The notes under the pieces are model-generated. The model did no database searches. It worked only from the letters and a program-made list of their open reading frames with translations, and was not told the DNA's origin. The position numbers and the translations under genes are program-made. 64,000 nucleotides of DNA from a virus: IMG/VR virus record IMGVR_UViG_3300031951_000076, positions 1 through 64,000 of that record. One strand, written 5' to 3'. Of the stretch, positions 1-64,000 are shown piece by piece (positions within the stretch are counted from its first letter, which is position 1; each line of letters opens with the position of its first letter).

Positions 1-2
1 AT

Positions 3-110
3 ATAGATGACTATAGTCCTATTCTTATACAGTATGGTGAAGGTTCTGAAGCACAAGTGTATTTACACGAAATATTAGTTAAAACTAAAAATGAAAAAGA
101 TGGAAGATAA
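3..110 (+). CDS. 3' end of an unidentified gene (5' truncated by window edge)
   Basis: An open frame enters from the left edge and ends at a TAA at 108-110, giving 35 residues that begin IDDYSPILIQYG and end NEKDGR. It has no start codon in the window, so the gene begins upstream. The next gene can start inside it (ATG at 91) or just after it (ATG at 115), which is the same tight packing as its neighbours and supports this being a real gene end. The fragment is too short to assign a function. It is not seen as a separate open frame with its own start. Confidence 0.6.
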   Translation: MDDYSPILIQYGEGSEAQVYLHEILVKTKNEKDGR

Positions 111-288
111 ACATATGCAGTTATACCAAGAGTTAATTGATGAAGTAATAGCTGAAATACATCTTGGTTTACAAGAAAGAGATTTAGAAGCTATAGAAGA
201 GCTTCTTAGATTTTGTCCTACAGAAAATTTAATAGGATACTTACCAGAAAGATTACATCTTAACTTTAAACCTTTATTAAATGAATAA
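91..288 (+). CDS. Small acidic hypothetical protein
   Basis: Encodes 65 residues if ATG 91 is used. In-frame ATGs at 100 and 115 are alternatives. ATG 115 lies just after the upstream stop and has the context AAACAT-ATG, which recurs before the gene at 2296, so the true product may be 57 residues starting MQLYQEL. The protein is mostly predicted helix, rich in Glu and Leu, with no Cys and no membrane segment. No family is recognised. Its stop overlaps the next start by 8 bases, indicating translational coupling in an early or middle operon leading to the nuclease gene. Confidence 0.65.
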   Translation: MKKMEDKHMQLYQELIDEVIAEIHLGLQERDLEAIEELLRFCPTENLIGYLPERLHLNFKPLLNE

Positions 289-493
289 TGAAAAAGTAGA
301 AAAGCATAAAGAGCTTTTGTTACAAATGTTTAAACTAAATAATGACTTAATTGATATACAAGAAGAGAAGTTTAAAATTCTTACAGATTTTTTAGAATAT
401 GAAGAAGCCCTTACAAAAGACAAGGATACAGCATCCAGAATTAAAACACTATTAACAACTATAGGTATATGGCAGACTTCCACAACACAGTAA
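281..493 (+). CDS. Small coiled-coil-like hypothetical protein
   Basis: Encodes 70 residues starting MNNEKVEKHKEL. The first 50 residues are a charged Lys/Glu/Leu helix with hydrophobic residues spaced as in a coiled coil; the C-terminus is short and polar (IWQTSTTQ). It overlaps the gene before it by 8 bases and its TAA shares one base with a TAATG at 491-495, which is the likely start of the next gene. No homologous family is recognised. Such small coupled proteins are common in the replication block of crAss-like phages, but no role can be read from the sequence. Confidence 0.65.
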   Translation: MNNEKVEKHKELLLQMFKLNNDLIDIQEEKFKILTDFLEYEEALTKDKDTASRIKTLLTTIGIWQTSTTQ

Positions 494-681
494 TGGGAAA
501 GAAATTCTATCAACATGATGTGCCTGAATTAATTCATCAGCTTACAAGAATAGCTGATGCTTTACAAGCAGGTAAAAAAGATCAAGAAGTGGGTTCAAGT
601 TTTAGTGCAGTAAAAACATATATTCAAAACTTTCCTAATGATGCAGATTTAGGAAAACAAATTAGAGCAATATGGAGTTAG
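493..681 (+). CDS. Small conserved-looking hypothetical protein
   Basis: Translated from ATG 493 it has 62 residues and begins MGKKFYQHDVPELIHQL. An upstream in-frame ATG at 469 would add eight residues (MADFHNTV). I prefer 493 because it makes a TAATG stop/start overlap with the gene before, and because the KKFY-HDVPEL segment looks like a natural N-terminus. The middle is an amphipathic helix (LTRIADALQ). The stop is TAG at 679-681, one of the few genes here not ending in TAA. It overlaps the nuclease gene start at 672 by 10 bases. Function unknown. Confidence 0.65.
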   Translation: MGKKFYQHDVPELIHQLTRIADALQAGKKDQEVGSSFSAVKTYIQNFPNDADLGKQIRAIWS

Positions 682-1703
682 AAACATTGATGACTGAAGA
701 AAATATTAAAAGTTTAGAAAATGATTTTTATTCTAAACCTTTTCAATTTTCTTATAGTAGTTTAAATAAGCTTATGTGGAATCCACAGGCTTTTTATCAA
801 ATGTATGTATTAGGAAATAGAGAGGAGAAAACTGAATCTTATCTCGTTAATGGTAAGGTGATTCATTGTCTTCTTTTAGAACCAGCAAAGTTTGATGAGC
901 AATTTATTGTAAGTCCTACAACATTACCTACAGGTAATACAAAAACTGTAGTTGATGCTGTATTTAGACATGCTGTAGAACTTCAAAAACAAGGTGATCA
1001 AAGAACAGAGTTTGTAGATTTTGCTGACGCTGTATTGGATGTATTAGCTGATATGAATTTACATCAAACACTTAAGACAGATCAACAGCGTATAGATAAA
1101 ATATACACTAGTGACGCAATAAGTTATTGGGATTTTCTCAAATCGAAAGGTGCAAAAACACTTATTGATTATGATACACACCAGTTTTGCAAAACTGCAG
1201 TTGATCTTATTAAAACTGATAACAATATCTGTTCTTTAATTGGATGTAATGTTACAGAATTTGATGGTAAAGATGTTTATAATGAACTACCTTTGTCTGT
1301 AAATATAAATCACAGAGCTTTTGGTTTAAAAGGTATTATTGATAATGTAGTAGTTGATCATAATAGTAAAACTATTTTTGTTAATGATATTAAAACTTCA
1401 AGTAAAGATTTAAAAGATTTTACAGAATCTGTTGATTTCTATAACTATTGGCTTCAAGCTGCAATTTATTCTAGTTTAATTGGAATTAAATTCTTAAATT
1501 TAATTGAAGGAGGATACGAAGTGAAGTTTAACTTTATTGTTATTGATAGAAGTTTTCAAACGTATTCTTTTTATGTTACACCAGATACTATGAATAAATG
1601 GATTACAAAACTAGGAGAAACTTTACATAAAGCAGATTGGCATTATACTAATAAGAACTATACACTTCCATATGAATTTGCAATAGGTAAAGTGACTCTA
1701 TAA
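672..1703 (+). CDS. PD-(D/E)XK nuclease, exodeoxyribonuclease VIII/YqaJ-like
   Basis: A 343-residue protein with the layout of RecE/exonuclease VIII-type and DUF3799-type nucleases. Near the N-terminus is a substrate-entry motif with SYSSLNKL (residues 27-34), followed by NGK-IH (60-65, the conserved G...H). The core has E205, D224 in KGIIDNVVVD, D239-I-K241 (the D/E-x-K element) and Q262 in YWLQAAIYS, matching the usual order. Proteins of this family resect DNA ends during recombination or replication-coupled repair, usually beside a single-strand annealing protein. No annealing protein is evident next to it, although the two unknown genes downstream could include one. It overlaps its upstream neighbour by 10 bases and lies in the same transcription unit as the genes up to the terminator at 2724. 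Confidence 0.85.
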   Translation: MELETLMTEENIKSLENDFYSKPFQFSYSSLNKLMWNPQAFYQMYVLGNREEKTESYLVNGKVIHCLLLEPAKFDEQFIVSPTTLPTGNTKTVVDAVFRHAVELQKQGDQRTEFVDFADAVLDVLADMNLHQTLKTDQQRIDKIYTSDAISYWDFLKSKGAKTLIDYDTHQFCKTAVDLIKTDNNICSLIGCNVTEFDGKDVYNELPLSVNINHRAFGLKGIIDNVVVDHNSKTIFVNDIKTSSKDLKDFTESVDFYNYWLQAAIYSSLIGIKFLNLIEGGYEVKFNFIVIDRSFQTYSFYVTPDTMNKWITKLGETLHKADWHYTNKNYTLPYEFAIGKVTL

Positions 1704-1713
1704 ATTAGAGAAC

Positions 1714-2283
1714 ATGATTAAACGCATATACAGTAAATATTTTCAAAAATCAAAGTCTTTTTTGTATCCTATTCTTGGTATAAAAAAGAATGATAAATTT
1801 TCACCTGTAAGTACACATCTTGCAATAGAAGGTATGTATGAACCAGGTGATGTAAAATTTATCTGTGTTTTTGATAATATTGATACAGAAGCATTTAAGT
1901 ACTTTGAAACAAAAATGTTAATAGAAAACCCTCTGTTTCATGAAAAACTAACAGATGGTAGTCGTAACATATATGTGTTTGATTATGAAATATATGCAAA
2001 TGACTGGTTTAATTTTATTCTTGGTAAATACTCAAAACTATCAAATGTGGTCAAAAGAGCTATAAAAGCTTATTATGGTGATAAAACTCCAGAATTTCAA
2101 TATATGGATAGTTATATCAATCCTAATGAGTATTATAGTAAATATGCTGAATTATTGGATGTTAGTATTGATGATTTACGTGCTGGTGTTGAATTGTGCG
2201 ATCCTTGTGATTTAGAAAGAGAAACTTTAAAATTAAATCGAGAAAGTTTAGACGAATTATCAAAAAACTATTTAAGTTTGTAA
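1714..2283 (+). CDS. Hypothetical protein of the replication block
   Basis: Encodes 189 residues, begins MIKRIYSKYFQKS, and starts 10 bases after the nuclease stop. The N-terminal 30 residues are basic, the middle is mixed alpha/beta (DVKFICVFDNID, NIYVFDYEIYAND), and the C-terminus is acidic and helical with a single CDPCD cysteine pair near residue 160. No catalytic signature or membrane segment is visible. Position between an exonuclease and PolB suggests a role in DNA replication or recombination, but this is only context. It could be a structural partner of the nuclease. Confidence 0.75.
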   Translation: MIKRIYSKYFQKSKSFLYPILGIKKNDKFSPVSTHLAIEGMYEPGDVKFICVFDNIDTEAFKYFETKMLIENPLFHEKLTDGSRNIYVFDYEIYANDWFNFILGKYSKLSNVVKRAIKAYYGDKTPEFQYMDSYINPNEYYSKYAELLDVSIDDLRAGVELCDPCDLERETLKLNRESLDELSKNYLSL

Positions 2284-2295
2284 AAAATAAAACAT

Positions 2296-2706
2296 ATGTT
2301 AAATTCAATGCTTCTAATTACAGCAAACTGGAACAATAGAAAAAGTTTCAGAATGATTCCTTTCAGCAATGATTGTATTTATAACGAATGTATATTCGAT
2401 TTAGATACAAAAGTTCTTGCTGTTATTGGTAAAGAAAAAAAAGAAAGTTTTCACATGCTTCCTAAGCTCAATGAGTTTGGTGATTTGCAAAGAATGAAAA
2501 TTGGTAAAAGAGAAAATGGGAAAGATTATGCTGAAGAACGCAAATCTTTAGAAACATTTTACGAATATTACATTGAAGATATGAATGAAATTGAAGAATT
2601 TATCAAGTTAGTTGCAAGCAACTCAGATACATTTGATTTTAAAACATATCTTAATGCTGAACTTACTACTAGTACAGCTAGTGGTATTTTTGCACCAACT
2701 TTATAA
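2296..2706 (+). CDS. Hypothetical protein upstream of a terminator
   Basis: Encodes 136 residues starting MLNSMLLITANWNNRKSFRMIP. The N-terminal half alternates short hydrophobic strands with charged turns (CIFDLDTKVLAVIGKEKK), suggesting a small beta-rich domain; the second half is an acidic helix (YYIEDMNEIEEFIKLV) followed by a flexible Thr/Ser tail. It starts 12 bases after the previous stop and is the last gene before a strong intrinsic terminator, so it closes the first transcription unit of the window. No family recognised. Confidence 0.75.
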   Translation: MLNSMLLITANWNNRKSFRMIPFSNDCIYNECIFDLDTKVLAVIGKEKKESFHMLPKLNEFGDLQRMKIGKRENGKDYAEERKSLETFYEYYIEDMNEIEEFIKLVASNSDTFDFKTYLNAELTTSTASGIFAPTL

Positions 2707-2723
2707 ATAGATACTATAATATT

Positions 2724-2753
2724 AAAAGCGCAGCTTTGTCTGCGCTTTTTTTA
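2724..2753 (+). terminator. Rho-independent terminator after the first operon
   Basis: A perfect 10-bp stem (AAAAGCGCAG / CTGCGCTTTT) with a 6-base loop, followed directly by a T run. It lies 17 bases after the stop codon at 2706 and 40 bases before the PolB start. This is a classical intrinsic terminator and separates the nuclease unit from the polymerase unit. Confidence 0.9.
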
Positions 2754-2792
2754 TCTTTAATGGGGAAACAGCTTAACTGAATACTATTTAAT

Positions 2793-4733
2793 ATGGCAGA
2801 AGAAATAAAAATAGGAAGACATTGGGTTATGGACTATGAAACTATTTGTAATTGTTTCATTGGTGTATTTACTCATTATAAAAAAGATGAAACAAAAGTG
2901 TTTGTTGTTTGCGAACAGCAAAATGACTTTCCTGAACTTGTTTCTTTTCTACAAGACTGTGTTAATAAAAATCAATGGCATATATCTTATAACGGTTTAA
3001 ACTTTGATGCTCAGATATCTCAATATATTCTTGATGTACATACTAAATTAGCTCAACTAGATGGTGAATCTATCGCAAAAGCTATATATAAATTTGCACA
3101 AGAAACTATAGAAAAAACAGATAGAAATGAGTTTGCTACATATCCACCATCTAAACTAAAAATTAGACAAATTGATTTATTTAAAATGAATCACTGGGAT
3201 AATAAAGCAAAGATGTCTAGCTTAAAGTGGATACAATACTCTATGGACTGGAACAATGTAGAAGAGATGCCACATCCACATAACAAAGCTGTGACAGATC
3301 TTCACACTTTGGATTCTGTAATTAAGTATTGTATTAATGATGTGAACTCTACTAAGCAAATTCTAGATCATTCTAAAGAACAAATACAATTGCGCCAAAC
3401 ACTCACTAAAGAGTATGGTATTGATTTGTATTCAGCGTCTGAGCCACGCATTTCTAAAGAATTATTTCTTCATTTTCTTAGTAAAAAGCTTAAGTGGAAT
3501 AAGTCTGAGATTAAAGTATTACGTACAAAACGACAAACTATTTCCTTAAGTGAATGTATTTTGCCTTATGTTAAATTTAGCACGCCTGAATTTAATAGTG
3601 TATTAGATTATTTTAGAACAAAGATTATATCTTCTACAAAAGATGGTTTTAAACACACTATTAAATACAAAGGTGTAAAAACAGACTATGGTTTAGGTGG
3701 TATCCATGGTGCGATTGATTCTGGAGTATATGAAGCTAAACCAGGATGGACAATAATGACATCTGACGTTACTAGTTTCTATCCTAATCTAGCTATTAAA
3801 AATGGATTTCATCCAGCACACTTACCTCAAAGCGAGTTTTGTGAGCTGTATGAGTGGTTCTTTGAAGAGAGAAAGAAAATACCAAAGTCTGATCCTAAAA
3901 ACTATGTATATAAGATTATTCTTAACTCCACATATGGTTTGACTGGCGATGAAAATAGTTTTCTGTATGACCCAAAGATGACAATGCAGATCACTATAAA
4001 TGGTCAGTTATTATTAAGCATGTTATATGAAATGTTGTGTGATAATATCCCAGAGGCTAAACCTTTAATGCAAAATACAGATGGTCTTGAGATGATGATT
4101 CCTGTAGAGAAAATACCTGTATACATGAAAGTGTGTGAGCAATGGGAAAAACTAACACAACTTAGCCTAGAGCATGATGAATATACCAAAATGATTATTG
4201 GTGATGTAAATAATTACATTGCTATACACAAAAATGGTAAAACAAAGTGCAAAGGTAGATTTGAATGGGATGACTTAGAAAAAAAGAAAGTGAGTGTGTT
4301 TCACAAGAATAAAAGCTTTCTAATTATTCCCAAGGCGATTTATGCTTATTTTACACAGGGGATTCTTCCTGAAGACTTTCTAGAGCAAAACCAAAATATC
4401 TATGATTATTGTGGTGCTGTAAAAGCAAAAGGTGGATGGCATTTTGAAGAAAGAAATATTATAGATGGTAACTTATCAAACAAAAGACTTCAGAAGATTG
4501 TTAGATATTATATATCTAATACAGGAGGAAAGCTAGTAAAATGCCATAATGATGGTAGAGAAATACAGGTTGAAGCTGGTCAGTGGCTTCAAACTACTAT
4601 AAATCAAATGACTGACAAACCTTTTAATCAATATGATATAGATCTTAGTTACTATGTTGAGAGTATCTATAAAGAGATAACTCAAATAGAAAAAGTAAGA
4701 CCTAAAGCATATTATCAACTTTCACTTTTTTAA
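2793..4733 (+). CDS. Family B DNA polymerase (replicative, with 3'-5' exonuclease)
   Basis: A 646-residue protein with complete proofreading and polymerase motifs. The exonuclease part has Exo I MDYET (D14, E16), Exo II YNGLNFD (N67, D72) and Exo III Y179-x3-D183. Between the domains is YGLGGIHG (299-306), a motif of compact viral PolBs. The palm has motif A DVTSFYP (325-331), motif B K374-x3-NSTYG (378-382) and motif C NTDG (428-431), where the usual DTDS is replaced by a T-D-G form. All catalytic carboxylates are present, so the enzyme is expected to be active. It replicates the phage genome. Crassvirales are known to carry family A or family B polymerases. The gene follows a strong terminator and must therefore have its own promoter in the 40-base gap. 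The next gene begins 10 bases after its stop. Confidence 0.93.
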   Translation: MAEEIKIGRHWVMDYETICNCFIGVFTHYKKDETKVFVVCEQQNDFPELVSFLQDCVNKNQWHISYNGLNFDAQISQYILDVHTKLAQLDGESIAKAIYKFAQETIEKTDRNEFATYPPSKLKIRQIDLFKMNHWDNKAKMSSLKWIQYSMDWNNVEEMPHPHNKAVTDLHTLDSVIKYCINDVNSTKQILDHSKEQIQLRQTLTKEYGIDLYSASEPRISKELFLHFLSKKLKWNKSEIKVLRTKRQTISLSECILPYVKFSTPEFNSVLDYFRTKIISSTKDGFKHTIKYKGVKTDYGLGGIHGAIDSGVYEAKPGWTIMTSDVTSFYPNLAIKNGFHPAHLPQSEFCELYEWFFEERKKIPKSDPKNYVYKIILNSTYGLTGDENSFLYDPKMTMQITINGQLLLSMLYEMLCDNIPEAKPLMQNTDGLEMMIPVEKIPVYMKVCEQWEKLTQLSLEHDEYTKMIIGDVNNYIAIHKNGKTKCKGRFEWDDLEKKKVSVFHKNKSFLIIPKAIYAYFTQGILPEDFLEQNQNIYDYCGAVKAKGGWHFEERNIIDGNLSNKRLQKIVRYYISNTGGKLVKCHNDGREIQVEAGQWLQTTINQMTDKPFNQYDIDLSYYVESIYKEITQIEKVRPKAYYQLSLF

Positions 4734-4743
4734 AAATTTAAAA

Positions 4744-5550
4744 ATGGCTGCAAATACTCAATTTGTAACAGAAGCAATTGTAAGAAATGCGACTCTACCT
4801 AACCATGGTGGGCGCTATAGTGTTATACCTCACGGTTTTGTTATTGATCAAACTCGTAATCAATTATCAAGTCTTGGTATAGGTATAAAAAATGAATTAT
4901 ATAAGATTAATAAAGATGGGCAAATTGCTCAAGGTATTTATCATTTGGATGTACAAAATGATCCAGAAATGGGTATGATGTTTGCTTGGTCTAACAGCTA
5001 TAATAAAATGATGAAATTTAAGTGTGCTGTTGGTGCTCAAGTGTTTATTTGTATGAATGGTATGGTTGCAGGTGATATGGCTAGCTATGCAAGAAAGCAT
5101 GTAGGTCAAACTGCTATGAACGATGCTATTCAAAATATCCAAACACAGCTTACTTCAGCTAATACATTTTATACAAGGTTAATAGAAGACAAAAATATGC
5201 TTAAAAACATATCTTTGTCTAGAAAAGAGCAGTCATCACTGGTAGGTAGACTCTTCTGTGACGAAGAAATTCTTACACCTACACAAACAAGTATAGTTAA
5301 AAAAGAAATCCACAATCCAAGTTTTAACTATAATTGTTCAAATGATTCTGCGTGGGCATTGTATAATCACGTAACTTTGGCATTGAAGGAGTCTCACCCA
5401 ATTACGTATCTTTCTGACCATCAGAAAGTGCATGATTTCTTTGTAAACGAATTTGGTCAATTGGTTACTCCACAAATTATGGATGAGCAGTTGATTGAGG
5501 AAGTTGCAAATGAAATTGAAGCAGACGTTCTTGGTGTAAATTTCTTATAA
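4744..5550 (+). CDS. DUF932-like phage/plasmid protein
   Basis: A 268-residue protein whose N-terminal 130 residues (RYSVIPHGFVIDQTR, GMMFAWSNSYNKMMKF, AVGAQVFICMNGMV) resemble the DUF932 family of phage and plasmid proteins, in which a 'shape of self' beta-rich core precedes helical segments. The family has no established biochemical role, but its genes recur beside replication and recombination genes, and here it directly follows PolB with a 10-base gap. An intrinsic terminator follows the stop. Likely a cytoplasmic DNA-metabolism accessory protein; that is inference from neighbours. Confidence 0.7.
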   Translation: MAANTQFVTEAIVRNATLPNHGGRYSVIPHGFVIDQTRNQLSSLGIGIKNELYKINKDGQIAQGIYHLDVQNDPEMGMMFAWSNSYNKMMKFKCAVGAQVFICMNGMVAGDMASYARKHVGQTAMNDAIQNIQTQLTSANTFYTRLIEDKNMLKNISLSRKEQSSLVGRLFCDEEILTPTQTSIVKKEIHNPSFNYNCSNDSAWALYNHVTLALKESHPITYLSDHQKVHDFFVNEFGQLVTPQIMDEQLIEEVANEIEADVLGVNFL

Positions 5551-5570
5551 GAAAAAAACCAACAAAAGAG

Positions 5571-5603
5571 AGGGGGTGTCAATTTTGGCACCCCTAATTT
5601 TTT
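5571..5603 (+). terminator. Rho-independent terminator after DUF932-like gene
   Basis: Stem GGGGTGTC / GGCACCCC (one G-T wobble), 6-base AATTTT loop, followed by T-rich sequence (AATTTTTTG). It starts about 20 bases after the stop at 5550 and ends about 40 bases before the dNMP kinase gene, so it closes the PolB transcription unit. The remaining AT-rich 40 bases should hold the promoter of the next cluster, but I see no clear TAnnTTTG box there. Confidence 0.85.
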
Positions 5604-5645
5604 GTATTATTAAAACCTATTTGTAATTTTATAAAAATAAATTTT

Positions 5646-6365
5646 ATGGCATTAATAGGTATTAATGGATACGCAAATTCAGGCAAAGACGCTGTTGGAA
5701 TTATAATTCAATATTTAAATTGCACTAATGTAGGTAATTTAACAATTGAAGATGTAATAGAAGACTATGAAGCTCATCAGTGGTGGTTAGAAGAACAATC
5801 TGAATGGGAAATTAAAAAGTACGCAGGTAAGCTTAAAGATATAGCTAGTCATTTAACTGGAATACCTATTGAAGATTTTGAAGATCAAGAATTTAAAAAA
5901 CAAAATCTTGGACCACAATGGACTATTCACGGAATGCCTATGACTGTTAGACAATTTTTACAAAGGCTTGGTACAGATGCATTAAGAGATGGTCTTCATA
6001 CAAATGTATGGGTAAATGCTTTGTTTGCTGATTATCTTCCTTTAGAAGAAGAAGAGAATGTATTTAACAATCAATCAAAAACTATATTTGATGATGTAAT
6101 TAAAAAAGTTACCTACCCTAATTGGGTTATTACAGATGTAAGATTTATCAATGAGGCAAAAGCTATTAAAGATAGAGGAGGTATTATTATTAGAATAGAT
6201 AGACCTGGTGTTACAGCAATAAACAATCATCCATCTGAAACTGATTTAGACAATTGGAAATTTGATTATAAAATTGTAAATAATTCTGATTTAATATCTT
6301 TAAAGTTTAATGTAAAAAACATATTAGAGCATGCTACATTATCAAAAAAAGAAAAAGTATTATAA
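5646..6365 (+). CDS. Deoxynucleoside monophosphate kinase
   Basis: A 239-residue P-loop kinase of the T4 gp1 type. The N-terminus has a Walker A motif GYANSGKD (residues 8-15). The middle carries a basic substrate-binding segment (MTVRQFLQRLGTDALR, about 100-115), and ITDVRFINEA (about 160) matches the DVRF element of this family before an IIRIDRP strand. Such enzymes phosphorylate dNMPs, including unusual or modified ones, to dNDPs for phage DNA synthesis. The gene ends one base before the next ATG. It heads a compact cluster with a Cys-rich protein and a radical SAM protein, which may point to a modified nucleotide or to general precursor supply during replication; the sequence alone does not decide. 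Confidence 0.85.
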   Translation: MALIGINGYANSGKDAVGIIIQYLNCTNVGNLTIEDVIEDYEAHQWWLEEQSEWEIKKYAGKLKDIASHLTGIPIEDFEDQEFKKQNLGPQWTIHGMPMTVRQFLQRLGTDALRDGLHTNVWVNALFADYLPLEEEENVFNNQSKTIFDDVIKKVTYPNWVITDVRFINEAKAIKDRGGIIIRIDRPGVTAINNHPSETDLDNWKFDYKIVNNSDLISLKFNVKNILEHATLSKKEKVL

Positions 6366-6749
6366 ATGGATTACAGATGTAAATGTCCTTTTTGTAAAAA
6401 ACCAGATTGGATAAGTGTAGAAGATTATATTATTGAACTTTCTAAATTTTTAGGATATCCTAAATGCTGCACTAAACAATATTTAAAAGATAGATTAGAA
6501 AAAAAAGAATATTTTAATTGTTTTAGAACAAAAGCTGCTTTACGAATAAACAAGCTTTGTTCTTTTGATGCAGGATTTGTTCCTTGTAATTATCATGCTA
6601 GTAAAATTCTTTTTGAAAAGAAAAACTATAAAAGAATTTTTCGAAATAGGATATGCAGCACAGCTTTTCCATATGCTAGTACAGAAGAATTAAAAAGATA
6701 TCTAAAAAAAATTAAAAAGAACTATGCAAATAATAAAGCAAAAAACTAA
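6366..6749 (+). CDS. Cys-rich, probably metal-binding protein (DUF483-like)
   Basis: A 127-residue basic protein starting the base after the kinase stop. Cysteines cluster in three places: C5, C7 and C10 at the N-terminus, the pair in FLGYPKCC (34-35), and GFVPCNYH near residue 78. The combination of a GYPxCC element with a later PCxxH element resembles the DUF483 family, whose function is unknown. Ligand spacing suggests a zinc or iron-sulfur site. The C-terminal 40 residues are very Lys-rich, compatible with nucleic-acid binding. Its 3' end overlaps the radical SAM gene by 26 bases, so the two are probably co-translated and may act together. Assignment to DUF483 is tentative. Confidence 0.65.
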   Translation: MDYRCKCPFCKKPDWISVEDYIIELSKFLGYPKCCTKQYLKDRLEKKEYFNCFRTKAALRINKLCSFDAGFVPCNYHASKILFEKKNYKRIFRNRICSTAFPYASTEELKRYLKKIKKNYANNKAKN

Positions 6750-7575
6750 AACTCTTACAACAAGAGATAATGGGAGAAGTTCAGATGCAATTTCTCCCAA
6801 TTTTATCTATGGTTGTTTAGGAGGATGTATGAAATCTTATTGTTATGTAGGTAGATATAATAATGATAAAGTGTATATTAATGAAAACACAAATCATATT
6901 CTTCATTCCATGAAGAACTGGATGGAAAAACAACCATGGCCCAAGGTTCCTAATCAAGTAGATGATAAATATTATACTATAGATATAGGTTGTAGTACAG
7001 ATGTGGCTCTTATGAGTAAACATTATGACTGGCAAAAAGTATTTGATTTTTTTAATTTCTTTCCTAAAGTTAAAAGCACTTTTGCCACTAAGTATCCATC
7101 AATGTTTGATCCTACTAAATATAACCTAGACCCTTGGAAACATAGAATTAGAGTGAGTTTAATGCCTCAGAAGTATAGTAATGTACTAGAACCTAACACT
7201 GATCTTATATCTGATCGCATACAATCTATACCAAGACTGGAGAAATATATGGAAGTGCATATAAATTTCAGTCCTATTATCTTCCATGATGGGTGGTTAT
7301 ATGAATATGACGAATTGTTTAGAGAAATAGCATATTCAGGTATTGATGTAAAGTGTGAGTGTATTTTTCTTACGTATAACGATATACAACGTGAAAGAAA
7401 TGAACCTATTGTAAATCATTTATGTTGGAAGCCAGAAATACAAGAAAAGAAAGATTCACAATATGCGCCAGATAATATTAGATATAAATGGAATCTTAAA
7501 AGAGATATGATTGCAGAGTTTACAGGTTTATATTCTAGATACTTTGATCCAGCAAACATTAGATATATATTTTAA
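6724..7575 (+). CDS. Radical SAM protein, spore photoproduct lyase-like
   Basis: A 283-residue protein. The N-terminal cluster is C31-x3-C35-x4-C40 (YGCLGGCMKSYC), two residues longer in the second gap than the canonical CX3CX2C. IDIGCSTDVAL (86-96) aligns by motif with the CTSD segment of Bacillus spore photoproduct lyase, where the Cys is the hydrogen-atom donor (C141), so C90 is a candidate for that role. STFATKYPSMFD and HINFSPIIFHDGWLYEY match the conserved TKY and PI-HEGWE-GY segments of the same family. SPL enzymes reverse the 5-thyminyl-dihydrothymine photoproduct using SAM and a [4Fe-4S] cluster. A photolesion repair role is therefore likely, but a different substrate is possible given the changed cluster spacing. 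The gene overlaps its upstream neighbour by 26 bases and is followed 2 bases later by a Cys-rich protein gene. Confidence 0.8.
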   Translation: MQIIKQKTKTLTTRDNGRSSDAISPNFIYGCLGGCMKSYCYVGRYNNDKVYINENTNHILHSMKNWMEKQPWPKVPNQVDDKYYTIDIGCSTDVALMSKHYDWQKVFDFFNFFPKVKSTFATKYPSMFDPTKYNLDPWKHRIRVSLMPQKYSNVLEPNTDLISDRIQSIPRLEKYMEVHINFSPIIFHDGWLYEYDELFREIAYSGIDVKCECIFLTYNDIQRERNEPIVNHLCWKPEIQEKKDSQYAPDNIRYKWNLKRDMIAEFTGLYSRYFDPANIRYIF

Positions 7576-7577
7576 TT

Positions 7578-7919
7578 ATGAAACAAAAACCATTAACAAG
7601 AGATTTTCTATTAAGCAGAGGATTCTGTTGTAATAATGGTTGTAGAAATTGTCCTTATATGATAGCAAGTAAAACAGATACAGAGATTACAGAAGGTGAA
7701 GAAACATTCTGTATGTTTAAATTAGGAATGGAAGGTTCCTATATGACATCTTTAATAAATACAATATTTAAAGGTGATATGAATCATAGATTTAAATTAG
7801 CTAAAGGTTATCCTGAATTAGTAGAAGTATGTAACAAATACAATAATGAGTCAGGATACTGGCAGGAGTTAGTAGAAAGATGGAACAAAAAATATCCAAC
7901 GCATAAATTATATGCATAA
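7578..7919 (+). CDS. DUF5522-like small Cys-rich protein
   Basis: A 113-residue protein with N-terminal RGFCCNNGCRNCPY (residues 14-27), the hallmark of DUF5522-type short proteins common in Bacteroidota, where four cysteines probably bind a metal. The remaining residues form a helical domain with two more Cys (FCMF and VCNKY) ending in a basic tail. It starts 2 bases after the radical SAM stop, so it belongs to the same unit. A DUF5522-like gene beside an SPL-like enzyme suggests a cluster-delivery, electron-transfer or substrate-binding helper, but no function is established for the family. Confidence 0.65.
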   Translation: MKQKPLTRDFLLSRGFCCNNGCRNCPYMIASKTDTEITEGEETFCMFKLGMEGSYMTSLINTIFKGDMNHRFKLAKGYPELVEVCNKYNNESGYWQELVERWNKKYPTHKLYA

Positions 7920-7929
7920 AATTTAAAAA

Positions 7930-8082
7930 ATGAGTATACAATTTGAAATTTTCTCTAGAGATAGAGCATTATTAGGATTTTCTTACAATAGAGGATCTGC
8001 AACTTCTAAAAATAAACGGGTTATTTTTCATGAATTTGGCGTTGGTGTTTTAGTAATAAATTTTTATATAACATTCTTTTAA
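7930..8082 (+). CDS. 50-residue hypothetical protein
   Basis: An open frame from ATG 7930 to TAA 8080-8082 with A-rich sequence before the start, as for neighbouring genes. It begins MSIQFEIFSRDRALLGFSYN and ends with an aromatic and aliphatic stretch (GVGVLVINFYITFF). The gap to the upstream stop is 10 bases and a terminator follows directly, so it fits the operon as its last gene. The alternating hydrophobic pattern suggests a small beta-sheet protein, and the hydrophobic end could associate with a membrane. I associate similar short proteins with Bacteroidota phages but cannot name a family. Confidence 0.6.
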   Translation: MSIQFEIFSRDRALLGFSYNRGSATSKNKRVIFHEFGVGVLVINFYITFF

Positions 8083-8111
8083 AAAAAAGAGGAGATTTTC
8101 TCCTCTTTTTT
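8083..8111. terminator. Bidirectional terminator between convergent blocks
   Basis: A stem AAGAGGAGA / TCTCCTCTT around a 3-base T loop, flanked on the left by an A run and on the right by a T run, so that it forms a hairpin plus U-tract in both directions. It lies exactly between the stop of the + strand 50-residue gene (8082) and the stop of the - strand 1160-residue gene (8110-8112). It therefore ends both the replication and the structural transcription blocks. Confidence 0.85.
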
Positions 8112-11100
8112 AATATCCAGTTGCTTTTTTATAATACTCTATTCTATTTAGATTACTCAATATTGGTAATACTTTTGTTACTCTTAATAAAGTTCTTTCA
8201 CCATCATATTCTATTTGACCTTTATCATCTCGTGTCTCTAACATATAATTATACACAGCTTGTACAGCTTTCCCATAGTTTACTGCTGTTCTTATTATTG
8301 GAAAAACATTTGCTTGTAGTTCTGCTGCAGAACTTGGGCTCATGTAATATGTTAAATCTCTTCTTAAATCATGAAGCTGTCTTAATATAAGTAGATTGTA
8401 TAACTTTTTGCTTTTATCGTCATCTGGTACAGCTGCTTTTAATAAAAGATAAGCTGTCCATATTGTAATTATTATTTGAAATTCTTTAGCTGCTTTACGT
8501 ATATTAGCTATTTCCAACTGATCTTCTAAATCAAGCTTATCAGAGCCCATTAATGCTTTAGCCATTAATGGAACCATTTTAAATTTTTTATCTAATAATA
8601 ATCTACCAAAAGTTCTGTAATAACCTTCTTCATCTCTTTGTAAAAGAGCATCTCTATGTCTTGGATCAAACCTCACACCAACTGTTTCTGGAAGCCATGA
8701 TTTAAAAAGCATTAAAACTCTTCCAACAGCATTACCCTTAGCTTTAATATGCACATCCTTACCTGTAGCCCCATGTAGTTTATTTGCAAGCTGTCTATAT
8801 CTTAACAAACTATCTAAATAATACTCTTCAAATGATTTATTACCATTTTTAGAAGCATCCCATTCACCATATTTTTGTACATCATATTCTCTATCTTCTG
8901 TAATTGCATCTATATAGGATACTTCTTTACCATCTTTTGTTTTTATTTTTTCAAATTTCATAGCTGACAAAAGTGTTTCAGCTTTAAAATGATAATCACC
9001 AGATGCTAACCAGGTATAAGCTTTTGGTATCATTTCTCTAAACTTATCAACTGTTGTTTTTTTATTCACCATAGCTTTCAGATACATCCCATCCTCACCT
9101 TCTGCTAAACCTGCATCACTTAATAAACCAAAAATTAATTTTGTCATTTTAGTTTGATAAGTACCCATAGAAAAATACTTACCCGAAGATTCTATAATAG
9201 TTTGATTAGCCCAAATAAGCTCTTTCATAGTATAGTCTCTTCTAGATGCAGCATGTATACGATTGTTAATCTTACCAACAAGTAAGTTTCTTATAGCTGA
9301 AAAAGGAGAAAAACCTAATGCTATTAAACGTGTATTAGCAACAGCACTATCTAAGGTTTTTGTTACAGAAAAGTTTCTTCCACCTAAACTATAATATTCT
9401 CTTTCTTTTTCTTCAACTTTCTGTTCTAGCTCTTCTCTTTCTTTTTCTGAAAGTTTATCATCATCTAGTTTTTTATTTAATTCTTTAATTTCATCTACAA
9501 GAATTTTAGCTTTTTTTGCAGTTTCATTTTTCCAACCACCAAAAGTTGCTAATTCTTTCCAATCATAAAAAAGCTTTTCAGATTTATATATCTCATCTTC
9601 TCCTTGAATACCATAAAAACTTTTCATAACTGTATAGTCAACTAATGACTTAATACTTGTTGCATCTTTATCTCTTTTTTCTAACTTTCCTAATTTTTTA
9701 TTTTTGACATATGTTCCTTCTGTACCTTGTACAATATCAACCATTGTCTCAATTTCAGCTTTAACAGTATTTTTATGTTTATATGCTAAAGCCATATCAC
9801 TAAACATTTTAGCAAGAAGCACCATATCTCGTGATCTTTCATTTATAGGAACACTTTCATTTATAAATCTTGCTTCAAAACCTCTACGTTCTTTTTTAGT
9901 ATAAGCACCTAATTCTGGTTTTCTTTCAAAATTTGCAACTGTAAATGCTTTTGTAAACCAATCACCTAACCCTGCTACTGTTTCTTTCATATTTGTAAAA
10001 GCATATTCTTTTGCTAACCTATCAGCAAGTACAGGAACAAAATTAGGACCTAAATCTTCAATTTCTTCTTGTGGTAGCCAATGTAAACTATCGTTAATAA
10101 ACTTTACCCACCAGTTATAAAAATTATGAAGCTTTGGGTTATTCATTATTCTGCTGAAATTTTCATCATAGTATTCAGTGGGCACACCTTTAATCATTTT
10201 AGCAGCAATCAAATATGAATATTTAGCACCACCATATGCTGTAACTTTTTCATTTTCAGTAAACTTTTGTTCCATATATTTCAATGGATTATTAAGGTCA
10301 TCAAATTCTTTTAATTTCATATCAACATACTCTTCAAAAGTCATTGATTGTGGAACAACACTTGGATTCTTTACAGCTTCGTTTTCAATATCATATCTAA
10401 ATTCTTCCATAGCTTCCTCAAATTTTTCAAATAATTTTTGAGATTCAGCTATAATTTGATCAATTTCTAATTTAGTAAAACCTAAATTTTTAAGTTTAGC
10501 TACTTCATCATTTCTTTGTGCATCAGTATATTCACCTGGCTTTAAAAAATATAAAGAATTAAAAGCAACTGTATTAGCTTCATTCCAAGCATTAAATCTT
10601 TGCCAAGCTTTTTTAATAAGAGCTTTGTCACCGTTTGCTTTTTCAATGTCTTTACGAAGCATTGTATTATTAGACCTTCTAGCATCTATAAACTTTTTAC
10701 TATATCTAGTTGCAAGGTTTAATGTATCATTACCATCTTTGTCCTTTTCCACTTTAAAAAAGATATTAAAGCCATTTTTCTTTATTTCTTCAATATCTTT
10801 TATTTTGTCGTATTCTAAATCTATTTCAACAAAATTCTTATTGTGTTCTATATTTATTTTGGTATTTACTTTCTTAATTGCATAAGCAATCTCATTAGGT
10901 AAAGCAATTCCAGATGTACCAAGTTCACGAAACCATTCTGTTAATAAGTGAGTGTCTTTCATTTTAGTAATCTCATTCTCACTTAATCCTGTTGCAGCTT
11001 TTACAAGTTCAATAGCAATTCTTCTAGATTGATCACTTAAATCATGAAATTTAGCGTCTACTTCTTGAACTTTTTTTCTTATTCTTTCACTCTTAATATC

Positions 11101-11592
11101 TGTAGAACTTTCAATACCTAAAATTGAATATAGACTTGACCATGTTTCAACAATACTATTTGCAAATTGTAAGTCATTAAATGTAATTTGATCACTTTTG
11201 TACATTGCTTCAACAAGATCAGCATCAATCATTGCGGTATCTAATATAAAATCTAATTGTTTATCTACATCGGCTTCATTAAGATCTGAGATGGTCTTAG
11301 AAATATCTTTCATTATTTTTCTATACTCAGTCTTCTTTTGATTTTTTTGTTCTTTAGTTAGTTTTGGATCATTTCTAACAGCATCCATTGAAGCTCTTGC
11401 ATCTCTATATCGCTCTTTTAACATATTATTAGTTTCCATTAAAAGATCAGATACTTTTTTCTTTTTGGTAGTAGCAATAGATTTAAAAATATTATTTATC
11501 CCACCAAACTCTGTAAAACTATTTTCTGAAAGAACTTTAATAAGCTCTTCTTTAGTATACATTCTACCATTATATTCATACTGACAAGCCAT
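8110..11592 (-). CDS. Giant virion-associated protein (crAss-like cargo type), 1160 aa
   Basis: The last gene of the leftward late block. The 1160-residue protein begins MACQYEYNGRMYTKEEL, and the first third is charged and helical. Around residues 690-730 there is a Lys/Glu coiled coil (ELNKKLDDDKLSEKEREELE). The last third contains conserved-looking segments (LFKSWLPETVGVRFDPRHRD) and one hydrophobic helix at about 1032-1052 (IIITIWTAYLLLKAAV) that could span or insert in a membrane. No enzymatic motif is evident. The stop of the 3889-residue gene is 3 bases upstream of its start codon on the transcript, so they are co-expressed. By position it corresponds to the end of the transcription/cargo gene array of crAss-like phages, whose products are packaged and ejected with DNA. 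That role is inferred, not shown. Confidence 0.7.
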   Translation of the reverse strand: MACQYEYNGRMYTKEELIKVLSENSFTEFGGINNIFKSIATTKKKKVSDLLMETNNMLKERYRDARASMDAVRNDPKLTKEQKNQKKTEYRKIMKDISKTISDLNEADVDKQLDFILDTAMIDADLVEAMYKSDQITFNDLQFANSIVETWSSLYSILGIESSTDIKSERIRKKVQEVDAKFHDLSDQSRRIAIELVKAATGLSENEITKMKDTHLLTEWFRELGTSGIALPNEIAYAIKKVNTKINIEHNKNFVEIDLEYDKIKDIEEIKKNGFNIFFKVEKDKDGNDTLNLATRYSKKFIDARRSNNTMLRKDIEKANGDKALIKKAWQRFNAWNEANTVAFNSLYFLKPGEYTDAQRNDEVAKLKNLGFTKLEIDQIIAESQKLFEKFEEAMEEFRYDIENEAVKNPSVVPQSMTFEEYVDMKLKEFDDLNNPLKYMEQKFTENEKVTAYGGAKYSYLIAAKMIKGVPTEYYDENFSRIMNNPKLHNFYNWWVKFINDSLHWLPQEEIEDLGPNFVPVLADRLAKEYAFTNMKETVAGLGDWFTKAFTVANFERKPELGAYTKKERRGFEARFINESVPINERSRDMVLLAKMFSDMALAYKHKNTVKAEIETMVDIVQGTEGTYVKNKKLGKLEKRDKDATSIKSLVDYTVMKSFYGIQGEDEIYKSEKLFYDWKELATFGGWKNETAKKAKILVDEIKELNKKLDDDKLSEKEREELEQKVEEKEREYYSLGGRNFSVTKTLDSAVANTRLIALGFSPFSAIRNLLVGKINNRIHAASRRDYTMKELIWANQTIIESSGKYFSMGTYQTKMTKLIFGLLSDAGLAEGEDGMYLKAMVNKKTTVDKFREMIPKAYTWLASGDYHFKAETLLSAMKFEKIKTKDGKEVSYIDAITEDREYDVQKYGEWDASKNGNKSFEEYYLDSLLRYRQLANKLHGATGKDVHIKAKGNAVGRVLMLFKSWLPETVGVRFDPRHRDALLQRDEEGYYRTFGRLLLDKKFKMVPLMAKALMGSDKLDLEDQLEIANIRKAAKEFQIIITIWTAYLLLKAAVPDDDKSKKLYNLLILRQLHDLRRDLTYYMSPSSAAELQANVFPIIRTAVNYGKAVQAVYNYMLETRDDKGQIEYDGERTLLRVTKVLPILSNLNRIEYYKKATGY

Positions 11593-11595
11593 AAT

Positions 11596-14500
11596 TTAGC
11601 ATTTAATTTTAATTGATAAAGCTTTTACAATGTCTGAAAGATTATCTGAAATATTTTTTTCTCTAATCTCTTTTGTAACAATTGATTTTTGTATTGAATT
11701 TTGATCTGTTTTATTACGAGATTGAATAAGTCCTACAATTTTTGTTACACCTTCTTTAAGAACCGAGTCTTCTTTAATATTAATGTTAAGAAGTTTAAGA
11801 AGATCAGCAAGCATGTCCATGATTCTATCAAGAACACTTTTCTTACCATCATATGTAATGTTATTCATAAACTCTTGAAACCCTGAGTCTGTCATCAACA
11901 TACTCACAAAATCATGAATATTAGTTAATCCATAATACAATGATTTGTCTTTTGCTGACAGCATTCCATCTTCTCTATTCACTTGATCCATAGCTCTTTG
12001 TAAAGCAGGACCGTGAACTGGATCTGATAAAAGTTTTTGTTGTACAGCTTTAAAAAGATCATTAAGATCTTCAACCCACTTTCTTTGTTCACTGCTTAAG
12101 GTTTCTGGTCTAGCCATCAACAAATCAGCTGTTAAATGATGCATAAGCTCATGAACAATAACATCATGTAAACTTTTCACTGCACCGTCTAAATCAAATG
12201 AATTATTTTCTTGTAAAATTAATTCAGGATTGATTGATATAGTTTTTGTAAAGCTATTGTATTCTCCAGGATTTTTCAAACTTCTGTTAATAACAATTTT
12301 AAAAGGTGTTACAATCCCTGTTTTACCAATCATCATTAACAAACTCTTATTAAAACTATTTGTTTGCTTATAGAGCCTGTTTAAAAAGTCTTTACTATTA
12401 GTTTCTGTATCCTTACCTTGGAATAAAGCAGTTATTGCGTTATCCATAGCATCATTCATTAATGAATTTAAATTCAATTCAGTAGGATCAACTATGTCAC
12501 GAACAGATGTAGTTTCACCAACAACAGGTGCTACAGATGTAGAAGCAGGTTTTACTGCATTATCAAGTTTAGTTTTAGATTTATTGTCGTCTCTAATTGC
12601 TCCTTGAAACACTTCTTGGTTATGAATTATTCTAGAACCGCGAGGTTTTATGACAATTAATGTACCACTAGTTCTTGTCAAAGAAACATACATAGAACTA
12701 AATATATCATCTTGATTAATTTGAGCATTTTGTCGAGCTTGTTTTACATTATAGTCACCTACAATAACATTTTTAATACTATTACCTTGTGCAGTGTGAG
12801 ATGAACCTACATACGAAGGTGTAAATGGCATTTTTTTACTTGTAAGTCCTCTTAATTCTGCAGATATATTTTTAAACTCACGATAATGCATGCTAAAAGT
12901 TGCCAAAACATTTCCAGTTTTTGCATCTTTTATTTTTATATCTTCTTGTCTAGAAGTTTTAGAATTGTATTTACCCATTTCTACACTCAAACCAAGAGGT
13001 TTTCTATAACCACGTATTTTATTCTGTCTATTGTATAATAAAATATTTTCTGTAGTAACATCAAAGTCAGGTAAATGTCTTCTTAAATCACTAGATACTA
13101 CATCCTTAATTGATTCAACATTACTAACAATATCTATTATTTTATAACGAGACCTAGGTTTTATTATACCTCCAGATACATTAAAAACTTCTCTATCTCG
13201 ATTAAAAGGAACTTTTCTTTCCTTTAGTAATGCCTCTAGTTTTTCATCTGAAGTTTTATATTGAAACTCAGATCCTCTCATTTCTAATGCATCAGTAAAC
13301 TCAACATAGTCTCCATTTGAAAAGTTTCTATGATCTACTTGTTCAATCTGTTTACCAATCTTTAAGAAATATAATTTTCTAATTTTATCAGCTAAATTTA
13401 TTGTATTTGGATTTTCAACTCTATTATAGTGCACCCAAAACATTCCATAAGGATTATTATTTTGAGATAGAAAATCTGTATAATCGTCTATAACACCAAC
13501 TTCATTGTCAACAACAAGCATATTTTCTGTTGACTTATTTGTTAACGCATCATACTTATCAAATGAAAGTTGTCTAGGTTGTTTACCTTCTTTTGTTCTA
13601 TTAATATTATCTATTATCTCATTACCTACAGAGTCATAAATCTGATGTAATAATTTATCACCAGATCTCATTACCTGAGTAAGTTCTTTTGTTTTTTCTT
13701 TATTTAAAAGAAGGGTTGAAGATATAATACCTTTGTTAACAAATGCATTTTGTTGTTCACCAATTGGTCCCAGCTGACGATAGTCACCCATAAAAATAAA
13801 TATAGGCATTTTAAAACTATGTCCATTTTTTAAATCATATGCTGTTCTCTCAAGCATATCTTTAATGTCTTGTGTAGTTACCATTGATGATTCATCTACA
13901 ATAATAACATCAGGTGAGCTAAATGCTGGTTTATATTTTAAACCAAGAGCATAGTCTTCCGTAGAAGCCATTACTAAGTTTCCATTTTGATCAATCTTGT
14001 TTCTTCTTACAGCTGATGGTATTGTATTTACAGTGCCATCATTTGCTTTTTCAGAGTCAAGTCCAAGGGATTCTTGTAATACAGTTGCAGCTGTATGACT
14101 TGGTGTTAAATACATTATACTAACACCTCTATATTTATTACCTGAATCTAAGCTATCCATAATAGCTCTAATAACTGTTGTTTTACCAACACCACCTCTA
14201 CCAGCTAAACCAATCATATTATCCCACATAACTTTAGGAATAACACCACTAAACTTTATAGATAAAGGATCTAAGAAAGAAACTGTATTTTCTAATTCTT
14301 CAACACGAACTCTTTTTGAGTCTTTTAATATTTTTTCTACGTTTGCTTTAATAAAGTTGTAAGCTTCTTGCTGACCATCATTCATTAAGTATTTAGTGTT
14401 CTCATCCTCAAATATCACCATATTGTTAGGATTAGAACCCTCTGGTACATTTATACGTTTACCAGTCTCAGGATCTAAAGATTTTTTAATTATTTCTTTA

Positions 14501-17500
14501 GAACTTTCTACTATTTCTGTATCATTCTCTAATCTACCAGCAAGAGCTTTGTTTACTCTATTATGTATGTCATCACTTGTAATTTGTGTGCCATATGTTG
14601 ATTCTTGTAAAGAATAAATTTCTCCTGCAATATCAACATAGTATTTAGGTTTTGTTGGCATATCTGTCAATGTAACAACATTTTCAGGATATGTCTCAAC
14701 TTGGTAAGCTAATGTAACTTTATTATAAAGCGACATGTCTTCAACTTCTTTTGTTTTTACACCATCTTTATCTGTGTAAAAAACTTTAAAACCTTCTTCA
14801 ATACTTCCTTCAACAATAAAGTTTGAATTTTTATATCCTATCAAAGTAGAAGGTTGTTCATCAATTTCTTCTTCAGATGTAACTATAGATTCACGACTTT
14901 TGTAAGGCTCGTTTGTTCTTACTTCAAAAGCTTTTGGTAATATAATATTATCAGGAATACCAAACTTATCATTCATTCTTCTAAACAAATCTTTCATTTG
15001 TTCTACACTTCTTCCTGCAAGTTTTGTTCCTATTTCTGTTACATAGTATTTATTATCAGGATTATTTAACGCCTCAATTCTTAAAGCATTTAAATCTTCA
15101 ATAGTCATTTTATCCATAGCTTTTTTATTCTCTTCTGTAAGCTTAGGATAAACAGTAAGTTTATCATCCTGGTACATTTTAGTTCTAATAGCAAATGATC
15201 TACCTTGTAAACCACTTGCTTGACCTGTAATAGCACCAAAATCGTCAACAGCTGCTTTAGCAGCACCTAATCCATGAACACCTTTATCATTAGATCCAAA
15301 GACAAAGTATCCATTTTCAGGTAGATTTTCTTTAGTAATTTTATCTAGTGTAGTTTCTCTTTTTAATTCTTCTTTTACAACTTCTTTAGTTTTACCAAGT
15401 GTATTATTATATACATCTCTAATAGCTTGTTTAGCTGCTTCTTCAATTTCAGGTCCTTTGTATTGCTGTCTTTGCTCCCATTGACCTGTTTCTTTATTTT
15501 TAACATTATAAGCTTCAATATCTCTACTACCAACACCAGCAAAATTTCTAGTTAATTTAGGTGTTTCAGTTTGAACAAACTGTTTACCATCATATTTAAA
15601 CCATGCACGGTTGTTTAAATCCCATACATAAACAGGTTTATTTAATTTTATACCTAATTGTACAGCAACATTTGTCCCACCTTTAACTTTATCAAACTTA
15701 TATGATTTAATAGACTTAGTAGGATCAGTTAAATTATCTGGTTTTGATTTATCTATAGATGAATCTAACTCAGCAATAGCATACACAGCATCTGCATTAG
15801 CTACTTGATAATAGTTTCTCACTTTAAGATTACCTTCTGTTGTATCTGGATAATCTTCACCAAGAAGTCTTTTAACCTCAGCTCGTGCTTTATCCATTTC
15901 TTGTTTTGATAAAACAGTTGCTTGAACATTACTATCTCTTAATTTTTTAGAAAGTCCTTTATTACTTTCTTCTCTATAGTGTTTATGATTTTGTACGCCA
16001 AATTCTCTACCTATTACGTCCCAGAATGTATCAGCACCATAAGCGCCTCCAGAATGATTTACATAAACTGCAGGGTTACTTAAATCAAATGCTTCTACTT
16101 CTAAACCTTGTACCAATTCTCTAAGATCACTTTCTTCTTTTGCAAAATCAGCTGCACTTACATCAACTTGATTATTCTTAATAGATGATTCAAGTCTAAG
16201 ATTGTTAAAATCATATTCTTTAACACTTTTATATCCAAGAATATTAATTCTTTCATACTCAGCAATACCATTCTCAGGTATTGCCTCACTTACTCTTTTA
16301 TATAAGTAATTAACTGACCAGTCATTTTGAGGAAAGAAATCACTTGTATAACTATCATTAATTAGTATATAAGCAGGATATTTAAAGTCTACATTTCTTT
16401 CAGCAGCTATTTTTCTTTCTTTGTCATTTAACTTTTCAATTTTCAATGATTTAACAATAGACTGTGTTTTTTCATTAACTTGAAAATCCCCCACTTTAAT
16501 TTTAAAATTTTTGACATCTTTTAATGTCGCTGCATTATTTATTAAAGGTTTAAGAGATTGTTTAAACGCATTGTCTTTATCATTATTAGTTGAATAATTA
16601 AATTTAACACTATACTCTTCAGGATTATTCTGAACAATTTGATCTTTTAAAATATTAACACCAAATTGATTACCTAGAGTAAAGTTAAATTCATTATCAA
16701 AATCAGCAATTGAAGTTTGAAAATCTATATCTCTCATGTAATAATCAACAGGTATAAATCTTTGAATGTTACCAGCATCTCCTGTAGCATATGGATATAA
16801 TGCAAGTTCTCTTGCAATCTCTCTAACTATTTCATTTTCTGAAGTGGCTAGTTCATAAAAACCAGAAAGTATTTCTTTCTCGTTCATGTCTGTACCAAAT
16901 GGTGCTTTAAAAGATATTAAATAAGCATCACCTTTATATTGAGGTTCAACTTCAATATATTTTAAAAAGCCATTTGTAATAAATTCAGGATTTTGCTGAA
17001 GCTCTAATATACTTTTACCTAAAGATGTATCACCATTTAAAAGCCTACTTCTGTCTGTTTTTAAGTCGCCAAATAACTCTAAGTTAGGCATTGTGTACAT
17101 ATATGCTTTTATAGCATTAAAGGCGGTTTCATAAGCACGAATGTATCTTTCTCTTCCCAAGTCTTCTTTGTCAAGTCCCATGTCGTTTAATAAACTAACA
17201 ACTATATTTTCAAGTGTTCTACCTGTACTAACAGGAAACAACTCTTGATATATAGACTGAGCTTTTATAAGAGAATATAAAATTGAATGCCCAATTTCAC
17301 CTTTTGGAACAATTGAAATAAGACCACTATCAGAATCTTTATTTACTGCGCCTGCAACATTTGTAATATCTATAAATACAGATGATTTAGATAGTTTATT
17401 TAACTGATTTATCTTCTGTAGTGTTGTAAATACATCTGCACCTATACCTTTAGTATATGTATAAACAGATCCAAGTATAGTCATAAACTCTTTACCAATC

Positions 17501-20500
17501 TCATCTAATCTTGAGAATAATTCCAATGAGTCATACTGAGTTACATAATAATCAAGCAATAAATCTTTAACTGATTTATATCCTAAATCTTTTGAAAGTG
17601 TTAAAAGTTTTTCTTCTTGTACATCTCTAATGTTTTCACCTTTTGCTAAAGCATCTTCTTGAATTAATGCTCCAAAAACTGCTTGATTATTTGATGATAA
17701 AAGTTTACCAACAATCCACATATTTTCTAATTTCTCAACACTAAGTGGATCTTGTTTTTTCCTTTTTGAATCAGAAAGATATGCTACTAAAGATTCTTCA
17801 TCTTTAAATTTATCTAGACCACCTATTTTTCCAGTTATTTCACTTGCTATTTCTTGTACACTATTAACAAAAGCATTAGATTCAAATCCTTCAAATGAAT
17901 CTTGTTTCTTATTAATACGTCTAAATAAATCGTATATAACCTCTTGTGATGTTAAGTCCATTGAGAACTCAATTGGCAAAGCCACTTTATCTTCTGTTGT
18001 TAGCATATTTAAAATACCAACAGAACTCATTGCTTTTTTATCCCAGTTAAACTCTCTAAGATTAAGATTTTTAGCATTATCTACAGATTCACCAAATGGA
18101 ATATTTATGTTTTCACCTACAGTGTAAGTATTCCCAGCTTGTGATTTAGATTTACCATTTTGACCAATAAAAACAAACTCTTCAACTTTACCATTTACTT
18201 TTATATAAATGGGAAGTTTCACTGCTTCAAATCCTTTACCATCTTCTTTTTCAGTCATATAACCAAGCGTCAAAGGTTTATCTTGAAAGTCAGCTTGTGC
18301 AGAAATATAGTTTGCAAAAACAGATACACCATCTTTACCTGATCTATTATCTTCATGTCTTTTAATACTTGTGTTAAAATCAAGAGGTAAAACAACAGAA
18401 GGATCAGTAGATATATTATATTTCTCAAGAAGTTTACTTCTTTTATCAATTTTTACCTTTACTTCTGGAGAATCGATAGATTTTGTAATTTTTTCAAAAG
18501 CATCAGGATTTGTTAAAACAGTCCAATGAATATCTTTATACAACTCTTTTAACTGATCTTCATCTAAACTATCAATATCTTCAACTTTAGTTAGTTTATA
18601 AGGAATAGATTTATAACCAATAATATTTCCTTTTGAATCTTTTTGTGCAATTGATTTTGACTTGTACGCATAAAGTTTGTCAATATCAAAGTCAGAACCC
18701 ATCTGACCAGTAATACCATCAGGAACTATTATAGTATCTTCCATATATTCTGGGAGAAAACCTACCACTTCAACAGGTAATGTTGAAGGAAGACTTTGGT
18801 TAGGAATACGTGATGCAACAAGTCTTAATAATTTAGGATCAAGTTTAGACGTATCAAGTATTTTAACCTTATTTTCCTCTTTGATAAACTGTTTTAGGTC
18901 TATAAGTTTACCATTTTCATCTTTAATGTATTGTGATACAATTATTTGTGCTGGTTTAACTTCCCCATCTTTTTTTGAAATATAAGCAAGAGATGCTTTT
19001 CCATCTTTAAAAGTAGACGCATATGTATCAGTCCATATAATATCTGATTTAATAGATTCACTTAATGTACCAAACGTAAACTTAGAACCAACACCACTAA
19101 CTTGAATAAAGCTTGATCCATTCATTTTTAACATTACATTCTTGTTAATCATTGAATTTATCAAACCTTGAAGTTTCTTTGCTTTAGGATTTAATTCAAT
19201 TGGAAAAGCAATTTTCTTTGTTAAAGAATCTAACTGAATTGCTCTTAAATCGTTTTCACCATAACTTCCACTTGTATCTTCTAGTATTGTTTTTCTTAAT
19301 AGCTTGTAGAGACCTATATGATTTGCTTTTAAATTACCTAATTCTTGATCAAGCTCTTCTGATTTTAGTTTAAATAATCTAGTACGAACTCTTTCTTTTA
19401 AATTTTTTAATTCAAGTCCAGTTACATCACCCAGACCTTCCATTTTAAATACAGAATCAAGCAAACCATCAAAAAGAGTACGATTCATTTGTGTAATGAA
19501 AGGTATTTCATCTTTTTGATGAGGAATCTCTTGTTGAGTTCTTAAACCATCTCTACTTAAAATTTGCGTTGCTTTTTCTGTATCTTCTTTTGAAGGTTCT
19601 ACAAAGTTTCCATTTTTATCAAATAAAACTACAGACACTGTAGGTCTTCCAAGTTTTTTACCTGAAGCAAAATTTACACTATTAATATCATTTTGCTCCA
19701 TCCATATTCTTAGCTTATCTCTTTCACTACCTGCTTCATGTTGTGGTAACAAAGGATATCTAGATGACTTTACATAGTCAATTCTATTTAAACCAGTGTC
19801 TCCTTCGTTTTGATCACTAACCTGTACTGGTTTTAAAGGAGTAAATATAACTTTAACTTCAAGATCACTTAGTGTATAATAACCACCTTTACCTGCTTTT
19901 CTGATTTTATTTGTAATTGACTCCCATACATCTAAATCTATTTTACCTTCACTTGCTAAAAAGTCAATATGTTCTTGAACTGTTGTAAATTCTTGAGCAT
20001 CTGTAGTATCATTTTTAACTTTATTTACAACTATTGTTAGATCATCAGCTGTTACAGCTTTATAATCTTTACTAAAATATCTTTCACCTTTAGATGTAAC
20101 CCAAGACCAGTTACCTTGTGATCCAGGTGCAATTAAAGCTGCGGCACGCTTTGAAAATTCATCCCATGTGGTAAGAGCAATTTTAACTTTTTCGCCACCT
20201 GTATACTCATTAAAAGCTTTTTTAGTTAAACCTTTTGGCATTTTAAAAGCTACCATTGGATCAAACCTTAAAAACTGAAGTGTTTTAACTTGAGCATTCA
20301 TATAGTTAAGCTTCATATCCATAACCATTGCCCTTGCTAAATCACGTCCTTTTAAGTCAGTACTTTTAAATCTAAATAAATAATCGTTTGCTTTACCAGA
20401 TTTAAATGATGGAAAAGAAAATACTCCTTTATCAACTTTAAAAATACCATCAGCAACATAGTTGTTTATATCATCTTCAACAGACTGTTTAAACTCATTT

Positions 20501-23265
20501 AATACAACATTGCTTATAATCGATCCATGATTTTGCTTTAATTGTTCAATTGTATAATTACCAGAATATAAATCTTTTCTAAAGTTTTCTAAAAATGGGC
20601 TACTATTTAATATAGGTAGAATATAAAATAACTTCGAAGATGTATCAAAATTCTCAAGATTTACTTTGTCAGCATACTTTTGTGCAGCAAGTATTCTACT
20701 GATTTCAGGTTCAACAAAATTGTTATATATCTTATCTTTTAAGAAATCTGTATATACGATTTCATTGTTTTGAATTTTAAAATCAGTCCCTTTACCAACT
20801 GCAACCATTTCATTATCTACAAAAAACTCTTTTGTCATTTTTACTTCCATAGAAGTTGTCTTATCAGACAAAGTAAACAAGACATATGTACCAGTTCTCA
20901 TGTTTTCTTGATGTTTCATGAACATAGCACGTGTCTGTTCGTTATTTGTAAGATTCTTTCGTGTCTTACCATCTTTGCCAGCTTCTTGTTCTCTCACTCC
21001 ATTAAAATAATCAAGAGAAAAAGTAATAGCTTCATTTTTAACCTTAGTCCAAAATTCTTTATTTGGTTGAGCAAAAGGACTATTTAATAAATAACTTGTT
21101 TCACCTAGAGCCCATTGACGTTTTTTAATTTCAACAAAGTTTGTATTTATATTAGAGTACTTTGACTTACCTGCAGCATCTTTACCAGATGGTACATTAA
21201 TCATACCAGGGTTTGCTTCGTAATAAAGTCTAGCTAACTTATTTAAATTTTTTCTTTCATTTTGAATACCGTAGTTACTTAAAAAAGGAGTTTTTAAGTT
21301 TTTTGAATAACCTTGATATATATTATCTAACATACCATTAGGTGTAAAAACTATACTAAGTGATTTTCCTTTTTTAATTTTATCACCAAGTCTTTCACCA
21401 AAATAATTAATTTGTTTATCTGTAAACTTTATACCCAATACATCAAAGAACTCTTTAAGTTTAGTTTTTTGTACTTCAGGTGTTCCAGCTCTACCCTCTT
21501 CAATTATTTTATTAAGTCTTTCAACTTTAGCTTTGTTTGGAAATAAATCTCCATTAGCGGTCCTGTCAAAAAAATCTGAGTTTAATTGTTGTGCAAACCA
21601 ACCTTTAGCGACTTGCTCTTCAACACTTTCTCTATTAATAGCTACAACTTTTACTTCTTTTACACCTTTAACCTCTTTACCAACCTTATTAAGTTTGTAT
21701 AATACAAGAGTTTCATTTGCAAAGGCTTTACTAGCAAATGTTAAAACCTGATTAATTGTAGACCATTGATTGTTTTTTCTAAAGTTTTCAAGTTTGTTTA
21801 TAAACTCAGCTAAATAAGGTCTGGCTTCTACTAGTGATTGTAAACTAGTTACAAATGCTTTATACTTATCAAAGTCTTCTGTGTAACCACTAAGTTTCAT
21901 ATCAACGCCTGCACTTAGTATATCTTGAAATACATCAGCAGGGTTAGCATATAGAGGAATGCCCAGTTCATATTTACCAGGTATTTGGATATTATTAACT
22001 AAAGATTTTACAGTGGCACTGGCTGTATGTAATGGGTTAACTTCATTAATACCTTTATCAAATCTTTCACCAATTTCATTTTGTGCTAAAAGATATTCTT
22101 CAGTTTTATCTTCTTCTTCATTTGTTACATCTTCAGAATTTACTTCCTGAATTTTCCCATTCACTTCACGAATACCCATCTTTAATAACTCTGCTTTCAC
22201 AAAGTCTTTATACTTATCAAACTCATTGACTATTGATGAATACTGGTCTTGAGCTTTGATAACATCACTATAGTTTTTAACTCCCTGTAAATTAAAATTT
22301 TCTAATAAAGCATTAAGTTTAGCCTCATCTTTTTCTTTTAACAAATCATATACTTGTTCTGATTTAACAGTGTTAAGAAAATCATTAACATTTCTTAAAG
22401 ATGCAACAAACTTATATTTTGCTTTATTAAAAGCTGATTCAAAACTTGTATTTAAAATTTTACCTGGACTAATTTCACCAACAGCATCTAAAAATAATGA
22501 TTGAATATAGCTTGTATATTTAATTTCTTTTTGACTAATCATCAATCTTCTATCAATATCTTCAGCTATTTCTTCTGTAGTTTTAGCACGTATTGATCTA
22601 AAAACACCAGCTGATTCTACAAACTTTTTAAATCCTTCTATATCTTGTTTAGAACCTAATATGAGAGCTTGACTTGGTTCAAATATTACAATTTGTTTTT
22701 CTAACCAAACTGTTTCAGCAGATTTAGTAGCATTATATTCTTCAACTTTTTCTGCAATTATAGCATCATAATTTGTTCCAAATACAGTATCACCTTTATA
22801 TATTTTTACTTGTGTATCTAAATCCTCATAATCAATTGGTTTAGTAATTGTTTTAGGATTTTTTATATTTAATAATATAGAATATAATACAGCATTATCT
22901 TTATTTTGAAGTTGTCTTTGAGCATGTTGTAATGCTTCATTTGGATTAACTGCAAAATAATTTCCAGATACTCTAGTAGATTTTTCAAATTTCTGTTTAT
23001 TATCATAAATACTTCCATGATAAACAATATCCTTCACTTTACTATCAGGAAATATAGTATCAAGATATTGAGAGTATTGTTCTGCTGTTCCTATAGAAGC
23101 TAATTCAGGATTCAAATTAAATACTTCTTGCACTCCTGGTTTTAAAGTTACTTCAGTAACAGGTACCACCTCACCATACTTAAAAAAAGTACGCCAAGCT
23201 TCTACTTCACCAACTTCTTTAACTAAACTATTCCATTCAGGGCTGTTAATATTAGGACAATGCAT
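11596..23265 (-). CDS. Giant polyvalent virion RNA polymerase with helicase and peptidase domains, 3889 aa
   Basis: Domains in order: an ART-like N-terminal region (YHGS at 82-85, then NYFAVNPNEA), as in ART-PolyVal domains; an RNA polymerase core with SRIPNQSLPS, resembling the RAPTLHR element of beta' subunits, followed by DFDID at 1525-1529, the metal-binding loop of crAss-like RNA polymerases; a SLOG/YpsA-like domain (SGGAYGAD near 2403, GGTNVAVQLG, FAGVGSRD, AIRDVY near 2620); a phage FGSN-type domain (FVFGSNDKGVHGLGAAKAA and GLQGRSFAIRTK, about 2650-2690); an SF1 helicase with Walker A GRGGVGKTT (K3028), Walker B VDESS (3123-3127), GDYRQLGP, a motif V-like SSHTAQGNS and MYVSLTRT; and a HELMH zinc-peptidase motif at 3705-3709. 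Crassvirales virion polymerases enter the host with the DNA and transcribe early genes. Fusion to a helicase and peptidase suggests a single ejected multifunctional protein, perhaps self-cleaved. Subdomain boundaries are approximate. Confidence 0.85.
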   Translation of the reverse strand: MHCPNINSPEWNSLVKEVGEVEAWRTFFKYGEVVPVTEVTLKPGVQEVFNLNPELASIGTAEQYSQYLDTIFPDSKVKDIVYHGSIYDNKQKFEKSTRVSGNYFAVNPNEALQHAQRQLQNKDNAVLYSILLNIKNPKTITKPIDYEDLDTQVKIYKGDTVFGTNYDAIIAEKVEEYNATKSAETVWLEKQIVIFEPSQALILGSKQDIEGFKKFVESAGVFRSIRAKTTEEIAEDIDRRLMISQKEIKYTSYIQSLFLDAVGEISPGKILNTSFESAFNKAKYKFVASLRNVNDFLNTVKSEQVYDLLKEKDEAKLNALLENFNLQGVKNYSDVIKAQDQYSSIVNEFDKYKDFVKAELLKMGIREVNGKIQEVNSEDVTNEEEDKTEEYLLAQNEIGERFDKGINEVNPLHTASATVKSLVNNIQIPGKYELGIPLYANPADVFQDILSAGVDMKLSGYTEDFDKYKAFVTSLQSLVEARPYLAEFINKLENFRKNNQWSTINQVLTFASKAFANETLVLYKLNKVGKEVKGVKEVKVVAINRESVEEQVAKGWFAQQLNSDFFDRTANGDLFPNKAKVERLNKIIEEGRAGTPEVQKTKLKEFFDVLGIKFTDKQINYFGERLGDKIKKGKSLSIVFTPNGMLDNIYQGYSKNLKTPFLSNYGIQNERKNLNKLARLYYEANPGMINVPSGKDAAGKSKYSNINTNFVEIKKRQWALGETSYLLNSPFAQPNKEFWTKVKNEAITFSLDYFNGVREQEAGKDGKTRKNLTNNEQTRAMFMKHQENMRTGTYVLFTLSDKTTSMEVKMTKEFFVDNEMVAVGKGTDFKIQNNEIVYTDFLKDKIYNNFVEPEISRILAAQKYADKVNLENFDTSSKLFYILPILNSSPFLENFRKDLYSGNYTIEQLKQNHGSIISNVVLNEFKQSVEDDINNYVADGIFKVDKGVFSFPSFKSGKANDYLFRFKSTDLKGRDLARAMVMDMKLNYMNAQVKTLQFLRFDPMVAFKMPKGLTKKAFNEYTGGEKVKIALTTWDEFSKRAAALIAPGSQGNWSWVTSKGERYFSKDYKAVTADDLTIVVNKVKNDTTDAQEFTTVQEHIDFLASEGKIDLDVWESITNKIRKAGKGGYYTLSDLEVKVIFTPLKPVQVSDQNEGDTGLNRIDYVKSSRYPLLPQHEAGSERDKLRIWMEQNDINSVNFASGKKLGRPTVSVVLFDKNGNFVEPSKEDTEKATQILSRDGLRTQQEIPHQKDEIPFITQMNRTLFDGLLDSVFKMEGLGDVTGLELKNLKERVRTRLFKLKSEELDQELGNLKANHIGLYKLLRKTILEDTSGSYGENDLRAIQLDSLTKKIAFPIELNPKAKKLQGLINSMINKNVMLKMNGSSFIQVSGVGSKFTFGTLSESIKSDIIWTDTYASTFKDGKASLAYISKKDGEVKPAQIIVSQYIKDENGKLIDLKQFIKEENKVKILDTSKLDPKLLRLVASRIPNQSLPSTLPVEVVGFLPEYMEDTIIVPDGITGQMGSDFDIDKLYAYKSKSIAQKDSKGNIIGYKSIPYKLTKVEDIDSLDEDQLKELYKDIHWTVLTNPDAFEKITKSIDSPEVKVKIDKRSKLLEKYNISTDPSVVLPLDFNTSIKRHEDNRSGKDGVSVFANYISAQADFQDKPLTLGYMTEKEDGKGFEAVKLPIYIKVNGKVEEFVFIGQNGKSKSQAGNTYTVGENINIPFGESVDNAKNLNLREFNWDKKAMSSVGILNMLTTEDKVALPIEFSMDLTSQEVIYDLFRRINKKQDSFEGFESNAFVNSVQEIASEITGKIGGLDKFKDEESLVAYLSDSKRKKQDPLSVEKLENMWIVGKLLSSNNQAVFGALIQEDALAKGENIRDVQEEKLLTLSKDLGYKSVKDLLLDYYVTQYDSLELFSRLDEIGKEFMTILGSVYTYTKGIGADVFTTLQKINQLNKLSKSSVFIDITNVAGAVNKDSDSGLISIVPKGEIGHSILYSLIKAQSIYQELFPVSTGRTLENIVVSLLNDMGLDKEDLGRERYIRAYETAFNAIKAYMYTMPNLELFGDLKTDRSRLLNGDTSLGKSILELQQNPEFITNGFLKYIEVEPQYKGDAYLISFKAPFGTDMNEKEILSGFYELATSENEIVREIARELALYPYATGDAGNIQRFIPVDYYMRDIDFQTSIADFDNEFNFTLGNQFGVNILKDQIVQNNPEEYSVKFNYSTNNDKDNAFKQSLKPLINNAATLKDVKNFKIKVGDFQVNEKTQSIVKSLKIEKLNDKERKIAAERNVDFKYPAYILINDSYTSDFFPQNDWSVNYLYKRVSEAIPENGIAEYERINILGYKSVKEYDFNNLRLESSIKNNQVDVSAADFAKEESDLRELVQGLEVEAFDLSNPAVYVNHSGGAYGADTFWDVIGREFGVQNHKHYREESNKGLSKKLRDSNVQATVLSKQEMDKARAEVKRLLGEDYPDTTEGNLKVRNYYQVANADAVYAIAELDSSIDKSKPDNLTDPTKSIKSYKFDKVKGGTNVAVQLGIKLNKPVYVWDLNNRAWFKYDGKQFVQTETPKLTRNFAGVGSRDIEAYNVKNKETGQWEQRQQYKGPEIEEAAKQAIRDVYNNTLGKTKEVVKEELKRETTLDKITKENLPENGYFVFGSNDKGVHGLGAAKAAVDDFGAITGQASGLQGRSFAIRTKMYQDDKLTVYPKLTEENKKAMDKMTIEDLNALRIEALNNPDNKYYVTEIGTKLAGRSVEQMKDLFRRMNDKFGIPDNIILPKAFEVRTNEPYKSRESIVTSEEEIDEQPSTLIGYKNSNFIVEGSIEEGFKVFYTDKDGVKTKEVEDMSLYNKVTLAYQVETYPENVVTLTDMPTKPKYYVDIAGEIYSLQESTYGTQITSDDIHNRVNKALAGRLENDTEIVESSKEIIKKSLDPETGKRINVPEGSNPNNMVIFEDENTKYLMNDGQQEAYNFIKANVEKILKDSKRVRVEELENTVSFLDPLSIKFSGVIPKVMWDNMIGLAGRGGVGKTTVIRAIMDSLDSGNKYRGVSIMYLTPSHTAATVLQESLGLDSEKANDGTVNTIPSAVRRNKIDQNGNLVMASTEDYALGLKYKPAFSSPDVIIVDESSMVTTQDIKDMLERTAYDLKNGHSFKMPIFIFMGDYRQLGPIGEQQNAFVNKGIISSTLLLNKEKTKELTQVMRSGDKLLHQIYDSVGNEIIDNINRTKEGKQPRQLSFDKYDALTNKSTENMLVVDNEVGVIDDYTDFLSQNNNPYGMFWVHYNRVENPNTINLADKIRKLYFLKIGKQIEQVDHRNFSNGDYVEFTDALEMRGSEFQYKTSDEKLEALLKERKVPFNRDREVFNVSGGIIKPRSRYKIIDIVSNVESIKDVVSSDLRRHLPDFDVTTENILLYNRQNKIRGYRKPLGLSVEMGKYNSKTSRQEDIKIKDAKTGNVLATFSMHYREFKNISAELRGLTSKKMPFTPSYVGSSHTAQGNSIKNVIVGDYNVKQARQNAQINQDDIFSSMYVSLTRTSGTLIVIKPRGSRIIHNQEVFQGAIRDDNKSKTKLDNAVKPASTSVAPVVGETTSVRDIVDPTELNLNSLMNDAMDNAITALFQGKDTETNSKDFLNRLYKQTNSFNKSLLMMIGKTGIVTPFKIVINRSLKNPGEYNSFTKTISINPELILQENNSFDLDGAVKSLHDVIVHELMHHLTADLLMARPETLSSEQRKWVEDLNDLFKAVQQKLLSDPVHGPALQRAMDQVNREDGMLSAKDKSLYYGLTNIHDFVSMLMTDSGFQEFMNNITYDGKKSVLDRIMDMLADLLKLLNINIKEDSVLKEGVTKIVGLIQSRNKTDQNSIQKSIVTKEIREKNISDNLSDIVKALSIKIKC

Positions 23266-23271
23266 TCTTAT

Positions 23272-26200
23272 TTATTTTTTAGATTTTGGCTTTGTATTAC
23301 ATTTATCTTTTTCTTTCTCTACTTGTTCATCAGTCATTTGATTTGCAATTGCTATACGATCTAGTTGTGCAAAAATATCATCTGGATTTACAGCTGCTTG
23401 TTCACTAGAAACTTCTGGTTTTTCATAATAAAGATCTTCCATTGCAAATGGGTTATCATATGGACCCACTGTTTTTGGATTAATTACTCCTTGTTCTACA
23501 TCATTTTTTTTATATTCTAAACTTCTTCCGTATTTATCTTTTTTAGAAATAACTTCATATTTATTTCCTTTTTCATCATACAATACATCTCCCACCTTTG
23601 CAAATCTTAATTGTGTTTTTGCAGATTTCTTTGTTTGTTTAACGGTAGGTTTTACTTCTGCAGCTGCTAATTCTGCATCAACACTAGCTTTAATTTCACT
23701 AGTAAGTATTGTAGAATCATTAAGTATTTCTTGTTCTTCTTTAGAAAAGCTAGTGATTATTTTACCAGCTTTTAGTTCTTTGTAAAGTTCTCTAGCTAGT
23801 TCTGCATCATATTGAGCATTAATTCTTCTTTTTTGCTTTCCATAATCATCATCATACATACCTCCTTCATCGTCATATTTTTTAAGTGCTGCTTTTCTTC
23901 TTTCTTCTATATTAGCTTTTACATTAGAAACCGAAGCTGTAGCAGGTTTAGCTCCTTCTAAAGCAGCTAGTTCTTTTTCTAGTTTTGCTTCAATAGCTCT
24001 ATGACGTTTACCATCTTCTGTTTCTGGTGCAGCCCAACTTCCTGTAAAAGAATTTTGCCATTCTGTTATAAGATTTCTTACTGACTCAGGTACATATTTA
24101 TTGTATAATTTAACTTTTTGCTCCTGTGATGCTTGTTCACTTTCACCAGGTCTATAAGTAAATGTACCATCTCCCCAATCTTTCTTTTCAGAAAAAAGCT
24201 CAACTCTACCTTTACTATTTCTATCAATAACTAGTAAAAACTCTTTACCACTGTCACCAATTACCTCTACGCTTACTTGTGTACCCTGTTCTCTAATCCC
24301 TGCAGCTACAATAGCTTTCTTATCAGAAACTACAGGAGCTATTGGTTGTGTTAAAGCAGCTAGTTCAGCATCGTATATTTTATCAATTTCTTTTTCTAAA
24401 AGTTCTTTAGTTTCAAAATCAGTTAACTTGTATTGTTTAAAAGTATTAGTATTTTCTTTTTTATGAACTCTTATCACAGTTCCCCATCGCTGACCTTTAG
24501 TTCCTAATACAGAAACAACAATATCTTCTTTTGCATCAGTTCTAAAATCTTCAATTTCTTTTCTTCTTTTTTCTATATCAGAAACAGGAGCTGTAGGAGC
24601 TGGTGTTACAACAGGTGGTTTTTCAAATGTATCACCTACAACAACTTCTTCTTCTTTTGGTTTTACAACAATAGCGTCTGTATTGGATGACATTTTAATC
24701 ACAGGGTTAGCAAAATACACCCAATCACCATCTTTGTTTTTAGAAGGAATACCTTCTTCTACATATGTCATTGCATTCTGCATGATGTATTCATTATACG
24801 TCATGGGTGTAATTTTCACTTCATTGTTTTGTATTGTAACAAAAGGTACTTTTTTAGTGTTATTGATACCAACAAGATTAGGATTTCTTGGATCAGTAAA
24901 TTTAACTGTTGTTAAAAGATTTTGCATCAAAGAAATAACATTACCAGGAAGTTCACTAGATAAAACAATTGGTTTACCATCGTTATTGAACCATTCACCA
25001 TCTGCAGTTTTTACTTGCAAATATAAATGTCCTTGTGCTGTAATATTAAGTCTTGCTAATCCATTAGCTACATCACTACCGTTACCAATTTCAGAAAGCT
25101 GTTCCTTTTTAAGACGTGTAATAAATTGATCAACATATCTTTGTAACACTCCAATATCAGGTTTACCTTCTGACATTTCCATACCTAAAGCTTTGTAAAT
25201 TCCTTCAACAAGCTTAGGATTCATTGTTTCACCTACAAATGCTTTCCAAGCTTCAATTATAAGCTTAGCTTTATTCTCACTCACCTTTGGAAGTTTAACA
25301 TATGTAGGAAAAAATGTACCACGAGGTGTTGGTAATAACAAAACAGATACACCACTTTGGTTATCTATTTCTTCTGTAAATGATTTTGTATTTTCAACTT
25401 TATCAATAACTACACCTGCATCTACTTGTAGCTCACCATTTTTTACAATAGCAAACATTCCATGGCGATTGTCAGTTCCACCATCTGCTATTTTTGGATT
25501 AACTCTATCTTTAATTACACCAGGATCTGTTGTATTTCTTAAGATACCTATTGACTTTCCTTCAACTATTCCATTCATTTCAAAACTTGGATCATTGTTA
25601 AAATTATCCAGTATAAATTTACGAAATTTTTGATTCTTTGCAACTTCTTCTTTTACCACGGTCGGCAAGTCCATATCTAACTGATCTTCAGGAACAACAA
25701 TATTTACATACTTGTTAAATATTTTATGGTTAATCCACTGTGGTTCATGGAATGTTCCAATAAGTTTTTCTTTACCTTCTATTGTAGCATATACACCAAT
25801 TGGAGCATAGTCATACATTTCAGGATTAACTTTTCCATCTGGACCAAAAATGTTTCCAGCATCATAAACATCCCCAGTTATTCTATTTGTTACAGTTGGG
25901 AAATCTTTTGTCATCACTCTATAAGTCAGTGACGAACCTTCAGGAAAGTTTCCTGTCGCAATATCAAAAACATAGTTTGTATTTACACCAGTTCTAACTT
26001 GCGTAACTACATCACCAGTAACTCTAAATTCAGCTATATCAGTTGTATTAGCTAATGAGTTACTTGGAGCAGTTTGTCTTCTTCCTTCTTGATAAGTTAC
26101 ATTAGCTGTATTATTATCAGACCTTGATGATTGTAATCCTGTTGTATCAAAACGATTATTCTGAACAAAGTCTCTAACCGCAGATGGATCATCTTCAATA

Positions 26201-29200
26201 AACTCAGAATATCTAATTTTATATGTACCGTTTTCAAGTTTTCCTAAAAAGTCATCAATCAAAGCTTTATCAAAACTAGTTTCACCTGCATTATTAGTAA
26301 CAATGTAGTTTACTGCTTTACCAGGAATAACAGATGCTATTTTGTATATATTACCTTGATCATCTGTAAACTCATTATTTACTTGTATTTGATCAAAATA
26401 ATTAATTTCAACATCAGGTTTTGGTTCTGCTTTCTTTAAACTACTTGCTTCTACAAATCTTTTAACACCATCAGATGCAACTAGTGGATTACCTTCTAAA
26501 TCTTTTAAATGATAAACCACTCTACCATCTTGTGTTTTAGTTATTTCAGCTACGGTATATTCTTTATCTTCAAAAACAACATTGTCATCTATTTTATATT
26601 CTTCTGTTTTTGGTTTTGGACCACCTTTTAATCTTTCATATCGCTGTCTTTCAAATTTACCGCTTGTTTTTTCCCATATTTCATAAGGCGGTGTTTCTCT
26701 ATCTGCAGCATCATTTGACGCTTTAACCTTATTATATTGTTGTTGTAAATATTCTTCAACAGTATTAGGTATTTCTTGTCCTTCAACGTCTTTTGCACGT
26801 TTAAGTTTACCTGTTTTTAAATTATCTAAAAATTCTTCTTCAGTAAATCCAATATTATCATCAGTTCCATCTAACGCATTTAATAAAATTAAATCACCTA
26901 ATGGAGCTATATCATATTTTTTACCATTAAAAATATAATTTTCTGTAAAATCAATTCCTGAAGTTTCTGTTTGTTGCTGCTGTTGACCTTGTTGACCTTG
27001 CTGTTGTTGACTTTCTAACTCTTTTCTTCTTTTTTCTTCTTCTTCTTTTTTCTTTTCTTGTTCAATTTCTTCTAAAAACTTTGCTCTCATTACAACAAGA
27101 TCATCAGTTATTAATTTTTCATTAATAGCCATATCAATAATCTCGCGCTTAGAGTAATTTTCAATTTCTTCTTCTGTTAATCCATTTTCTTTTAAAAGTC
27201 TAGCAGCAGATGTATAAATGTTATCACTTAGATATTCATCCACTTTATAAAATATATCATCTAAAACAGATGGTTTAAGCTCAAGATTAAATACTCTTTT
27301 AAAGAAATCACTAAGTGCATCTACAAATTCAACCCAAAGTGATTTTTTTCCTGTTAATCCAGGTACTGATGTTAGCTCTTTCTGAAACTCTGGATTAGAA
27401 TAAGCCTCAGCTAAAAATTCTTGAATGTTTGTAAAACCATAATAACTAGTATCAATACCTCTATCTTCTAAGGTTTTCTTAGCGTAGTTGTAAAGTTTTT
27501 CTATATCTCTTGTAAACTTGCTGTTATAAGCAAGCTCATCACTAGTTAAAAGGTGAATAATCTCATGAAGCATAACGCCCTCAAATGACATTTTACCTTC
27601 ATGTAAATCAGGATCAATCGTTATTGTATTACTACCTAATGTGTAAAAAGCTGGAGCTATAGTTTGATTTCTATCAAATTTTACTTTTGCGTCATCTTTT
27701 ATACTATCATACAAGCGAGCTAAAGCCATTCTTAGATAAGGATCTATATATGGATTTGCTGCCATTTTTTGTATCATCGGTTTAAGAGCAACAGTCTCGC
27801 CATCTTGTACATCATAGTATTCCATTATATCTTCTGCAATCCTATCATCATCTTTCATTCTATACAAGAAAGTGGCGTTTGTTCCTTTTTTTACCCAAGA
27901 TGTACCTTCTTCATATTTTTTACCTTTTCTTTCTTCTCTTCTTTTTTTTCTTTCTTCATCTGTAAACCTTTGACTCTTACCTCTTTCTGCACGATCAGCT
28001 ATTTCATTAAAAGGTTTTACAATTACATTATCAATATATTCTTTAAAGTTAGCAGCACCGTTTTTAGTATCAGCATACTTTGCCCATTCTAATCCAAGTT
28101 GTCTAATTTGATTTTGTAACTGACTTGATCTTTGTTGTCTACTATATAATTTGTTCCTTAAAATAACATTTTGTACTTGATTTCTATTTGCTTTTTCATA
28201 CTGATACAAACCATCTGGACCTTTTTTAATTGTCTTTAATGCTTCTGGATTATCTTTCTTTAAGGTGTCTAATTCTTTTTGAAGTTCGTTTAATACTGTT
28301 TTAGCTAAAGCTTTTTCAATAGGTTTTTTATCACTAATCTCCATTCCTTCAATATAATCCTTTTGAGAATCAATTCTTAATTGTAAATCATTTAATTGAT
28401 CTGCAAGATCATCTGATAAACCTATATCTTCTTTAGCTATTTGATTAAGCATTTCATTTTTAAACTCATTATTATCAGCTGTTGTTTCATTTACAAGATT
28501 TCTATATATTGCAAGTCTAGTTGCAAGCTCAGTCATTTTGTTTTTTCTAGCCTCTTCTTCAGGAAGCATTCTTCCACGCCAGTCTTTTTTAAATATAATA
28601 TCATCGTTCAAAATTTTATTTTGAGCGATCATTTGTTTAGTTAAATTTTTATATTTTTCAATTTGTTGTGGTGTAGTTTCATCAGGAGTAAAACCTAATT
28701 TAGCAAGCTCACCTGCATCAGTTCTTCCAACAGCATCAAGTTTACCAAGTAGTGTATTTTCTAAACCTAATTGAATATGTGCATTTACAAATTGAGCAAA
28801 GGCACTATCTCTTAATAAATCTCTATGAAATTTATTTTCTACAGTGTTTGCAGCTTCAATAGCGCTATTTACATTATTAAAATTGTTAGCAACATTAAAA
28901 AGCTTACTTTGATTAATTGTTGGTTTACCTTTTTCGTCCAAAATAATTTGCTCTTCTGATACCTCATTACCATCTTTGTCTTTAGTTGTTACCATTTTTG
29001 TTTCAAAAATGTTACCAAACTTTAACCAGTTTTGTTGGGCTTCATTATAAAACTTTACAGCTGCTTTAGTAAACTCATCATTTCTTTTTGCTTGTTTAAG
29101 TTCACTATAAACACTCATCCCTCCACCTAAAATACCACCTAAACCAATACTTATAGATGCTTCAGGATCTTTACCTGTAACAGCATTTAATGTTTGATTC

Positions 29201-30600
29201 CAGTATTGATTAGCTAAAGATTTAACATCTTTAAGTTCAGCCATCTTACCTTCAACGCCAAATTTTTCATTAACTCTTTGAATAGCTAACTGAGCATTTT
29301 CTTCTACAAAACCTTCCATCAAAGTACCTTTACCTAAAGCAGTAAGAAAAATTCCTGGTTTACTATTTAAAAGTTTACCTATACCTGTATTAGATAATTC
29401 ATATGCTAATTCATCACCTAACCTAGTACCTCCCATTAAACCTTTTGAAATAGGTTTAGTAGCAGCTTTACCCCACATGCTATTCAGCAACTTTAATTCC
29501 CATAAATTTGTCGCAGATAGTATAGCCGCATTTGCCATGAATGTTTCTTTCATGTGACTAGCAGCTATTAACTTTTTTTCTTCTTTTGTATAAGGTAATC
29601 CAGTGTTTGGGTTAATTCTTAAAAAACCTCTTTCATCTGTAGTTAAACCTTTTTCAATATTTTTACCTACTTCAGTGGTTTCAAACATAGATTCACCACC
29701 TACAGAAAGAGCCCATTGTGAAACTCTATCTAAACGATTAGCCCAAATAGATTGTGCCTTTGTTAAATAATTTTGTACAGACGCTGCTCCTTCAATTGCA
29801 TTATTAGCTGCACCTGCCCCTAATTTATAACCTGATAAACCTCTTGCTATTTTTTCTCCAACACCTAATCTAGAAAATGCCATACCAGGAGCAAAAGCTG
29901 ACACCATAAAAGCAACACCATCTGTAAAATCATTTGTCCAAAAATTTAAATCATGTGTTGCTCTCCACCAAAAGCCTGCACCTTGTGCTTCAGCTTTTTC
30001 ATACACAGGAAGCCAATCATTTTTTAGTTGTTCATCTAAATGACCAAAAACTTGAGCCATTGCATTTTGAGATGCATTTTGGATGTAATTATCTCCCCAG
30101 TTAGTTGGGTCTATCAGCCCTAAAAGAAAACCTGTATTTTGACCTATTTTAAATCCAGTAGACAAAGGAAGTCTAAGTAAACCTTTACCTAAATTAGCCC
30201 ATACACTTTCATTTTGAGCCATCCAATCTTCATTATTTCTATCATATTGAAAGTTAGGACCTATTCTTTTACCTGGCTCAAAACCACTATCATCATATCT
30301 ACGTACTTCTGATAATGGTGTTTTAAAAGGTTCTGTACTAATACCAGATCTTGCAAATTGATCTGTGCGTTCTACGTATTGTCTTGCAGCAACAAAAGCA
30401 GCACTCATATTAATAGTGGTACTATCTGTAGTGAGATCAGGAATTTTACCAAACTTACTCTCACTAGTTAATGCTTCAAGATTTAGTATTCTTTTAGAAG
30501 AATCATCAAATTTGTCTAAATTTGATAAATCGTCAAGTGTTAAATCAAGATTTAAATCTTTAACCGATGTATTTGATACATAGTCGTTAAATGCTGACAT
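23272..30600 (-). CDS. Giant polyvalent virion protein with HExxH peptidase domain, 2442 aa
   Basis: The N-terminal 400 residues contain Gly/Ala-rich amphipathic or hydrophobic helices (TGFLLGLIDPTN; DGVAFMVSAFAPGMAFS), suggesting membrane interaction during ejection. The middle is coiled-coil. A zinc-peptidase motif HEIIH lies at 1012-1016, followed by YYGFTNIQEFLAEAYS, whose Glu is the likely third ligand, as in the large-polyvalent-protein peptidase domains. After it come a Lys/Glu and Gln-rich linker (about 1190-1230) and several SH3-like, KOW-resembling segments (about 1333-1455 and 2332-2385). Six bases separate it from the 3889-residue polymerase gene downstream. It is probably a co-packaged partner of the polymerase. 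No RNA polymerase DxDxD motif was found in it. Confidence 0.75.
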   Translation of the reverse strand: MSAFNDYVSNTSVKDLNLDLTLDDLSNLDKFDDSSKRILNLEALTSESKFGKIPDLTTDSTTINMSAAFVAARQYVERTDQFARSGISTEPFKTPLSEVRRYDDSGFEPGKRIGPNFQYDRNNEDWMAQNESVWANLGKGLLRLPLSTGFKIGQNTGFLLGLIDPTNWGDNYIQNASQNAMAQVFGHLDEQLKNDWLPVYEKAEAQGAGFWWRATHDLNFWTNDFTDGVAFMVSAFAPGMAFSRLGVGEKIARGLSGYKLGAGAANNAIEGAASVQNYLTKAQSIWANRLDRVSQWALSVGGESMFETTEVGKNIEKGLTTDERGFLRINPNTGLPYTKEEKKLIAASHMKETFMANAAILSATNLWELKLLNSMWGKAATKPISKGLMGGTRLGDELAYELSNTGIGKLLNSKPGIFLTALGKGTLMEGFVEENAQLAIQRVNEKFGVEGKMAELKDVKSLANQYWNQTLNAVTGKDPEASISIGLGGILGGGMSVYSELKQAKRNDEFTKAAVKFYNEAQQNWLKFGNIFETKMVTTKDKDGNEVSEEQIILDEKGKPTINQSKLFNVANNFNNVNSAIEAANTVENKFHRDLLRDSAFAQFVNAHIQLGLENTLLGKLDAVGRTDAGELAKLGFTPDETTPQQIEKYKNLTKQMIAQNKILNDDIIFKKDWRGRMLPEEEARKNKMTELATRLAIYRNLVNETTADNNEFKNEMLNQIAKEDIGLSDDLADQLNDLQLRIDSQKDYIEGMEISDKKPIEKALAKTVLNELQKELDTLKKDNPEALKTIKKGPDGLYQYEKANRNQVQNVILRNKLYSRQQRSSQLQNQIRQLGLEWAKYADTKNGAANFKEYIDNVIVKPFNEIADRAERGKSQRFTDEERKKRREERKGKKYEEGTSWVKKGTNATFLYRMKDDDRIAEDIMEYYDVQDGETVALKPMIQKMAANPYIDPYLRMALARLYDSIKDDAKVKFDRNQTIAPAFYTLGSNTITIDPDLHEGKMSFEGVMLHEIIHLLTSDELAYNSKFTRDIEKLYNYAKKTLEDRGIDTSYYGFTNIQEFLAEAYSNPEFQKELTSVPGLTGKKSLWVEFVDALSDFFKRVFNLELKPSVLDDIFYKVDEYLSDNIYTSAARLLKENGLTEEEIENYSKREIIDMAINEKLITDDLVVMRAKFLEEIEQEKKKEEEEKRRKELESQQQQGQQGQQQQQTETSGIDFTENYIFNGKKYDIAPLGDLILLNALDGTDDNIGFTEEEFLDNLKTGKLKRAKDVEGQEIPNTVEEYLQQQYNKVKASNDAADRETPPYEIWEKTSGKFERQRYERLKGGPKPKTEEYKIDDNVVFEDKEYTVAEITKTQDGRVVYHLKDLEGNPLVASDGVKRFVEASSLKKAEPKPDVEINYFDQIQVNNEFTDDQGNIYKIASVIPGKAVNYIVTNNAGETSFDKALIDDFLGKLENGTYKIRYSEFIEDDPSAVRDFVQNNRFDTTGLQSSRSDNNTANVTYQEGRRQTAPSNSLANTTDIAEFRVTGDVVTQVRTGVNTNYVFDIATGNFPEGSSLTYRVMTKDFPTVTNRITGDVYDAGNIFGPDGKVNPEMYDYAPIGVYATIEGKEKLIGTFHEPQWINHKIFNKYVNIVVPEDQLDMDLPTVVKEEVAKNQKFRKFILDNFNNDPSFEMNGIVEGKSIGILRNTTDPGVIKDRVNPKIADGGTDNRHGMFAIVKNGELQVDAGVVIDKVENTKSFTEEIDNQSGVSVLLLPTPRGTFFPTYVKLPKVSENKAKLIIEAWKAFVGETMNPKLVEGIYKALGMEMSEGKPDIGVLQRYVDQFITRLKKEQLSEIGNGSDVANGLARLNITAQGHLYLQVKTADGEWFNNDGKPIVLSSELPGNVISLMQNLLTTVKFTDPRNPNLVGINNTKKVPFVTIQNNEVKITPMTYNEYIMQNAMTYVEEGIPSKNKDGDWVYFANPVIKMSSNTDAIVVKPKEEEVVVGDTFEKPPVVTPAPTAPVSDIEKRRKEIEDFRTDAKEDIVVSVLGTKGQRWGTVIRVHKKENTNTFKQYKLTDFETKELLEKEIDKIYDAELAALTQPIAPVVSDKKAIVAAGIREQGTQVSVEVIGDSGKEFLLVIDRNSKGRVELFSEKKDWGDGTFTYRPGESEQASQEQKVKLYNKYVPESVRNLITEWQNSFTGSWAAPETEDGKRHRAIEAKLEKELAALEGAKPATASVSNVKANIEERRKAALKKYDDEGGMYDDDYGKQKRRINAQYDAELARELYKELKAGKIITSFSKEEQEILNDSTILTSEIKASVDAELAAAEVKPTVKQTKKSAKTQLRFAKVGDVLYDEKGNKYEVISKKDKYGRSLEYKKNDVEQGVINPKTVGPYDNPFAMEDLYYEKPEVSSEQAAVNPDDIFAQLDRIAIANQMTDEQVEKEKDKCNTKPKSKK

Positions 30601-30637
30601 TAGTTTTGCAATTTATTAGTATTTTAATTTACAGTTT

Positions 30638-32890
30638 TTATTTTTGTACTGGTGGATTCATTAATACTTGAAGTTCTTTAAAGGTGTAATTTTCACAAAG
30701 AAATTTAACAGTGCGACCAAAGTCTTCAACTGACTTAAGTGGTTCAAACCCAGGACCACCTGATGTTATCATCTCTCCTTTATTATTTTTTAAATAGTAT
30801 AAGTTTTCACCAGCTTTAACACCACTGAATTTTATATTATAACCATCTTTTGTTCTATCAAGGTATAAAAATTCTTCAGGTTGACCTTTATATACTTTAG
30901 ATCCAATTCTATGTAGCAGTCTTCTTTGATCATAATCAAATCCATAAAAAGGATCAAACTTCTGTAAAGACTGAGCACCTGCGTTAAGAATTTTTACCTC
31001 ACCTGTTTTATCATTATATTGATAATTACCTTTACCAACTCTAGCCTCAAGAGAAGCTTTTAATTGTGTTACACTAATTGTTGATTTGTTTGGATCTAAT
31101 TGAACATTGAATGAAACATCTACACCGTTAGCTGTTGGACTAAAAATAAGCCCTCCTCCAATTTGTGAAGCATCAATACCACTCATAGTTGCAGCAGCAC
31201 TAACTGCTTCAGCATATCTTTTATCTGCTGGGTTCAAACCATACGATTGATATGTTGTCGCAACTTTTGTATAATTTGGATCTTGATATTTACCTAAATA
31301 TGTATTATATGCAGTATTAAGTTGATTATATAGTTGTGTTTCCTGATCAGTTAATTTCATCCCTTTATTAAGTCTTGTTTGTAAAATTGTCAATGCGTCA
31401 AATTGTTTACGACCCATATTATTTACAATAAAACTTTGAGCGTTTGTTTTAAAATTTTTCAAATTTTCTACACTTACATTATATAACGCTGATTTTTTTG
31501 TAAATTTTAAAACAAGCTCATCTTGTGGATGTTCTCTTACATATTTAGAAAATGCTTTTTGTGTTAAAACAGTTCCTGCAGGTAGTGATAATTTTATATG
31601 ATTTTCTAATTCAGTTTGAGCAGTTGTTACCTCATTTACCATTCGATAAACATCATTTTTAGCACCTTGAAAGTTATTAAGTTCAGGTGTAGATGACCCA
31701 CCTTTTATAGGTATATATGGTAAACTACCTTCATTATTTTTAAGACCCAGTTTATATAATTCATGCTCCCAGTCTTCCTTACGATCTTCTAATTCCCAAT
31801 TTCTTTTGGTGTACATTCTACTAGTTTCCTGTGCTTCTCTATAAAACATCATAGCAACTTGGTTAAAATCAACATCTTGTTCAACATCAAAATGAGCATA
31901 ACCTTTAGCTAATCTTTGTATTTCTTCATTATAAAAAATACCAAAAGATAAATTTTCTGCATTTCTTCTTACAAACGTCATATCACCAGTTCCAGAAAAA
32001 TTATTATCCATCTGGGTTTTCTGGTTAGCATAAGCATCTCTTTCTTTAATAAGCTGATCTTTTTTTGTAGGATCTTTTTCATTACGAATATCTACATCAA
32101 GTTCAAGTATTTTCATCTGTAAAGGTGCTTGAACAGGAGCTAATGCATCTGAATAAGCTTTACCTAATACATCTAAGTTATTACCATATTTTACAGCACC
32201 ATCAATTCTCATTTGTGTTTTAGCCTGATCAGAAAGAACAGCATCTAAATAATTTGAGATTTCTCCTGGCAAATAACTTTTATCATCCACCTTTTCTACA
32301 TAAAAACCATTTATTTTAACTGTTTTTGTATGAGACGGTTTAAATTCTTTCATACGTTCTGCCACCTCTTTCTTGTAATCATAATAAGGTGTATAGGATC
32401 TCTTCATACCATAATATTCTTTCCAAGACTCTGGACCATCATTAGCAAAATAATTCTTTTGTTGATTTATATAATCAATATTATTTTGATGAAAAAATTT
32501 ACCTCCCTCCTGTAGACGGTAACTATTACCAATAGAGACCTGTCTGTTCCAATGCTCAGTTAATGACTGATCACCAACAACATCAAAGTTGTTGTAAAAT
32601 GGAGCAAATACATTTTTAGCAGCATTAACATTTTGAACTTGAGACAAATCCATTTTAGACAAGTTCTTAAGATTATCTTTTGCTTGCTTTAAAAATTGCT
32701 CTTTTACTTTTGCATTATATGGGTTAGTTGTTTCCCTATTAACAAAATTGTAAGTGGAGTTTATTTGTGCAAAGCCCTGGTCATACAATGCTTTTCTTCT
32801 CTGAAGCATTTTGTCCATGAACGAAAAGTCAGGCGTAAATAACGCTGGTTCAGGAAAGACGTCAGTGACATTTGGTAAATAAGTAGCCAT
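30638..32890 (-). CDS. crAss-like conserved cargo-type virion protein, 750 aa
   Basis: The N-terminus (MATYLPNVTDVFPEPALFTP, then DFSFMDKMLQRRKALYDQGF and NSTYNFVNRETTNPYN) has the form of a protein I associate with the crAss-like cargo region, located just upstream of the giant genes. The protein is mainly helical with a short coiled-coil segment near 270 and a beta-rich C-terminal quarter (VDVSFNVQLDPNKSTISV). No Cys-rich loops, enzymatic motifs or membrane segments were noticed, in contrast to its upstream neighbours. It lies 37 bases before the 2442-residue gene and 56 bases after the 1125-residue gene; the latter gap carries an AT-rich inverted repeat that could regulate it. A structural or ejection role is inferred from gene order. 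Confidence 0.7.
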   Translation of the reverse strand: MATYLPNVTDVFPEPALFTPDFSFMDKMLQRRKALYDQGFAQINSTYNFVNRETTNPYNAKVKEQFLKQAKDNLKNLSKMDLSQVQNVNAAKNVFAPFYNNFDVVGDQSLTEHWNRQVSIGNSYRLQEGGKFFHQNNIDYINQQKNYFANDGPESWKEYYGMKRSYTPYYDYKKEVAERMKEFKPSHTKTVKINGFYVEKVDDKSYLPGEISNYLDAVLSDQAKTQMRIDGAVKYGNNLDVLGKAYSDALAPVQAPLQMKILELDVDIRNEKDPTKKDQLIKERDAYANQKTQMDNNFSGTGDMTFVRRNAENLSFGIFYNEEIQRLAKGYAHFDVEQDVDFNQVAMMFYREAQETSRMYTKRNWELEDRKEDWEHELYKLGLKNNEGSLPYIPIKGGSSTPELNNFQGAKNDVYRMVNEVTTAQTELENHIKLSLPAGTVLTQKAFSKYVREHPQDELVLKFTKKSALYNVSVENLKNFKTNAQSFIVNNMGRKQFDALTILQTRLNKGMKLTDQETQLYNQLNTAYNTYLGKYQDPNYTKVATTYQSYGLNPADKRYAEAVSAAATMSGIDASQIGGGLIFSPTANGVDVSFNVQLDPNKSTISVTQLKASLEARVGKGNYQYNDKTGEVKILNAGAQSLQKFDPFYGFDYDQRRLLHRIGSKVYKGQPEEFLYLDRTKDGYNIKFSGVKAGENLYYLKNNKGEMITSGGPGFEPLKSVEDFGRTVKFLCENYTFKELQVLMNPPVQK

Positions 32891-32920
32891 ATTATATATA
32901 TAAGATAATTAAAAATATTT

Positions 32921-32950
32921 AAAGTTTAAAATTAAACTTTTAAAGTTTAA
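32921..32950. repeat. AT-only inverted repeat between two cargo genes
   Basis: AAAGTTTAA and TTAAACTTT face each other across two bases at 32921-32940, and a third half-site TAAAGTTTAA follows at 32941-32950, overlapping the stop codon of the 1125-residue gene. On the transcribed (-) strand the hairpin comes just after that stop and is followed by AAATATTTTTAATT, so it may act as a weak terminator. Alternatively it is an operator or part of a promoter for the 750-residue gene. AT-only composition makes chance formation possible. Confidence 0.4.
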
Positions 32951-35900
32951 CCCATTAGACCTTGGTAATCTGATAGTATTTGTCTCCTTCTTGAATCTTT
33001 ATCTTTTTTATCAGAATTATTAATCATATTCCAAGCTTCTTCTTCAGCTTTTTTATCAGAAAGACCTCTTTCCATTAAGTCTCCTTTTAATTTAGAAAAA
33101 CCTTCTAAAGTATAACTACCTGAACTCGCACCAAAATCATCCCAATCTTGACCAGCATACTCATTGTAGTAGGATCTTCCTGTTAAAGGATCTACAGGAT
33201 ACATTTGGTTTACATTATTTAGTAAGCCAAGATACATTCTATTTTTCCAAGCTTGTCCAAACGCTTTTGCATTTGTATTTAAATAAGCACGTCTTGCATT
33301 ATCGTAGTTTTGATTTAACAAGACATTCTTATCCCAAAGCTCTTGTGATCTTCCTATATTAGCTGCTGTATTTCTTTCTCTTCTTTGAGCTTCATTTTGA
33401 GCAAATTCTTTTGCAATAGCAACATTTTTTGAATCTATTTCTGCAATATCACTAACTACACCTTCTGCTTGCTGAGCTTGCAAGTTAGCTAAATTTGCGC
33501 CAACAGCTGAACTTGGAGAATATGTATTTAATATTTCCCACATCTTATTCATTTGACTTTGTCTTTGATGGGCTCTTGCTTTCCAATCTTCTAAAACAAG
33601 ATCAGCAGGTTCAAATGGTAATTGCTGAGACCATGGGAAATATTTTCTTGGTGGTACAGCAGCAGCTGCAGCCATTGTTACTAAATCAGGTGTCATATAC
33701 TGAAATGGCATTTGAATATTTTTGCCATCAAATGTACCTGCTCCTTTATAACAAGCTTTCTGTGCTTCAGCATAAGATGAATATACAGTTAGACCTGTAT
33801 GTGTTGCTGCATTATAAACAGCAGGTCCTTGATCAGTACATACATATTGTTTTGCTTGAGTGTTTGTAGTGATAGCAGGAGGTTGATATTTAAATTGATC
33901 AAGATGTTCAAGACCAATTTTCTTATCATCTTTCATTTCTTTTCTATAATCACTTGCTTCAAATGTTTTAGCAAAAGCAGGATAGAATACATTATTAAAA
34001 AAGTCAGGATCTGTATATAGCTTTTTAACATCTTTTAATTGTTCATCTGTATATTTAGTATGATCAATTAAAAGATTCTTAAAGAATATTCTTCTTTTTT
34101 GAATATCACTCATACCCTTTAATGTATTTGGATCAGGATAGAGTGCTCTTAACACTTTATTCTCAAACATTTGTGGAGTTACACCACCAAAAAATCCAAC
34201 TTTCTCATCTTGACCTTTTGCATCTTTTTGAACCCATGTAAGACCTTCTGTAGAGTTTTGCGTAATTTGATAACCTTTGATTGGTGTACCTTTATCATCT
34301 GTTTCATCATCATGTTGTAAACCAAAATAAGTAATTAACGCTGCTAATTCATTTGCTTCATCTTCTGTAAGATTTGATACATAATATTTACCACCTTCAG
34401 CTTTTGCTTTTTTAGCAAGAAGTTCTTGCATTTTTGCATATTTAGGATCTTTTAAGCTTGCTTTTTTATCAGGTGTTTTTGATTGATCATAGTAACCAGG
34501 AGCTTGTGTTGTAGTTGGATCAACAACAGTTAGACCACCTCTTATATACATACCCAATCTAGAAACAGATCCACCTCTACGCATTGGAGGTTCTTGACCC
34601 ATTTGTTGTTCTTGAGAAGGTGCCATAGGTGCTTGTTGATTATCTTCTTGATTAACAACTTCTTTTGAAGGTCCTTCCATTTCTGCAAGTTCAGGCATAA
34701 TGTTTTTAACAACATCAGGTATACCTTGTGGGAAACCTTTCATTTGTTCTTGTATCAAAGCAAGCTGAGCAAGTTTCTTTTGATATGTTTTAACCATTAA
34801 TTGAGCTGTAGATTTTTTAAGCTCATCTGCATTTTTATCTTCAATTACTGCTTTATATTTATTTATATCATACTTTTTAGCAATCTCAGCTGGTGTGTAT
34901 CCTTTTTTACTAGGAGGCATTCCAAACATCTTAAGAATCTTTTCATCTTTGATTCTTAATTTTTCTGTATCAGAAAATATAAAACTACCTTCTGGAACAT
35001 TTAATGGTGTACCACCTTCAGTGTGTCTTTTACCACCAATAAGCATATGTTCCAAAGCACCATCACCATCTACATCACCAAAAATTGTTTCATCTTTTTC
35101 AGCTTCAATATTGGCTTTTGATCTAGGTACAGGTTTTAAAGTTTTAGACAATGTCTCGGATTTCTCAGGTGGCATGTCTGTATAAATTCTTTTTTGACCA
35201 AGATTCAATCCATAACCTAGCTGCCCACTGTACGTCATAGGTTGACCACCTGTAGCAAAAAACCAACCTTGTTTTTTATTACCAGGCTGTTGGGTCATAC
35301 CATATGGATTATATTTTTTTCTATAATAATCCTCAAACATACCATACCCAGGTTTATTTATATTTCTCATTAAATCATATGCATTTAATAAATTTGTTCT
35401 AAGTCCTTCGTTAGGATCTCTTGGTCTAAATTGTTCTAAATTTTTATTATACTCTTCTAATTGAGAAATATCATCTACGGAATTAATACCACCAAAATTC
35501 ATTTGGTTTAAACCATCATCAATAATTCTAATTTTTATTTTTTTCATATTACTAGTTATAGGTGTACCACCATGTTTAACTACATTACTTGGTTGAAAAA
35601 TAGGATTTGTATACATACCTTTACTTTTAAAACCTCGTTTGTCTGGTTTATATTCTCCTGTTAATCCAAAAACATCTCCTTTATCTGGCTCTTTAGCAGT
35701 TAAAGAATTATCAAGCAATTTAGTTTCGGCCCACCATTTGTTAAATTTTTTTTGTTGCTTTCTATCTGTAAAATAATCTATAATAGGTTGTGCAATAAGT
35801 GCAGTACCTAATATATTTTTAGATGTTCTTTCCATCCATGTACCTGGCTTATCTTTTTTTTGCTTTTTTTGTTTAGGTTGTATATCTTGACATTCTCCTG

Positions 35901-36324
35901 TAACTAGATTTTTTTCTTTACCATCAGGGCAACCACCTATTGCTTGTTTAAAATCAGAGCCTGGTTTAGGAATTGTAAAGTTTCCATCAGCTTGTAAATT
36001 ACCATCTACAAGTTTAGTTTTTGGAAGAGTTATTGTTTTATCTGGATCTGGAACACATTTACCTAATATAAAGTCATATTTATATGTAGGATCATCACAT
36101 TGTGTTTGAGCAAAAAATCCATTTTTATTTATACCAAATGGATTTTTGTTCTCTCCAGTTATTGTAAAAGGATCTTTTTTATTATATAATGAATAATCAT
36201 TCTCTGGTAAACTAATTTTATCAGGAATACATTTATCACCAACAGGTATATAACCTGGATCACAATTAGGAGGGGTACCCCCTATAACCATTTTAGGCAA
36301 ACCTGTTATTCTAATTCTAGGCAT
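32947..36324 (-). CDS. Large cargo-type virion protein with Cys loops and GG boxes, 1125 aa
   Basis: The protein begins MPRIRITGLPKMVIGG. The first 150 residues hold three two-Cys mini-loops: C21-C32 (CDPGYIPVGDKC), C76-C90 and C132-C145 (CPDGKEKNLVTGEC). A basic linker (KQKKQKKDK) follows. Around 416 is GDVDGDGALEHMLIGGKRHT, with a calcium-site-like DxDxDG run next to a GG box and then an EGSFIFSDTEKLRI segment. Further GG boxes occur throughout (VKHGGTP, MNFGGIN, FATGGQP, MRRGGSV, YIRGGLT, KAEGGKY). The C-terminal third is helical and lacks them. It lies 10 bases downstream of the 1026-residue gene in the transcript. Together with the 1026- and 1941-residue proteins it forms a trio sharing these elements. 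Likely internal virion or ejection proteins of a crAss-like phage; no enzyme activity is evident. Confidence 0.7.
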   Translation of the reverse strand: MPRIRITGLPKMVIGGTPPNCDPGYIPVGDKCIPDKISLPENDYSLYNKKDPFTITGENKNPFGINKNGFFAQTQCDDPTYKYDFILGKCVPDPDKTITLPKTKLVDGNLQADGNFTIPKPGSDFKQAIGGCPDGKEKNLVTGECQDIQPKQKKQKKDKPGTWMERTSKNILGTALIAQPIIDYFTDRKQQKKFNKWWAETKLLDNSLTAKEPDKGDVFGLTGEYKPDKRGFKSKGMYTNPIFQPSNVVKHGGTPITSNMKKIKIRIIDDGLNQMNFGGINSVDDISQLEEYNKNLEQFRPRDPNEGLRTNLLNAYDLMRNINKPGYGMFEDYYRKKYNPYGMTQQPGNKKQGWFFATGGQPMTYSGQLGYGLNLGQKRIYTDMPPEKSETLSKTLKPVPRSKANIEAEKDETIFGDVDGDGALEHMLIGGKRHTEGGTPLNVPEGSFIFSDTEKLRIKDEKILKMFGMPPSKKGYTPAEIAKKYDINKYKAVIEDKNADELKKSTAQLMVKTYQKKLAQLALIQEQMKGFPQGIPDVVKNIMPELAEMEGPSKEVVNQEDNQQAPMAPSQEQQMGQEPPMRRGGSVSRLGMYIRGGLTVVDPTTTQAPGYYDQSKTPDKKASLKDPKYAKMQELLAKKAKAEGGKYYVSNLTEDEANELAALITYFGLQHDDETDDKGTPIKGYQITQNSTEGLTWVQKDAKGQDEKVGFFGGVTPQMFENKVLRALYPDPNTLKGMSDIQKRRIFFKNLLIDHTKYTDEQLKDVKKLYTDPDFFNNVFYPAFAKTFEASDYRKEMKDDKKIGLEHLDQFKYQPPAITTNTQAKQYVCTDQGPAVYNAATHTGLTVYSSYAEAQKACYKGAGTFDGKNIQMPFQYMTPDLVTMAAAAAVPPRKYFPWSQQLPFEPADLVLEDWKARAHQRQSQMNKMWEILNTYSPSSAVGANLANLQAQQAEGVVSDIAEIDSKNVAIAKEFAQNEAQRRERNTAANIGRSQELWDKNVLLNQNYDNARRAYLNTNAKAFGQAWKNRMYLGLLNNVNQMYPVDPLTGRSYYNEYAGQDWDDFGASSGSYTLEGFSKLKGDLMERGLSDKKAEEEAWNMINNSDKKDKDSRRRQILSDYQGLMG

Positions 36325-36334
36325 AATGTATAAT

Positions 36335-39300
36335 TTAAATTATTTCAAATTTAATTCCTTTTCTTCTAAGTTCTTTTAATTCTTCTTCTGTAACTTCCAT
36401 TTCTTGACCAACCATTCCACCTTGAGCATACATGCCCCCACCATACATACCCATTGGCATTTGTTGAGGTGGAGCTTGTTGTTGAGGTTGTGCAGGTCCA
36501 GCACCTTGTTGTGATGCTTGTATCTGTTGCATAACCATTTCAACAGCTTGTTGTGCAAGTTCTTCAGGAACACCTTGTTGAACTAAGTTTTGCATAATTT
36601 GTTCAGGAGGCATTTGTTGTTGCATCATTTGTATAACCATTTGAACAACTTGTTGCATTTGTTCTTCAGATATTTGTGAAGCTTGTTCACCTTGTTGTGG
36701 TGGCATTCCTTGTTCAGGTGCTGCTGCACCTTGTTGTTGCATCATCATAGCTTCTTCAGGTGTCATACCACCTTCAGCATATACAAATCTACTTAATGGA
36801 TTTACTGGTTGAAAAGGATTATAAAATCCACCATCTTCAAAACCTTGATTACCATTCCATGTACCTGTATATGCACCACCATCTTCACTCATAGTCATTT
36901 CTGAATTTTCATAACAATTACCCCCCCAACAGTCACCTTGACGCTTTATACCTCTTTGTATTTGTCTATCCATTTTTCTTTGCATGCGATTAAGTTTTCT
37001 ATTACTTGGAAAGGGATCATCACTTCTTCTTTCTTTTTTAGGTATTGGTTTAACATATTGATCAGGATACCAAGTATGTTCTCTTCCAAAAATATTATAA
37101 GTGTAAGGAGTTTGACCATAAGGGTTTTGATTACTATATGCAACATCTTCAGGTATATTATGTCTTTTTCTAAACCATACTTCAGGATGTGCTAATGTAG
37201 CACCAACAGATCCTGCTAATGCTCTAAAAGGACTAACGGTTCCATCAGATCTTACACCTTTATTTACATACCCAAATAAATCATTATAAAAAGGTGTCAT
37301 ATGTTCTGTATAACCTTGACTAACTAAATCAGCTGCAGCTTTTTCTCTACCTTTTCTAACATTATATCCTGGAGGACATTTACAATCATATTCTGGGCAA
37401 AGACAATTATCTACCTGACCTGCTGTTTCATAAACATCTCCACCATAAGCATAATTTACAGAATAATCAGAACCAAGTCCATATTTAGGTAAGTTAGCAC
37501 CATAAGATATATCACCATATTGTGGTATAAATGGTCCAGCTTCACCACCTTCTTCTTTTCTACGACCTTTTTTACCTTTATTTTTACCAGCTTGCTGTCT
37601 TTTTTGATAGTTAGCTGCATTCTCTCTTCTTTTCTGATCTTTCTTTTCTTGCTCTATTTGTTCTTTAGTTTTATTTTCAGTAGCTTGTTTTTCATTTTCT
37701 GCTCTTACTCTTTCTTCTTCTATTCTTTGTGCCTCTTGTTGATTATTAAAAACTTCAAACTGACCTGTAGCACCTTTTTGTTTTGCTTCAGCTATTAATT
37801 CAGCTACTGTTTTTTGATTTTGAGCAACAGGTCCTTTACTTTTTTCTTTCGGTGTTGTTTCTGTAGATCCAGTTGTCTCAGTACCTGTTGTCTCTGCACC
37901 TGCTGTTTCTGCACCACCTGTTTGTGTACTTGTTCCTGCGTCTGAAGTAAATAATGAAAGTCTATCTTTTCTGTCTTTAATAGCTCTTTCAACTATTTTT
38001 TGATTATTTTTGTTTAAGTTAGCACGTCTTTCATTTTCTGGAGTATTGTCCCATTTATCCCATATTTCTTTACGTTCTTTCATTTCCTCTTCAGTGAGAG
38101 GTATTTCATACTGATCATTGTCAATTTCAAATTTTAGAGCATTAGTATCCCAGTTTGTAGTAAAATAATAGTTTTTGCCTGCATCACTCTCTAAAAAAGA
38201 CAATTGTTTTTCTAATGTTTCTTTGTCTTTAGGTAATCTTAAGTTTTCCTGTTCTGCAGATGTAGAAGATGTTGGTGTTTCTGTACTTGTTGAAGAAGTA
38301 GGTGTTCCTTCGTTAATAGGTACAATTTCAAAGTCTGATTCTGATTCATTAGTTGATGAAGATGATGCAGGACGTCTTCTTGTTTTATTCATTTCTTGCC
38401 ATCTTTCTTTAGTAGGTATATCCTTTAACATTTCTTTTGCTTCTTCAAGTGTAGCACCATTTTCCAAAAGACGATTGATATCATATTTACCACGTGTATA
38501 ACCTCTAGCAAGCACTTCATTCATATATGCTGTCTGACTTGCTTTAAAATTTTTTAATTCAGCTTCAGATAATTTAGATCTATCTATTTCTCCAACATTA
38601 CCCCATCTTCTTTGTATAGGTACTTTAGACTTATTGTATCCATATCCTATTGCTTTGTTTCCTAGATATGCACCAAGTAGATATCCAGGACCTGTAACAT
38701 ACCATGGATAATCTGTTTTGTTTTGATCATTTAATATTATTTGTTCACCCTGATTAATTTGATTATCTGTAGGTATACCTATACTATCTTTTGTACCTTG
38801 AGTAGGCATTGGTATGTCTAAAGTATCTGAAAAAGGATTAACAATTACAGCATTACCCTGTTTAATTACTTTATTTGTCTCTTCATTACCAGCACCTGCA
38901 GTTGTATCAGGTTCAGCAATAACTTGATCCATTAACTGCTCCATACTCATTGTAGTAGTGTTTGTCAAAACAGAATTTAAATAATTATCATAACTCTGTT
39001 TAAATGCATCATAACTAGGATAGTTTTCTACATTAGGCAATGTTTCTAAACTTCCAGTACCAAACATTGGTACTTGCATACCAAGATCAGCTCTTGGCAC
39101 TCTACCACCCCAAGCCATCATACCTTGTTGCATTCCTGGCTGTTGCATACCTTGTTGTTGCATACCAGCTGGCTTCTTCATTTGCATTTGTCTCTGAAGC
39201 TGATTGTTAAATGCTGTAACAATACCAGGTGCTTGGTCATCAGGTATACCCATACCAATTAACTCTTCAACAATTTGAACATCAGTGAAACCTTGTTGTT

Positions 39301-39415
39301 TCATCTGCATCATAAACTGAAGAATTTGTTGTTGAGATGTTTCAGAATCTTGAGATGGTTGGTCCATTTCCATTCCATACATTGCTTTACGTAAATTGTA
39401 GTTGTTGTAATACAT
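36335..39415 (-). CDS. Gln/Met-rich cargo-type virion protein with duplicated UBA-like module, 1026 aa
   Basis: Two similar three-helix modules lie at the two ends: residues 27-78 (FMMQMKQQGFTDVQIVEELI, GMGIPDDQA) and 913-966 (MMQQQMPPEQIMQNLVQQG, VPEELAQQA). Both read helix, Q-G-[IV]-P-[DE]-[DE]-x-A, helix, like a UBA/CUE fold. Low-complexity regions follow the first (MQQQGMQQPGMQQG) and precede and follow the second. GG boxes are numerous (AWGGRVP, KEEGGEA, AYGGDVY, SEDGGAY, FEDGGFY, YAEGGMT, MYGGGMYAQGGM). CLCPEYDCKC near 670-680 adds a Cys cluster. The middle has Ser/Thr-rich and Lys/Glu-rich linkers. The protein ends in a Leu/Lys helix (EEELKELRRKGIKFEII). It lies 10 bases after the 1941-residue gene in the transcript. 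A flexible internal virion protein is likely; an exact role cannot be given. Confidence 0.7.
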   Translation of the reverse strand: MYYNNYNLRKAMYGMEMDQPSQDSETSQQQILQFMMQMKQQGFTDVQIVEELIGMGIPDDQAPGIVTAFNNQLQRQMQMKKPAGMQQQGMQQPGMQQGMMAWGGRVPRADLGMQVPMFGTGSLETLPNVENYPSYDAFKQSYDNYLNSVLTNTTTMSMEQLMDQVIAEPDTTAGAGNEETNKVIKQGNAVIVNPFSDTLDIPMPTQGTKDSIGIPTDNQINQGEQIILNDQNKTDYPWYVTGPGYLLGAYLGNKAIGYGYNKSKVPIQRRWGNVGEIDRSKLSEAELKNFKASQTAYMNEVLARGYTRGKYDINRLLENGATLEEAKEMLKDIPTKERWQEMNKTRRRPASSSSTNESESDFEIVPINEGTPTSSTSTETPTSSTSAEQENLRLPKDKETLEKQLSFLESDAGKNYYFTTNWDTNALKFEIDNDQYEIPLTEEEMKERKEIWDKWDNTPENERRANLNKNNQKIVERAIKDRKDRLSLFTSDAGTSTQTGGAETAGAETTGTETTGSTETTPKEKSKGPVAQNQKTVAELIAEAKQKGATGQFEVFNNQQEAQRIEEERVRAENEKQATENKTKEQIEQEKKDQKRRENAANYQKRQQAGKNKGKKGRRKEEGGEAGPFIPQYGDISYGANLPKYGLGSDYSVNYAYGGDVYETAGQVDNCLCPEYDCKCPPGYNVRKGREKAAADLVSQGYTEHMTPFYNDLFGYVNKGVRSDGTVSPFRALAGSVGATLAHPEVWFRKRHNIPEDVAYSNQNPYGQTPYTYNIFGREHTWYPDQYVKPIPKKERRSDDPFPSNRKLNRMQRKMDRQIQRGIKRQGDCWGGNCYENSEMTMSEDGGAYTGTWNGNQGFEDGGFYNPFQPVNPLSRFVYAEGGMTPEEAMMMQQQGAAAPEQGMPPQQGEQASQISEEQMQQVVQMVIQMMQQQMPPEQIMQNLVQQGVPEELAQQAVEMVMQQIQASQQGAGPAQPQQQAPPQQMPMGMYGGGMYAQGGMVGQEMEVTEEELKELRRKGIKFEII

Positions 39416-39425
39416 ATAATTTTAT

Positions 39426-42400
39426 TTATTGTTTCTTTGAACTATTTAAAATTTGTTCTAAAATACTTTGATATTCTGGATTTGTTTTTAAAACAAAAGC
39501 ATTATTTTTAAAATCGTATAATTGTCTATTTTTTTTGTTTAAGTTAAAATCACTTTTTAAATAATCATCAACTAATTTTCCATCAGAAGTTCTTGTATCA
39601 ATAGTAAATATTTTACCATTAAGATTAAGATTATAACTAGTATCTCTACCCTGCGCATACGCAGTTGGAAATTCTATTTTCTTTGGAACTACAACAGGTT
39701 TATATTCTGGAGTTGATTTTGTTTCTGTACTTGTTGTATTGGCTCCTGTACCTGTAGTACTTATTGTACTTGTATTAGTTGGCGTAACTGTAGTTGGTTT
39801 AGTAGATGGTGATCTATGTATACTTGGATCATAAAATTTTTCACTTATAGGATCCCACATAAATTCAAAAGGAGCTGTTCCAGTTGCTTCCTGCCAACCA
39901 TAATCACCTATTCTAAAAGCAGGTGCACCTGATCTACCAAAACCTGTCATTGCTGTAGCTGGTCCCCAATAAGCGTTATGTACAAATCTAACAGGTGTAC
40001 CTGCGAATGTCATACCTTTACCCAAGAGATTTTTTCCACTATAATTTCCTAGAATATCTCTACTAGCATTTATAATTGATGTTCCAGGTGCTTTAGCAAA
40101 TTGTCTAATACCAGCTGTTGAACCAACACCTCCCACTGGTGTACTCAAAAATCCTTGAAACCCTACGTTAGCTGCATTTAAAAAAACATTACCAGCTCCA
40201 TATAAACTAGGATCTTTATAAAAATTTTTTCCAGAAGTTACAAGATCTCTGCCTGCTTGTTCTACAACTGGTAAATTTTGAAATCCTAAAAGACCTGGAT
40301 TTTGTTTTCTATCACTTCTCTCATACATCATCGCCTCCTGTGAATTTATATCTTCACCATAATTATTATAAACAGGATTAGGTTCTCCAACTTTATTTGC
40401 AAGATATCTAGTTCCTTTTGCAACATCCATTAGTGTACCTGTTGCAATATCACCTACAAAATTTGTTACAGGTGAATACCAGGCATTTGATTTACCTGCT
40501 CCAGTAGCATTTCTATAATTATTTCCAAACTCACTTGTATTAAAGAAATTTTTTACAAAGTCATTACTATTATATAGCTTTTGTAAATTTGGTGCATATT
40601 GTTTCCAATCTTGTTCTGATGTATAACCTGCACTTCTTTGTGTAATACCTTGAACAGCATTTCTTAATCTGTCATCTGTCCAGTCACTATATTGACCTGG
40701 TTTAATTAACCAACCATCACCATAACCAGTCGCACGCAATCCGTTTTTATGAATATATTGCAAAGTTTCATTTAACTTTTGTTCTACTGGATCTCCTGTT
40801 TCTGGATTAGTTTGACTATACATTCCATATCCACGACTTGGATCGCTTTCAGGACGTTTTTTCTCAAGATCTACATTTTTATAATATGGACTATTTTTAT
40901 AAAACTCTTCAGCACCCTGTGGAATAACTACACTTGGACCAACAACTAACGGCAATTTATTTTTATCTGCAAAATTACCAGCCATTCTTTTAGAATCTGT
41001 AGTGAAAGCACCTTTTTTATTTGTTTGAAAAACATTTACATCTAATTCATCATAGTATACACAGTTTCCATCTACATTAATTCTTAATCTACCGTTTTCA
41101 TCTGGAGGACATTGAAACTCTTTTTCTTTTCTATTATACTTAGGTAATTCATCTTTACCACCATACATATATACTTCATCAAAATATTTCCCAAGTTCTT
41201 CTTCTGTTGGTTGAACATATTCAATTTCAACACCTTGTGGCGTATACTTAGGTTTACCTGTAGGAGCCATTGGATCTTCAAAATTCCATTCAAGATTACT
41301 TGGTGTTTGATAAAACGAAGGCCACGGTTTATTCATGCGCTGCTTTATCCACAATGCTTTTCTTTCTTCATAAGGAAGGTCATCAGCAGAAATAACAATT
41401 TCTTGTAATTGTTTAATGTCTTTATAATCTGGAGGTAATGTAGTTGTTGAAGTTAATTCAAAGCCATTAAATGCTTTTGGTAAAAACTTTTTTAACTGCC
41501 CACCTTGTTTCTTTTGTTCTATTGCTCCTGCTGTTTTCATTCCCAATCCTAATGTTGTTGCACCAAGCCCTATTTGATTTAAAGATTTTATTAATGCAGG
41601 CATATTAAAATCTTTTACATTAACTCCAAAAAGATAACTATGACCTTCTTTTATCATATCTTGTAATCCTTTTTCAATTTCTGGAATATCTTTTTCTGTA
41701 TAAACTCTATCTCCTTTAATATCTTTTAATTTATCAATTCTTAGTTCATTTTGTACAGCAAATACTTCTTCTTCTGGCATTCCAAAATTATTCTTTTTTA
41801 TCATTGGGCTCCAAGCTTCACCAGCAATTTCTTTTTCAGCATCTGTAGCTTCAAGTCTAATAGATCTACTGTGGGTTGTTTCATGCAGAGCATCTGTGTA
41901 TGCAGATGTTGAAGGAATATTACTAGTATATGGTGCATTTTTATTTACTAGTACAACATCATTTAAATCTCCATAACCTCTTGCTCCATATTGACCAGGT
42001 TGTTCTCCTAAATACTGTTCTATTGAAAGACTTGGATTATGTTTTAATCTATAAGCTTCATATAATTTAAGTGCTTCTGGATCATCAATAAATCTTGCTT
42101 GTTGATTAGTTACTGAAAAATCTGGAAGTTTTACAGCTCCTACTTGTCTAGGTCTAAACGCTTCAAGTTTTGCTCTATTTGCTGGAGACTGAGAAAAAAT
42201 TGTAGCATCTTGATTTGCTCTAGCAATATCTGCATCTAGTAAAGCATTTGATTCTATTTTAATAGGTTTAAATGTTGAAGGATTAAACTTATAAGCATTT
42301 TTTACAGCCCCTTGTGTAAGATATTCACCTACTCTTGGAGCAGCTTTTGCAATACCTTTAATTCCTGCACTAATAGCGGCTTCTAATAATGTACCTACCT

Positions 42401-45251
42401 CAATAGCTTTTAAAATTTTATCAGCTTCTGCTCTTTTCTTATCTATGTATTCTTGACTGTGTCCAGCACCCTCCATAAACCCTAAATCCTTTCTACGTTT
42501 GTTTACTTGTTCTGTGAACTCTCTAGCTTTTTGTTTTTCTTTTTCTGTTCTTGTATCTGGACCAATTGTTGTTCTTGTTCTTGCTGCTTGTTCCTTTTTT
42601 TGTTTTAATCTAGCAGCACCAACTATTTCAGCCATTATTCGCTCATTACTCTTAATACCTGTTTGTTGAGCAATATCACCCTGACGCATGGCTTTTTCTT
42701 GAGCAGCAATAGACATTTTTAGATCAGCAAGAGTGCCACATTGACCATTAGGTAGCTGAATTTGTGGTTCACCATTTGGACCAGGAGGACATTTGACTTC
42801 ACCTCTTGTTTGAAACTTAGGTAGTGACCCACCTTTATCATATATATTACCACCAAAAGCTTTATTTTGTTTTTCATTAATATATTGACCAACTTGTGCA
42901 GGTGTTATTTCATAATCAGATTGTATATCATAATCACTTGGCGCATATTCAGTTCTTAGTCTTCCACCAGCTGACGTATATTTGTCGTATTGATCGCTTC
43001 TTATTAATTGATTTGTTCCAGGTATACGCTTATAATAAATTCTTCCTTCTATTTCAAATGGTTTATTAAATTTATCAGCTATATCACCAACTACAACATT
43101 TTTATCCATAGCTTTTAAAATATTTTCACCAACATGCTTATTATTTATTTTAAAATCTTTAATCTTTTGGTAATTTTTTGGAGACATGTGCTTAAATGCA
43201 AATTCATTTGCATTTAATTTATAAGTATCTAAATCCCAAATATCATTATACTGAAAATACTGACCTTTATCATCTTCTCCTTTTGTTACAGTGTGCTTAC
43301 CCATGATCAAGTCTCCAAAAGGCTTAATAAAACTTTCTTCACCACCAACATGTTTTTCTTTTTCATCTTCAGGTTCAGGTGCTCCATATATTTTTACAAG
43401 TTCATCAAAATCTTCTTGTGTTATGATTATAGGAAATGCTTCTTTATAATCATTTATTTCAAAAGCACCTTTTTTATATCTAGAAGGACTAAAAGAATTA
43501 CGTGTTTGAGGTAATCCTAAATAAAGTCTAAAAGCATCATGTTCTGCAGTAGCAACTCTATCATCATAATCATTAAAAATTATTTTACCATTTTCTTTAC
43601 TATCTTTTCCAGTTAAAGCAAGCGATGCAACTCGCACTGGATCAATAGCATACCCAGCAGTTGTATTTAATTTTCCTAAGTTCAATCTTGTTTCATTAGG
43701 ATTATAAACACGTTGATCGCTAGTTATACCATATTGTTGCATTTCTTGAGCATCAGTTCCACCCCATCCTGTTGTGTATCTTTTATTACCCCACATAAAT
43801 TCTTTTTCACCTGCTCTCTTAGCTCTTTCATAAGCTCCTTCAAACGTATATTTTGAATAGTCATCAACACCCCAGTTAAAAGGATTTACATAACTAAGCC
43901 AATTTCTATCTTGTCGTTTTGGTCCTGTAACAACTACATCTTCTTCATTTTTTACAAAATCATCACCCATCTTTTCATAGTTCCCTTGCTGAAGTTGACT
44001 TTCTGTAGGAACATAGTATTGACTTGGACTAATTGTTGTTGTTTGTGTTGTTTGAAAACCAGTATATCCACCTGGTGCAAATTTTTGTTTTTGACCTCCT
44101 TTTTCTTTAAAGAAGTCAAATATATTAGATGCTTGAGGATTATTTTGTTGTTCTTGTAATTTTTCAATTTCTTTTTTAGATAAAACAAAATTCATCCTAA
44201 ACATGTCGTTCTTAGTAGGATCACCTTCAGGATTAGCTACTTCAGTTGATCTAACTTTATTTCTTAAATTTTGATATAAATTATCACCTTTAAAGTTTTT
44301 TTCACCTGTATTCCAATCGTATACATCTGTATAATAAACATCACCTGTTTGTGGATCTGTCCAGTATCTTCCTCTACCAATCGTACTTGCTAATGTAAAA
44401 CCTGGATTAGACAAACTTTTCCAAACTAATTCACCTTTACCGATTTTTCCTTTATTAAACCAATTTGTAAAATCATCTGCTGAACCATATCCTAATCCAC
44501 CATAATCTGTATATTCTGTACCTGAATTATCTAAACCAGTTCTTTTTTTAGAGTTTTGAATAACATTCCAAAGAATTAATTTTTGCTCATCTGTCAAAGA
44601 TTCATTGTTCATTCTAGCATCACCAAATACTTGTTTAGCTAACATTTGAGAAACATTCGCTGGTACAGGCATCAAATTTCTAAATGTATTTGCGCCACTT
44701 GCATCTACGTTTGTATAAGTATTATCTTTAAAACTTACTCTTTTATTTTTTGATTTAGTTTGTTTTTTATTTAGTCCTGCAGAATTTTGAATTTGTGTAT
44801 TTGTAAGTACAACAGGTTTTTGAATATTTGGTCTTGTACTTTCTGCAACAATTCTACTTTCTGGAAACTTCTTTCTTTTTTCTTCTTCTCTTTTTCGCAT
44901 TTCCATTAAAATAGAAGAAGCTGTTTGAGGTTTCATTGTGGTTGTAAATGTTGTTTTAAAACCACCTGGTTCAAAATTAGTTAATACATCTTTCTTGTAA
45001 TTTCTCTTACCATATATACCAGCAAAGGATTCGCCACCTTGTTTAGCAGGCATTAAAAAACCACCATTAAAAAATCTAAGTTTAGGATCTACACGCTGTT
45101 CAGGTTCAGAACTTTCAAAAATTCTTTTACGAAAAGCATATCCATTATCACCACCTAATTCTAAATTTGGCAATAAACTTCTTTCAGCTGTTTTTTGTTT
45201 TGTTAGCTTCTGATGATAATAGTTAGATAATATTGAATCATTTTTTTTCAT
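39426..45251 (-). CDS. Large cargo-type virion protein with HETTH peptidase motif, 1941 aa
   Basis: The start ATG shares one base with the TAA of the muzzle-like gene (TAATG), so the two are translationally coupled. The protein is a mosaic of short domains joined by GG boxes (LELGGDN, FNGGFLM, AKQGGESF, KEKGGQK, FAPGGYTGF, KAFGGNIYDKGGSLPKF, KKQGGQLKKF, MYGGKDELPKY). Two two-Cys loops (CPPGPNGEPQIQLPNGQC near 820-840; CPPDENGRLRINVDGNC near 1380-1395) mirror those in the 1125-residue protein. A zinc-peptidase motif HETTH lies at 1123-1127, with GEAW and MPEEEVFAVQNE downstream offering a third ligand. Gly-rich hydrophobic helices (LLEAAISAGIKGIAKAA; TPVGGVGSTAGI) could contact membranes. The last 200 residues include a Thr/Ser linker. 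Predicted to be packaged and ejected; the peptidase may mature other cargo or cut cell wall or envelope. Confidence 0.72.
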   Translation of the reverse strand: MKKNDSILSNYYHQKLTKQKTAERSLLPNLELGGDNGYAFRKRIFESSEPEQRVDPKLRFFNGGFLMPAKQGGESFAGIYGKRNYKKDVLTNFEPGGFKTTFTTTMKPQTASSILMEMRKREEEKRKKFPESRIVAESTRPNIQKPVVLTNTQIQNSAGLNKKQTKSKNKRVSFKDNTYTNVDASGANTFRNLMPVPANVSQMLAKQVFGDARMNNESLTDEQKLILWNVIQNSKKRTGLDNSGTEYTDYGGLGYGSADDFTNWFNKGKIGKGELVWKSLSNPGFTLASTIGRGRYWTDPQTGDVYYTDVYDWNTGEKNFKGDNLYQNLRNKVRSTEVANPEGDPTKNDMFRMNFVLSKKEIEKLQEQQNNPQASNIFDFFKEKGGQKQKFAPGGYTGFQTTQTTTISPSQYYVPTESQLQQGNYEKMGDDFVKNEEDVVVTGPKRQDRNWLSYVNPFNWGVDDYSKYTFEGAYERAKRAGEKEFMWGNKRYTTGWGGTDAQEMQQYGITSDQRVYNPNETRLNLGKLNTTAGYAIDPVRVASLALTGKDSKENGKIIFNDYDDRVATAEHDAFRLYLGLPQTRNSFSPSRYKKGAFEINDYKEAFPIIITQEDFDELVKIYGAPEPEDEKEKHVGGEESFIKPFGDLIMGKHTVTKGEDDKGQYFQYNDIWDLDTYKLNANEFAFKHMSPKNYQKIKDFKINNKHVGENILKAMDKNVVVGDIADKFNKPFEIEGRIYYKRIPGTNQLIRSDQYDKYTSAGGRLRTEYAPSDYDIQSDYEITPAQVGQYINEKQNKAFGGNIYDKGGSLPKFQTRGEVKCPPGPNGEPQIQLPNGQCGTLADLKMSIAAQEKAMRQGDIAQQTGIKSNERIMAEIVGAARLKQKKEQAARTRTTIGPDTRTEKEKQKAREFTEQVNKRRKDLGFMEGAGHSQEYIDKKRAEADKILKAIEVGTLLEAAISAGIKGIAKAAPRVGEYLTQGAVKNAYKFNPSTFKPIKIESNALLDADIARANQDATIFSQSPANRAKLEAFRPRQVGAVKLPDFSVTNQQARFIDDPEALKLYEAYRLKHNPSLSIEQYLGEQPGQYGARGYGDLNDVVLVNKNAPYTSNIPSTSAYTDALHETTHSRSIRLEATDAEKEIAGEAWSPMIKKNNFGMPEEEVFAVQNELRIDKLKDIKGDRVYTEKDIPEIEKGLQDMIKEGHSYLFGVNVKDFNMPALIKSLNQIGLGATTLGLGMKTAGAIEQKKQGGQLKKFLPKAFNGFELTSTTTLPPDYKDIKQLQEIVISADDLPYEERKALWIKQRMNKPWPSFYQTPSNLEWNFEDPMAPTGKPKYTPQGVEIEYVQPTEEELGKYFDEVYMYGGKDELPKYNRKEKEFQCPPDENGRLRINVDGNCVYYDELDVNVFQTNKKGAFTTDSKRMAGNFADKNKLPLVVGPSVVIPQGAEEFYKNSPYYKNVDLEKKRPESDPSRGYGMYSQTNPETGDPVEQKLNETLQYIHKNGLRATGYGDGWLIKPGQYSDWTDDRLRNAVQGITQRSAGYTSEQDWKQYAPNLQKLYNSNDFVKNFFNTSEFGNNYRNATGAGKSNAWYSPVTNFVGDIATGTLMDVAKGTRYLANKVGEPNPVYNNYGEDINSQEAMMYERSDRKQNPGLLGFQNLPVVEQAGRDLVTSGKNFYKDPSLYGAGNVFLNAANVGFQGFLSTPVGGVGSTAGIRQFAKAPGTSIINASRDILGNYSGKNLLGKGMTFAGTPVRFVHNAYWGPATAMTGFGRSGAPAFRIGDYGWQEATGTAPFEFMWDPISEKFYDPSIHRSPSTKPTTVTPTNTSTISTTGTGANTTSTETKSTPEYKPVVVPKKIEFPTAYAQGRDTSYNLNLNGKIFTIDTRTSDGKLVDDYLKSDFNLNKKNRQLYDFKNNAFVLKTNPEYQSILEQILNSSKKQ

Positions 45252-48200
45252 TACCTTGGAGATTTCAAAAGTTTTTGATTCGATAACTTTAATATATATT
45301 TTACATCGCCACTATTAAACTTTCTCATAAACACTCTATTCACATGATGTCTAAATTTCTTACGTTCAATTACTGATTTATTATAATTAACATATAATGG
45401 ATTAATTGTATATACATAGCCATTAGCTGATGTATTAAACATAGGGATGTTTACAGGATTATACTCACCTCTATTATTTGTTATATCCCAAAATTGATTA
45501 AATCTATATTTATTTTCTTCTTTAGAAAATTGAATAGATATTGAATTAGGTGATGTATTAATCCTTGGATATGTAAGCATACCTAACGGATCGTTTTTTG
45601 ATTTTAAAAAAAGCTGTAGCAATCCTGAAATTTGTTCTGAATTATAAACAACAGCTTGATCAAAATTATCATCTAAAACATGAAATTTATCTTTACAATT
45701 ATTATGATATTTATACGCCTCAAGTAAATATTCAACACTTCTTACTGTGTTCACTTGTTGACCTGTCGCTGATATAAATTCAACTTCAAATGGATACGAT
45801 ACACCATAAAAATTACAATAGCTATTACATGTAGTATTATGATACCAAAGCGTATTATTCTTAGCTGTTAAAAAATGATTTTTTGTTGGTATTACAAAAG
45901 TAGGTACCCAATCATGAAAACTTATCCACGCTTCAGCTTTTGTATCATAACTAGCCGTCCAACTTGCATCTTCAAAATACGTTGTATTTGTAAGTGCAAT
46001 TTGCGTAGTGGCATTTAAATAAAAATTACCATCTAAATCATATGGTTCACCTGTATCAGGATGTTGGTATGTTAAAGTAACTTTAGGTCTAAAGTCTCTT
46101 TTGGAAAGATACAAAACTTCTGTGACATTATCATATATCATTGTAATACCAACACCTCTTACTATATTATCATACAATGGATAATTAGGGAACTGTAGTA
46201 ACAACTGAGATGGTAAGTACATAGAAAACCACCAACGCATACCTGTTGCTGATATTTCTTTCATTCTACCTGTATATTGAAAAACCTTACCTTGATTTTG
46301 ACTTACCCAAAATACACCTTTTGTTGTATTCACTGAAGCATATCTACTTTGATTTGATCCGTATTCAAAAGGTGCATCTGTGTTTACAATTGATTGTAAT
46401 TGGTTTTGACCAGTTTCAAAAAGCTTACCATCACCAACAGTTATCTTTGCATTTGAACCATCAAGTTGTAACTCTTCCACACCCATAAATGACAAAGGAC
46501 TTTCAGTTTGCATCATAAATAATGCACCTGTTTTATTTATAGGTTTTATAGATGTAACACGAGCTATAAATTCTTTATAGTTGTTTACCAAAAAAGCTCT
46601 CCAATTATCTTTCTTACTATCTATTTGTTGAGGTAATGAATATATAACTTTATTTGCACTATACTTATAGCAATTTGCTGAAATAAAAGGATCATAATCT
46701 CTAGGTAAAACATTACCCCATGAGATATTACTATTGAATAGTTTTGAAACACTTAATGAGTAATCATATTTATAATAGTTTCCATTCTTTATAACATCAC
46801 TTCTAAACATTCCATTATAATCAGTAAATCTGTAAAGATCATAATGTCTCTTAGAAACCTCTATTTCCCAATCTCTATATGCAGTATTTACTTCTGATTC
46901 ACAATAAAAAACTCTAACACCTGAATTAAACAAATAAAAATAACCTCTTGCAACATAAAAAGTACCCATAAATATATCGTCCAATCTTCTAAAACTACCT
47001 GCTGTTTGCCAAAGTTGCCCATGAAGAAATTGTGTGTTTGCCCAGAATCTAGGCCATGGTACATTTGCATATTTTGTGTAATCAATATCTGAACCAGCTC
47101 CTTCAAATTCACCCATTAACCATGTATTAAAAAAGAACATTGTATTCTTTTCAGAGAAAGGATTTATGTATGTATCCCCACCAAATACTGTTTCAGTTGT
47201 TCTATATTTAATAATTGTTGCATTAGGTTGAGTTATATCTAATGTAAAAATACAATTAGAAATAGGTAGTTGTTTTACTGTTTCTAACTGACCATACTGA
47301 CTTGGTAAAGCATACTTTAATGCACCATACCATGACGATATATTACTTTTAATTTGTGTTTCTAATTCTGAACGACCTGCACCATTTACTTCTGATTTAA
47401 GAAAACGACTGTTATCTGAAATTGTAGGATCAGCTATATCTGCAGCAGCAGTACCATTAGTTACATCAAGTACAACATATCTACTTCTAAATAAATTATT
47501 TATTTGATATTGTGTATTAAATTGTTGTATACCATTCCCTACATAATATGCTGAATTGATTCTTCGTCTTTGATTACCAGCAATATTATTAGGTTTTATT
47601 TGATCATAAATACCGTATGAATCATACTGACAAGAATATTGTCTATATGGTATTAAACCAATTATAAGTTTATAAAATTGCTCTTGAAGTGTCATTTGTT
47701 GATAAACAAATAAAATAAGTTGTAGAGCAACATTATAACCATTGATAGCATCATTTGCAAGATTTCTTTCTTTTGTTGTAATAGATGAGCTTGTAGCATT
47801 ATCATCACCATCAATGTTCCAAAAACCTTCACCTGTTTGTGGTGTACTAATTGCACCTCCACCTATTTGATTACTAAACGTAGTAAAAGATCCATATACT
47901 TGTGCTTGCAATCCAAAATTACCACCACTAAGAGCATCACCTTTAATTTCTAAAGGTTTTTGATGACCATAATTTACATCATAACGCTTCTTTAAAAATA
48001 TATTTTGATTAATATTTACTTCATTATCATTAGCAAAATTCCAATCAAAATCAGGACCATGTTTACCAGCTAATGCAGTAAATAAACTAGTAACTCCTAC
48101 AAAACGTGATAATAGTGTAATAAAATCACTTAAAAAATCAGAAATAAATTTAAACTTAGGATGCTTGTACGGTATCTTAAATTGACCATAAGCATTACCA

Positions 48201-50194
48201 TGATGTTCTGAATATATTTTTAAATCATAAAGTGAAAGATATGGATTACTAAAACTTACATCAGGACTATGAAATGAAAATATATTTCTTCTATATTCAC
48301 TTAAAAGAGGTGTTGTTGCAGTTCTTATAACACCTAATGATGCTGATCCTGTAAGAGCACCTAAAGCAAATCTATTATATGTTTCAGCATCCTCATACGT
48401 AGGTGTTAAATATGGATCTGGTCTAAGATCGTTATATGGATAATTTTGATATAAACCTTTTAATGGATTTCCTGGTATTGGGTATTCTCTCATGTTGTTA
48501 AGAAGACCCTTTGCTAAAATAGTTTTATTACCTTCTCTAGATCCACGTAATATTTGATATCCAACAATTGATTCTATTGGTTGACCATTCTCATCTAAGG
48601 GCCATGAAATATTTTCAAACTCTACACCAAGTAAAACAATTTTTGAAGCATTTGTATTATGAATATTTAATAAAGGACCTCTTGTTTCATCAGGCATTTT
48701 ATGATGTCTGATTGGTTTACCACAAAGATTTAAAGGATTACCTGGTGTTGCAGGAAAACTATTCCATATGTTTGGTTTATCTGCTGGATAGTTTTCTGTT
48801 GATTGCCAATAAGCCATATCACCTCTTGCTACTTCTACTCCACCGTCTGTACGAATTACAGTTGGTACAGTTGGTGTGTATGTTGCTGTATTTTCTACAC
48901 TCCATCTTGGACATAAACCTTCAAAACAAGAAACATTTTGTGTATCACTCACTGTTGATGGACGTCCAGGTATATGGTATGAATCACTAAACTCACCTGT
49001 ATTATATACAAATCGTATAAAGAAAGCATACTGCTCATCTCTCATATAACCAACATTGTTATTACCTTGAAAGTAATAATCTGCTGGATATTCAATTGCA
49101 ACCCATTTAGCTCTAATTTGATTAGCTAAAGGTTGATAATTAAATTTAAACTTACTATACACTCCTGTACGTAATAAATAATCACCTACAGCATATAGTG
49201 CATCAGATTTTTCAACAGGTTCTGTTCTCAATACCACTTGAGAAATTGGAACATCTACAAACTCTGGATTCCATCTATCAACATAAATTGTACCTTGAGA
49301 TGTAGAATAGTAACCTATTCTTTTTGCTACTGTTTGCTGATTTATGTTAGCTAATATAACTAACTCAAATTCATCAAAATCTTTATCAATGTTTGTAATA
49401 TTAATTGTTAAAGAACAAGCCGTATTTTGGTTATCAAACAAACCTTGAACTTGAGTCAATCCAATATAATCTGTAAACCTCACTTGATTAACAGTATATC
49501 CTATACAAGCTTGATAAGATCCATTTGGAAGAGTACCAGCTAGCCTTCCTTTTGATATTCTAATACAAGGGTGTGTTAATAAAGGGGCAATTCTAATTGC
49601 CTCACAGTCTAAAATTCTTAGACCTGGGTTTAAACTTGTTGGAGATGTATCAAATGTTCTAACTCTACATCCATTAGGAAAGGTGTCTACATATTTCCAT
49701 GGTACATCATCAATATTCATTGTTCTTGTAGGATTTAAACCATCATCCCAATAAATAATTGTACCACAATCATACCTAATGCGATTCGCTGCTGTAATTA
49801 AATTTGTTGTTTTAAAATTTAAACAATCATCATTAACTATTTTTTCATATTTACAAAGAGATTCTGTAAACTTTCCTATCTCTGATTTTGTGTTATTTGT
49901 CATAAATAACACCCATTCATCACCAGCAATATGTGTTGCACCTATCAGTGTATAAGGAAGATCAACGCATTTTATATTAGAAGGTTCATTTCCAATAACC
50001 CCCATTTGACCATCATGTGAATTATTTACAGCATTGCGCGCATGCGTGTATAACCCATCACCTACAAATAATTCATTGTAGTCTTTGAGCATACCTTTGT
50101 TGAAAGTGTTTGTAGTAATGTCGCTTGTACTACTACTACTACTATCTACACTTTCATCATCGTCATCAGTCTTACGTTTTTTGCTTTTAGCCAT
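45251..50194 (-). CDS. Muzzle/tail-stabilisation-like structural protein, 1647 aa
   Basis: The protein has an Asp/Ser-rich start (KTDDDDESVDSSSSSTS), then TNTFNKGMLKDYNELFVGDG and YTHARNAVNNSHDGQMGVIGN, which I associate with the large tail-end protein of crAss-like phages, located after the ring proteins and before cargo proteins (muzzle, gp44, in phiCrAss001). Most of the sequence is beta-rich and aromatic with scattered Cys. There is no catalytic motif and no coiled coil. Its start overlaps the end of the small peptidase gene by 8 bases, and its stop is fused with the 1941-residue start. It should form the distal tail tube around which fibres attach. The homology statement rests on remembered sequence style and gene order and should be verified by structure prediction. 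Confidence 0.72.
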   Translation of the reverse strand: MAKSKKRKTDDDDESVDSSSSSTSDITTNTFNKGMLKDYNELFVGDGLYTHARNAVNNSHDGQMGVIGNEPSNIKCVDLPYTLIGATHIAGDEWVLFMTNNTKSEIGKFTESLCKYEKIVNDDCLNFKTTNLITAANRIRYDCGTIIYWDDGLNPTRTMNIDDVPWKYVDTFPNGCRVRTFDTSPTSLNPGLRILDCEAIRIAPLLTHPCIRISKGRLAGTLPNGSYQACIGYTVNQVRFTDYIGLTQVQGLFDNQNTACSLTINITNIDKDFDEFELVILANINQQTVAKRIGYYSTSQGTIYVDRWNPEFVDVPISQVVLRTEPVEKSDALYAVGDYLLRTGVYSKFKFNYQPLANQIRAKWVAIEYPADYYFQGNNNVGYMRDEQYAFFIRFVYNTGEFSDSYHIPGRPSTVSDTQNVSCFEGLCPRWSVENTATYTPTVPTVIRTDGGVEVARGDMAYWQSTENYPADKPNIWNSFPATPGNPLNLCGKPIRHHKMPDETRGPLLNIHNTNASKIVLLGVEFENISWPLDENGQPIESIVGYQILRGSREGNKTILAKGLLNNMREYPIPGNPLKGLYQNYPYNDLRPDPYLTPTYEDAETYNRFALGALTGSASLGVIRTATTPLLSEYRRNIFSFHSPDVSFSNPYLSLYDLKIYSEHHGNAYGQFKIPYKHPKFKFISDFLSDFITLLSRFVGVTSLFTALAGKHGPDFDWNFANDNEVNINQNIFLKKRYDVNYGHQKPLEIKGDALSGGNFGLQAQVYGSFTTFSNQIGGGAISTPQTGEGFWNIDGDDNATSSSITTKERNLANDAINGYNVALQLILFVYQQMTLQEQFYKLIIGLIPYRQYSCQYDSYGIYDQIKPNNIAGNQRRRINSAYYVGNGIQQFNTQYQINNLFRSRYVVLDVTNGTAAADIADPTISDNSRFLKSEVNGAGRSELETQIKSNISSWYGALKYALPSQYGQLETVKQLPISNCIFTLDITQPNATIIKYRTTETVFGGDTYINPFSEKNTMFFFNTWLMGEFEGAGSDIDYTKYANVPWPRFWANTQFLHGQLWQTAGSFRRLDDIFMGTFYVARGYFYLFNSGVRVFYCESEVNTAYRDWEIEVSKRHYDLYRFTDYNGMFRSDVIKNGNYYKYDYSLSVSKLFNSNISWGNVLPRDYDPFISANCYKYSANKVIYSLPQQIDSKKDNWRAFLVNNYKEFIARVTSIKPINKTGALFMMQTESPLSFMGVEELQLDGSNAKITVGDGKLFETGQNQLQSIVNTDAPFEYGSNQSRYASVNTTKGVFWVSQNQGKVFQYTGRMKEISATGMRWWFSMYLPSQLLLQFPNYPLYDNIVRGVGITMIYDNVTEVLYLSKRDFRPKVTLTYQHPDTGEPYDLDGNFYLNATTQIALTNTTYFEDASWTASYDTKAEAWISFHDWVPTFVIPTKNHFLTAKNNTLWYHNTTCNSYCNFYGVSYPFEVEFISATGQQVNTVRSVEYLLEAYKYHNNCKDKFHVLDDNFDQAVVYNSEQISGLLQLFLKSKNDPLGMLTYPRINTSPNSISIQFSKEENKYRFNQFWDITNNRGEYNPVNIPMFNTSANGYVYTINPLYVNYNKSVIERKKFRHHVNRVFMRKFNSGDVKYILKLSNQKLLKSPR

Positions 50195-50549
50195 GTTTTA
50201 CTTGTAATTTCTTCTTATCAAGAAACTTATATATTCTACCTGTTATATGCCCTGCTAACCAAGCCTGAGCTTCTTCATCGTTTATAGATCTGTCTCTAGT
50301 TACAGCTTTAACAGCATGATAAACTTCGTGACCAATTGTGTTATGACTTAGATATTTAACATCAACCAATAGATAGTATTTATCTATGTCAATCGATAAC
50401 ATCATTCCTTCACTTTCACCTGCATCTCTTGGACCTCTTAAACCATGTTTTTTATACACCTTCTTTGTCTCCACTTTTAATTGATCTGTTACAATTAAAG
50501 TGAGGCTACAACTATAAGTTTCTAACTTAATAGTGTGCGAAGTTTTCAT
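50187..50549 (-). CDS. Small putative zinc metallopeptidase
   Basis: A 120-residue protein with the motif G-HEVYH (H74, E75, H78), followed 14-18 residues later by NDEEAQAWLAGH, where E92 or E93 can be the third zinc ligand. This is the minimal layout of a gluzincin-type peptidase, and the N-terminal half is a beta-rich scaffold (YYLLVDVKYLSHNT). Crassvirales carry a small peptidase gene at this place in the tail block. It may process ring, muzzle or cargo proteins during assembly. Its end overlaps the muzzle-like gene by 8 bases, and it starts 2 bases after the stop of the upstream ring-type gene. Confidence 0.72.
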   Translation of the reverse strand: MKTSHTIKLETYSCSLTLIVTDQLKVETKKVYKKHGLRGPRDAGESEGMMLSIDIDKYYLLVDVKYLSHNTIGHEVYHAVKAVTRDRSINDEEAQAWLAGHITGRIYKFLDKKKLQVKHG

Positions 50550-50551
50550 AA

Positions 50552-51478
50552 TTAAAATGGTTCAACTGACTTAAACATATCGTAATACTTAGAATACATT
50601 GCTTTTCTATTAGTTTTCCAAAGTGTATACATCTCTGAAAAATTTGGTGTATTTACAATAGTTAATGCGTTGTTTCTTGCAGCTCTTACTCTTGGTTCAA
50701 GCAATTGTATTTTTTGAGCAACATCTTCTCCATTAATAAATAAGTTTTCAAGAATGCGCTGTTTAATAGCATATTCATAGTATTCATTAATCATTGGGTG
50801 ATCAACAACTAAAAGATTACCATCATCATCCTCAAGTGTACCCTCGTATGAAATAAATACTTTACGATCAGTTTTTAAATTTACTACACCATAATCTGGG
50901 TAATCTTGATATCTTGGAACATCCATATACTTTTCACCAAGATCTATATATATAAAACCATTCTTTATAAAAGCTGATTTATATGTGTTATCTGTTGCAT
51001 CTTTTTTACCAGAGGATGGTGAAACACCTATTCTTTCAACAAGATTATATGTTCTTGTTTCAAATTTTCTTTTTTCTACAACTTGTACAAATATTCTTTC
51101 TCCTGTTTTGCATTCTACAGTGTATGTATGCTCACACCCACAAACACTCTCCTGTGAACCACATCTACCACATCTAGGTAAAACAACATTTTCAGTTTGT
51201 CTTCCAGAAAGAACTTCTCTTGTAACGGTGGTGTCACTACATAAGTAGGCATAATTTAATACATAGAAATCATCAGGAAGTCTAGATTTACCATGGCTCA
51301 GATCTAATACAACTTCTTTTGTACCATGAATACGCAATCCTAAATCATAATTAACCCGTTGTACAACTTTGATTAACTGACTTGGTTCAATAAAACCTTC
51401 CAAACTATACGTAGTAAAGTCAGCGGCAACTTCATTTAGTAACTGATCGAGTGTTCTATATTTTAATTCGGTGTTCAT
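50552..51478 (-). CDS. Ring/neck-type tail protein, 308 aa
   Basis: The N-terminus (TLDQLLNEVAADFTTYSLEG, then FIEPSQLIKVVQRVNYDLGL) resembles the larger of the conserved ring proteins between portal and muzzle in crAss-like phages. The centre contains four cysteines in CGRCGSQESVCGC (about residues 100-112), a zinc-ribbon-like knuckle. The C-terminal part is helical and ends in FKSVEPF. The ATG overlaps the TGA of the 225-residue gene by four bases (ATGA), showing translational coupling. It is expected to be a structural component of the tail barrel. The cysteine knuckle is an unusual decoration for a ring protein and may stabilise a subunit contact. Confidence 0.7.
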   Translation of the reverse strand: MNTELKYRTLDQLLNEVAADFTTYSLEGFIEPSQLIKVVQRVNYDLGLRIHGTKEVVLDLSHGKSRLPDDFYVLNYAYLCSDTTVTREVLSGRQTENVVLPRCGRCGSQESVCGCEHTYTVECKTGERIFVQVVEKRKFETRTYNLVERIGVSPSSGKKDATDNTYKSAFIKNGFIYIDLGEKYMDVPRYQDYPDYGVVNLKTDRKVFISYEGTLEDDDGNLLVVDHPMINEYYEYAIKQRILENLFINGEDVAQKIQLLEPRVRAARNNALTIVNTPNFSEMYTLWKTNRKAMYSKYYDMFKSVEPF

Positions 51479-52152
51479 GTTGTTGCACTATTTTGTTTAT
51501 CAATAGCTGTATCAGGTGGTATTTGATAAGTCATCATCAAATCTTTCATTACTTGAGCTTCTAACTCACCAAACAAGTAGTCTGGAATGTTAAAAGATTG
51601 ATCTTGTCTAGTTATGCAATCATCTTCTTTACATGTCCATAAACTAATATCATCTTCAAAAATTCCTTCTATTCTAACAGCATCCCATTCTAAGTTTGGA
51701 AAGTATAAGTAATCATCTAAAAACCAATAGTATTTAGCTTTATTATATTTAAATGTAGATCCATTAGATAACCTAACATAGTTTGTAGATGTAGTAGGTT
51801 GTAAAATATCAGAGTTGTCAATAGATGTAACAGCTCTAATAAGAGGACCAAAATATCCTTGCATAAAAACAGGAAGTTTGTCTTTTGTACGTTTAATTGT
51901 ACAATCTGCTTTTATACCTGCACAACAACCTTCCACTTTATCTACTTCTACAAGTTCTACACAATCAAGAGTTTGCATAGCTGAAGAAAAAACCATTAGT
52001 TTATTCTTGCTATCTTCACGTTTCATTAACCATTTTGCATGCTTTATTACAAATGAATAAAGCATACGATCAGTCATAAACGCATCTTGTTTGTTCGTTT
52101 TTAACTGATTACGCAAACGTGATAGAACATCTCCAATTGTAACTCTAGCCAT
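51475..52152 (-). CDS. Ring/neck-type tail protein, 225 aa
   Basis: Starts MARVTIGDVLSRLRNQLK. This N-terminus and the internal signatures (KHAKWLMKREDSKNK, VELVEVDKVEGCCAGIKADC, YFPNLEWDAVRIEG, FNIPDYLFGELEAQV) are typical of a conserved tail protein of crAss-like and related marine Bacteroidota phages. It pairs with the 308-residue protein as two adjacent ring-type subunits. There are five Cys, four of them in CCxxxxxxC and TCKEDDC contexts, possibly metal sites. It ends in TGA overlapping the next start. The gene begins 2 bases after the stop of the 194-residue gene, so all tail genes here form one operon. Confidence 0.75.
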   Translation of the reverse strand: MARVTIGDVLSRLRNQLKTNKQDAFMTDRMLYSFVIKHAKWLMKREDSKNKLMVFSSAMQTLDCVELVEVDKVEGCCAGIKADCTIKRTKDKLPVFMQGYFGPLIRAVTSIDNSDILQPTTSTNYVRLSNGSTFKYNKAKYYWFLDDYLYFPNLEWDAVRIEGIFEDDISLWTCKEDDCITRQDQSFNIPDYLFGELEAQVMKDLMMTYQIPPDTAIDKQNSATT

Positions 52153-52153
52153 T

Positions 52154-52738
52154 TTAATCTAAATTAAATTCGTCATAATTTTGAAGTAAATCTTCAATTT
52201 CTATTTTTCTTTCAGAAGCTATTTTATCTTTTCTAAAAATCTTACTCACCCTAACCATATTATCTACAAGAACATATTTTTTCCAATCTTCTCTGTAAGC
52301 TTTTCCAAGACTTCTAGTAAAATCTCTCACTCCTTTAAAACCCCACAAATCATGATTTTTAAATCTATATTTAGTTTCATAATTTGTATAAAATATCTTT
52401 GCTAAATGTTGATCTGATTCCCAATTTTGATTCTGAAGTACAAAACCGTATTTCTCACTTTTCTTAAAATCAACATTACTTTTCTTTTTAGGACAGCTAC
52501 CAATAAATATATAACCTAGTTGTTCAGGAAGTTGTATACCATTTCTATCATTTAACGCAGTTTCCCAGATAAGACCATTAAAAGTTGATATTATATTTTT
52601 AAAACTATTTACAGATAGATTATTATACTTTGGGTTTTCTTCCAAAAATTTATTATAAAAATCTGTATTAGTTAAATTTAACTTTTTAGGTCTGTAGCGA
52701 GGCGCTGTTAAGTCTGGCTTTTTATATTTTTTTGGCAC
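52154..52738 (-). CDS. Conserved basic protein at the head of the tail gene set, 194 aa
   Basis: The protein begins MPKKYKKPDLTAPRYRPKKL, a basic unstructured arm, then a mixed domain with ETALNDRNGIQLPEQLGYIF, a Lys/Asp-rich segment, FVLQNQNWESDQHLAKIFYT and KNHDLWGFKGVRDFTR. I associate this architecture with conserved crAss-like proteins just upstream of the ring genes. The NGIQLPE-LGYIFIG element and the DNA-binding-like arm recall nucleoid-type or structural adaptor proteins, but no domain can be named. It starts 51 bases after the phosphoesterase stop, with a weak hairpin in that gap. Confidence 0.65.
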   Translation of the reverse strand: MPKKYKKPDLTAPRYRPKKLNLTNTDFYNKFLEENPKYNNLSVNSFKNIISTFNGLIWETALNDRNGIQLPEQLGYIFIGSCPKKKSNVDFKKSEKYGFVLQNQNWESDQHLAKIFYTNYETKYRFKNHDLWGFKGVRDFTRSLGKAYREDWKKYVLVDNMVRVSKIFRKDKIASERKIEIEDLLQNYDEFNLD

Positions 52739-52761
52739 AATCTTACATTATTAATTTACAA

Positions 52762-52790
52762 AAAATCTACGAAGTTTCCTAAGTAAACTT
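52762..52790 (-). terminator. Weak hairpin terminator candidate after the phosphoesterase gene
   Basis: On the - strand the phosphoesterase stop at 52790-52792 is followed by AAGTTTACTTAGGAAACTT, a 6-bp stem with a 7-base loop, then CGTAGATTTTTT. The stem is short and AT-rich, so termination may be partial, allowing both an attenuated read-through into the tail operon and separate control. Confidence 0.4.
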
Positions 52791-54007
52791 TAATTGTTTA
52801 CATTATACGTAAATTCAGATATTTTTCCTTTTTCAATATCATGCACTTCCATAACTGCTTGGCGTTTAGAACCAGTATATTTGTTGTGGTAATGCCAGTA
52901 GTCAGTAGAACAAAGGCTAGGAAGATGTTTAACAGCAAAACCATTGGTTTCATTTTCACTGACATATTCTGTTGTTTTTTTAGAATGAAAGTGTCCTGTG
53001 TAGCATGTACGATACTTTGTTTTGCCCCAAGAAATTGGAAACTCAGTTGCATAAATAAGTGGCGTGTTCTTTTTATTAACATCACCGTGTTCAAAAGCAA
53101 AAAAGTTGTGACCATACACCACAACTTTTCTTTCTGAATATTCTACATCAAAATAGATTGAGTAGTCTTCCTTATCAAAACACTTAGATAGTGCGTGAGC
53201 CAAATGGTAAGAACTAAGTCGATCGTGATTACCAGGAACATAAACTACATGAAGATTTTCACAAAACTGTTTAAGATAGCATATAGACCAATATAAAGAA
53301 TCAAATGCTTTTGTATATGCTTCATGAGCACGCAATTCATTGTTTACTGGAGTACCTGATGTTGTTGTACCATTAAAAGTATCCATATTTAAAAGATCGC
53401 CACCAATTACGTAAACAATTTTGTTTAGTTTATGAGACATATATGCTCTATGTACAAGATCTTTTATAGCTACTTTAAAGTTTTCTACTATATCATCATT
53501 ATGCTCTTTACCAAAGTGCAAGTCTTGTATTGATAAAATACTAACAGTGTCGTTTTCAAACTTATTATTTAGGTATATTTCACCTGTAACTGGTTGATAA
53601 TCAGGCTGAAAATTAGCTATTACATCAGCTAATATATCTTTTTGATCCTTTTTTATAGCTGTGACAAAAGCTGATATATGCCAACCATCATGCTTTTGCT
53701 TATTCCAATAGTTACTTAGTTTCCATTTAGTTGTATCTATTTTAAGGAGTTCTATTATTTCTTCTGCAGTCTTTGGCTCTACAGAAAATACTCCTTTTAT
53801 CTCAGCCTCACCTTTGTTTAAATCTTCTTTAACTTCTGTAATTCTATCTTTAATTACTGGTTGCAAATCAATATCAACCCACCTTGTTCTTAAAATTTCT
53901 TTTTTGATTTCTTTGTACTTTTGTATAGAAATACCTAATTTTACAGAACAGTAGTAGTCTGATTTTTTCCACTTAAGTGAGTTTTTAACTTGCTCGTGAA
54001 GATTCAT
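52790..54007 (-). CDS. Calcineurin-like metallophosphoesterase
   Basis: A 405-residue protein. The N-terminal 110 residues are helical with an HTH-like start (KYKEIKKEILRTRWVDID). The catalytic domain has all five blocks of the calcineurin-like superfamily: DLH (D162, H164), GGDLLN (D204), GNHD (N260, H261, D262), EHGD (H307) and GHFH (H339, H341). Family members are Mn/Fe-dependent phosphodiesterases or nucleases (Mre11/SbcD, LpxH, cyclic nucleotide esterases). Being in the late block, it may act on DNA, host nucleotides or signal molecules. Its location next to tail genes is a feature of crAss-like genomes. It is preceded by a 116-base gap with a strong hairpin, hence probably starts a transcription unit. 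Confidence 0.85.
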   Translation of the reverse strand: MNLHEQVKNSLKWKKSDYYCSVKLGISIQKYKEIKKEILRTRWVDIDLQPVIKDRITEVKEDLNKGEAEIKGVFSVEPKTAEEIIELLKIDTTKWKLSNYWNKQKHDGWHISAFVTAIKKDQKDILADVIANFQPDYQPVTGEIYLNNKFENDTVSILSIQDLHFGKEHNDDIVENFKVAIKDLVHRAYMSHKLNKIVYVIGGDLLNMDTFNGTTTSGTPVNNELRAHEAYTKAFDSLYWSICYLKQFCENLHVVYVPGNHDRLSSYHLAHALSKCFDKEDYSIYFDVEYSERKVVVYGHNFFAFEHGDVNKKNTPLIYATEFPISWGKTKYRTCYTGHFHSKKTTEYVSENETNGFAVKHLPSLCSTDYWHYHNKYTGSKRQAVMEVHDIEKGKISEFTYNVNN

Positions 54008-54053
54008 ATGTTAATGGGTTTGTTTAATAAAATTAACATTTGTTTTTTAAATA

Positions 54054-54117
54054 AAAAAATATAGCCCCAACGTAGACACGCCAGGGCTGTTTGTCAGGAT
54101 GAAACCAACAAAACCTG
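54054..54117 (-). terminator. Terminator region after the glycosyltransferase operon
   Basis: Read on the - strand, the GT-FkbM gene is followed by GTCAGG...CCTGAC (6-bp stem) and then AGCCC...GGGCT (5-bp stem, extendable by a T-G pair), ending in ATATTTTTTT. The second hairpin plus T run is a good intrinsic terminator. It ends the fibre and glycosyltransferase unit before the phosphoesterase gene. The remaining 45 bases up to ATG 54007 are AT-rich and should contain a promoter, but no exact TAnnTTTG box is present. Confidence 0.7.
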
Positions 54118-54123
54118 ACTTTT

Positions 54124-55443
54124 TTATTCAAAAGATATATCAAAAAAGTTACCTCTTTGTTTTATATCATCTGTGTTAATTCCTTTGTAATTTAAAAAAG
54201 GAATAACATCTATATAAAACTGTTCTTGATCTTCTTTCCAACCTGGGTGAAAAGAAATATGCATTGGTACATTTAAATCCCAAAGAACTGATTTTTCTTT
54301 CAGCAGTTCTTGTTCATGACCTTCAACATCTATTTTTATAACAGAGATATTACTTTCAGATAGGTTATATTTTTCTAAAATTTCTTTAATTGAAATACAA
54401 TCAACTGATATTAAATTTTCTGTAGCTGAATCTCTTGTAATACTTTCCCCTAAAACAGCAGAACCTAATTGTAATTTAGTTTTTGTAGAAACAGCTTTGT
54501 CTTCTAAAATAATATTTGATATATTATTTAATTTAATATTTTCTACAAACTCTGCATGAGCAACTGGATCAGGTTCAAAACATATACAGTTCTTTGAATA
54601 TTTTGAAGCTACTAATGATATAGGACCTATCCACGATCCTATATCTATAAATGTTTTATTTTTATCAAGTTTTGGAACAATAAAATCAAAGGTTGATTGT
54701 TCCCACCAAGAATAATGATCTAACCAAAATTTTGTTGTAACTGGTGTATTTTGTACATTAAATTCCAAACCACCTTTATTTACCTTATGACTCATATTAA
54801 TAGTTGATTTTAATTTGGTTCCCCAACATGATATACTTGATGCTGCAGTGTTTAAATAATATTTCCATTCATCTGTAATATTTTCATCTGTTAAATACCA
54901 CGGTGTGTGTTTTATACAATATGGTTTATCTAATCTTAAGGCATCATATGCAAAACCAGAAAATGGTCTATATAAAGCAAATGTTGTATCAATATGAGCA
55001 TCCCATCCAATATCTTTTCTGTTTATCCAATACTTACTTTCCCATTCTCTTGCTTGCCTTCCTATTTCTGTTTCAGGTAAATCACTTATATCTAATGAAA
55101 ATCCAACTTTAAAAACATCAGTGTTTTCTAAAACATTAATCATTTTATCAAGCCAATCATTTGGAACGTCATCATACAAGCAATCTGAATCAGCTATTAT
55201 AAAATAGTTATCGTTAAAGTAAGGTCTTAATTGATCACCCCATACAGAATGGGGACCATTATTTTGACTAGAATAAACAACAGTTACACCTGAGTTATTA
55301 TAATATTCTAATAATGGAGGATATGTAGATTGCTGATCAAAAATTACAATCTCAATTCTTGGTTCTTTTAAAAGAAAGTTAACAGCGTTTTTTAAAGAAC
55401 TAATGAGATTTCTATTGACAATAAATGCTTTAATCTTTTTCAA
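54124..55443 (-). CDS. Glycosyltransferase fused to FkbM-family methyltransferase
   Basis: A 439-residue two-domain protein. Residues 1-235 are a GT-A fold glycosyltransferase with ADSDC (D85-x-D87, the metal/nucleotide-sugar site) after a QLRPYFNDNYFII strand. Residues 245-439 are an FkbM-type SAM methyltransferase with FIDIGSWIG (265-273, SAM-binding loop), CFEPDP (289-294) and KIDVEGHE (370-377). The protein thus could attach a sugar and O-methylate it. It is third of three coupled GT genes, overlapping the preceding gene by 14 bases and ending before a terminator. Capping of a short glycan on virion fibres by methylation is the natural hypothesis; modification of host surface glycans or of a DNA-linked sugar are alternatives. 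Confidence 0.82.
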   Translation of the reverse strand: MKKIKAFIVNRNLISSLKNAVNFLLKEPRIEIVIFDQQSTYPPLLEYYNNSGVTVVYSSQNNGPHSVWGDQLRPYFNDNYFIIADSDCLYDDVPNDWLDKMINVLENTDVFKVGFSLDISDLPETEIGRQAREWESKYWINRKDIGWDAHIDTTFALYRPFSGFAYDALRLDKPYCIKHTPWYLTDENITDEWKYYLNTAASSISCWGTKLKSTINMSHKVNKGGLEFNVQNTPVTTKFWLDHYSWWEQSTFDFIVPKLDKNKTFIDIGSWIGPISLVASKYSKNCICFEPDPVAHAEFVENIKLNNISNIILEDKAVSTKTKLQLGSAVLGESITRDSATENLISVDCISIKEILEKYNLSESNISVIKIDVEGHEQELLKEKSVLWDLNVPMHISFHPGWKEDQEQFYIDVIPFLNYKGINTDDIKQRGNFFDISFE

Positions 55444-56179
55444 GAAAATCTTTTAAAAGTTGTTTATAATCTTGTTCCCAATGTGGGTTCAAATATACAT
55501 CACCTGTAGGAACATAACCTAACTTACGCATGTATTCAACATGTTCACTATGTCTTTGTATCACATTTGGTCTGTCACTAGTATCTGTACCTGCACCACT
55601 CATATGATAACTTCTACCTCCCCACATATAAAACCAACTCACTTCATTGTCTGGTGGAGCAGCAAATACAACATTTTGTGAATTATATCGAATATTCATT
55701 ACAAATGTCATATCATATCCTGCATTCTCATGTGGATGTTTTCCAAGATTTTCCCAAATTCTTTTACTATAAACAATGCCTGAATTACCTAATCCTGTAA
55801 TATCAGTAATTGCTTTATTGTTAAAGAAAACTCCACGATGCCAGTGTAAAAGATCTGTATCTTCTTTAAAATACTTTGCAATATTTGTTAGATGATTTGG
55901 AAGTGCAACATCGTCATCGTCCCAAACTGCAATTATATTAGATGAACATTGACTTACAGCAAAGTTTTCTTTTTCACCAATTGTTTGAAATGTGTAATCT
56001 AAATTATAAATTTTTATTTCAGGATGGTCAAAGATTAATTTTTGTAAAGGGTAATCGTTTACAATAATCATTTCTTTTTTACCAGGATAGTCTTGATTAA
56101 TAAAAGAATAAATACTTTCTTCTAATAAATCCACTCTACCATACGTTATACATTTTGCAGATATAAAAGGATAATTCAT
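55430..56179 (-). CDS. Family 2-type glycosyltransferase
   Basis: A 249-residue GT-A protein. It starts with a typical GT2 strand-helix (FISAKCITYGRVDLLEESIY), the SFINQDYPG loop and IVNDYP nucleotide-binding strand, and has AVWDDDD (D87-D90), the metal-binding motif, in the expected place. GNSGIVYSKRIWENLG and a Trp-rich acceptor region follow. It is soluble and should transfer a single sugar from a nucleotide donor. It overlaps the upstream GT by four bases and the downstream GT-FkbM by 14, so the three are made together. Placement directly after fibre genes suggests the acceptors are virion proteins. Confidence 0.83.
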   Translation of the reverse strand: MNYPFISAKCITYGRVDLLEESIYSFINQDYPGKKEMIIVNDYPLQKLIFDHPEIKIYNLDYTFQTIGEKENFAVSQCSSNIIAVWDDDDVALPNHLTNIAKYFKEDTDLLHWHRGVFFNNKAITDITGLGNSGIVYSKRIWENLGKHPHENAGYDMTFVMNIRYNSQNVVFAAPPDNEVSWFYMWGGRSYHMSGAGTDTSDRPNVIQRHSEHVEYMRKLGYVPTGDVYLNPHWEQDYKQLLKDFLEKD

Positions 56180-57102
56180 ATAAGCGCTGATGTTTTAGAA
56201 GTGTTAATAATTTCTTCAGCATACTTATATGAACAAAAATCTTTATTAAGATTTTGAATTTCTATATCATATGGTAATACTAATTGATACTTGCCTTTAA
56301 AAAATAAATCAGTTCTGTCAGAAGTTACACCTGCATTATGAAATATAGGATGTTTATCCCATTCACTAACTGGAGATGTAGCCCAAGAAAAAGAAAGTTT
56401 ATTAGTTACTAATACTTGCTTATCCCAAAACCAAAGATTCCAAAGAACTGCCCACATATCAGCACACCAAATTTGTAGTTCATGATATGAAGGATCTAAT
56501 GCTTTATCTTTATCAATTTCATGTGTAATTAATCTAAAAAGATTTTCAGCATCATAATATACTTTTTTCCAAAACTCTGCAGGAATTCCTTTTAAAATAT
56601 ATTGTGCTCCACCACTATTTTTTTCTTGCTCAATAATGTATTGTTTATTAACATTAACTATATCAGCCATAAAATCAAGATACTTTTCACCTTTAGATCT
56701 AACATAGTTTGCACCAATATAACTTACAGTATCGCTTACATAACAATTATCATCTTCAAGAAGTCCTTTAAAATCTAATGGTTTTGCAAAAATAATATCG
56801 CAGTCATGATAGAAAATAGTTTCATGTTCTAATTCAGGATGCTGCAACCAATGCTTGTACAAAACATGGGGACGTATACTGGATATATAACAAGGTTTTT
56901 GCCTGTTATCTGGATAAAAATAAAATCTCGTATCAGTGTATTTTGCTGCAAGTTTTTGCCATTTTTCAGAAACATGTCCATGGTGCCCACATACAATTTG
57001 AATATCTTTTGGATCTACACCATTTCTAACAAAGTTATTAATCATAACTTCTACTTGCCATGTATAATAATCTATGGCAGGTTGTACGCATAAAAATTTC
57101 AT
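56176..57102 (-). CDS. Glycosyltransferase-like protein (GT-A, DCD motif)
   Basis: A 308-residue protein with FYHDCDIIFAKPLDF (D100-C101-D102), a DxD motif followed by a hydrophobic strand as in family 8-like and related GT-A enzymes. The N-terminus (MKFLCVQPAIDYYTWQVEVM) and PHVLYKHWLQHPE fit a nucleotide-sugar-binding half; SGGAQYILKGIP and EIDKD are in the acceptor half. No membrane segment. It is the first of the three GT genes, with a TATATTTG box 18 bases before its start. The exact CAZy family cannot be set from sequence by eye. Confidence 0.72.
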   Translation of the reverse strand: MKFLCVQPAIDYYTWQVEVMINNFVRNGVDPKDIQIVCGHHGHVSEKWQKLAAKYTDTRFYFYPDNRQKPCYISSIRPHVLYKHWLQHPELEHETIFYHDCDIIFAKPLDFKGLLEDDNCYVSDTVSYIGANYVRSKGEKYLDFMADIVNVNKQYIIEQEKNSGGAQYILKGIPAEFWKKVYYDAENLFRLITHEIDKDKALDPSYHELQIWCADMWAVLWNLWFWDKQVLVTNKLSFSWATSPVSEWDKHPIFHNAGVTSDRTDLFFKGKYQLVLPYDIEIQNLNKDFCSYKYAEEIINTSKTSALI

Positions 57103-57119
57103 AAATGTTGGTTTTTTTA

Positions 57120-57127
57120 CAAATATA
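57120..57127 (-). promoter_or_regulatory. Candidate Bacteroidota -7 promoter box upstream of the glycosyltransferases
   Basis: CAAATATA on the + strand reads TATATTTG on the - strand, an exact match to the TAnnTTTG -7 box of Bacteroidota sigma-A-type promoters. It lies 18 bases before ATG 57102. No TTG occurs at the usual 19-21 base distance upstream, so strength is uncertain. It would allow the GT genes to be expressed separately from the long fibre genes. Confidence 0.45.
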
Positions 57128-57136
57128 TTAAATAAA

Positions 57137-59605
57137 TTAACAATATCCTATTGCTTGTACAAATGATGTTCCTCCAAAAATACCACCTTGAAAACATACA
57201 GTATTACCAGGCGCAAGTGAAAAGTTATTTGACCAGTTAACACAATAATCTGACCAACCACTTACACTTACAAAAAAAGTAGATGTATTTAAATATTCAA
57301 CAGATGGTGCAACTACATATGTAGGAGAAGTGCTAGTAGAACCATCTGTAAAAAATACTCTTAATCTGATTTCAAAAAATGTTGCAACTGGAGGAGTAGC
57401 ATAAAGACTAAGTATATTACATATATTTAAAAAACCAGATTGTACATTAGTTGCAGCAGGACTGCTTTGTGTCCAACTTAACCAATTTTGTTGTCTATGA
57501 TCTAGAAATACAGCGCTAACACATTTACAATTATCACCTAAAAGACCCCATAGAATTGTTTGATTACAACCACTTCCCCCAAAAGGTGCTGATGTAACAG
57601 TTGCTATTGTAGCGCCTGGATAACAAGTTCCACCTGGATTTCCTGAAATAAAAGGTGTGCAAGTATTTGTACCTGAAACACATGCGGGTGCAATTGTTGT
57701 AGTGCTGGTAGAAGTAGTTGTTGGTGGACCTGTCACCACAAAACTATTAGATGCAGGACAAATTCCACTTACACTCACAATTCTTAACTGAACAAGAGAT
57801 CCTATTGGTATTTGAAAAGGTAACACAGTTGATGAAGATAAACAACCTGTACCTCCTACCACATTATTCCAAGGAGTCCAAGATGTACCTGTACCACTTG
57901 TATCAGCTCTAAATTGAACTTGAGAACATGTGTTACAACCTACTGTTGGAATTGTGTAATTTATTTGAACAGTTTGACTACCCGTGCCACCACCTGATAT
58001 TGAACGAGCATCAGTAATTGTTGGAGAACAGCATATTGGAGGAGCTAACGTAGTAGTTGTACTAGTTGATGTTGTGCTAGTAGTCGAAGTGGTAGTCGAA
58101 GTGGTTGTAGTAGATGTAGAAGTTGTTGTTGTAGTTGGATTACATACCCCTCGATTTAATGCTTTAAAACCATAAGGATCAGGAAGATTGCTATTAGGTA
58201 CATTTACCCATAAATTAGATACACAACTTAAAATACAACTAGCTGGGTAAGGACCAGCTAAGGGACTATAAGCTACAATAGCTGATGGTGCAAATGGAGG
58301 TGTTAAAGATGTGTTAGTTGCATAAGCAACAACCCACGCACCTCCTGGCAGATAAGTAGAACTATTATCCCAATATATGTATAGTACTTCAGGATCTGGT
58401 GGATCAACAATAAATTTATACCACACCTTACCATTTACGAGTGTTGTCTCAGGGAATAAACTTTGTTCAATATTACCAAAGTTTTCTGAAAATGCATAAA
58501 AACAAATATTTTCTGGACATTTTCCTAACGCACTACTGCATACTGCAGGTGTTAATGCATTATTACAATCAGGAGTCCATTGATTAGTTGAACTACTTAT
58601 AGGTAAAGCGTTACCACCATTATCAAGTGTTTGAAAAATTGAACCTGCTCCTAAACCATCTATATCCCAAACCCATTTATTAATAGAAGGTAGCCAATAA
58701 ACAGCTAAACTAGTTGCATAACCATACCACACTTTACCATTATATAAAACTGGTGATGTACCGATTGGTAAATCTTCATAACCTAGACCACCTTGTTCTG
58801 CTGCAACTATAAAACACATTGTTGGATCAATAGTAGTTGTAGTTGTTGTGGAACTAGTTGTTGTGGAGCTTGTTGTAGTGCTTGTGCTACTTGTTGTTGA
58901 TGTTGATGTAGTAGTACTTGTTGTTGAAGTACTAGTAGATGTAGTAGTACTAGTTGTTGAAGTAGTAGTTGTAGTGGGGCAATTTTCTAAAAGTGAAGAA
59001 TCTATAAACCCTACACTTGTTCCACCAACTACTTGTGGTGTCCATAATGGAGGATTTATACCATTAGTAACTGGATATTGTGCTGTTGATGGAAGTGTTT
59101 GAATTATTCCACCAAATGATGAATCTTCATGAACCCACTGTGTACCATCATAATACACTCTTCTTAATGGAGAATTGTCAAAAACATATTGAGGTTTACC
59201 ATTTATTTGAGAAGCATTACCGCCTGATGATAATTGTATATTATAAAAACAAGCATTACCTACACATTCTATATATAAATTAAAACATATATTAGGAAAT
59301 ACAGTAGTTGTGGTCGTAGTAGAAGATGTTGTAGTTGTTGAAGAAGTTGTACTACTTGTGGTGGTGCTAGTTGATGTACTGGTAGTAGTAGTTGGTAAAA
59401 TAATTGGTATATTACAACTACTAGTATTTGACGTAGCTATTAAAGCTATTACACCTGGTGATACATCAACTAGCATGCCTGCTAACAAATCTGCTGTATT
59501 TACAACAGATGGGTTAACAGTACCGCCAGCAGGTATTGTAGATAAAGTCATCGTTGGACCAAATCCAGAACCAAGAGGACCATTTATTTGTACAAATACA
59601 AACAT
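57137..59605 (-). CDS. Mosaic tail-fibre-like protein with Thr/Ser linkers, 822 aa
   Basis: Starts MFVFVQINGPLGSGFGPTMT, a beta-rich N-terminal domain ending in a Cys. Four Thr/Ser tracts separate further Cys-bounded domains. After the second tract comes IDPTMCFIVAAEQGG, similar to the DPATxCLIATE element of the next fibre protein. One domain (TVQINYTIPTVGCNTCSQVQ...) looks like a fibronectin-type strand pattern, and the last repeats a CVSGTNTC start. Each domain begins and ends with cysteine (CPTTTT, CNPTTTT), suggesting disulfide-closed units. It is probably a receptor-binding or decoration protein displayed on the virion. The linkers are mucin-like and adjacent to three glycosyltransferase genes, hence likely glycosylated. 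Not assigned to a named fibre family. Confidence 0.7.
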   Translation of the reverse strand: MFVFVQINGPLGSGFGPTMTLSTIPAGGTVNPSVVNTADLLAGMLVDVSPGVIALIATSNTSSCNIPIILPTTTTSTSTSTTTSSTTSSTTTTSSTTTTTTVFPNICFNLYIECVGNACFYNIQLSSGGNASQINGKPQYVFDNSPLRRVYYDGTQWVHEDSSFGGIIQTLPSTAQYPVTNGINPPLWTPQVVGGTSVGFIDSSLLENCPTTTTTSTTSTTTSTSTSTTSTTTSTSTTSSTSTTTSSTTTSSTTTTTTIDPTMCFIVAAEQGGLGYEDLPIGTSPVLYNGKVWYGYATSLAVYWLPSINKWVWDIDGLGAGSIFQTLDNGGNALPISSSTNQWTPDCNNALTPAVCSSALGKCPENICFYAFSENFGNIEQSLFPETTLVNGKVWYKFIVDPPDPEVLYIYWDNSSTYLPGGAWVVAYATNTSLTPPFAPSAIVAYSPLAGPYPASCILSCVSNLWVNVPNSNLPDPYGFKALNRGVCNPTTTTTSTSTTTTSTTTSTTSTTSTSTTTTLAPPICCSPTITDARSISGGGTGSQTVQINYTIPTVGCNTCSQVQFRADTSGTGTSWTPWNNVVGGTGCLSSSTVLPFQIPIGSLVQLRIVSVSGICPASNSFVVTGPPTTTSTSTTTIAPACVSGTNTCTPFISGNPGGTCYPGATIATVTSAPFGGSGCNQTILWGLLGDNCKCVSAVFLDHRQQNWLSWTQSSPAATNVQSGFLNICNILSLYATPPVATFFEIRLRVFFTDGSTSTSPTYVVAPSVEYLNTSTFFVSVSGWSDYCVNWSNNFSLAPGNTVCFQGGIFGGTSFVQAIGYC
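57694..59394 (-). repeat. Thr/Ser-coding low-complexity tracts in the 822-residue fibre protein
   Basis: Four tracts of mixed ACT/ACA/ACC/ACG and AGT/TCT-type codons (seen on the + strand as GTAGTTGTAGTTGTGG-like runs) at about 57694-57730, 58038-58140, 58825-58980 and 59300-59394. Codons vary freely, so the amino acid pattern rather than the DNA unit is conserved. They encode flexible or glycosylated stalks between domains. Confidence 0.85.
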
Positions 59606-59617
59606 ACTTTATATAAA

Positions 59618-60250
59618 TTAAGAAATCTTCTTAACAAAAATTCTAGTTGGTGTATTATTAGCATCTGAAGGGAATGGTGACTGTGCACTTGGGTTCATAC
59701 AAACACTATAATAACCAGCAGCTGTTACTTCAAGTATAAGTGTAGCATTAATTATCTGATCAGCAGCTGCAGCTTCAACTGATTTATAATCATTCAAAAG
59801 AGTAATTGAACTCATTGCTCCACCTGATGTAGTAGAAGAAGATACTCTTACAAGGATATCAACATTACTAGTAAAATCAAAAAAGTGAATTTGAGTAGTT
59901 ATCTCATAAATACCAGGTTGCTTAAAATGAATACGAGCTCCTTGGTTAGCATTAGTTCCAGCTACAGATCCAGAATTAACAAGCTCAAACACATCTGTAT
60001 TTGTGTTAAATAGTACACTGTTCCATGGAATGTAGTTATCTATTCCATTTGTCATATTACCATATTGAGCACTTGTAGGATAAGCTCCTCCTGATCCAGG
60101 GTTAACCCAGCTAAATCCAGCTGAAGGAGTTGTGAAGTTCTCTTTTTTCACCCTGTAGGTGGTTGCTCCTGTACTGTCATTCATTACAATTTCAGCACCC
60201 TGCGTGTTCCCAGTAAATAAAGGAAGAGCAGAAATTTTTACGTTAGGCAT
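59618..60250 (-). CDS. Short fibre-like protein with C1q/TNF-type jelly-roll pattern, 210 aa
   Basis: The N-terminus (MPNVKISALPLFTGNTQGAE, then IVMNDSTGATTYRVKKENFT) matches the attachment segment common in Bacteroidota phage fibre proteins. Residues 80-210 alternate strands, including GARIHFKQPGIYEITTQIHF, a VDILVRVSS strand, and ATLILEVTAAGYYSVCMNPS, resembling a C1q/TNF-type trimeric jelly roll. This fits a receptor-binding or head-fibre tip. There is no Thr tract. It lies between the two mosaic fibre genes, 12 bases before the 822-residue gene in the transcript, with a TATATTTG box 40 bases upstream. Confidence 0.7.
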   Translation of the reverse strand: MPNVKISALPLFTGNTQGAEIVMNDSTGATTYRVKKENFTTPSAGFSWVNPGSGGAYPTSAQYGNMTNGIDNYIPWNSVLFNTNTDVFELVNSGSVAGTNANQGARIHFKQPGIYEITTQIHFFDFTSNVDILVRVSSSTTSGGAMSSITLLNDYKSVEAAAADQIINATLILEVTAAGYYSVCMNPSAQSPFPSDANNTPTRIFVKKIS

Positions 60251-60289
60251 AGTTTTTAAAATTTAAAAGTTAAAATATTTAGGGTTATA

Positions 60290-60297
60290 CAAATATA
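60290..60297 (-). promoter_or_regulatory. Candidate Bacteroidota -7 promoter box upstream of the short fibre gene
   Basis: CAAATATA on the + strand reads TATATTTG on the - strand, an exact TAnnTTTG box, 40 bases before ATG 60250 in an otherwise gene-free 54-base gap. The nearest upstream TTG is about 25 bases away, longer than the usual 19-21. The same octamer occurs before the glycosyltransferase genes, so both may use the same host sigma factor. Confidence 0.45.
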
Positions 60298-60304
60298 ATA
60301 TAAT

Positions 60305-63120
60305 CTATTGTTCTGTTATTAACAAATCATTGTTTTCAGCTTGAAGCTCATCATTTAATTCAGTTGATATAAAGTTACTAGGATCTGCAGTGGTAGTAGT
60401 TGTAGTACTAGTAGAAGTTGTACTTGTTGTAGTTGGAGTCGTACAAGTACCATCAATATATTCAATTTCAACAGCATCTGTACTTGAAATTGTTAAAGAT
60501 GATGTTGTATAATTTCCAGTACCTATAACATCTATACACTCAACTATAACACTGTTAATTTTAATATTAAGTTTTGATGTAGGTGCAGCTGTTCCTATAT
60601 TAATAGTCAAAGCACCAACATAACCACCATGAACACCTTCTGCAGTTTGACCATTTGTAACAGGTAAACTACCTACTGTTATAATATACCAAGAAGGTGT
60701 AATATTATCTAAACTAGATCCTGCAGATGTATTATTAGTTACAAACAAACTTCCAGAAGGTAATGTTGTTGTGGTTGTAGTACTAGTTGTTGTGGTCGTA
60801 CTAGTTGAGGTAGTCGTTGTTGTAGTAGGTTCCTCTGTAGTAGTTGTTGTTGTACTAGTTGTAGACGTTGTTGATGTCGTAGTAGTAGTAGGCTCTTCTG
60901 TAGTCGTAGTTGTAGTACTTGTTGTGGTCGGTTCTTCAGTTGTCGTAGTAGTTGTTGAAGTAGTTGTAGTTGTGCTTGTGGTAGTTGTAGGACATATTGA
61001 TTGCTCTATAACTAAATCTTCATCATTCTCAGCAGTTATGGAATCATCTCCTTCACTTGCTAACAAACATAAAGTAGCAGGATCTATTGTAGTAGTTGTA
61101 GTTGTACTGGTTGTAGAAGTAGTGGTAGTGGTTGGCTCCTCTGTAGTAGTAGTGGTCGTACTAGTTGAAGTAGTCGTAGTTGTAGGTTCCTCTGTGGTTG
61201 TAGTAGTTGTAGAAGTTGTACTAGTAGTAGGTTCTTCCGTAGTCGTAGTTGTAGTACTGCTACTAGTAGTAGTTGTGGTAGGTTCTTCTGTTGTAGTTGT
61301 TGTAGTAGAAGATGTTGTTGTACTGCTAGTAGTAGTAGTTGTTGGTGCACAAGACTGACAATCGTTAGGGAAACCTGATAGCAAACATCCAACTTCACAT
61401 GGGGTAGTTGTTATATCCCCAGTTATATTAATTGGTGTTCCAGCAAGAACACAAGCTGTTATAGTGATGTTTGTTCCTATTATACCAATAGTATCTGGAG
61501 TTCCGTTACATTGTATATAATCTATATTTCCTCCTACTGTAGGGCCTGAAGTAAAGCTATAGCAGAAGCAACAAGACTCAGCTACAATATTATCATCATT
61601 CTCAGCTGTTATAGGATCATCACTTTCAGTAGATATGAAACACAATGTAGCTGGATCTAACGTGGTAGTAGTCGTAGTGCTTGACGTTGTGGTAGTACTA
61701 GTTGAAGTTGTAGTAGTGGTGGGTTCTTCAGTTGTTGTAGTTGTAGTTGTCGGCTCCTCAGTAGTAGTAGTAGTGGTTGTAGGTTCCTCAGTAGTAGTAG
61801 TAGTGGTAGTACTTGTACTTGTTGTAGTAGTCGAAGTAGTAGTTGTACAAGTTGTTACAAAACTTTTTGCTCTTACATTTCCTAAAGAATCTGTAAATGC
61901 TATCCAATAAGTTCCTACAGCAACACCTCCTTGTGAATATACTACAGATGTACCAACTGTCCAACTAGTATTAGATAATGCTGCAGCTTCACTTGTAAAC
62001 CAAAAATTACCAAAAGCATAACCTGTGCCTGAACCTCCTGTTGGGTTATTTGCTGTAACCTCAATTGATTGAGTTGCAGCATTTACGCATACTACAGATA
62101 CTATATCAAAGTCTAATGGACAAGGTGATTGTTCTATAGCTAAATTATCATCATTTTCCCCTGTTATAGGATCATTCCCTTCTGTAGCTATCAAACAAAA
62201 TGTAGCAGGATCTAATGTTGTACTAGTTGTTGTCGTTGTTGTGCTAGTGGTACTAGTTGTAGTAGTAGACGTTGTAGGTTCTTCAGTTGTTGTGGTCGTT
62301 GTAGTACTTGATGTTGTTGTTGTCGTAGGTTCTTCTGTGGTTGTCGTAGTTGTACTAGTACTTGTTGTAGTAGACGTTGTAGTGGTGCTTGTGCTACTTG
62401 TAGTTGTAGTTGTACTAGTAGTAGTTGTCCCAGGACTATCACATAATAAACCAAATGCAAAGTTAGTTCTGTATTCACTATATGTAGCCTGAATCTGAAT
62501 TTGTGTATGTGTTCCGGGAAACTGTACAATACCATAACCTTCATTACCAGATATAGTGTAACTATTAGATCCAAATACTACACCGCTGTCTCCCACTGTA
62601 AGGTCTGTTGGTGTAACAGCACAAGGTCCAGCAGCATTAAATCCACATCCAGGAAGTTCAATAAATGGTACATTAGGTTTAAACAACTGCTGTGTTACAG
62701 GGCTACCCAAAGACCATATACCAAGAATAGGATCAGCAATTGGTGATGAGAAATTAAAGGTGATTGTCACTATTCCAGCAATATTACCTTTAATATAGTA
62801 TGAATTACCACTTGGTGCAACATTACCATAACTTGTACAAGTAATACCATTAGTACATTGTACAGGTTCAACACCTGTGGGATTAAGAGGATCAAATCCA
62901 TCACCAGGACCTGCAGGACCATTGGTAGACATTGTGATACCAATTATACCTTGTTTAGCAGTATTTATAGATCCTTCAGTATAATTATCACCAACATTCT
63001 GCCATACAATTTGACAAAGTGTAGTAGTAGTTGTTGTTACAGGACATTCTTCAGTTCTAAGTTGATCATCATTTTCTGCTGTAATTGGTTCATCAGCTTC
63101 AGTAGCAAGTAAACAAATAT
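60305..63120 (-). repeat. Five copies of a short ENDD peptide module
   Basis: The pattern [LFI]-[IL]-[AS]-[TS]-E-x-[DN]-[DE]-x-[IL]-[TQ]-[AG]-E-N-[DN]-[DE]-x-[LI]-x-x-E occurs near 63046-63120 (ATEADEPITAENDDQL), 62120-62202 (ATEGNDPITGENDDNL), 61570-61650 (STESDDPITAENDDNI), 60991-61072 (ASEGDDSITAENDEDL) and 60305-60376 (STELNDELQAENNDLL). Four follow T-rich stalks through a DPxxxC or DPxxIC joint, and the last forms the C-terminus. It looks like a small repeated beta-hairpin. Confidence 0.8.
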
Positions 63121-64000
63121 TGTTTGGATCTTCAGTAGTAGTAGTTGTAGTAGAAGATGTAGTAGAAGATGTTGTAGAAGATGTTGTAGGGATTGTACCT
63201 GTACCACCACCATTGCTACAAGGATCTTCTGTAGTTGTAGTTGTAGTGGATGTTGTTGTAGTAGTAGACGTAGTTGTTGTAGGACAAGCACTTGCATCAC
63301 CACTTCCTGGAACAGTACAAGGTGGTTCATATATACATAAATCAAATGTACCAATTTGACCACTCGATGGTCCACCATACCCCCAAAATCTTACATAAAT
63401 TGTATCGCCAGATGTTAATCCTGTTAAATGTATAAACGGCATTGATGAACCTGATACATCGTCAACACAATAAGTTTGTGTAAGAGATTGACAATCTGAA
63501 CCTTCGTAAATTGCTAAAGCACCATCTGTAATTTGATTTGCTCTTGTACTTACAAGCACATTACCGCTGGCAGGAACTATAAATCTTAACCATAAATCAT
63601 GACCTAAATAATTTCCACAAGTTGGAATTGGTAAAGATGCACCTATACTAGGAGTTGTATATGTTGTATAAACACAATTACACTGAACTGGAACTAATGT
63701 TGAAACACAAGCATTTGTTCCTGGTTGAGCTGTTGTAGTAGTTGTAGTTGAAGTAGTACTTGTTGTTGATGATGTAGTACTAGTACTTGTTGATGTAGAT
63801 GTAGTTGTCGTTGAAGTAGATGTGCTAGTAGTTGATGTGGTAGTGGTTGTTGTGGATGTAGTTGTAGTGGTACATCTTAGATTTAGTTTATCTAATATAA
63901 TATCTACAACTTCTTGAACATTCATTCCTTTTTTTACACCAGCGCAATCGTAGTCACTTCCATTATAAACAATACACTCTGACTCAACAATAATATCACA
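60305..64000 (-). CDS. Giant mosaic fibre-like protein with Thr/Ser-Glu-Pro stalks (5' end outside window)
   Basis: The reading frame stays open from the TAA at 60305 to the right window edge, so ATG 63925 is an internal Met: the upstream 25 codons read CDIIVESECIVYNGSDYDCA then GVKKG, a typical fibre repeat. Domains in order: a PPC-like beta-sandwich (GHDLWLRFIVPASGNVLVST to GTFDLCIYEPPC, about 63300-63730), a second sandwich (about 62440-63040), an Ig/SprB-like domain (GGSGTGYAFG, GVAVGTYWIAFTDSLGNVRA), a Cys-rich domain (about 61345-61580) and a C-terminal sandwich (about 60470-60760). Between them are Thr/Ser stalks broken by EEP, and five copies of a module of the form CLIATEGxDPITAENDDxL. 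Likely a long virion fibre that recognises or mimics the Bacteroidota surface. Most domains are bounded by Cys. Confidence 0.75.
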   Translation of the reverse strand, partial: CDIIVESECIVYNGSDYDCAGVKKGMNVQEVVDIILDKLNLRCTTTTTSTTTTTTSTTSTSTSTTTTSTSTSTSTTSSTTSTTSTTTTTTAQPGTNACVSTLVPVQCNCVYTTYTTPSIGASLPIPTCGNYLGHDLWLRFIVPASGNVLVSTRANQITDGALAIYEGSDCQSLTQTYCVDDVSGSSMPFIHLTGLTSGDTIYVRFWGYGGPSSGQIGTFDLCIYEPPCTVPGSGDASACPTTTTSTTTTTSTTTTTTEDPCSNGGGTGTIPTTSSTTSSTTSSTTTTTTEDPNNICLLATEADEPITAENDDQLRTEECPVTTTTTTLCQIVWQNVGDNYTEGSINTAKQGIIGITMSTNGPAGPGDGFDPLNPTGVEPVQCTNGITCTSYGNVAPSGNSYYIKGNIAGIVTITFNFSSPIADPILGIWSLGSPVTQQLFKPNVPFIELPGCGFNAAGPCAVTPTDLTVGDSGVVFGSNSYTISGNEGYGIVQFPGTHTQIQIQATYSEYRTNFAFGLLCDSPGTTTTSTTTTTSSTSTTTTSTTTSTSTTTTTTEEPTTTTTSSTTTTTTTEEPTTSTTTTSTTSTTTTTTSTTLDPATFCLIATEGNDPITGENDDNLAIEQSPCPLDFDIVSVVCVNAATQSIEVTANNPTGGSGTGYAFGNFWFTSEAAALSNTSWTVGTSVVYSQGGVAVGTYWIAFTDSLGNVRAKSFVTTCTTTTSTTTTSTSTTTTTTTEEPTTTTTTTEEPTTTTTTTEEPTTTTTSTSTTTTSSTTTTTTLDPATLCFISTESDDPITAENDDNIVAESCCFCYSFTSGPTVGGNIDYIQCNGTPDTIGIIGTNITITACVLAGTPINITGDITTTPCEVGCLLSGFPNDCQSCAPTTTTTSSTTTSSTTTTTTEEPTTTTTSSSTTTTTTEEPTTSTTSTTTTTTEEPTTTTTSTSTTTTTTEEPTTTTTSTTSTTTTTTIDPATLCLLASEGDDSITAENDEDLVIEQSICPTTTTSTTTTTSTTTTTTEEPTTTSTTTTTTEEPTTTTTSTTSTTSTTTTTTEEPTTTTTTSTSTTTTTSTTTTTTLPSGSLFVTNNTSAGSSLDNITPSWYIITVGSLPVTNGQTAEGVHGGYVGALTINIGTAAPTSKLNIKINSVIVECIDVIGTGNYTTSSLTISSTDAVEIEYIDGTCTTPTTTSTTSTSTTTTTTADPSNFISTELNDELQAENNDLLITEQ
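60387..63870 (-). repeat. Thr/Ser/Glu-Pro coding stalk tracts in the giant fibre protein
   Basis: About ten tracts of Thr with Ser, many broken regularly by EEP, lie between domains (for example about 60760-60990, 61085-61345, 61660-61850, 62210-62430, 63130-63280, 63730-63870). On the + strand they appear as GTAGTTGTAGTAGTTG-like runs. Codons for Thr are mixed, so slippage is not recent, but the tracts are long enough to recombine with each other and with those of the 822-residue gene. Confidence 0.85.

Follow-up and report, generated by a model that had tools for sequence, protein, structure and literature searches.

The gp66 protein of the crAss-like phage phi14:2 is an RNA polymerase that is carried in the virion, ejected into the host, and used there to transcribe early genes. 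It is a two-barrel, single-chain enzyme (PDB 6VR4), and its gene lies between those of gp67 and gp65, the order also found in the DNA described here. The record annotation of phi14:2 gp65-gp67 is based on virion MS/MS. The equivalents in crAss001 (gp47, gp50, and gp49) are virion cargo; according to the structure paper on that phage, packing and contacts between the cargo proteins probably determine their order (PMC10172136). Virion polymerases joined to a metallopeptidase and an ADP-ribosyltransferase (ART) are already known as a concept for N4-type polymerases, and for polyvalent proteins in general a peptidase-driven separation of the parts has been proposed (Iyer 2017, PMC5512222). In this study, we analysed the window, a 64,000-nucleotide stretch (positions 1 to 64,000) of the 88,670-bp virus record IMGVR_UViG_3300031951_000076. 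An earlier note, made from the letters of the window, had pointed to a giant protein with polymerase, helicase, and peptidase motifs. Here, this protein (P0001), its two neighbours (P0002 and P0003), and the placement of cysteines at the ends of the three chains are described.

PHROG matches in the window genome included a terminase (7e-68), a portal (5e-95), and a major head protein (7.5e-33); such names alone do not fix an order. As judged from these matches and the gp65- and gp67-like neighbours, the terminase, portal, capsid, and transcription block appear to fit the Crassvirales type, and we leave the genome unplaced as to lying within or beside the order. Elsewhere in the window, two proteins with long Thr/Ser-Thr-Thr repeats (60305-63925 and 57137-59605) and glycosyltransferase-like ORFs (54124-57102) were noticed by eye. 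The features of the transcription block are listed in Table 1.

Table 1. Features of the three-gene transcription block, in window coordinates.
Feature	Residues	Position	Strand	Basis
P0002, gp67-like partner, 2442 aa, with its own zincin		23272..30600	-	Family membership
P0002 Cys2434 codon, sole cysteine of P0002, 9th residue from the C-end	2434	23299..23301	-	Sequence
P0001, polyvalent virion-type RNA polymerase chain, gp66-like, extended, 3889 aa		11596..23265	-	Translation, 6VR4 match, AF2 model
P0001 Cys3 codon, one of only two cysteines, faces P0002 C-end	3	23257..23259	-	Sequence
ART-PolyVal-like ADP-ribosyltransferase domain of P0001	80-199	22669..23028	-	Pfam PF18760, E 3.7e-5, 25.0 bits, below the cut-off of 31.2
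Two-barrel RNA polymerase core	740-1617	18415..21048	-	6VR4 E 9.4e-22; AF2 pLDDT 84.5; Foldseek E 1.6e-36
Catalytic DFDID	1525-1529	18679..18693	-	Three Asp invariant in 37-39 relatives (alignments)
SLOG/DprA-like domain	2401-2566	15568..16065	-	phrog_768, E 2.8e-7
phrog_2072 domain of unknown function	2649-2786	14908..15321	-	PHROG match
SF1B (RecD/Pif1/Dda-like) helicase	2987-3545	12631..14307	-	Motifs I, II, III, IV, V, and VI in order; Pfam
Helicase Walker A, GRGGVGKT (K3028)	3022-3029	14179..14202	-	Motif position
Predicted zincin domain, HELMH at 3705-3709	3604-3880	11626..12456	-	Iterated profile, motif position
P0001 Cys3889 codon, last residue, faces P0003 N-end	3889	11599..11601	-	Sequence
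P0003, gp65-like RNA polymerase-associated partner, 1160 aa		8110..11592	-	Family membership
P0003 Cys3 codon, sole cysteine of P0003	3	11584..11586	-	Sequence

The frame of P0001 is uninterrupted, as the earlier note had held, and it lies on the minus strand; the plus strand of the same interval has many stops throughout. Residues 740-1535 were matched to phi14:2 gp66 by phmmer. An AlphaFold (AF2) model of residues 900-1800, built on an alignment of 37 sequences with the annotated-record rows left out, had a pTM of 0.81, and its top PDB match in Foldseek was 6VR4 (TM 0.70), followed by the RNAi polymerase QDE-1. This whole-fold match, rather than strand-by-strand tracing, supports a gp66/QDE-1-like fold with two double-psi barrels in the modelled part. 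The proposed kinship with the virion-type polymerase of phi14:2 was thus borne out by match and model alike, and the suggested fold comparison did not yield a fold lacking the barrels. Of the two polymerase motifs named in the note, DFDID stands where it was placed, and RIPNQ was found at residue 1486, not at 1525. The polymerase, helicase, and HELMH motifs of P0001 are far beyond chance. P0001 is almost certainly an RNA polymerase of the phi14:2 gp66 type.

The neighbouring genes place P0001 in a trio. The downstream product P0003 is a member of the phi14:2 gp65 family, which in crAss002 gp33 and Carjivirus gp44 makes up the C-terminal part, and the upstream product P0002 is related to phi14:2 gp67. 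Because of this homology, these neighbours, and the virion data for phi14:2 and crAss001, we infer that P0001 is the gp66 member of an ejected transcription trio consisting of gp67-like P0002, gp66-like P0001, and gp65-like P0003. By homology and gene context, P0001 is very probably carried in the virion and ejected. The zincin of P0002 (approximately residues 918-1151; window 27148-27849) is homologous to that of P0001.

The helicase region carries DESSM at residue 3124, GDYRQL at 3160, SSHTAQG at 3488, and YVSLTR at 3526, and it matched Pfam AAA_30 (E 9e-15) and PIF1 (4e-7), both over the curated cut-offs. The complete SF1 motif set claimed around K3028 was confirmed by the motif positions and these two families. 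On this sequence evidence the domain appears to be a genuine SF1B helicase, and it is likely to be active. The model of the helicase-zincin part, built on six sequences only, reached a pLDDT of 45 and was discarded, and a scan of the PDB with the helicase profile gave no usable match; the RecA-like fold is therefore a prediction from sequence. HELMH was found at residue 3705 as claimed, within a domain conserved across relatives. A Pfam search with the zincin, SLOG, and phrog_2072 pieces gave nothing over cut-off. The profile search suggested in the note succeeded in Pfam for the SF1 region (AAA_30) and for the peptidase region only with an iterated profile, which found the domain, with HExxH kept, in about 80 related ORFs. 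The zincin is accordingly a predicted metallopeptidase. It is the most constant partner of the gp66-type polymerase, being located on the same chain, in the next gene (phi14:2 gp65), or in the previous gene (Carjivirus gp45). The ART-like, SLOG-like, and phrog_2072 domains were absent from the earlier note. With its polymerase, SF1 helicase, and zincin, and weaker ART-PolyVal and SLOG matches, P0001 qualifies as a polyvalent protein that would be injected.

More than 500 IMG/VR contigs were matched in a scan with the polymerase core, and 80 were retained (set 1). An SF1B helicase was present in 22 of the 79 relatives in the polymerase tree, and most of the 79 had the zincin. The helicase occupied at least three positions, namely before the zincin (as in the window clade), after the zincin, or N-terminal to the polymerase. 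On the tree, the helicase label changed 15 times, with at least 13 changes on strongly supported branches. All helicase matches in the fetched loci fell within polymerase ORFs, the exception being L002, in which a relative of the window chain is truncated. The closest full-length sister, L001, is 58% identical over the whole length and retains the polymerase and the order of helicase and zincin, which is also the order in the partial sister L002. L001 had no ART-like domain match, and in its protein P0004 an AlkB-like 2OG-Fe(II) oxygenase (residues 2470-2686) occupies the phrog_2072 slot. The combination of polymerase, helicase, and peptidase, which the note had thought possibly unusual or undescribed, is not unique; the 22 helicase-bearing giants and crAssphage cr50_1 gp059 in GenBank rule uniqueness out. 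As read from the sequences, the polymerase-helicase fusion recurs as a variant form of the polyvalent virion polymerase. Polymerase and C-terminal zincin would form a chassis, onto which exchangeable modules that serve the opening minutes of infection (ART-like, SLOG-like, phrog_2072 or AlkB, and SF1B helicase) would be plugged.

In all six members of the window clade, the chain has a helicase in the slot before the zincin. These helicases are of two distant SF1B types, and a tree in which the six were constrained to one clade was rejected (p-AU 0.017, with long branches as a caveat). It follows that the slot was kept and its occupant swapped, and the arrival of a deeply different second helicase in the same slot argues that a helicase is useful there. 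Most likely, it would open or move incoming DNA for the polymerase, or help genome entry. A different reading is that the helicase plays no part in transcription and is a passenger conflict module, acting for example against host nucleases, like the ART or AlkB domains. Its patchy presence and varied position speak for this, as do the near twins L035 and L037, of which only one has the helicase. We nevertheless consider the passenger reading the less probable one, though a serious contender, since all six clade members keep a helicase in the same slot despite the swap for a distant type. The polymerases of L035 and L037 are near-identical (short branches), and the difference between them represents a recent gain or loss of the SF1 helicase.

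The window trio contains four cysteines in 7491 aa (8110-30600), each located at an abutting chain end. The crAss001 proteins have end cysteines at C2339 of 2341 in gp47, at C5 and C2404 of 2412 in gp50, and at C5 in gp49. In set 1, a cysteine was present at 47 of 48 free gp66 C-ends and at all separate gp65 N-ends (45/45), and at none of the outer C-ends of gp65-fused chains (0/23). Where the polymerase chain had an N-end cysteine, the product of the upstream gene ended with one (last 10 aa) in 32 of 36 cases, and otherwise in none of 35. The rule, that cysteines stand on both sides of free joints and not at fused or outer ends, was written down before the sequences of a second set were read. 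This set 2 comprised 80 further loci from a crAss001-type query. There, 58 of 62 free C-ends had a cysteine, compared with 2.1 expected from uniform placement, which rules out chance; the gp65 N-ends scored 60/60, the fused C-ends 0/12, and the gp65 outer C-ends 0/59. Across both sets, the gp67-like family had a C-end cysteine (last 20 aa) in 70 of 74 chains and an N-end cysteine in none of 42. That any chain end would carry a cysteine is ruled out by the outer ends (0/59 and 0/42) and the fused ends (0/35). The rule held in about 150 related contigs; the members of each set are related, so that the counts are not independent trials. The exceptions are L083, L118, L123, L146, and L147; L154 keeps its N-end cysteine though scored as gp67-fused, and two of the four free-C-end failures in set 2 (L105 and L153) have a break inside the polymerase. 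Set 1 had an interior cysteine content of 0.021% and set 2, which is more gut-like, one of 0.156%, versus 1.16% in other ORFs, some of which are perhaps spurious. In a literature search of paper text, with Drobysheva 2020 and Yutin 2018 outside its scope, neither end cysteines nor cysteine depletion in ejected phage proteins was found to have been reported before.

The cysteines follow the fusion state of the genes. The polymerase chain had both end cysteines in 49 of 53 cases with neither neighbour fused, only the C-end cysteine when gp67 was fused (18/19), and only the N-end cysteine when gp65 was fused (10/10). With both neighbours fused, neither was present (9/9), and these chains have 0 cysteines in 46,202 aa. 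The count leaves out L039, L057, L074, L084, L105, L153, and L013, in which the polymerase frame is broken within the catalytic region or close to it, the breaks being taken as introns, frameshifts, or sequence errors; 32 chains without a gp67 partner in the fetched stretch stand outside the classing for the gp67 joint. Since cysteine presence follows fusion state, the gp67 C-end goes with the gp66 N-end and the gp66 C-end with the gp65 N-end, and we regard the specific pairing of the chain ends as likely. On the 79-polymerase tree, fusion state changed 9 times at the C-end and 10 times at the N-end. The strongly supported contrasts (two at the C-end and four at the N-end) agree with the rule and are too few for a sign test; among random pairings of contrasts, nearly all at the C-end and all at the N-end agreed.

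The best explanation of the whole, to which we give a probability of about 0.65, is a virion polymerase trio strung together by thiol joints. The capsid would carry P0001, which would be threaded along the tail and refold in the host, where it would transcribe early genes. The C-end of each chain would be bonded to the N-end of the next through their thiols, most likely by a disulfide formed in the producing cell or after leaving it, and the trio would exit the virion as one string in a fixed order and a 1:1:1 ratio. The host cytosol would then reduce the joints, and the chains would come apart. Where genes are fused, a peptide bond would take the place of the joint and the cysteines would be gone. 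Cysteines in the interior would cross-link a chain that has to unfold, and would have been purged for that reason. Judged from the sequence pattern, pairing of the ends by a disulfide is rather likely; release through reduction by the host is more tentative, at slightly less than an even chance. Stated for the group, we lean towards the view that Crassvirales tie their injected giants head to tail by terminal-cysteine disulfides into one thread that passes the tail and is parted in the reducing cytosol, with gene fusion as an interchangeable solution and the thread kept cysteine-free. Several points stand against the disulfide: gut members (set 2) tolerate interior cysteines, anaerobic gut surroundings may disfavour such bonds, and a handful of ends break the rule. 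Assembly, too, takes place in the reducing cytosol, so that only the capsid, or the time after lysis, would be left for making the joint. Disulfides are present in other proteins of crAss001 virions (PMC10172136).

The cysteine pattern offers a way to join and release parts besides a peptidase. By analogy with polyvalent proteins, the zincin may process the polymerase chain, and such processing and an end-linked string can be true together. In its exclusive form, the proteolytic explanation states that after ejection the zincin cuts polymerase, helicase, and accessory enzymes apart from one another and that the cysteines are incidental. This agrees with the regularity of the zincin in the same chain or an adjoining gene, with the proposal of such processing (Iyer 2017, PMC5512222), and with the HExxH domain that N4 vRNAP also has (PMC12633501). 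It is unlikely all the same, as a conserved internal cleavage site was not identified, separately encoded chains need no cleavage, and the cysteine rule would be left unexplained.

Less probable still is pairing without a disulfide, by a shared metal ion or a reduced non-covalent contact that docks the chain ends during packaging. Even phages of the anaerobic gut conserve a single cysteine at each end, packaging happens in the reducing cytosol, and pairing by co-loss fits any two-cysteine contact. However, two cysteines supply only two metal ligands, no other His or Cys close to the ends was consistently kept (by eye), and the scarcity of cysteines inside the chains, most marked in set 1, fits oxidation better. 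A by-product of a nucleotide signal at gene boundaries (translation coupling or a ribosome-binding sequence) with no protein role, which the abutment of most genes within a few bases and the richness of the chain ends in Lys codons might suggest, is refuted. In crAss001, as in over 20 further loci, the gp67-like gene lies on the other strand and the cysteines of the gp67 C-end and the polymerase N-end persist all the same, so that gene adjacency is excluded as a cause. Cysteines are also missing from the other block ends (gp67 N-end and gp65 C-end) and where the polymerase is interrupted at its catalytic barrel (L105 and L153; intron-like or sequence errors).

Among ejection proteins of other phages, T7 gp15 and gp16, P22 gp7, gp16, and gp20, and N4 gp50, gp51, and gp52 (L182, L183, and L098) have no cysteine, and T7 gp14 has one, at residue 2. 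The cysteine-free proteins are as expected if cysteines endanger a chain that unfolds outside a reducing compartment. The absence of cysteine may mark ejected proteins generally and could then be used to annotate cargo. For specialists, the surprising part is the end-cysteine rule, and the domain combination is a variant of the known polyvalent virion polymerase. A rule about one residue that extends from phi14:2 to crAssphage points to a possible redox switch and bears on how podovirus-like phages order and hold together an ejected cargo of megadalton size. The polymerase-helicase fusions are natural single-chain enzymes for asking whether a crAss-type polymerase opens promoter DNA alone.

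The end cysteines of phi14:2 are placed as in the window: gp67 C1797 (the last residue), gp66 C3 and C2179, and gp65 C3, with no others. Unlike P0001, phi14:2 gp66 (2180 aa) has no helicase, SLOG domain, or zincin, the zincin being in gp65. The giant 'virion structural protein' of Flavobacterium phages Fpv1 and Fpv3 (4287-4401 aa; PHROG 16227) resembles P0001 in its polymerase core (32% identical) and C-terminal zincin. It differs in lacking a helicase and in a long extra N-terminal part, which its length suggests to be a fused gp67-like region; it has no cysteine at the N-end and one at the free C-end. The crAssphage cr50_1 protein gp059 (4774 aa) has a polymerase motif and an SF1B helicase on one chain, as does P0001, with the helicase instead at the very C-end and HExxH N-terminal to the polymerase. 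Its end cysteine is at 4773 and its partner gp060 begins with MQC. This human-gut protein (NC_055868; L184 2923-17247) is filed only as 'DNA helicase', a name that hides the RNA polymerase. The polyvalent virion RNA polymerase of N4 (Iyer 2017) combines domains of polymerase, metallopeptidase, and ART type in one chain that is injected, as P0001 would be; its polymerase is T7-type, not two-barrel, no SF1 helicase has been reported for N4, and the cysteine-free gp50, gp51, and gp52 have no end cysteines. P23-45 gp96 is a two-barrel virion polymerase within a giant multifunction chain, as is P0001, but it is fused to the tail tape measure, its structure differs from that of gp66, and the text of the paper mentions no helicase (PMC10770324).
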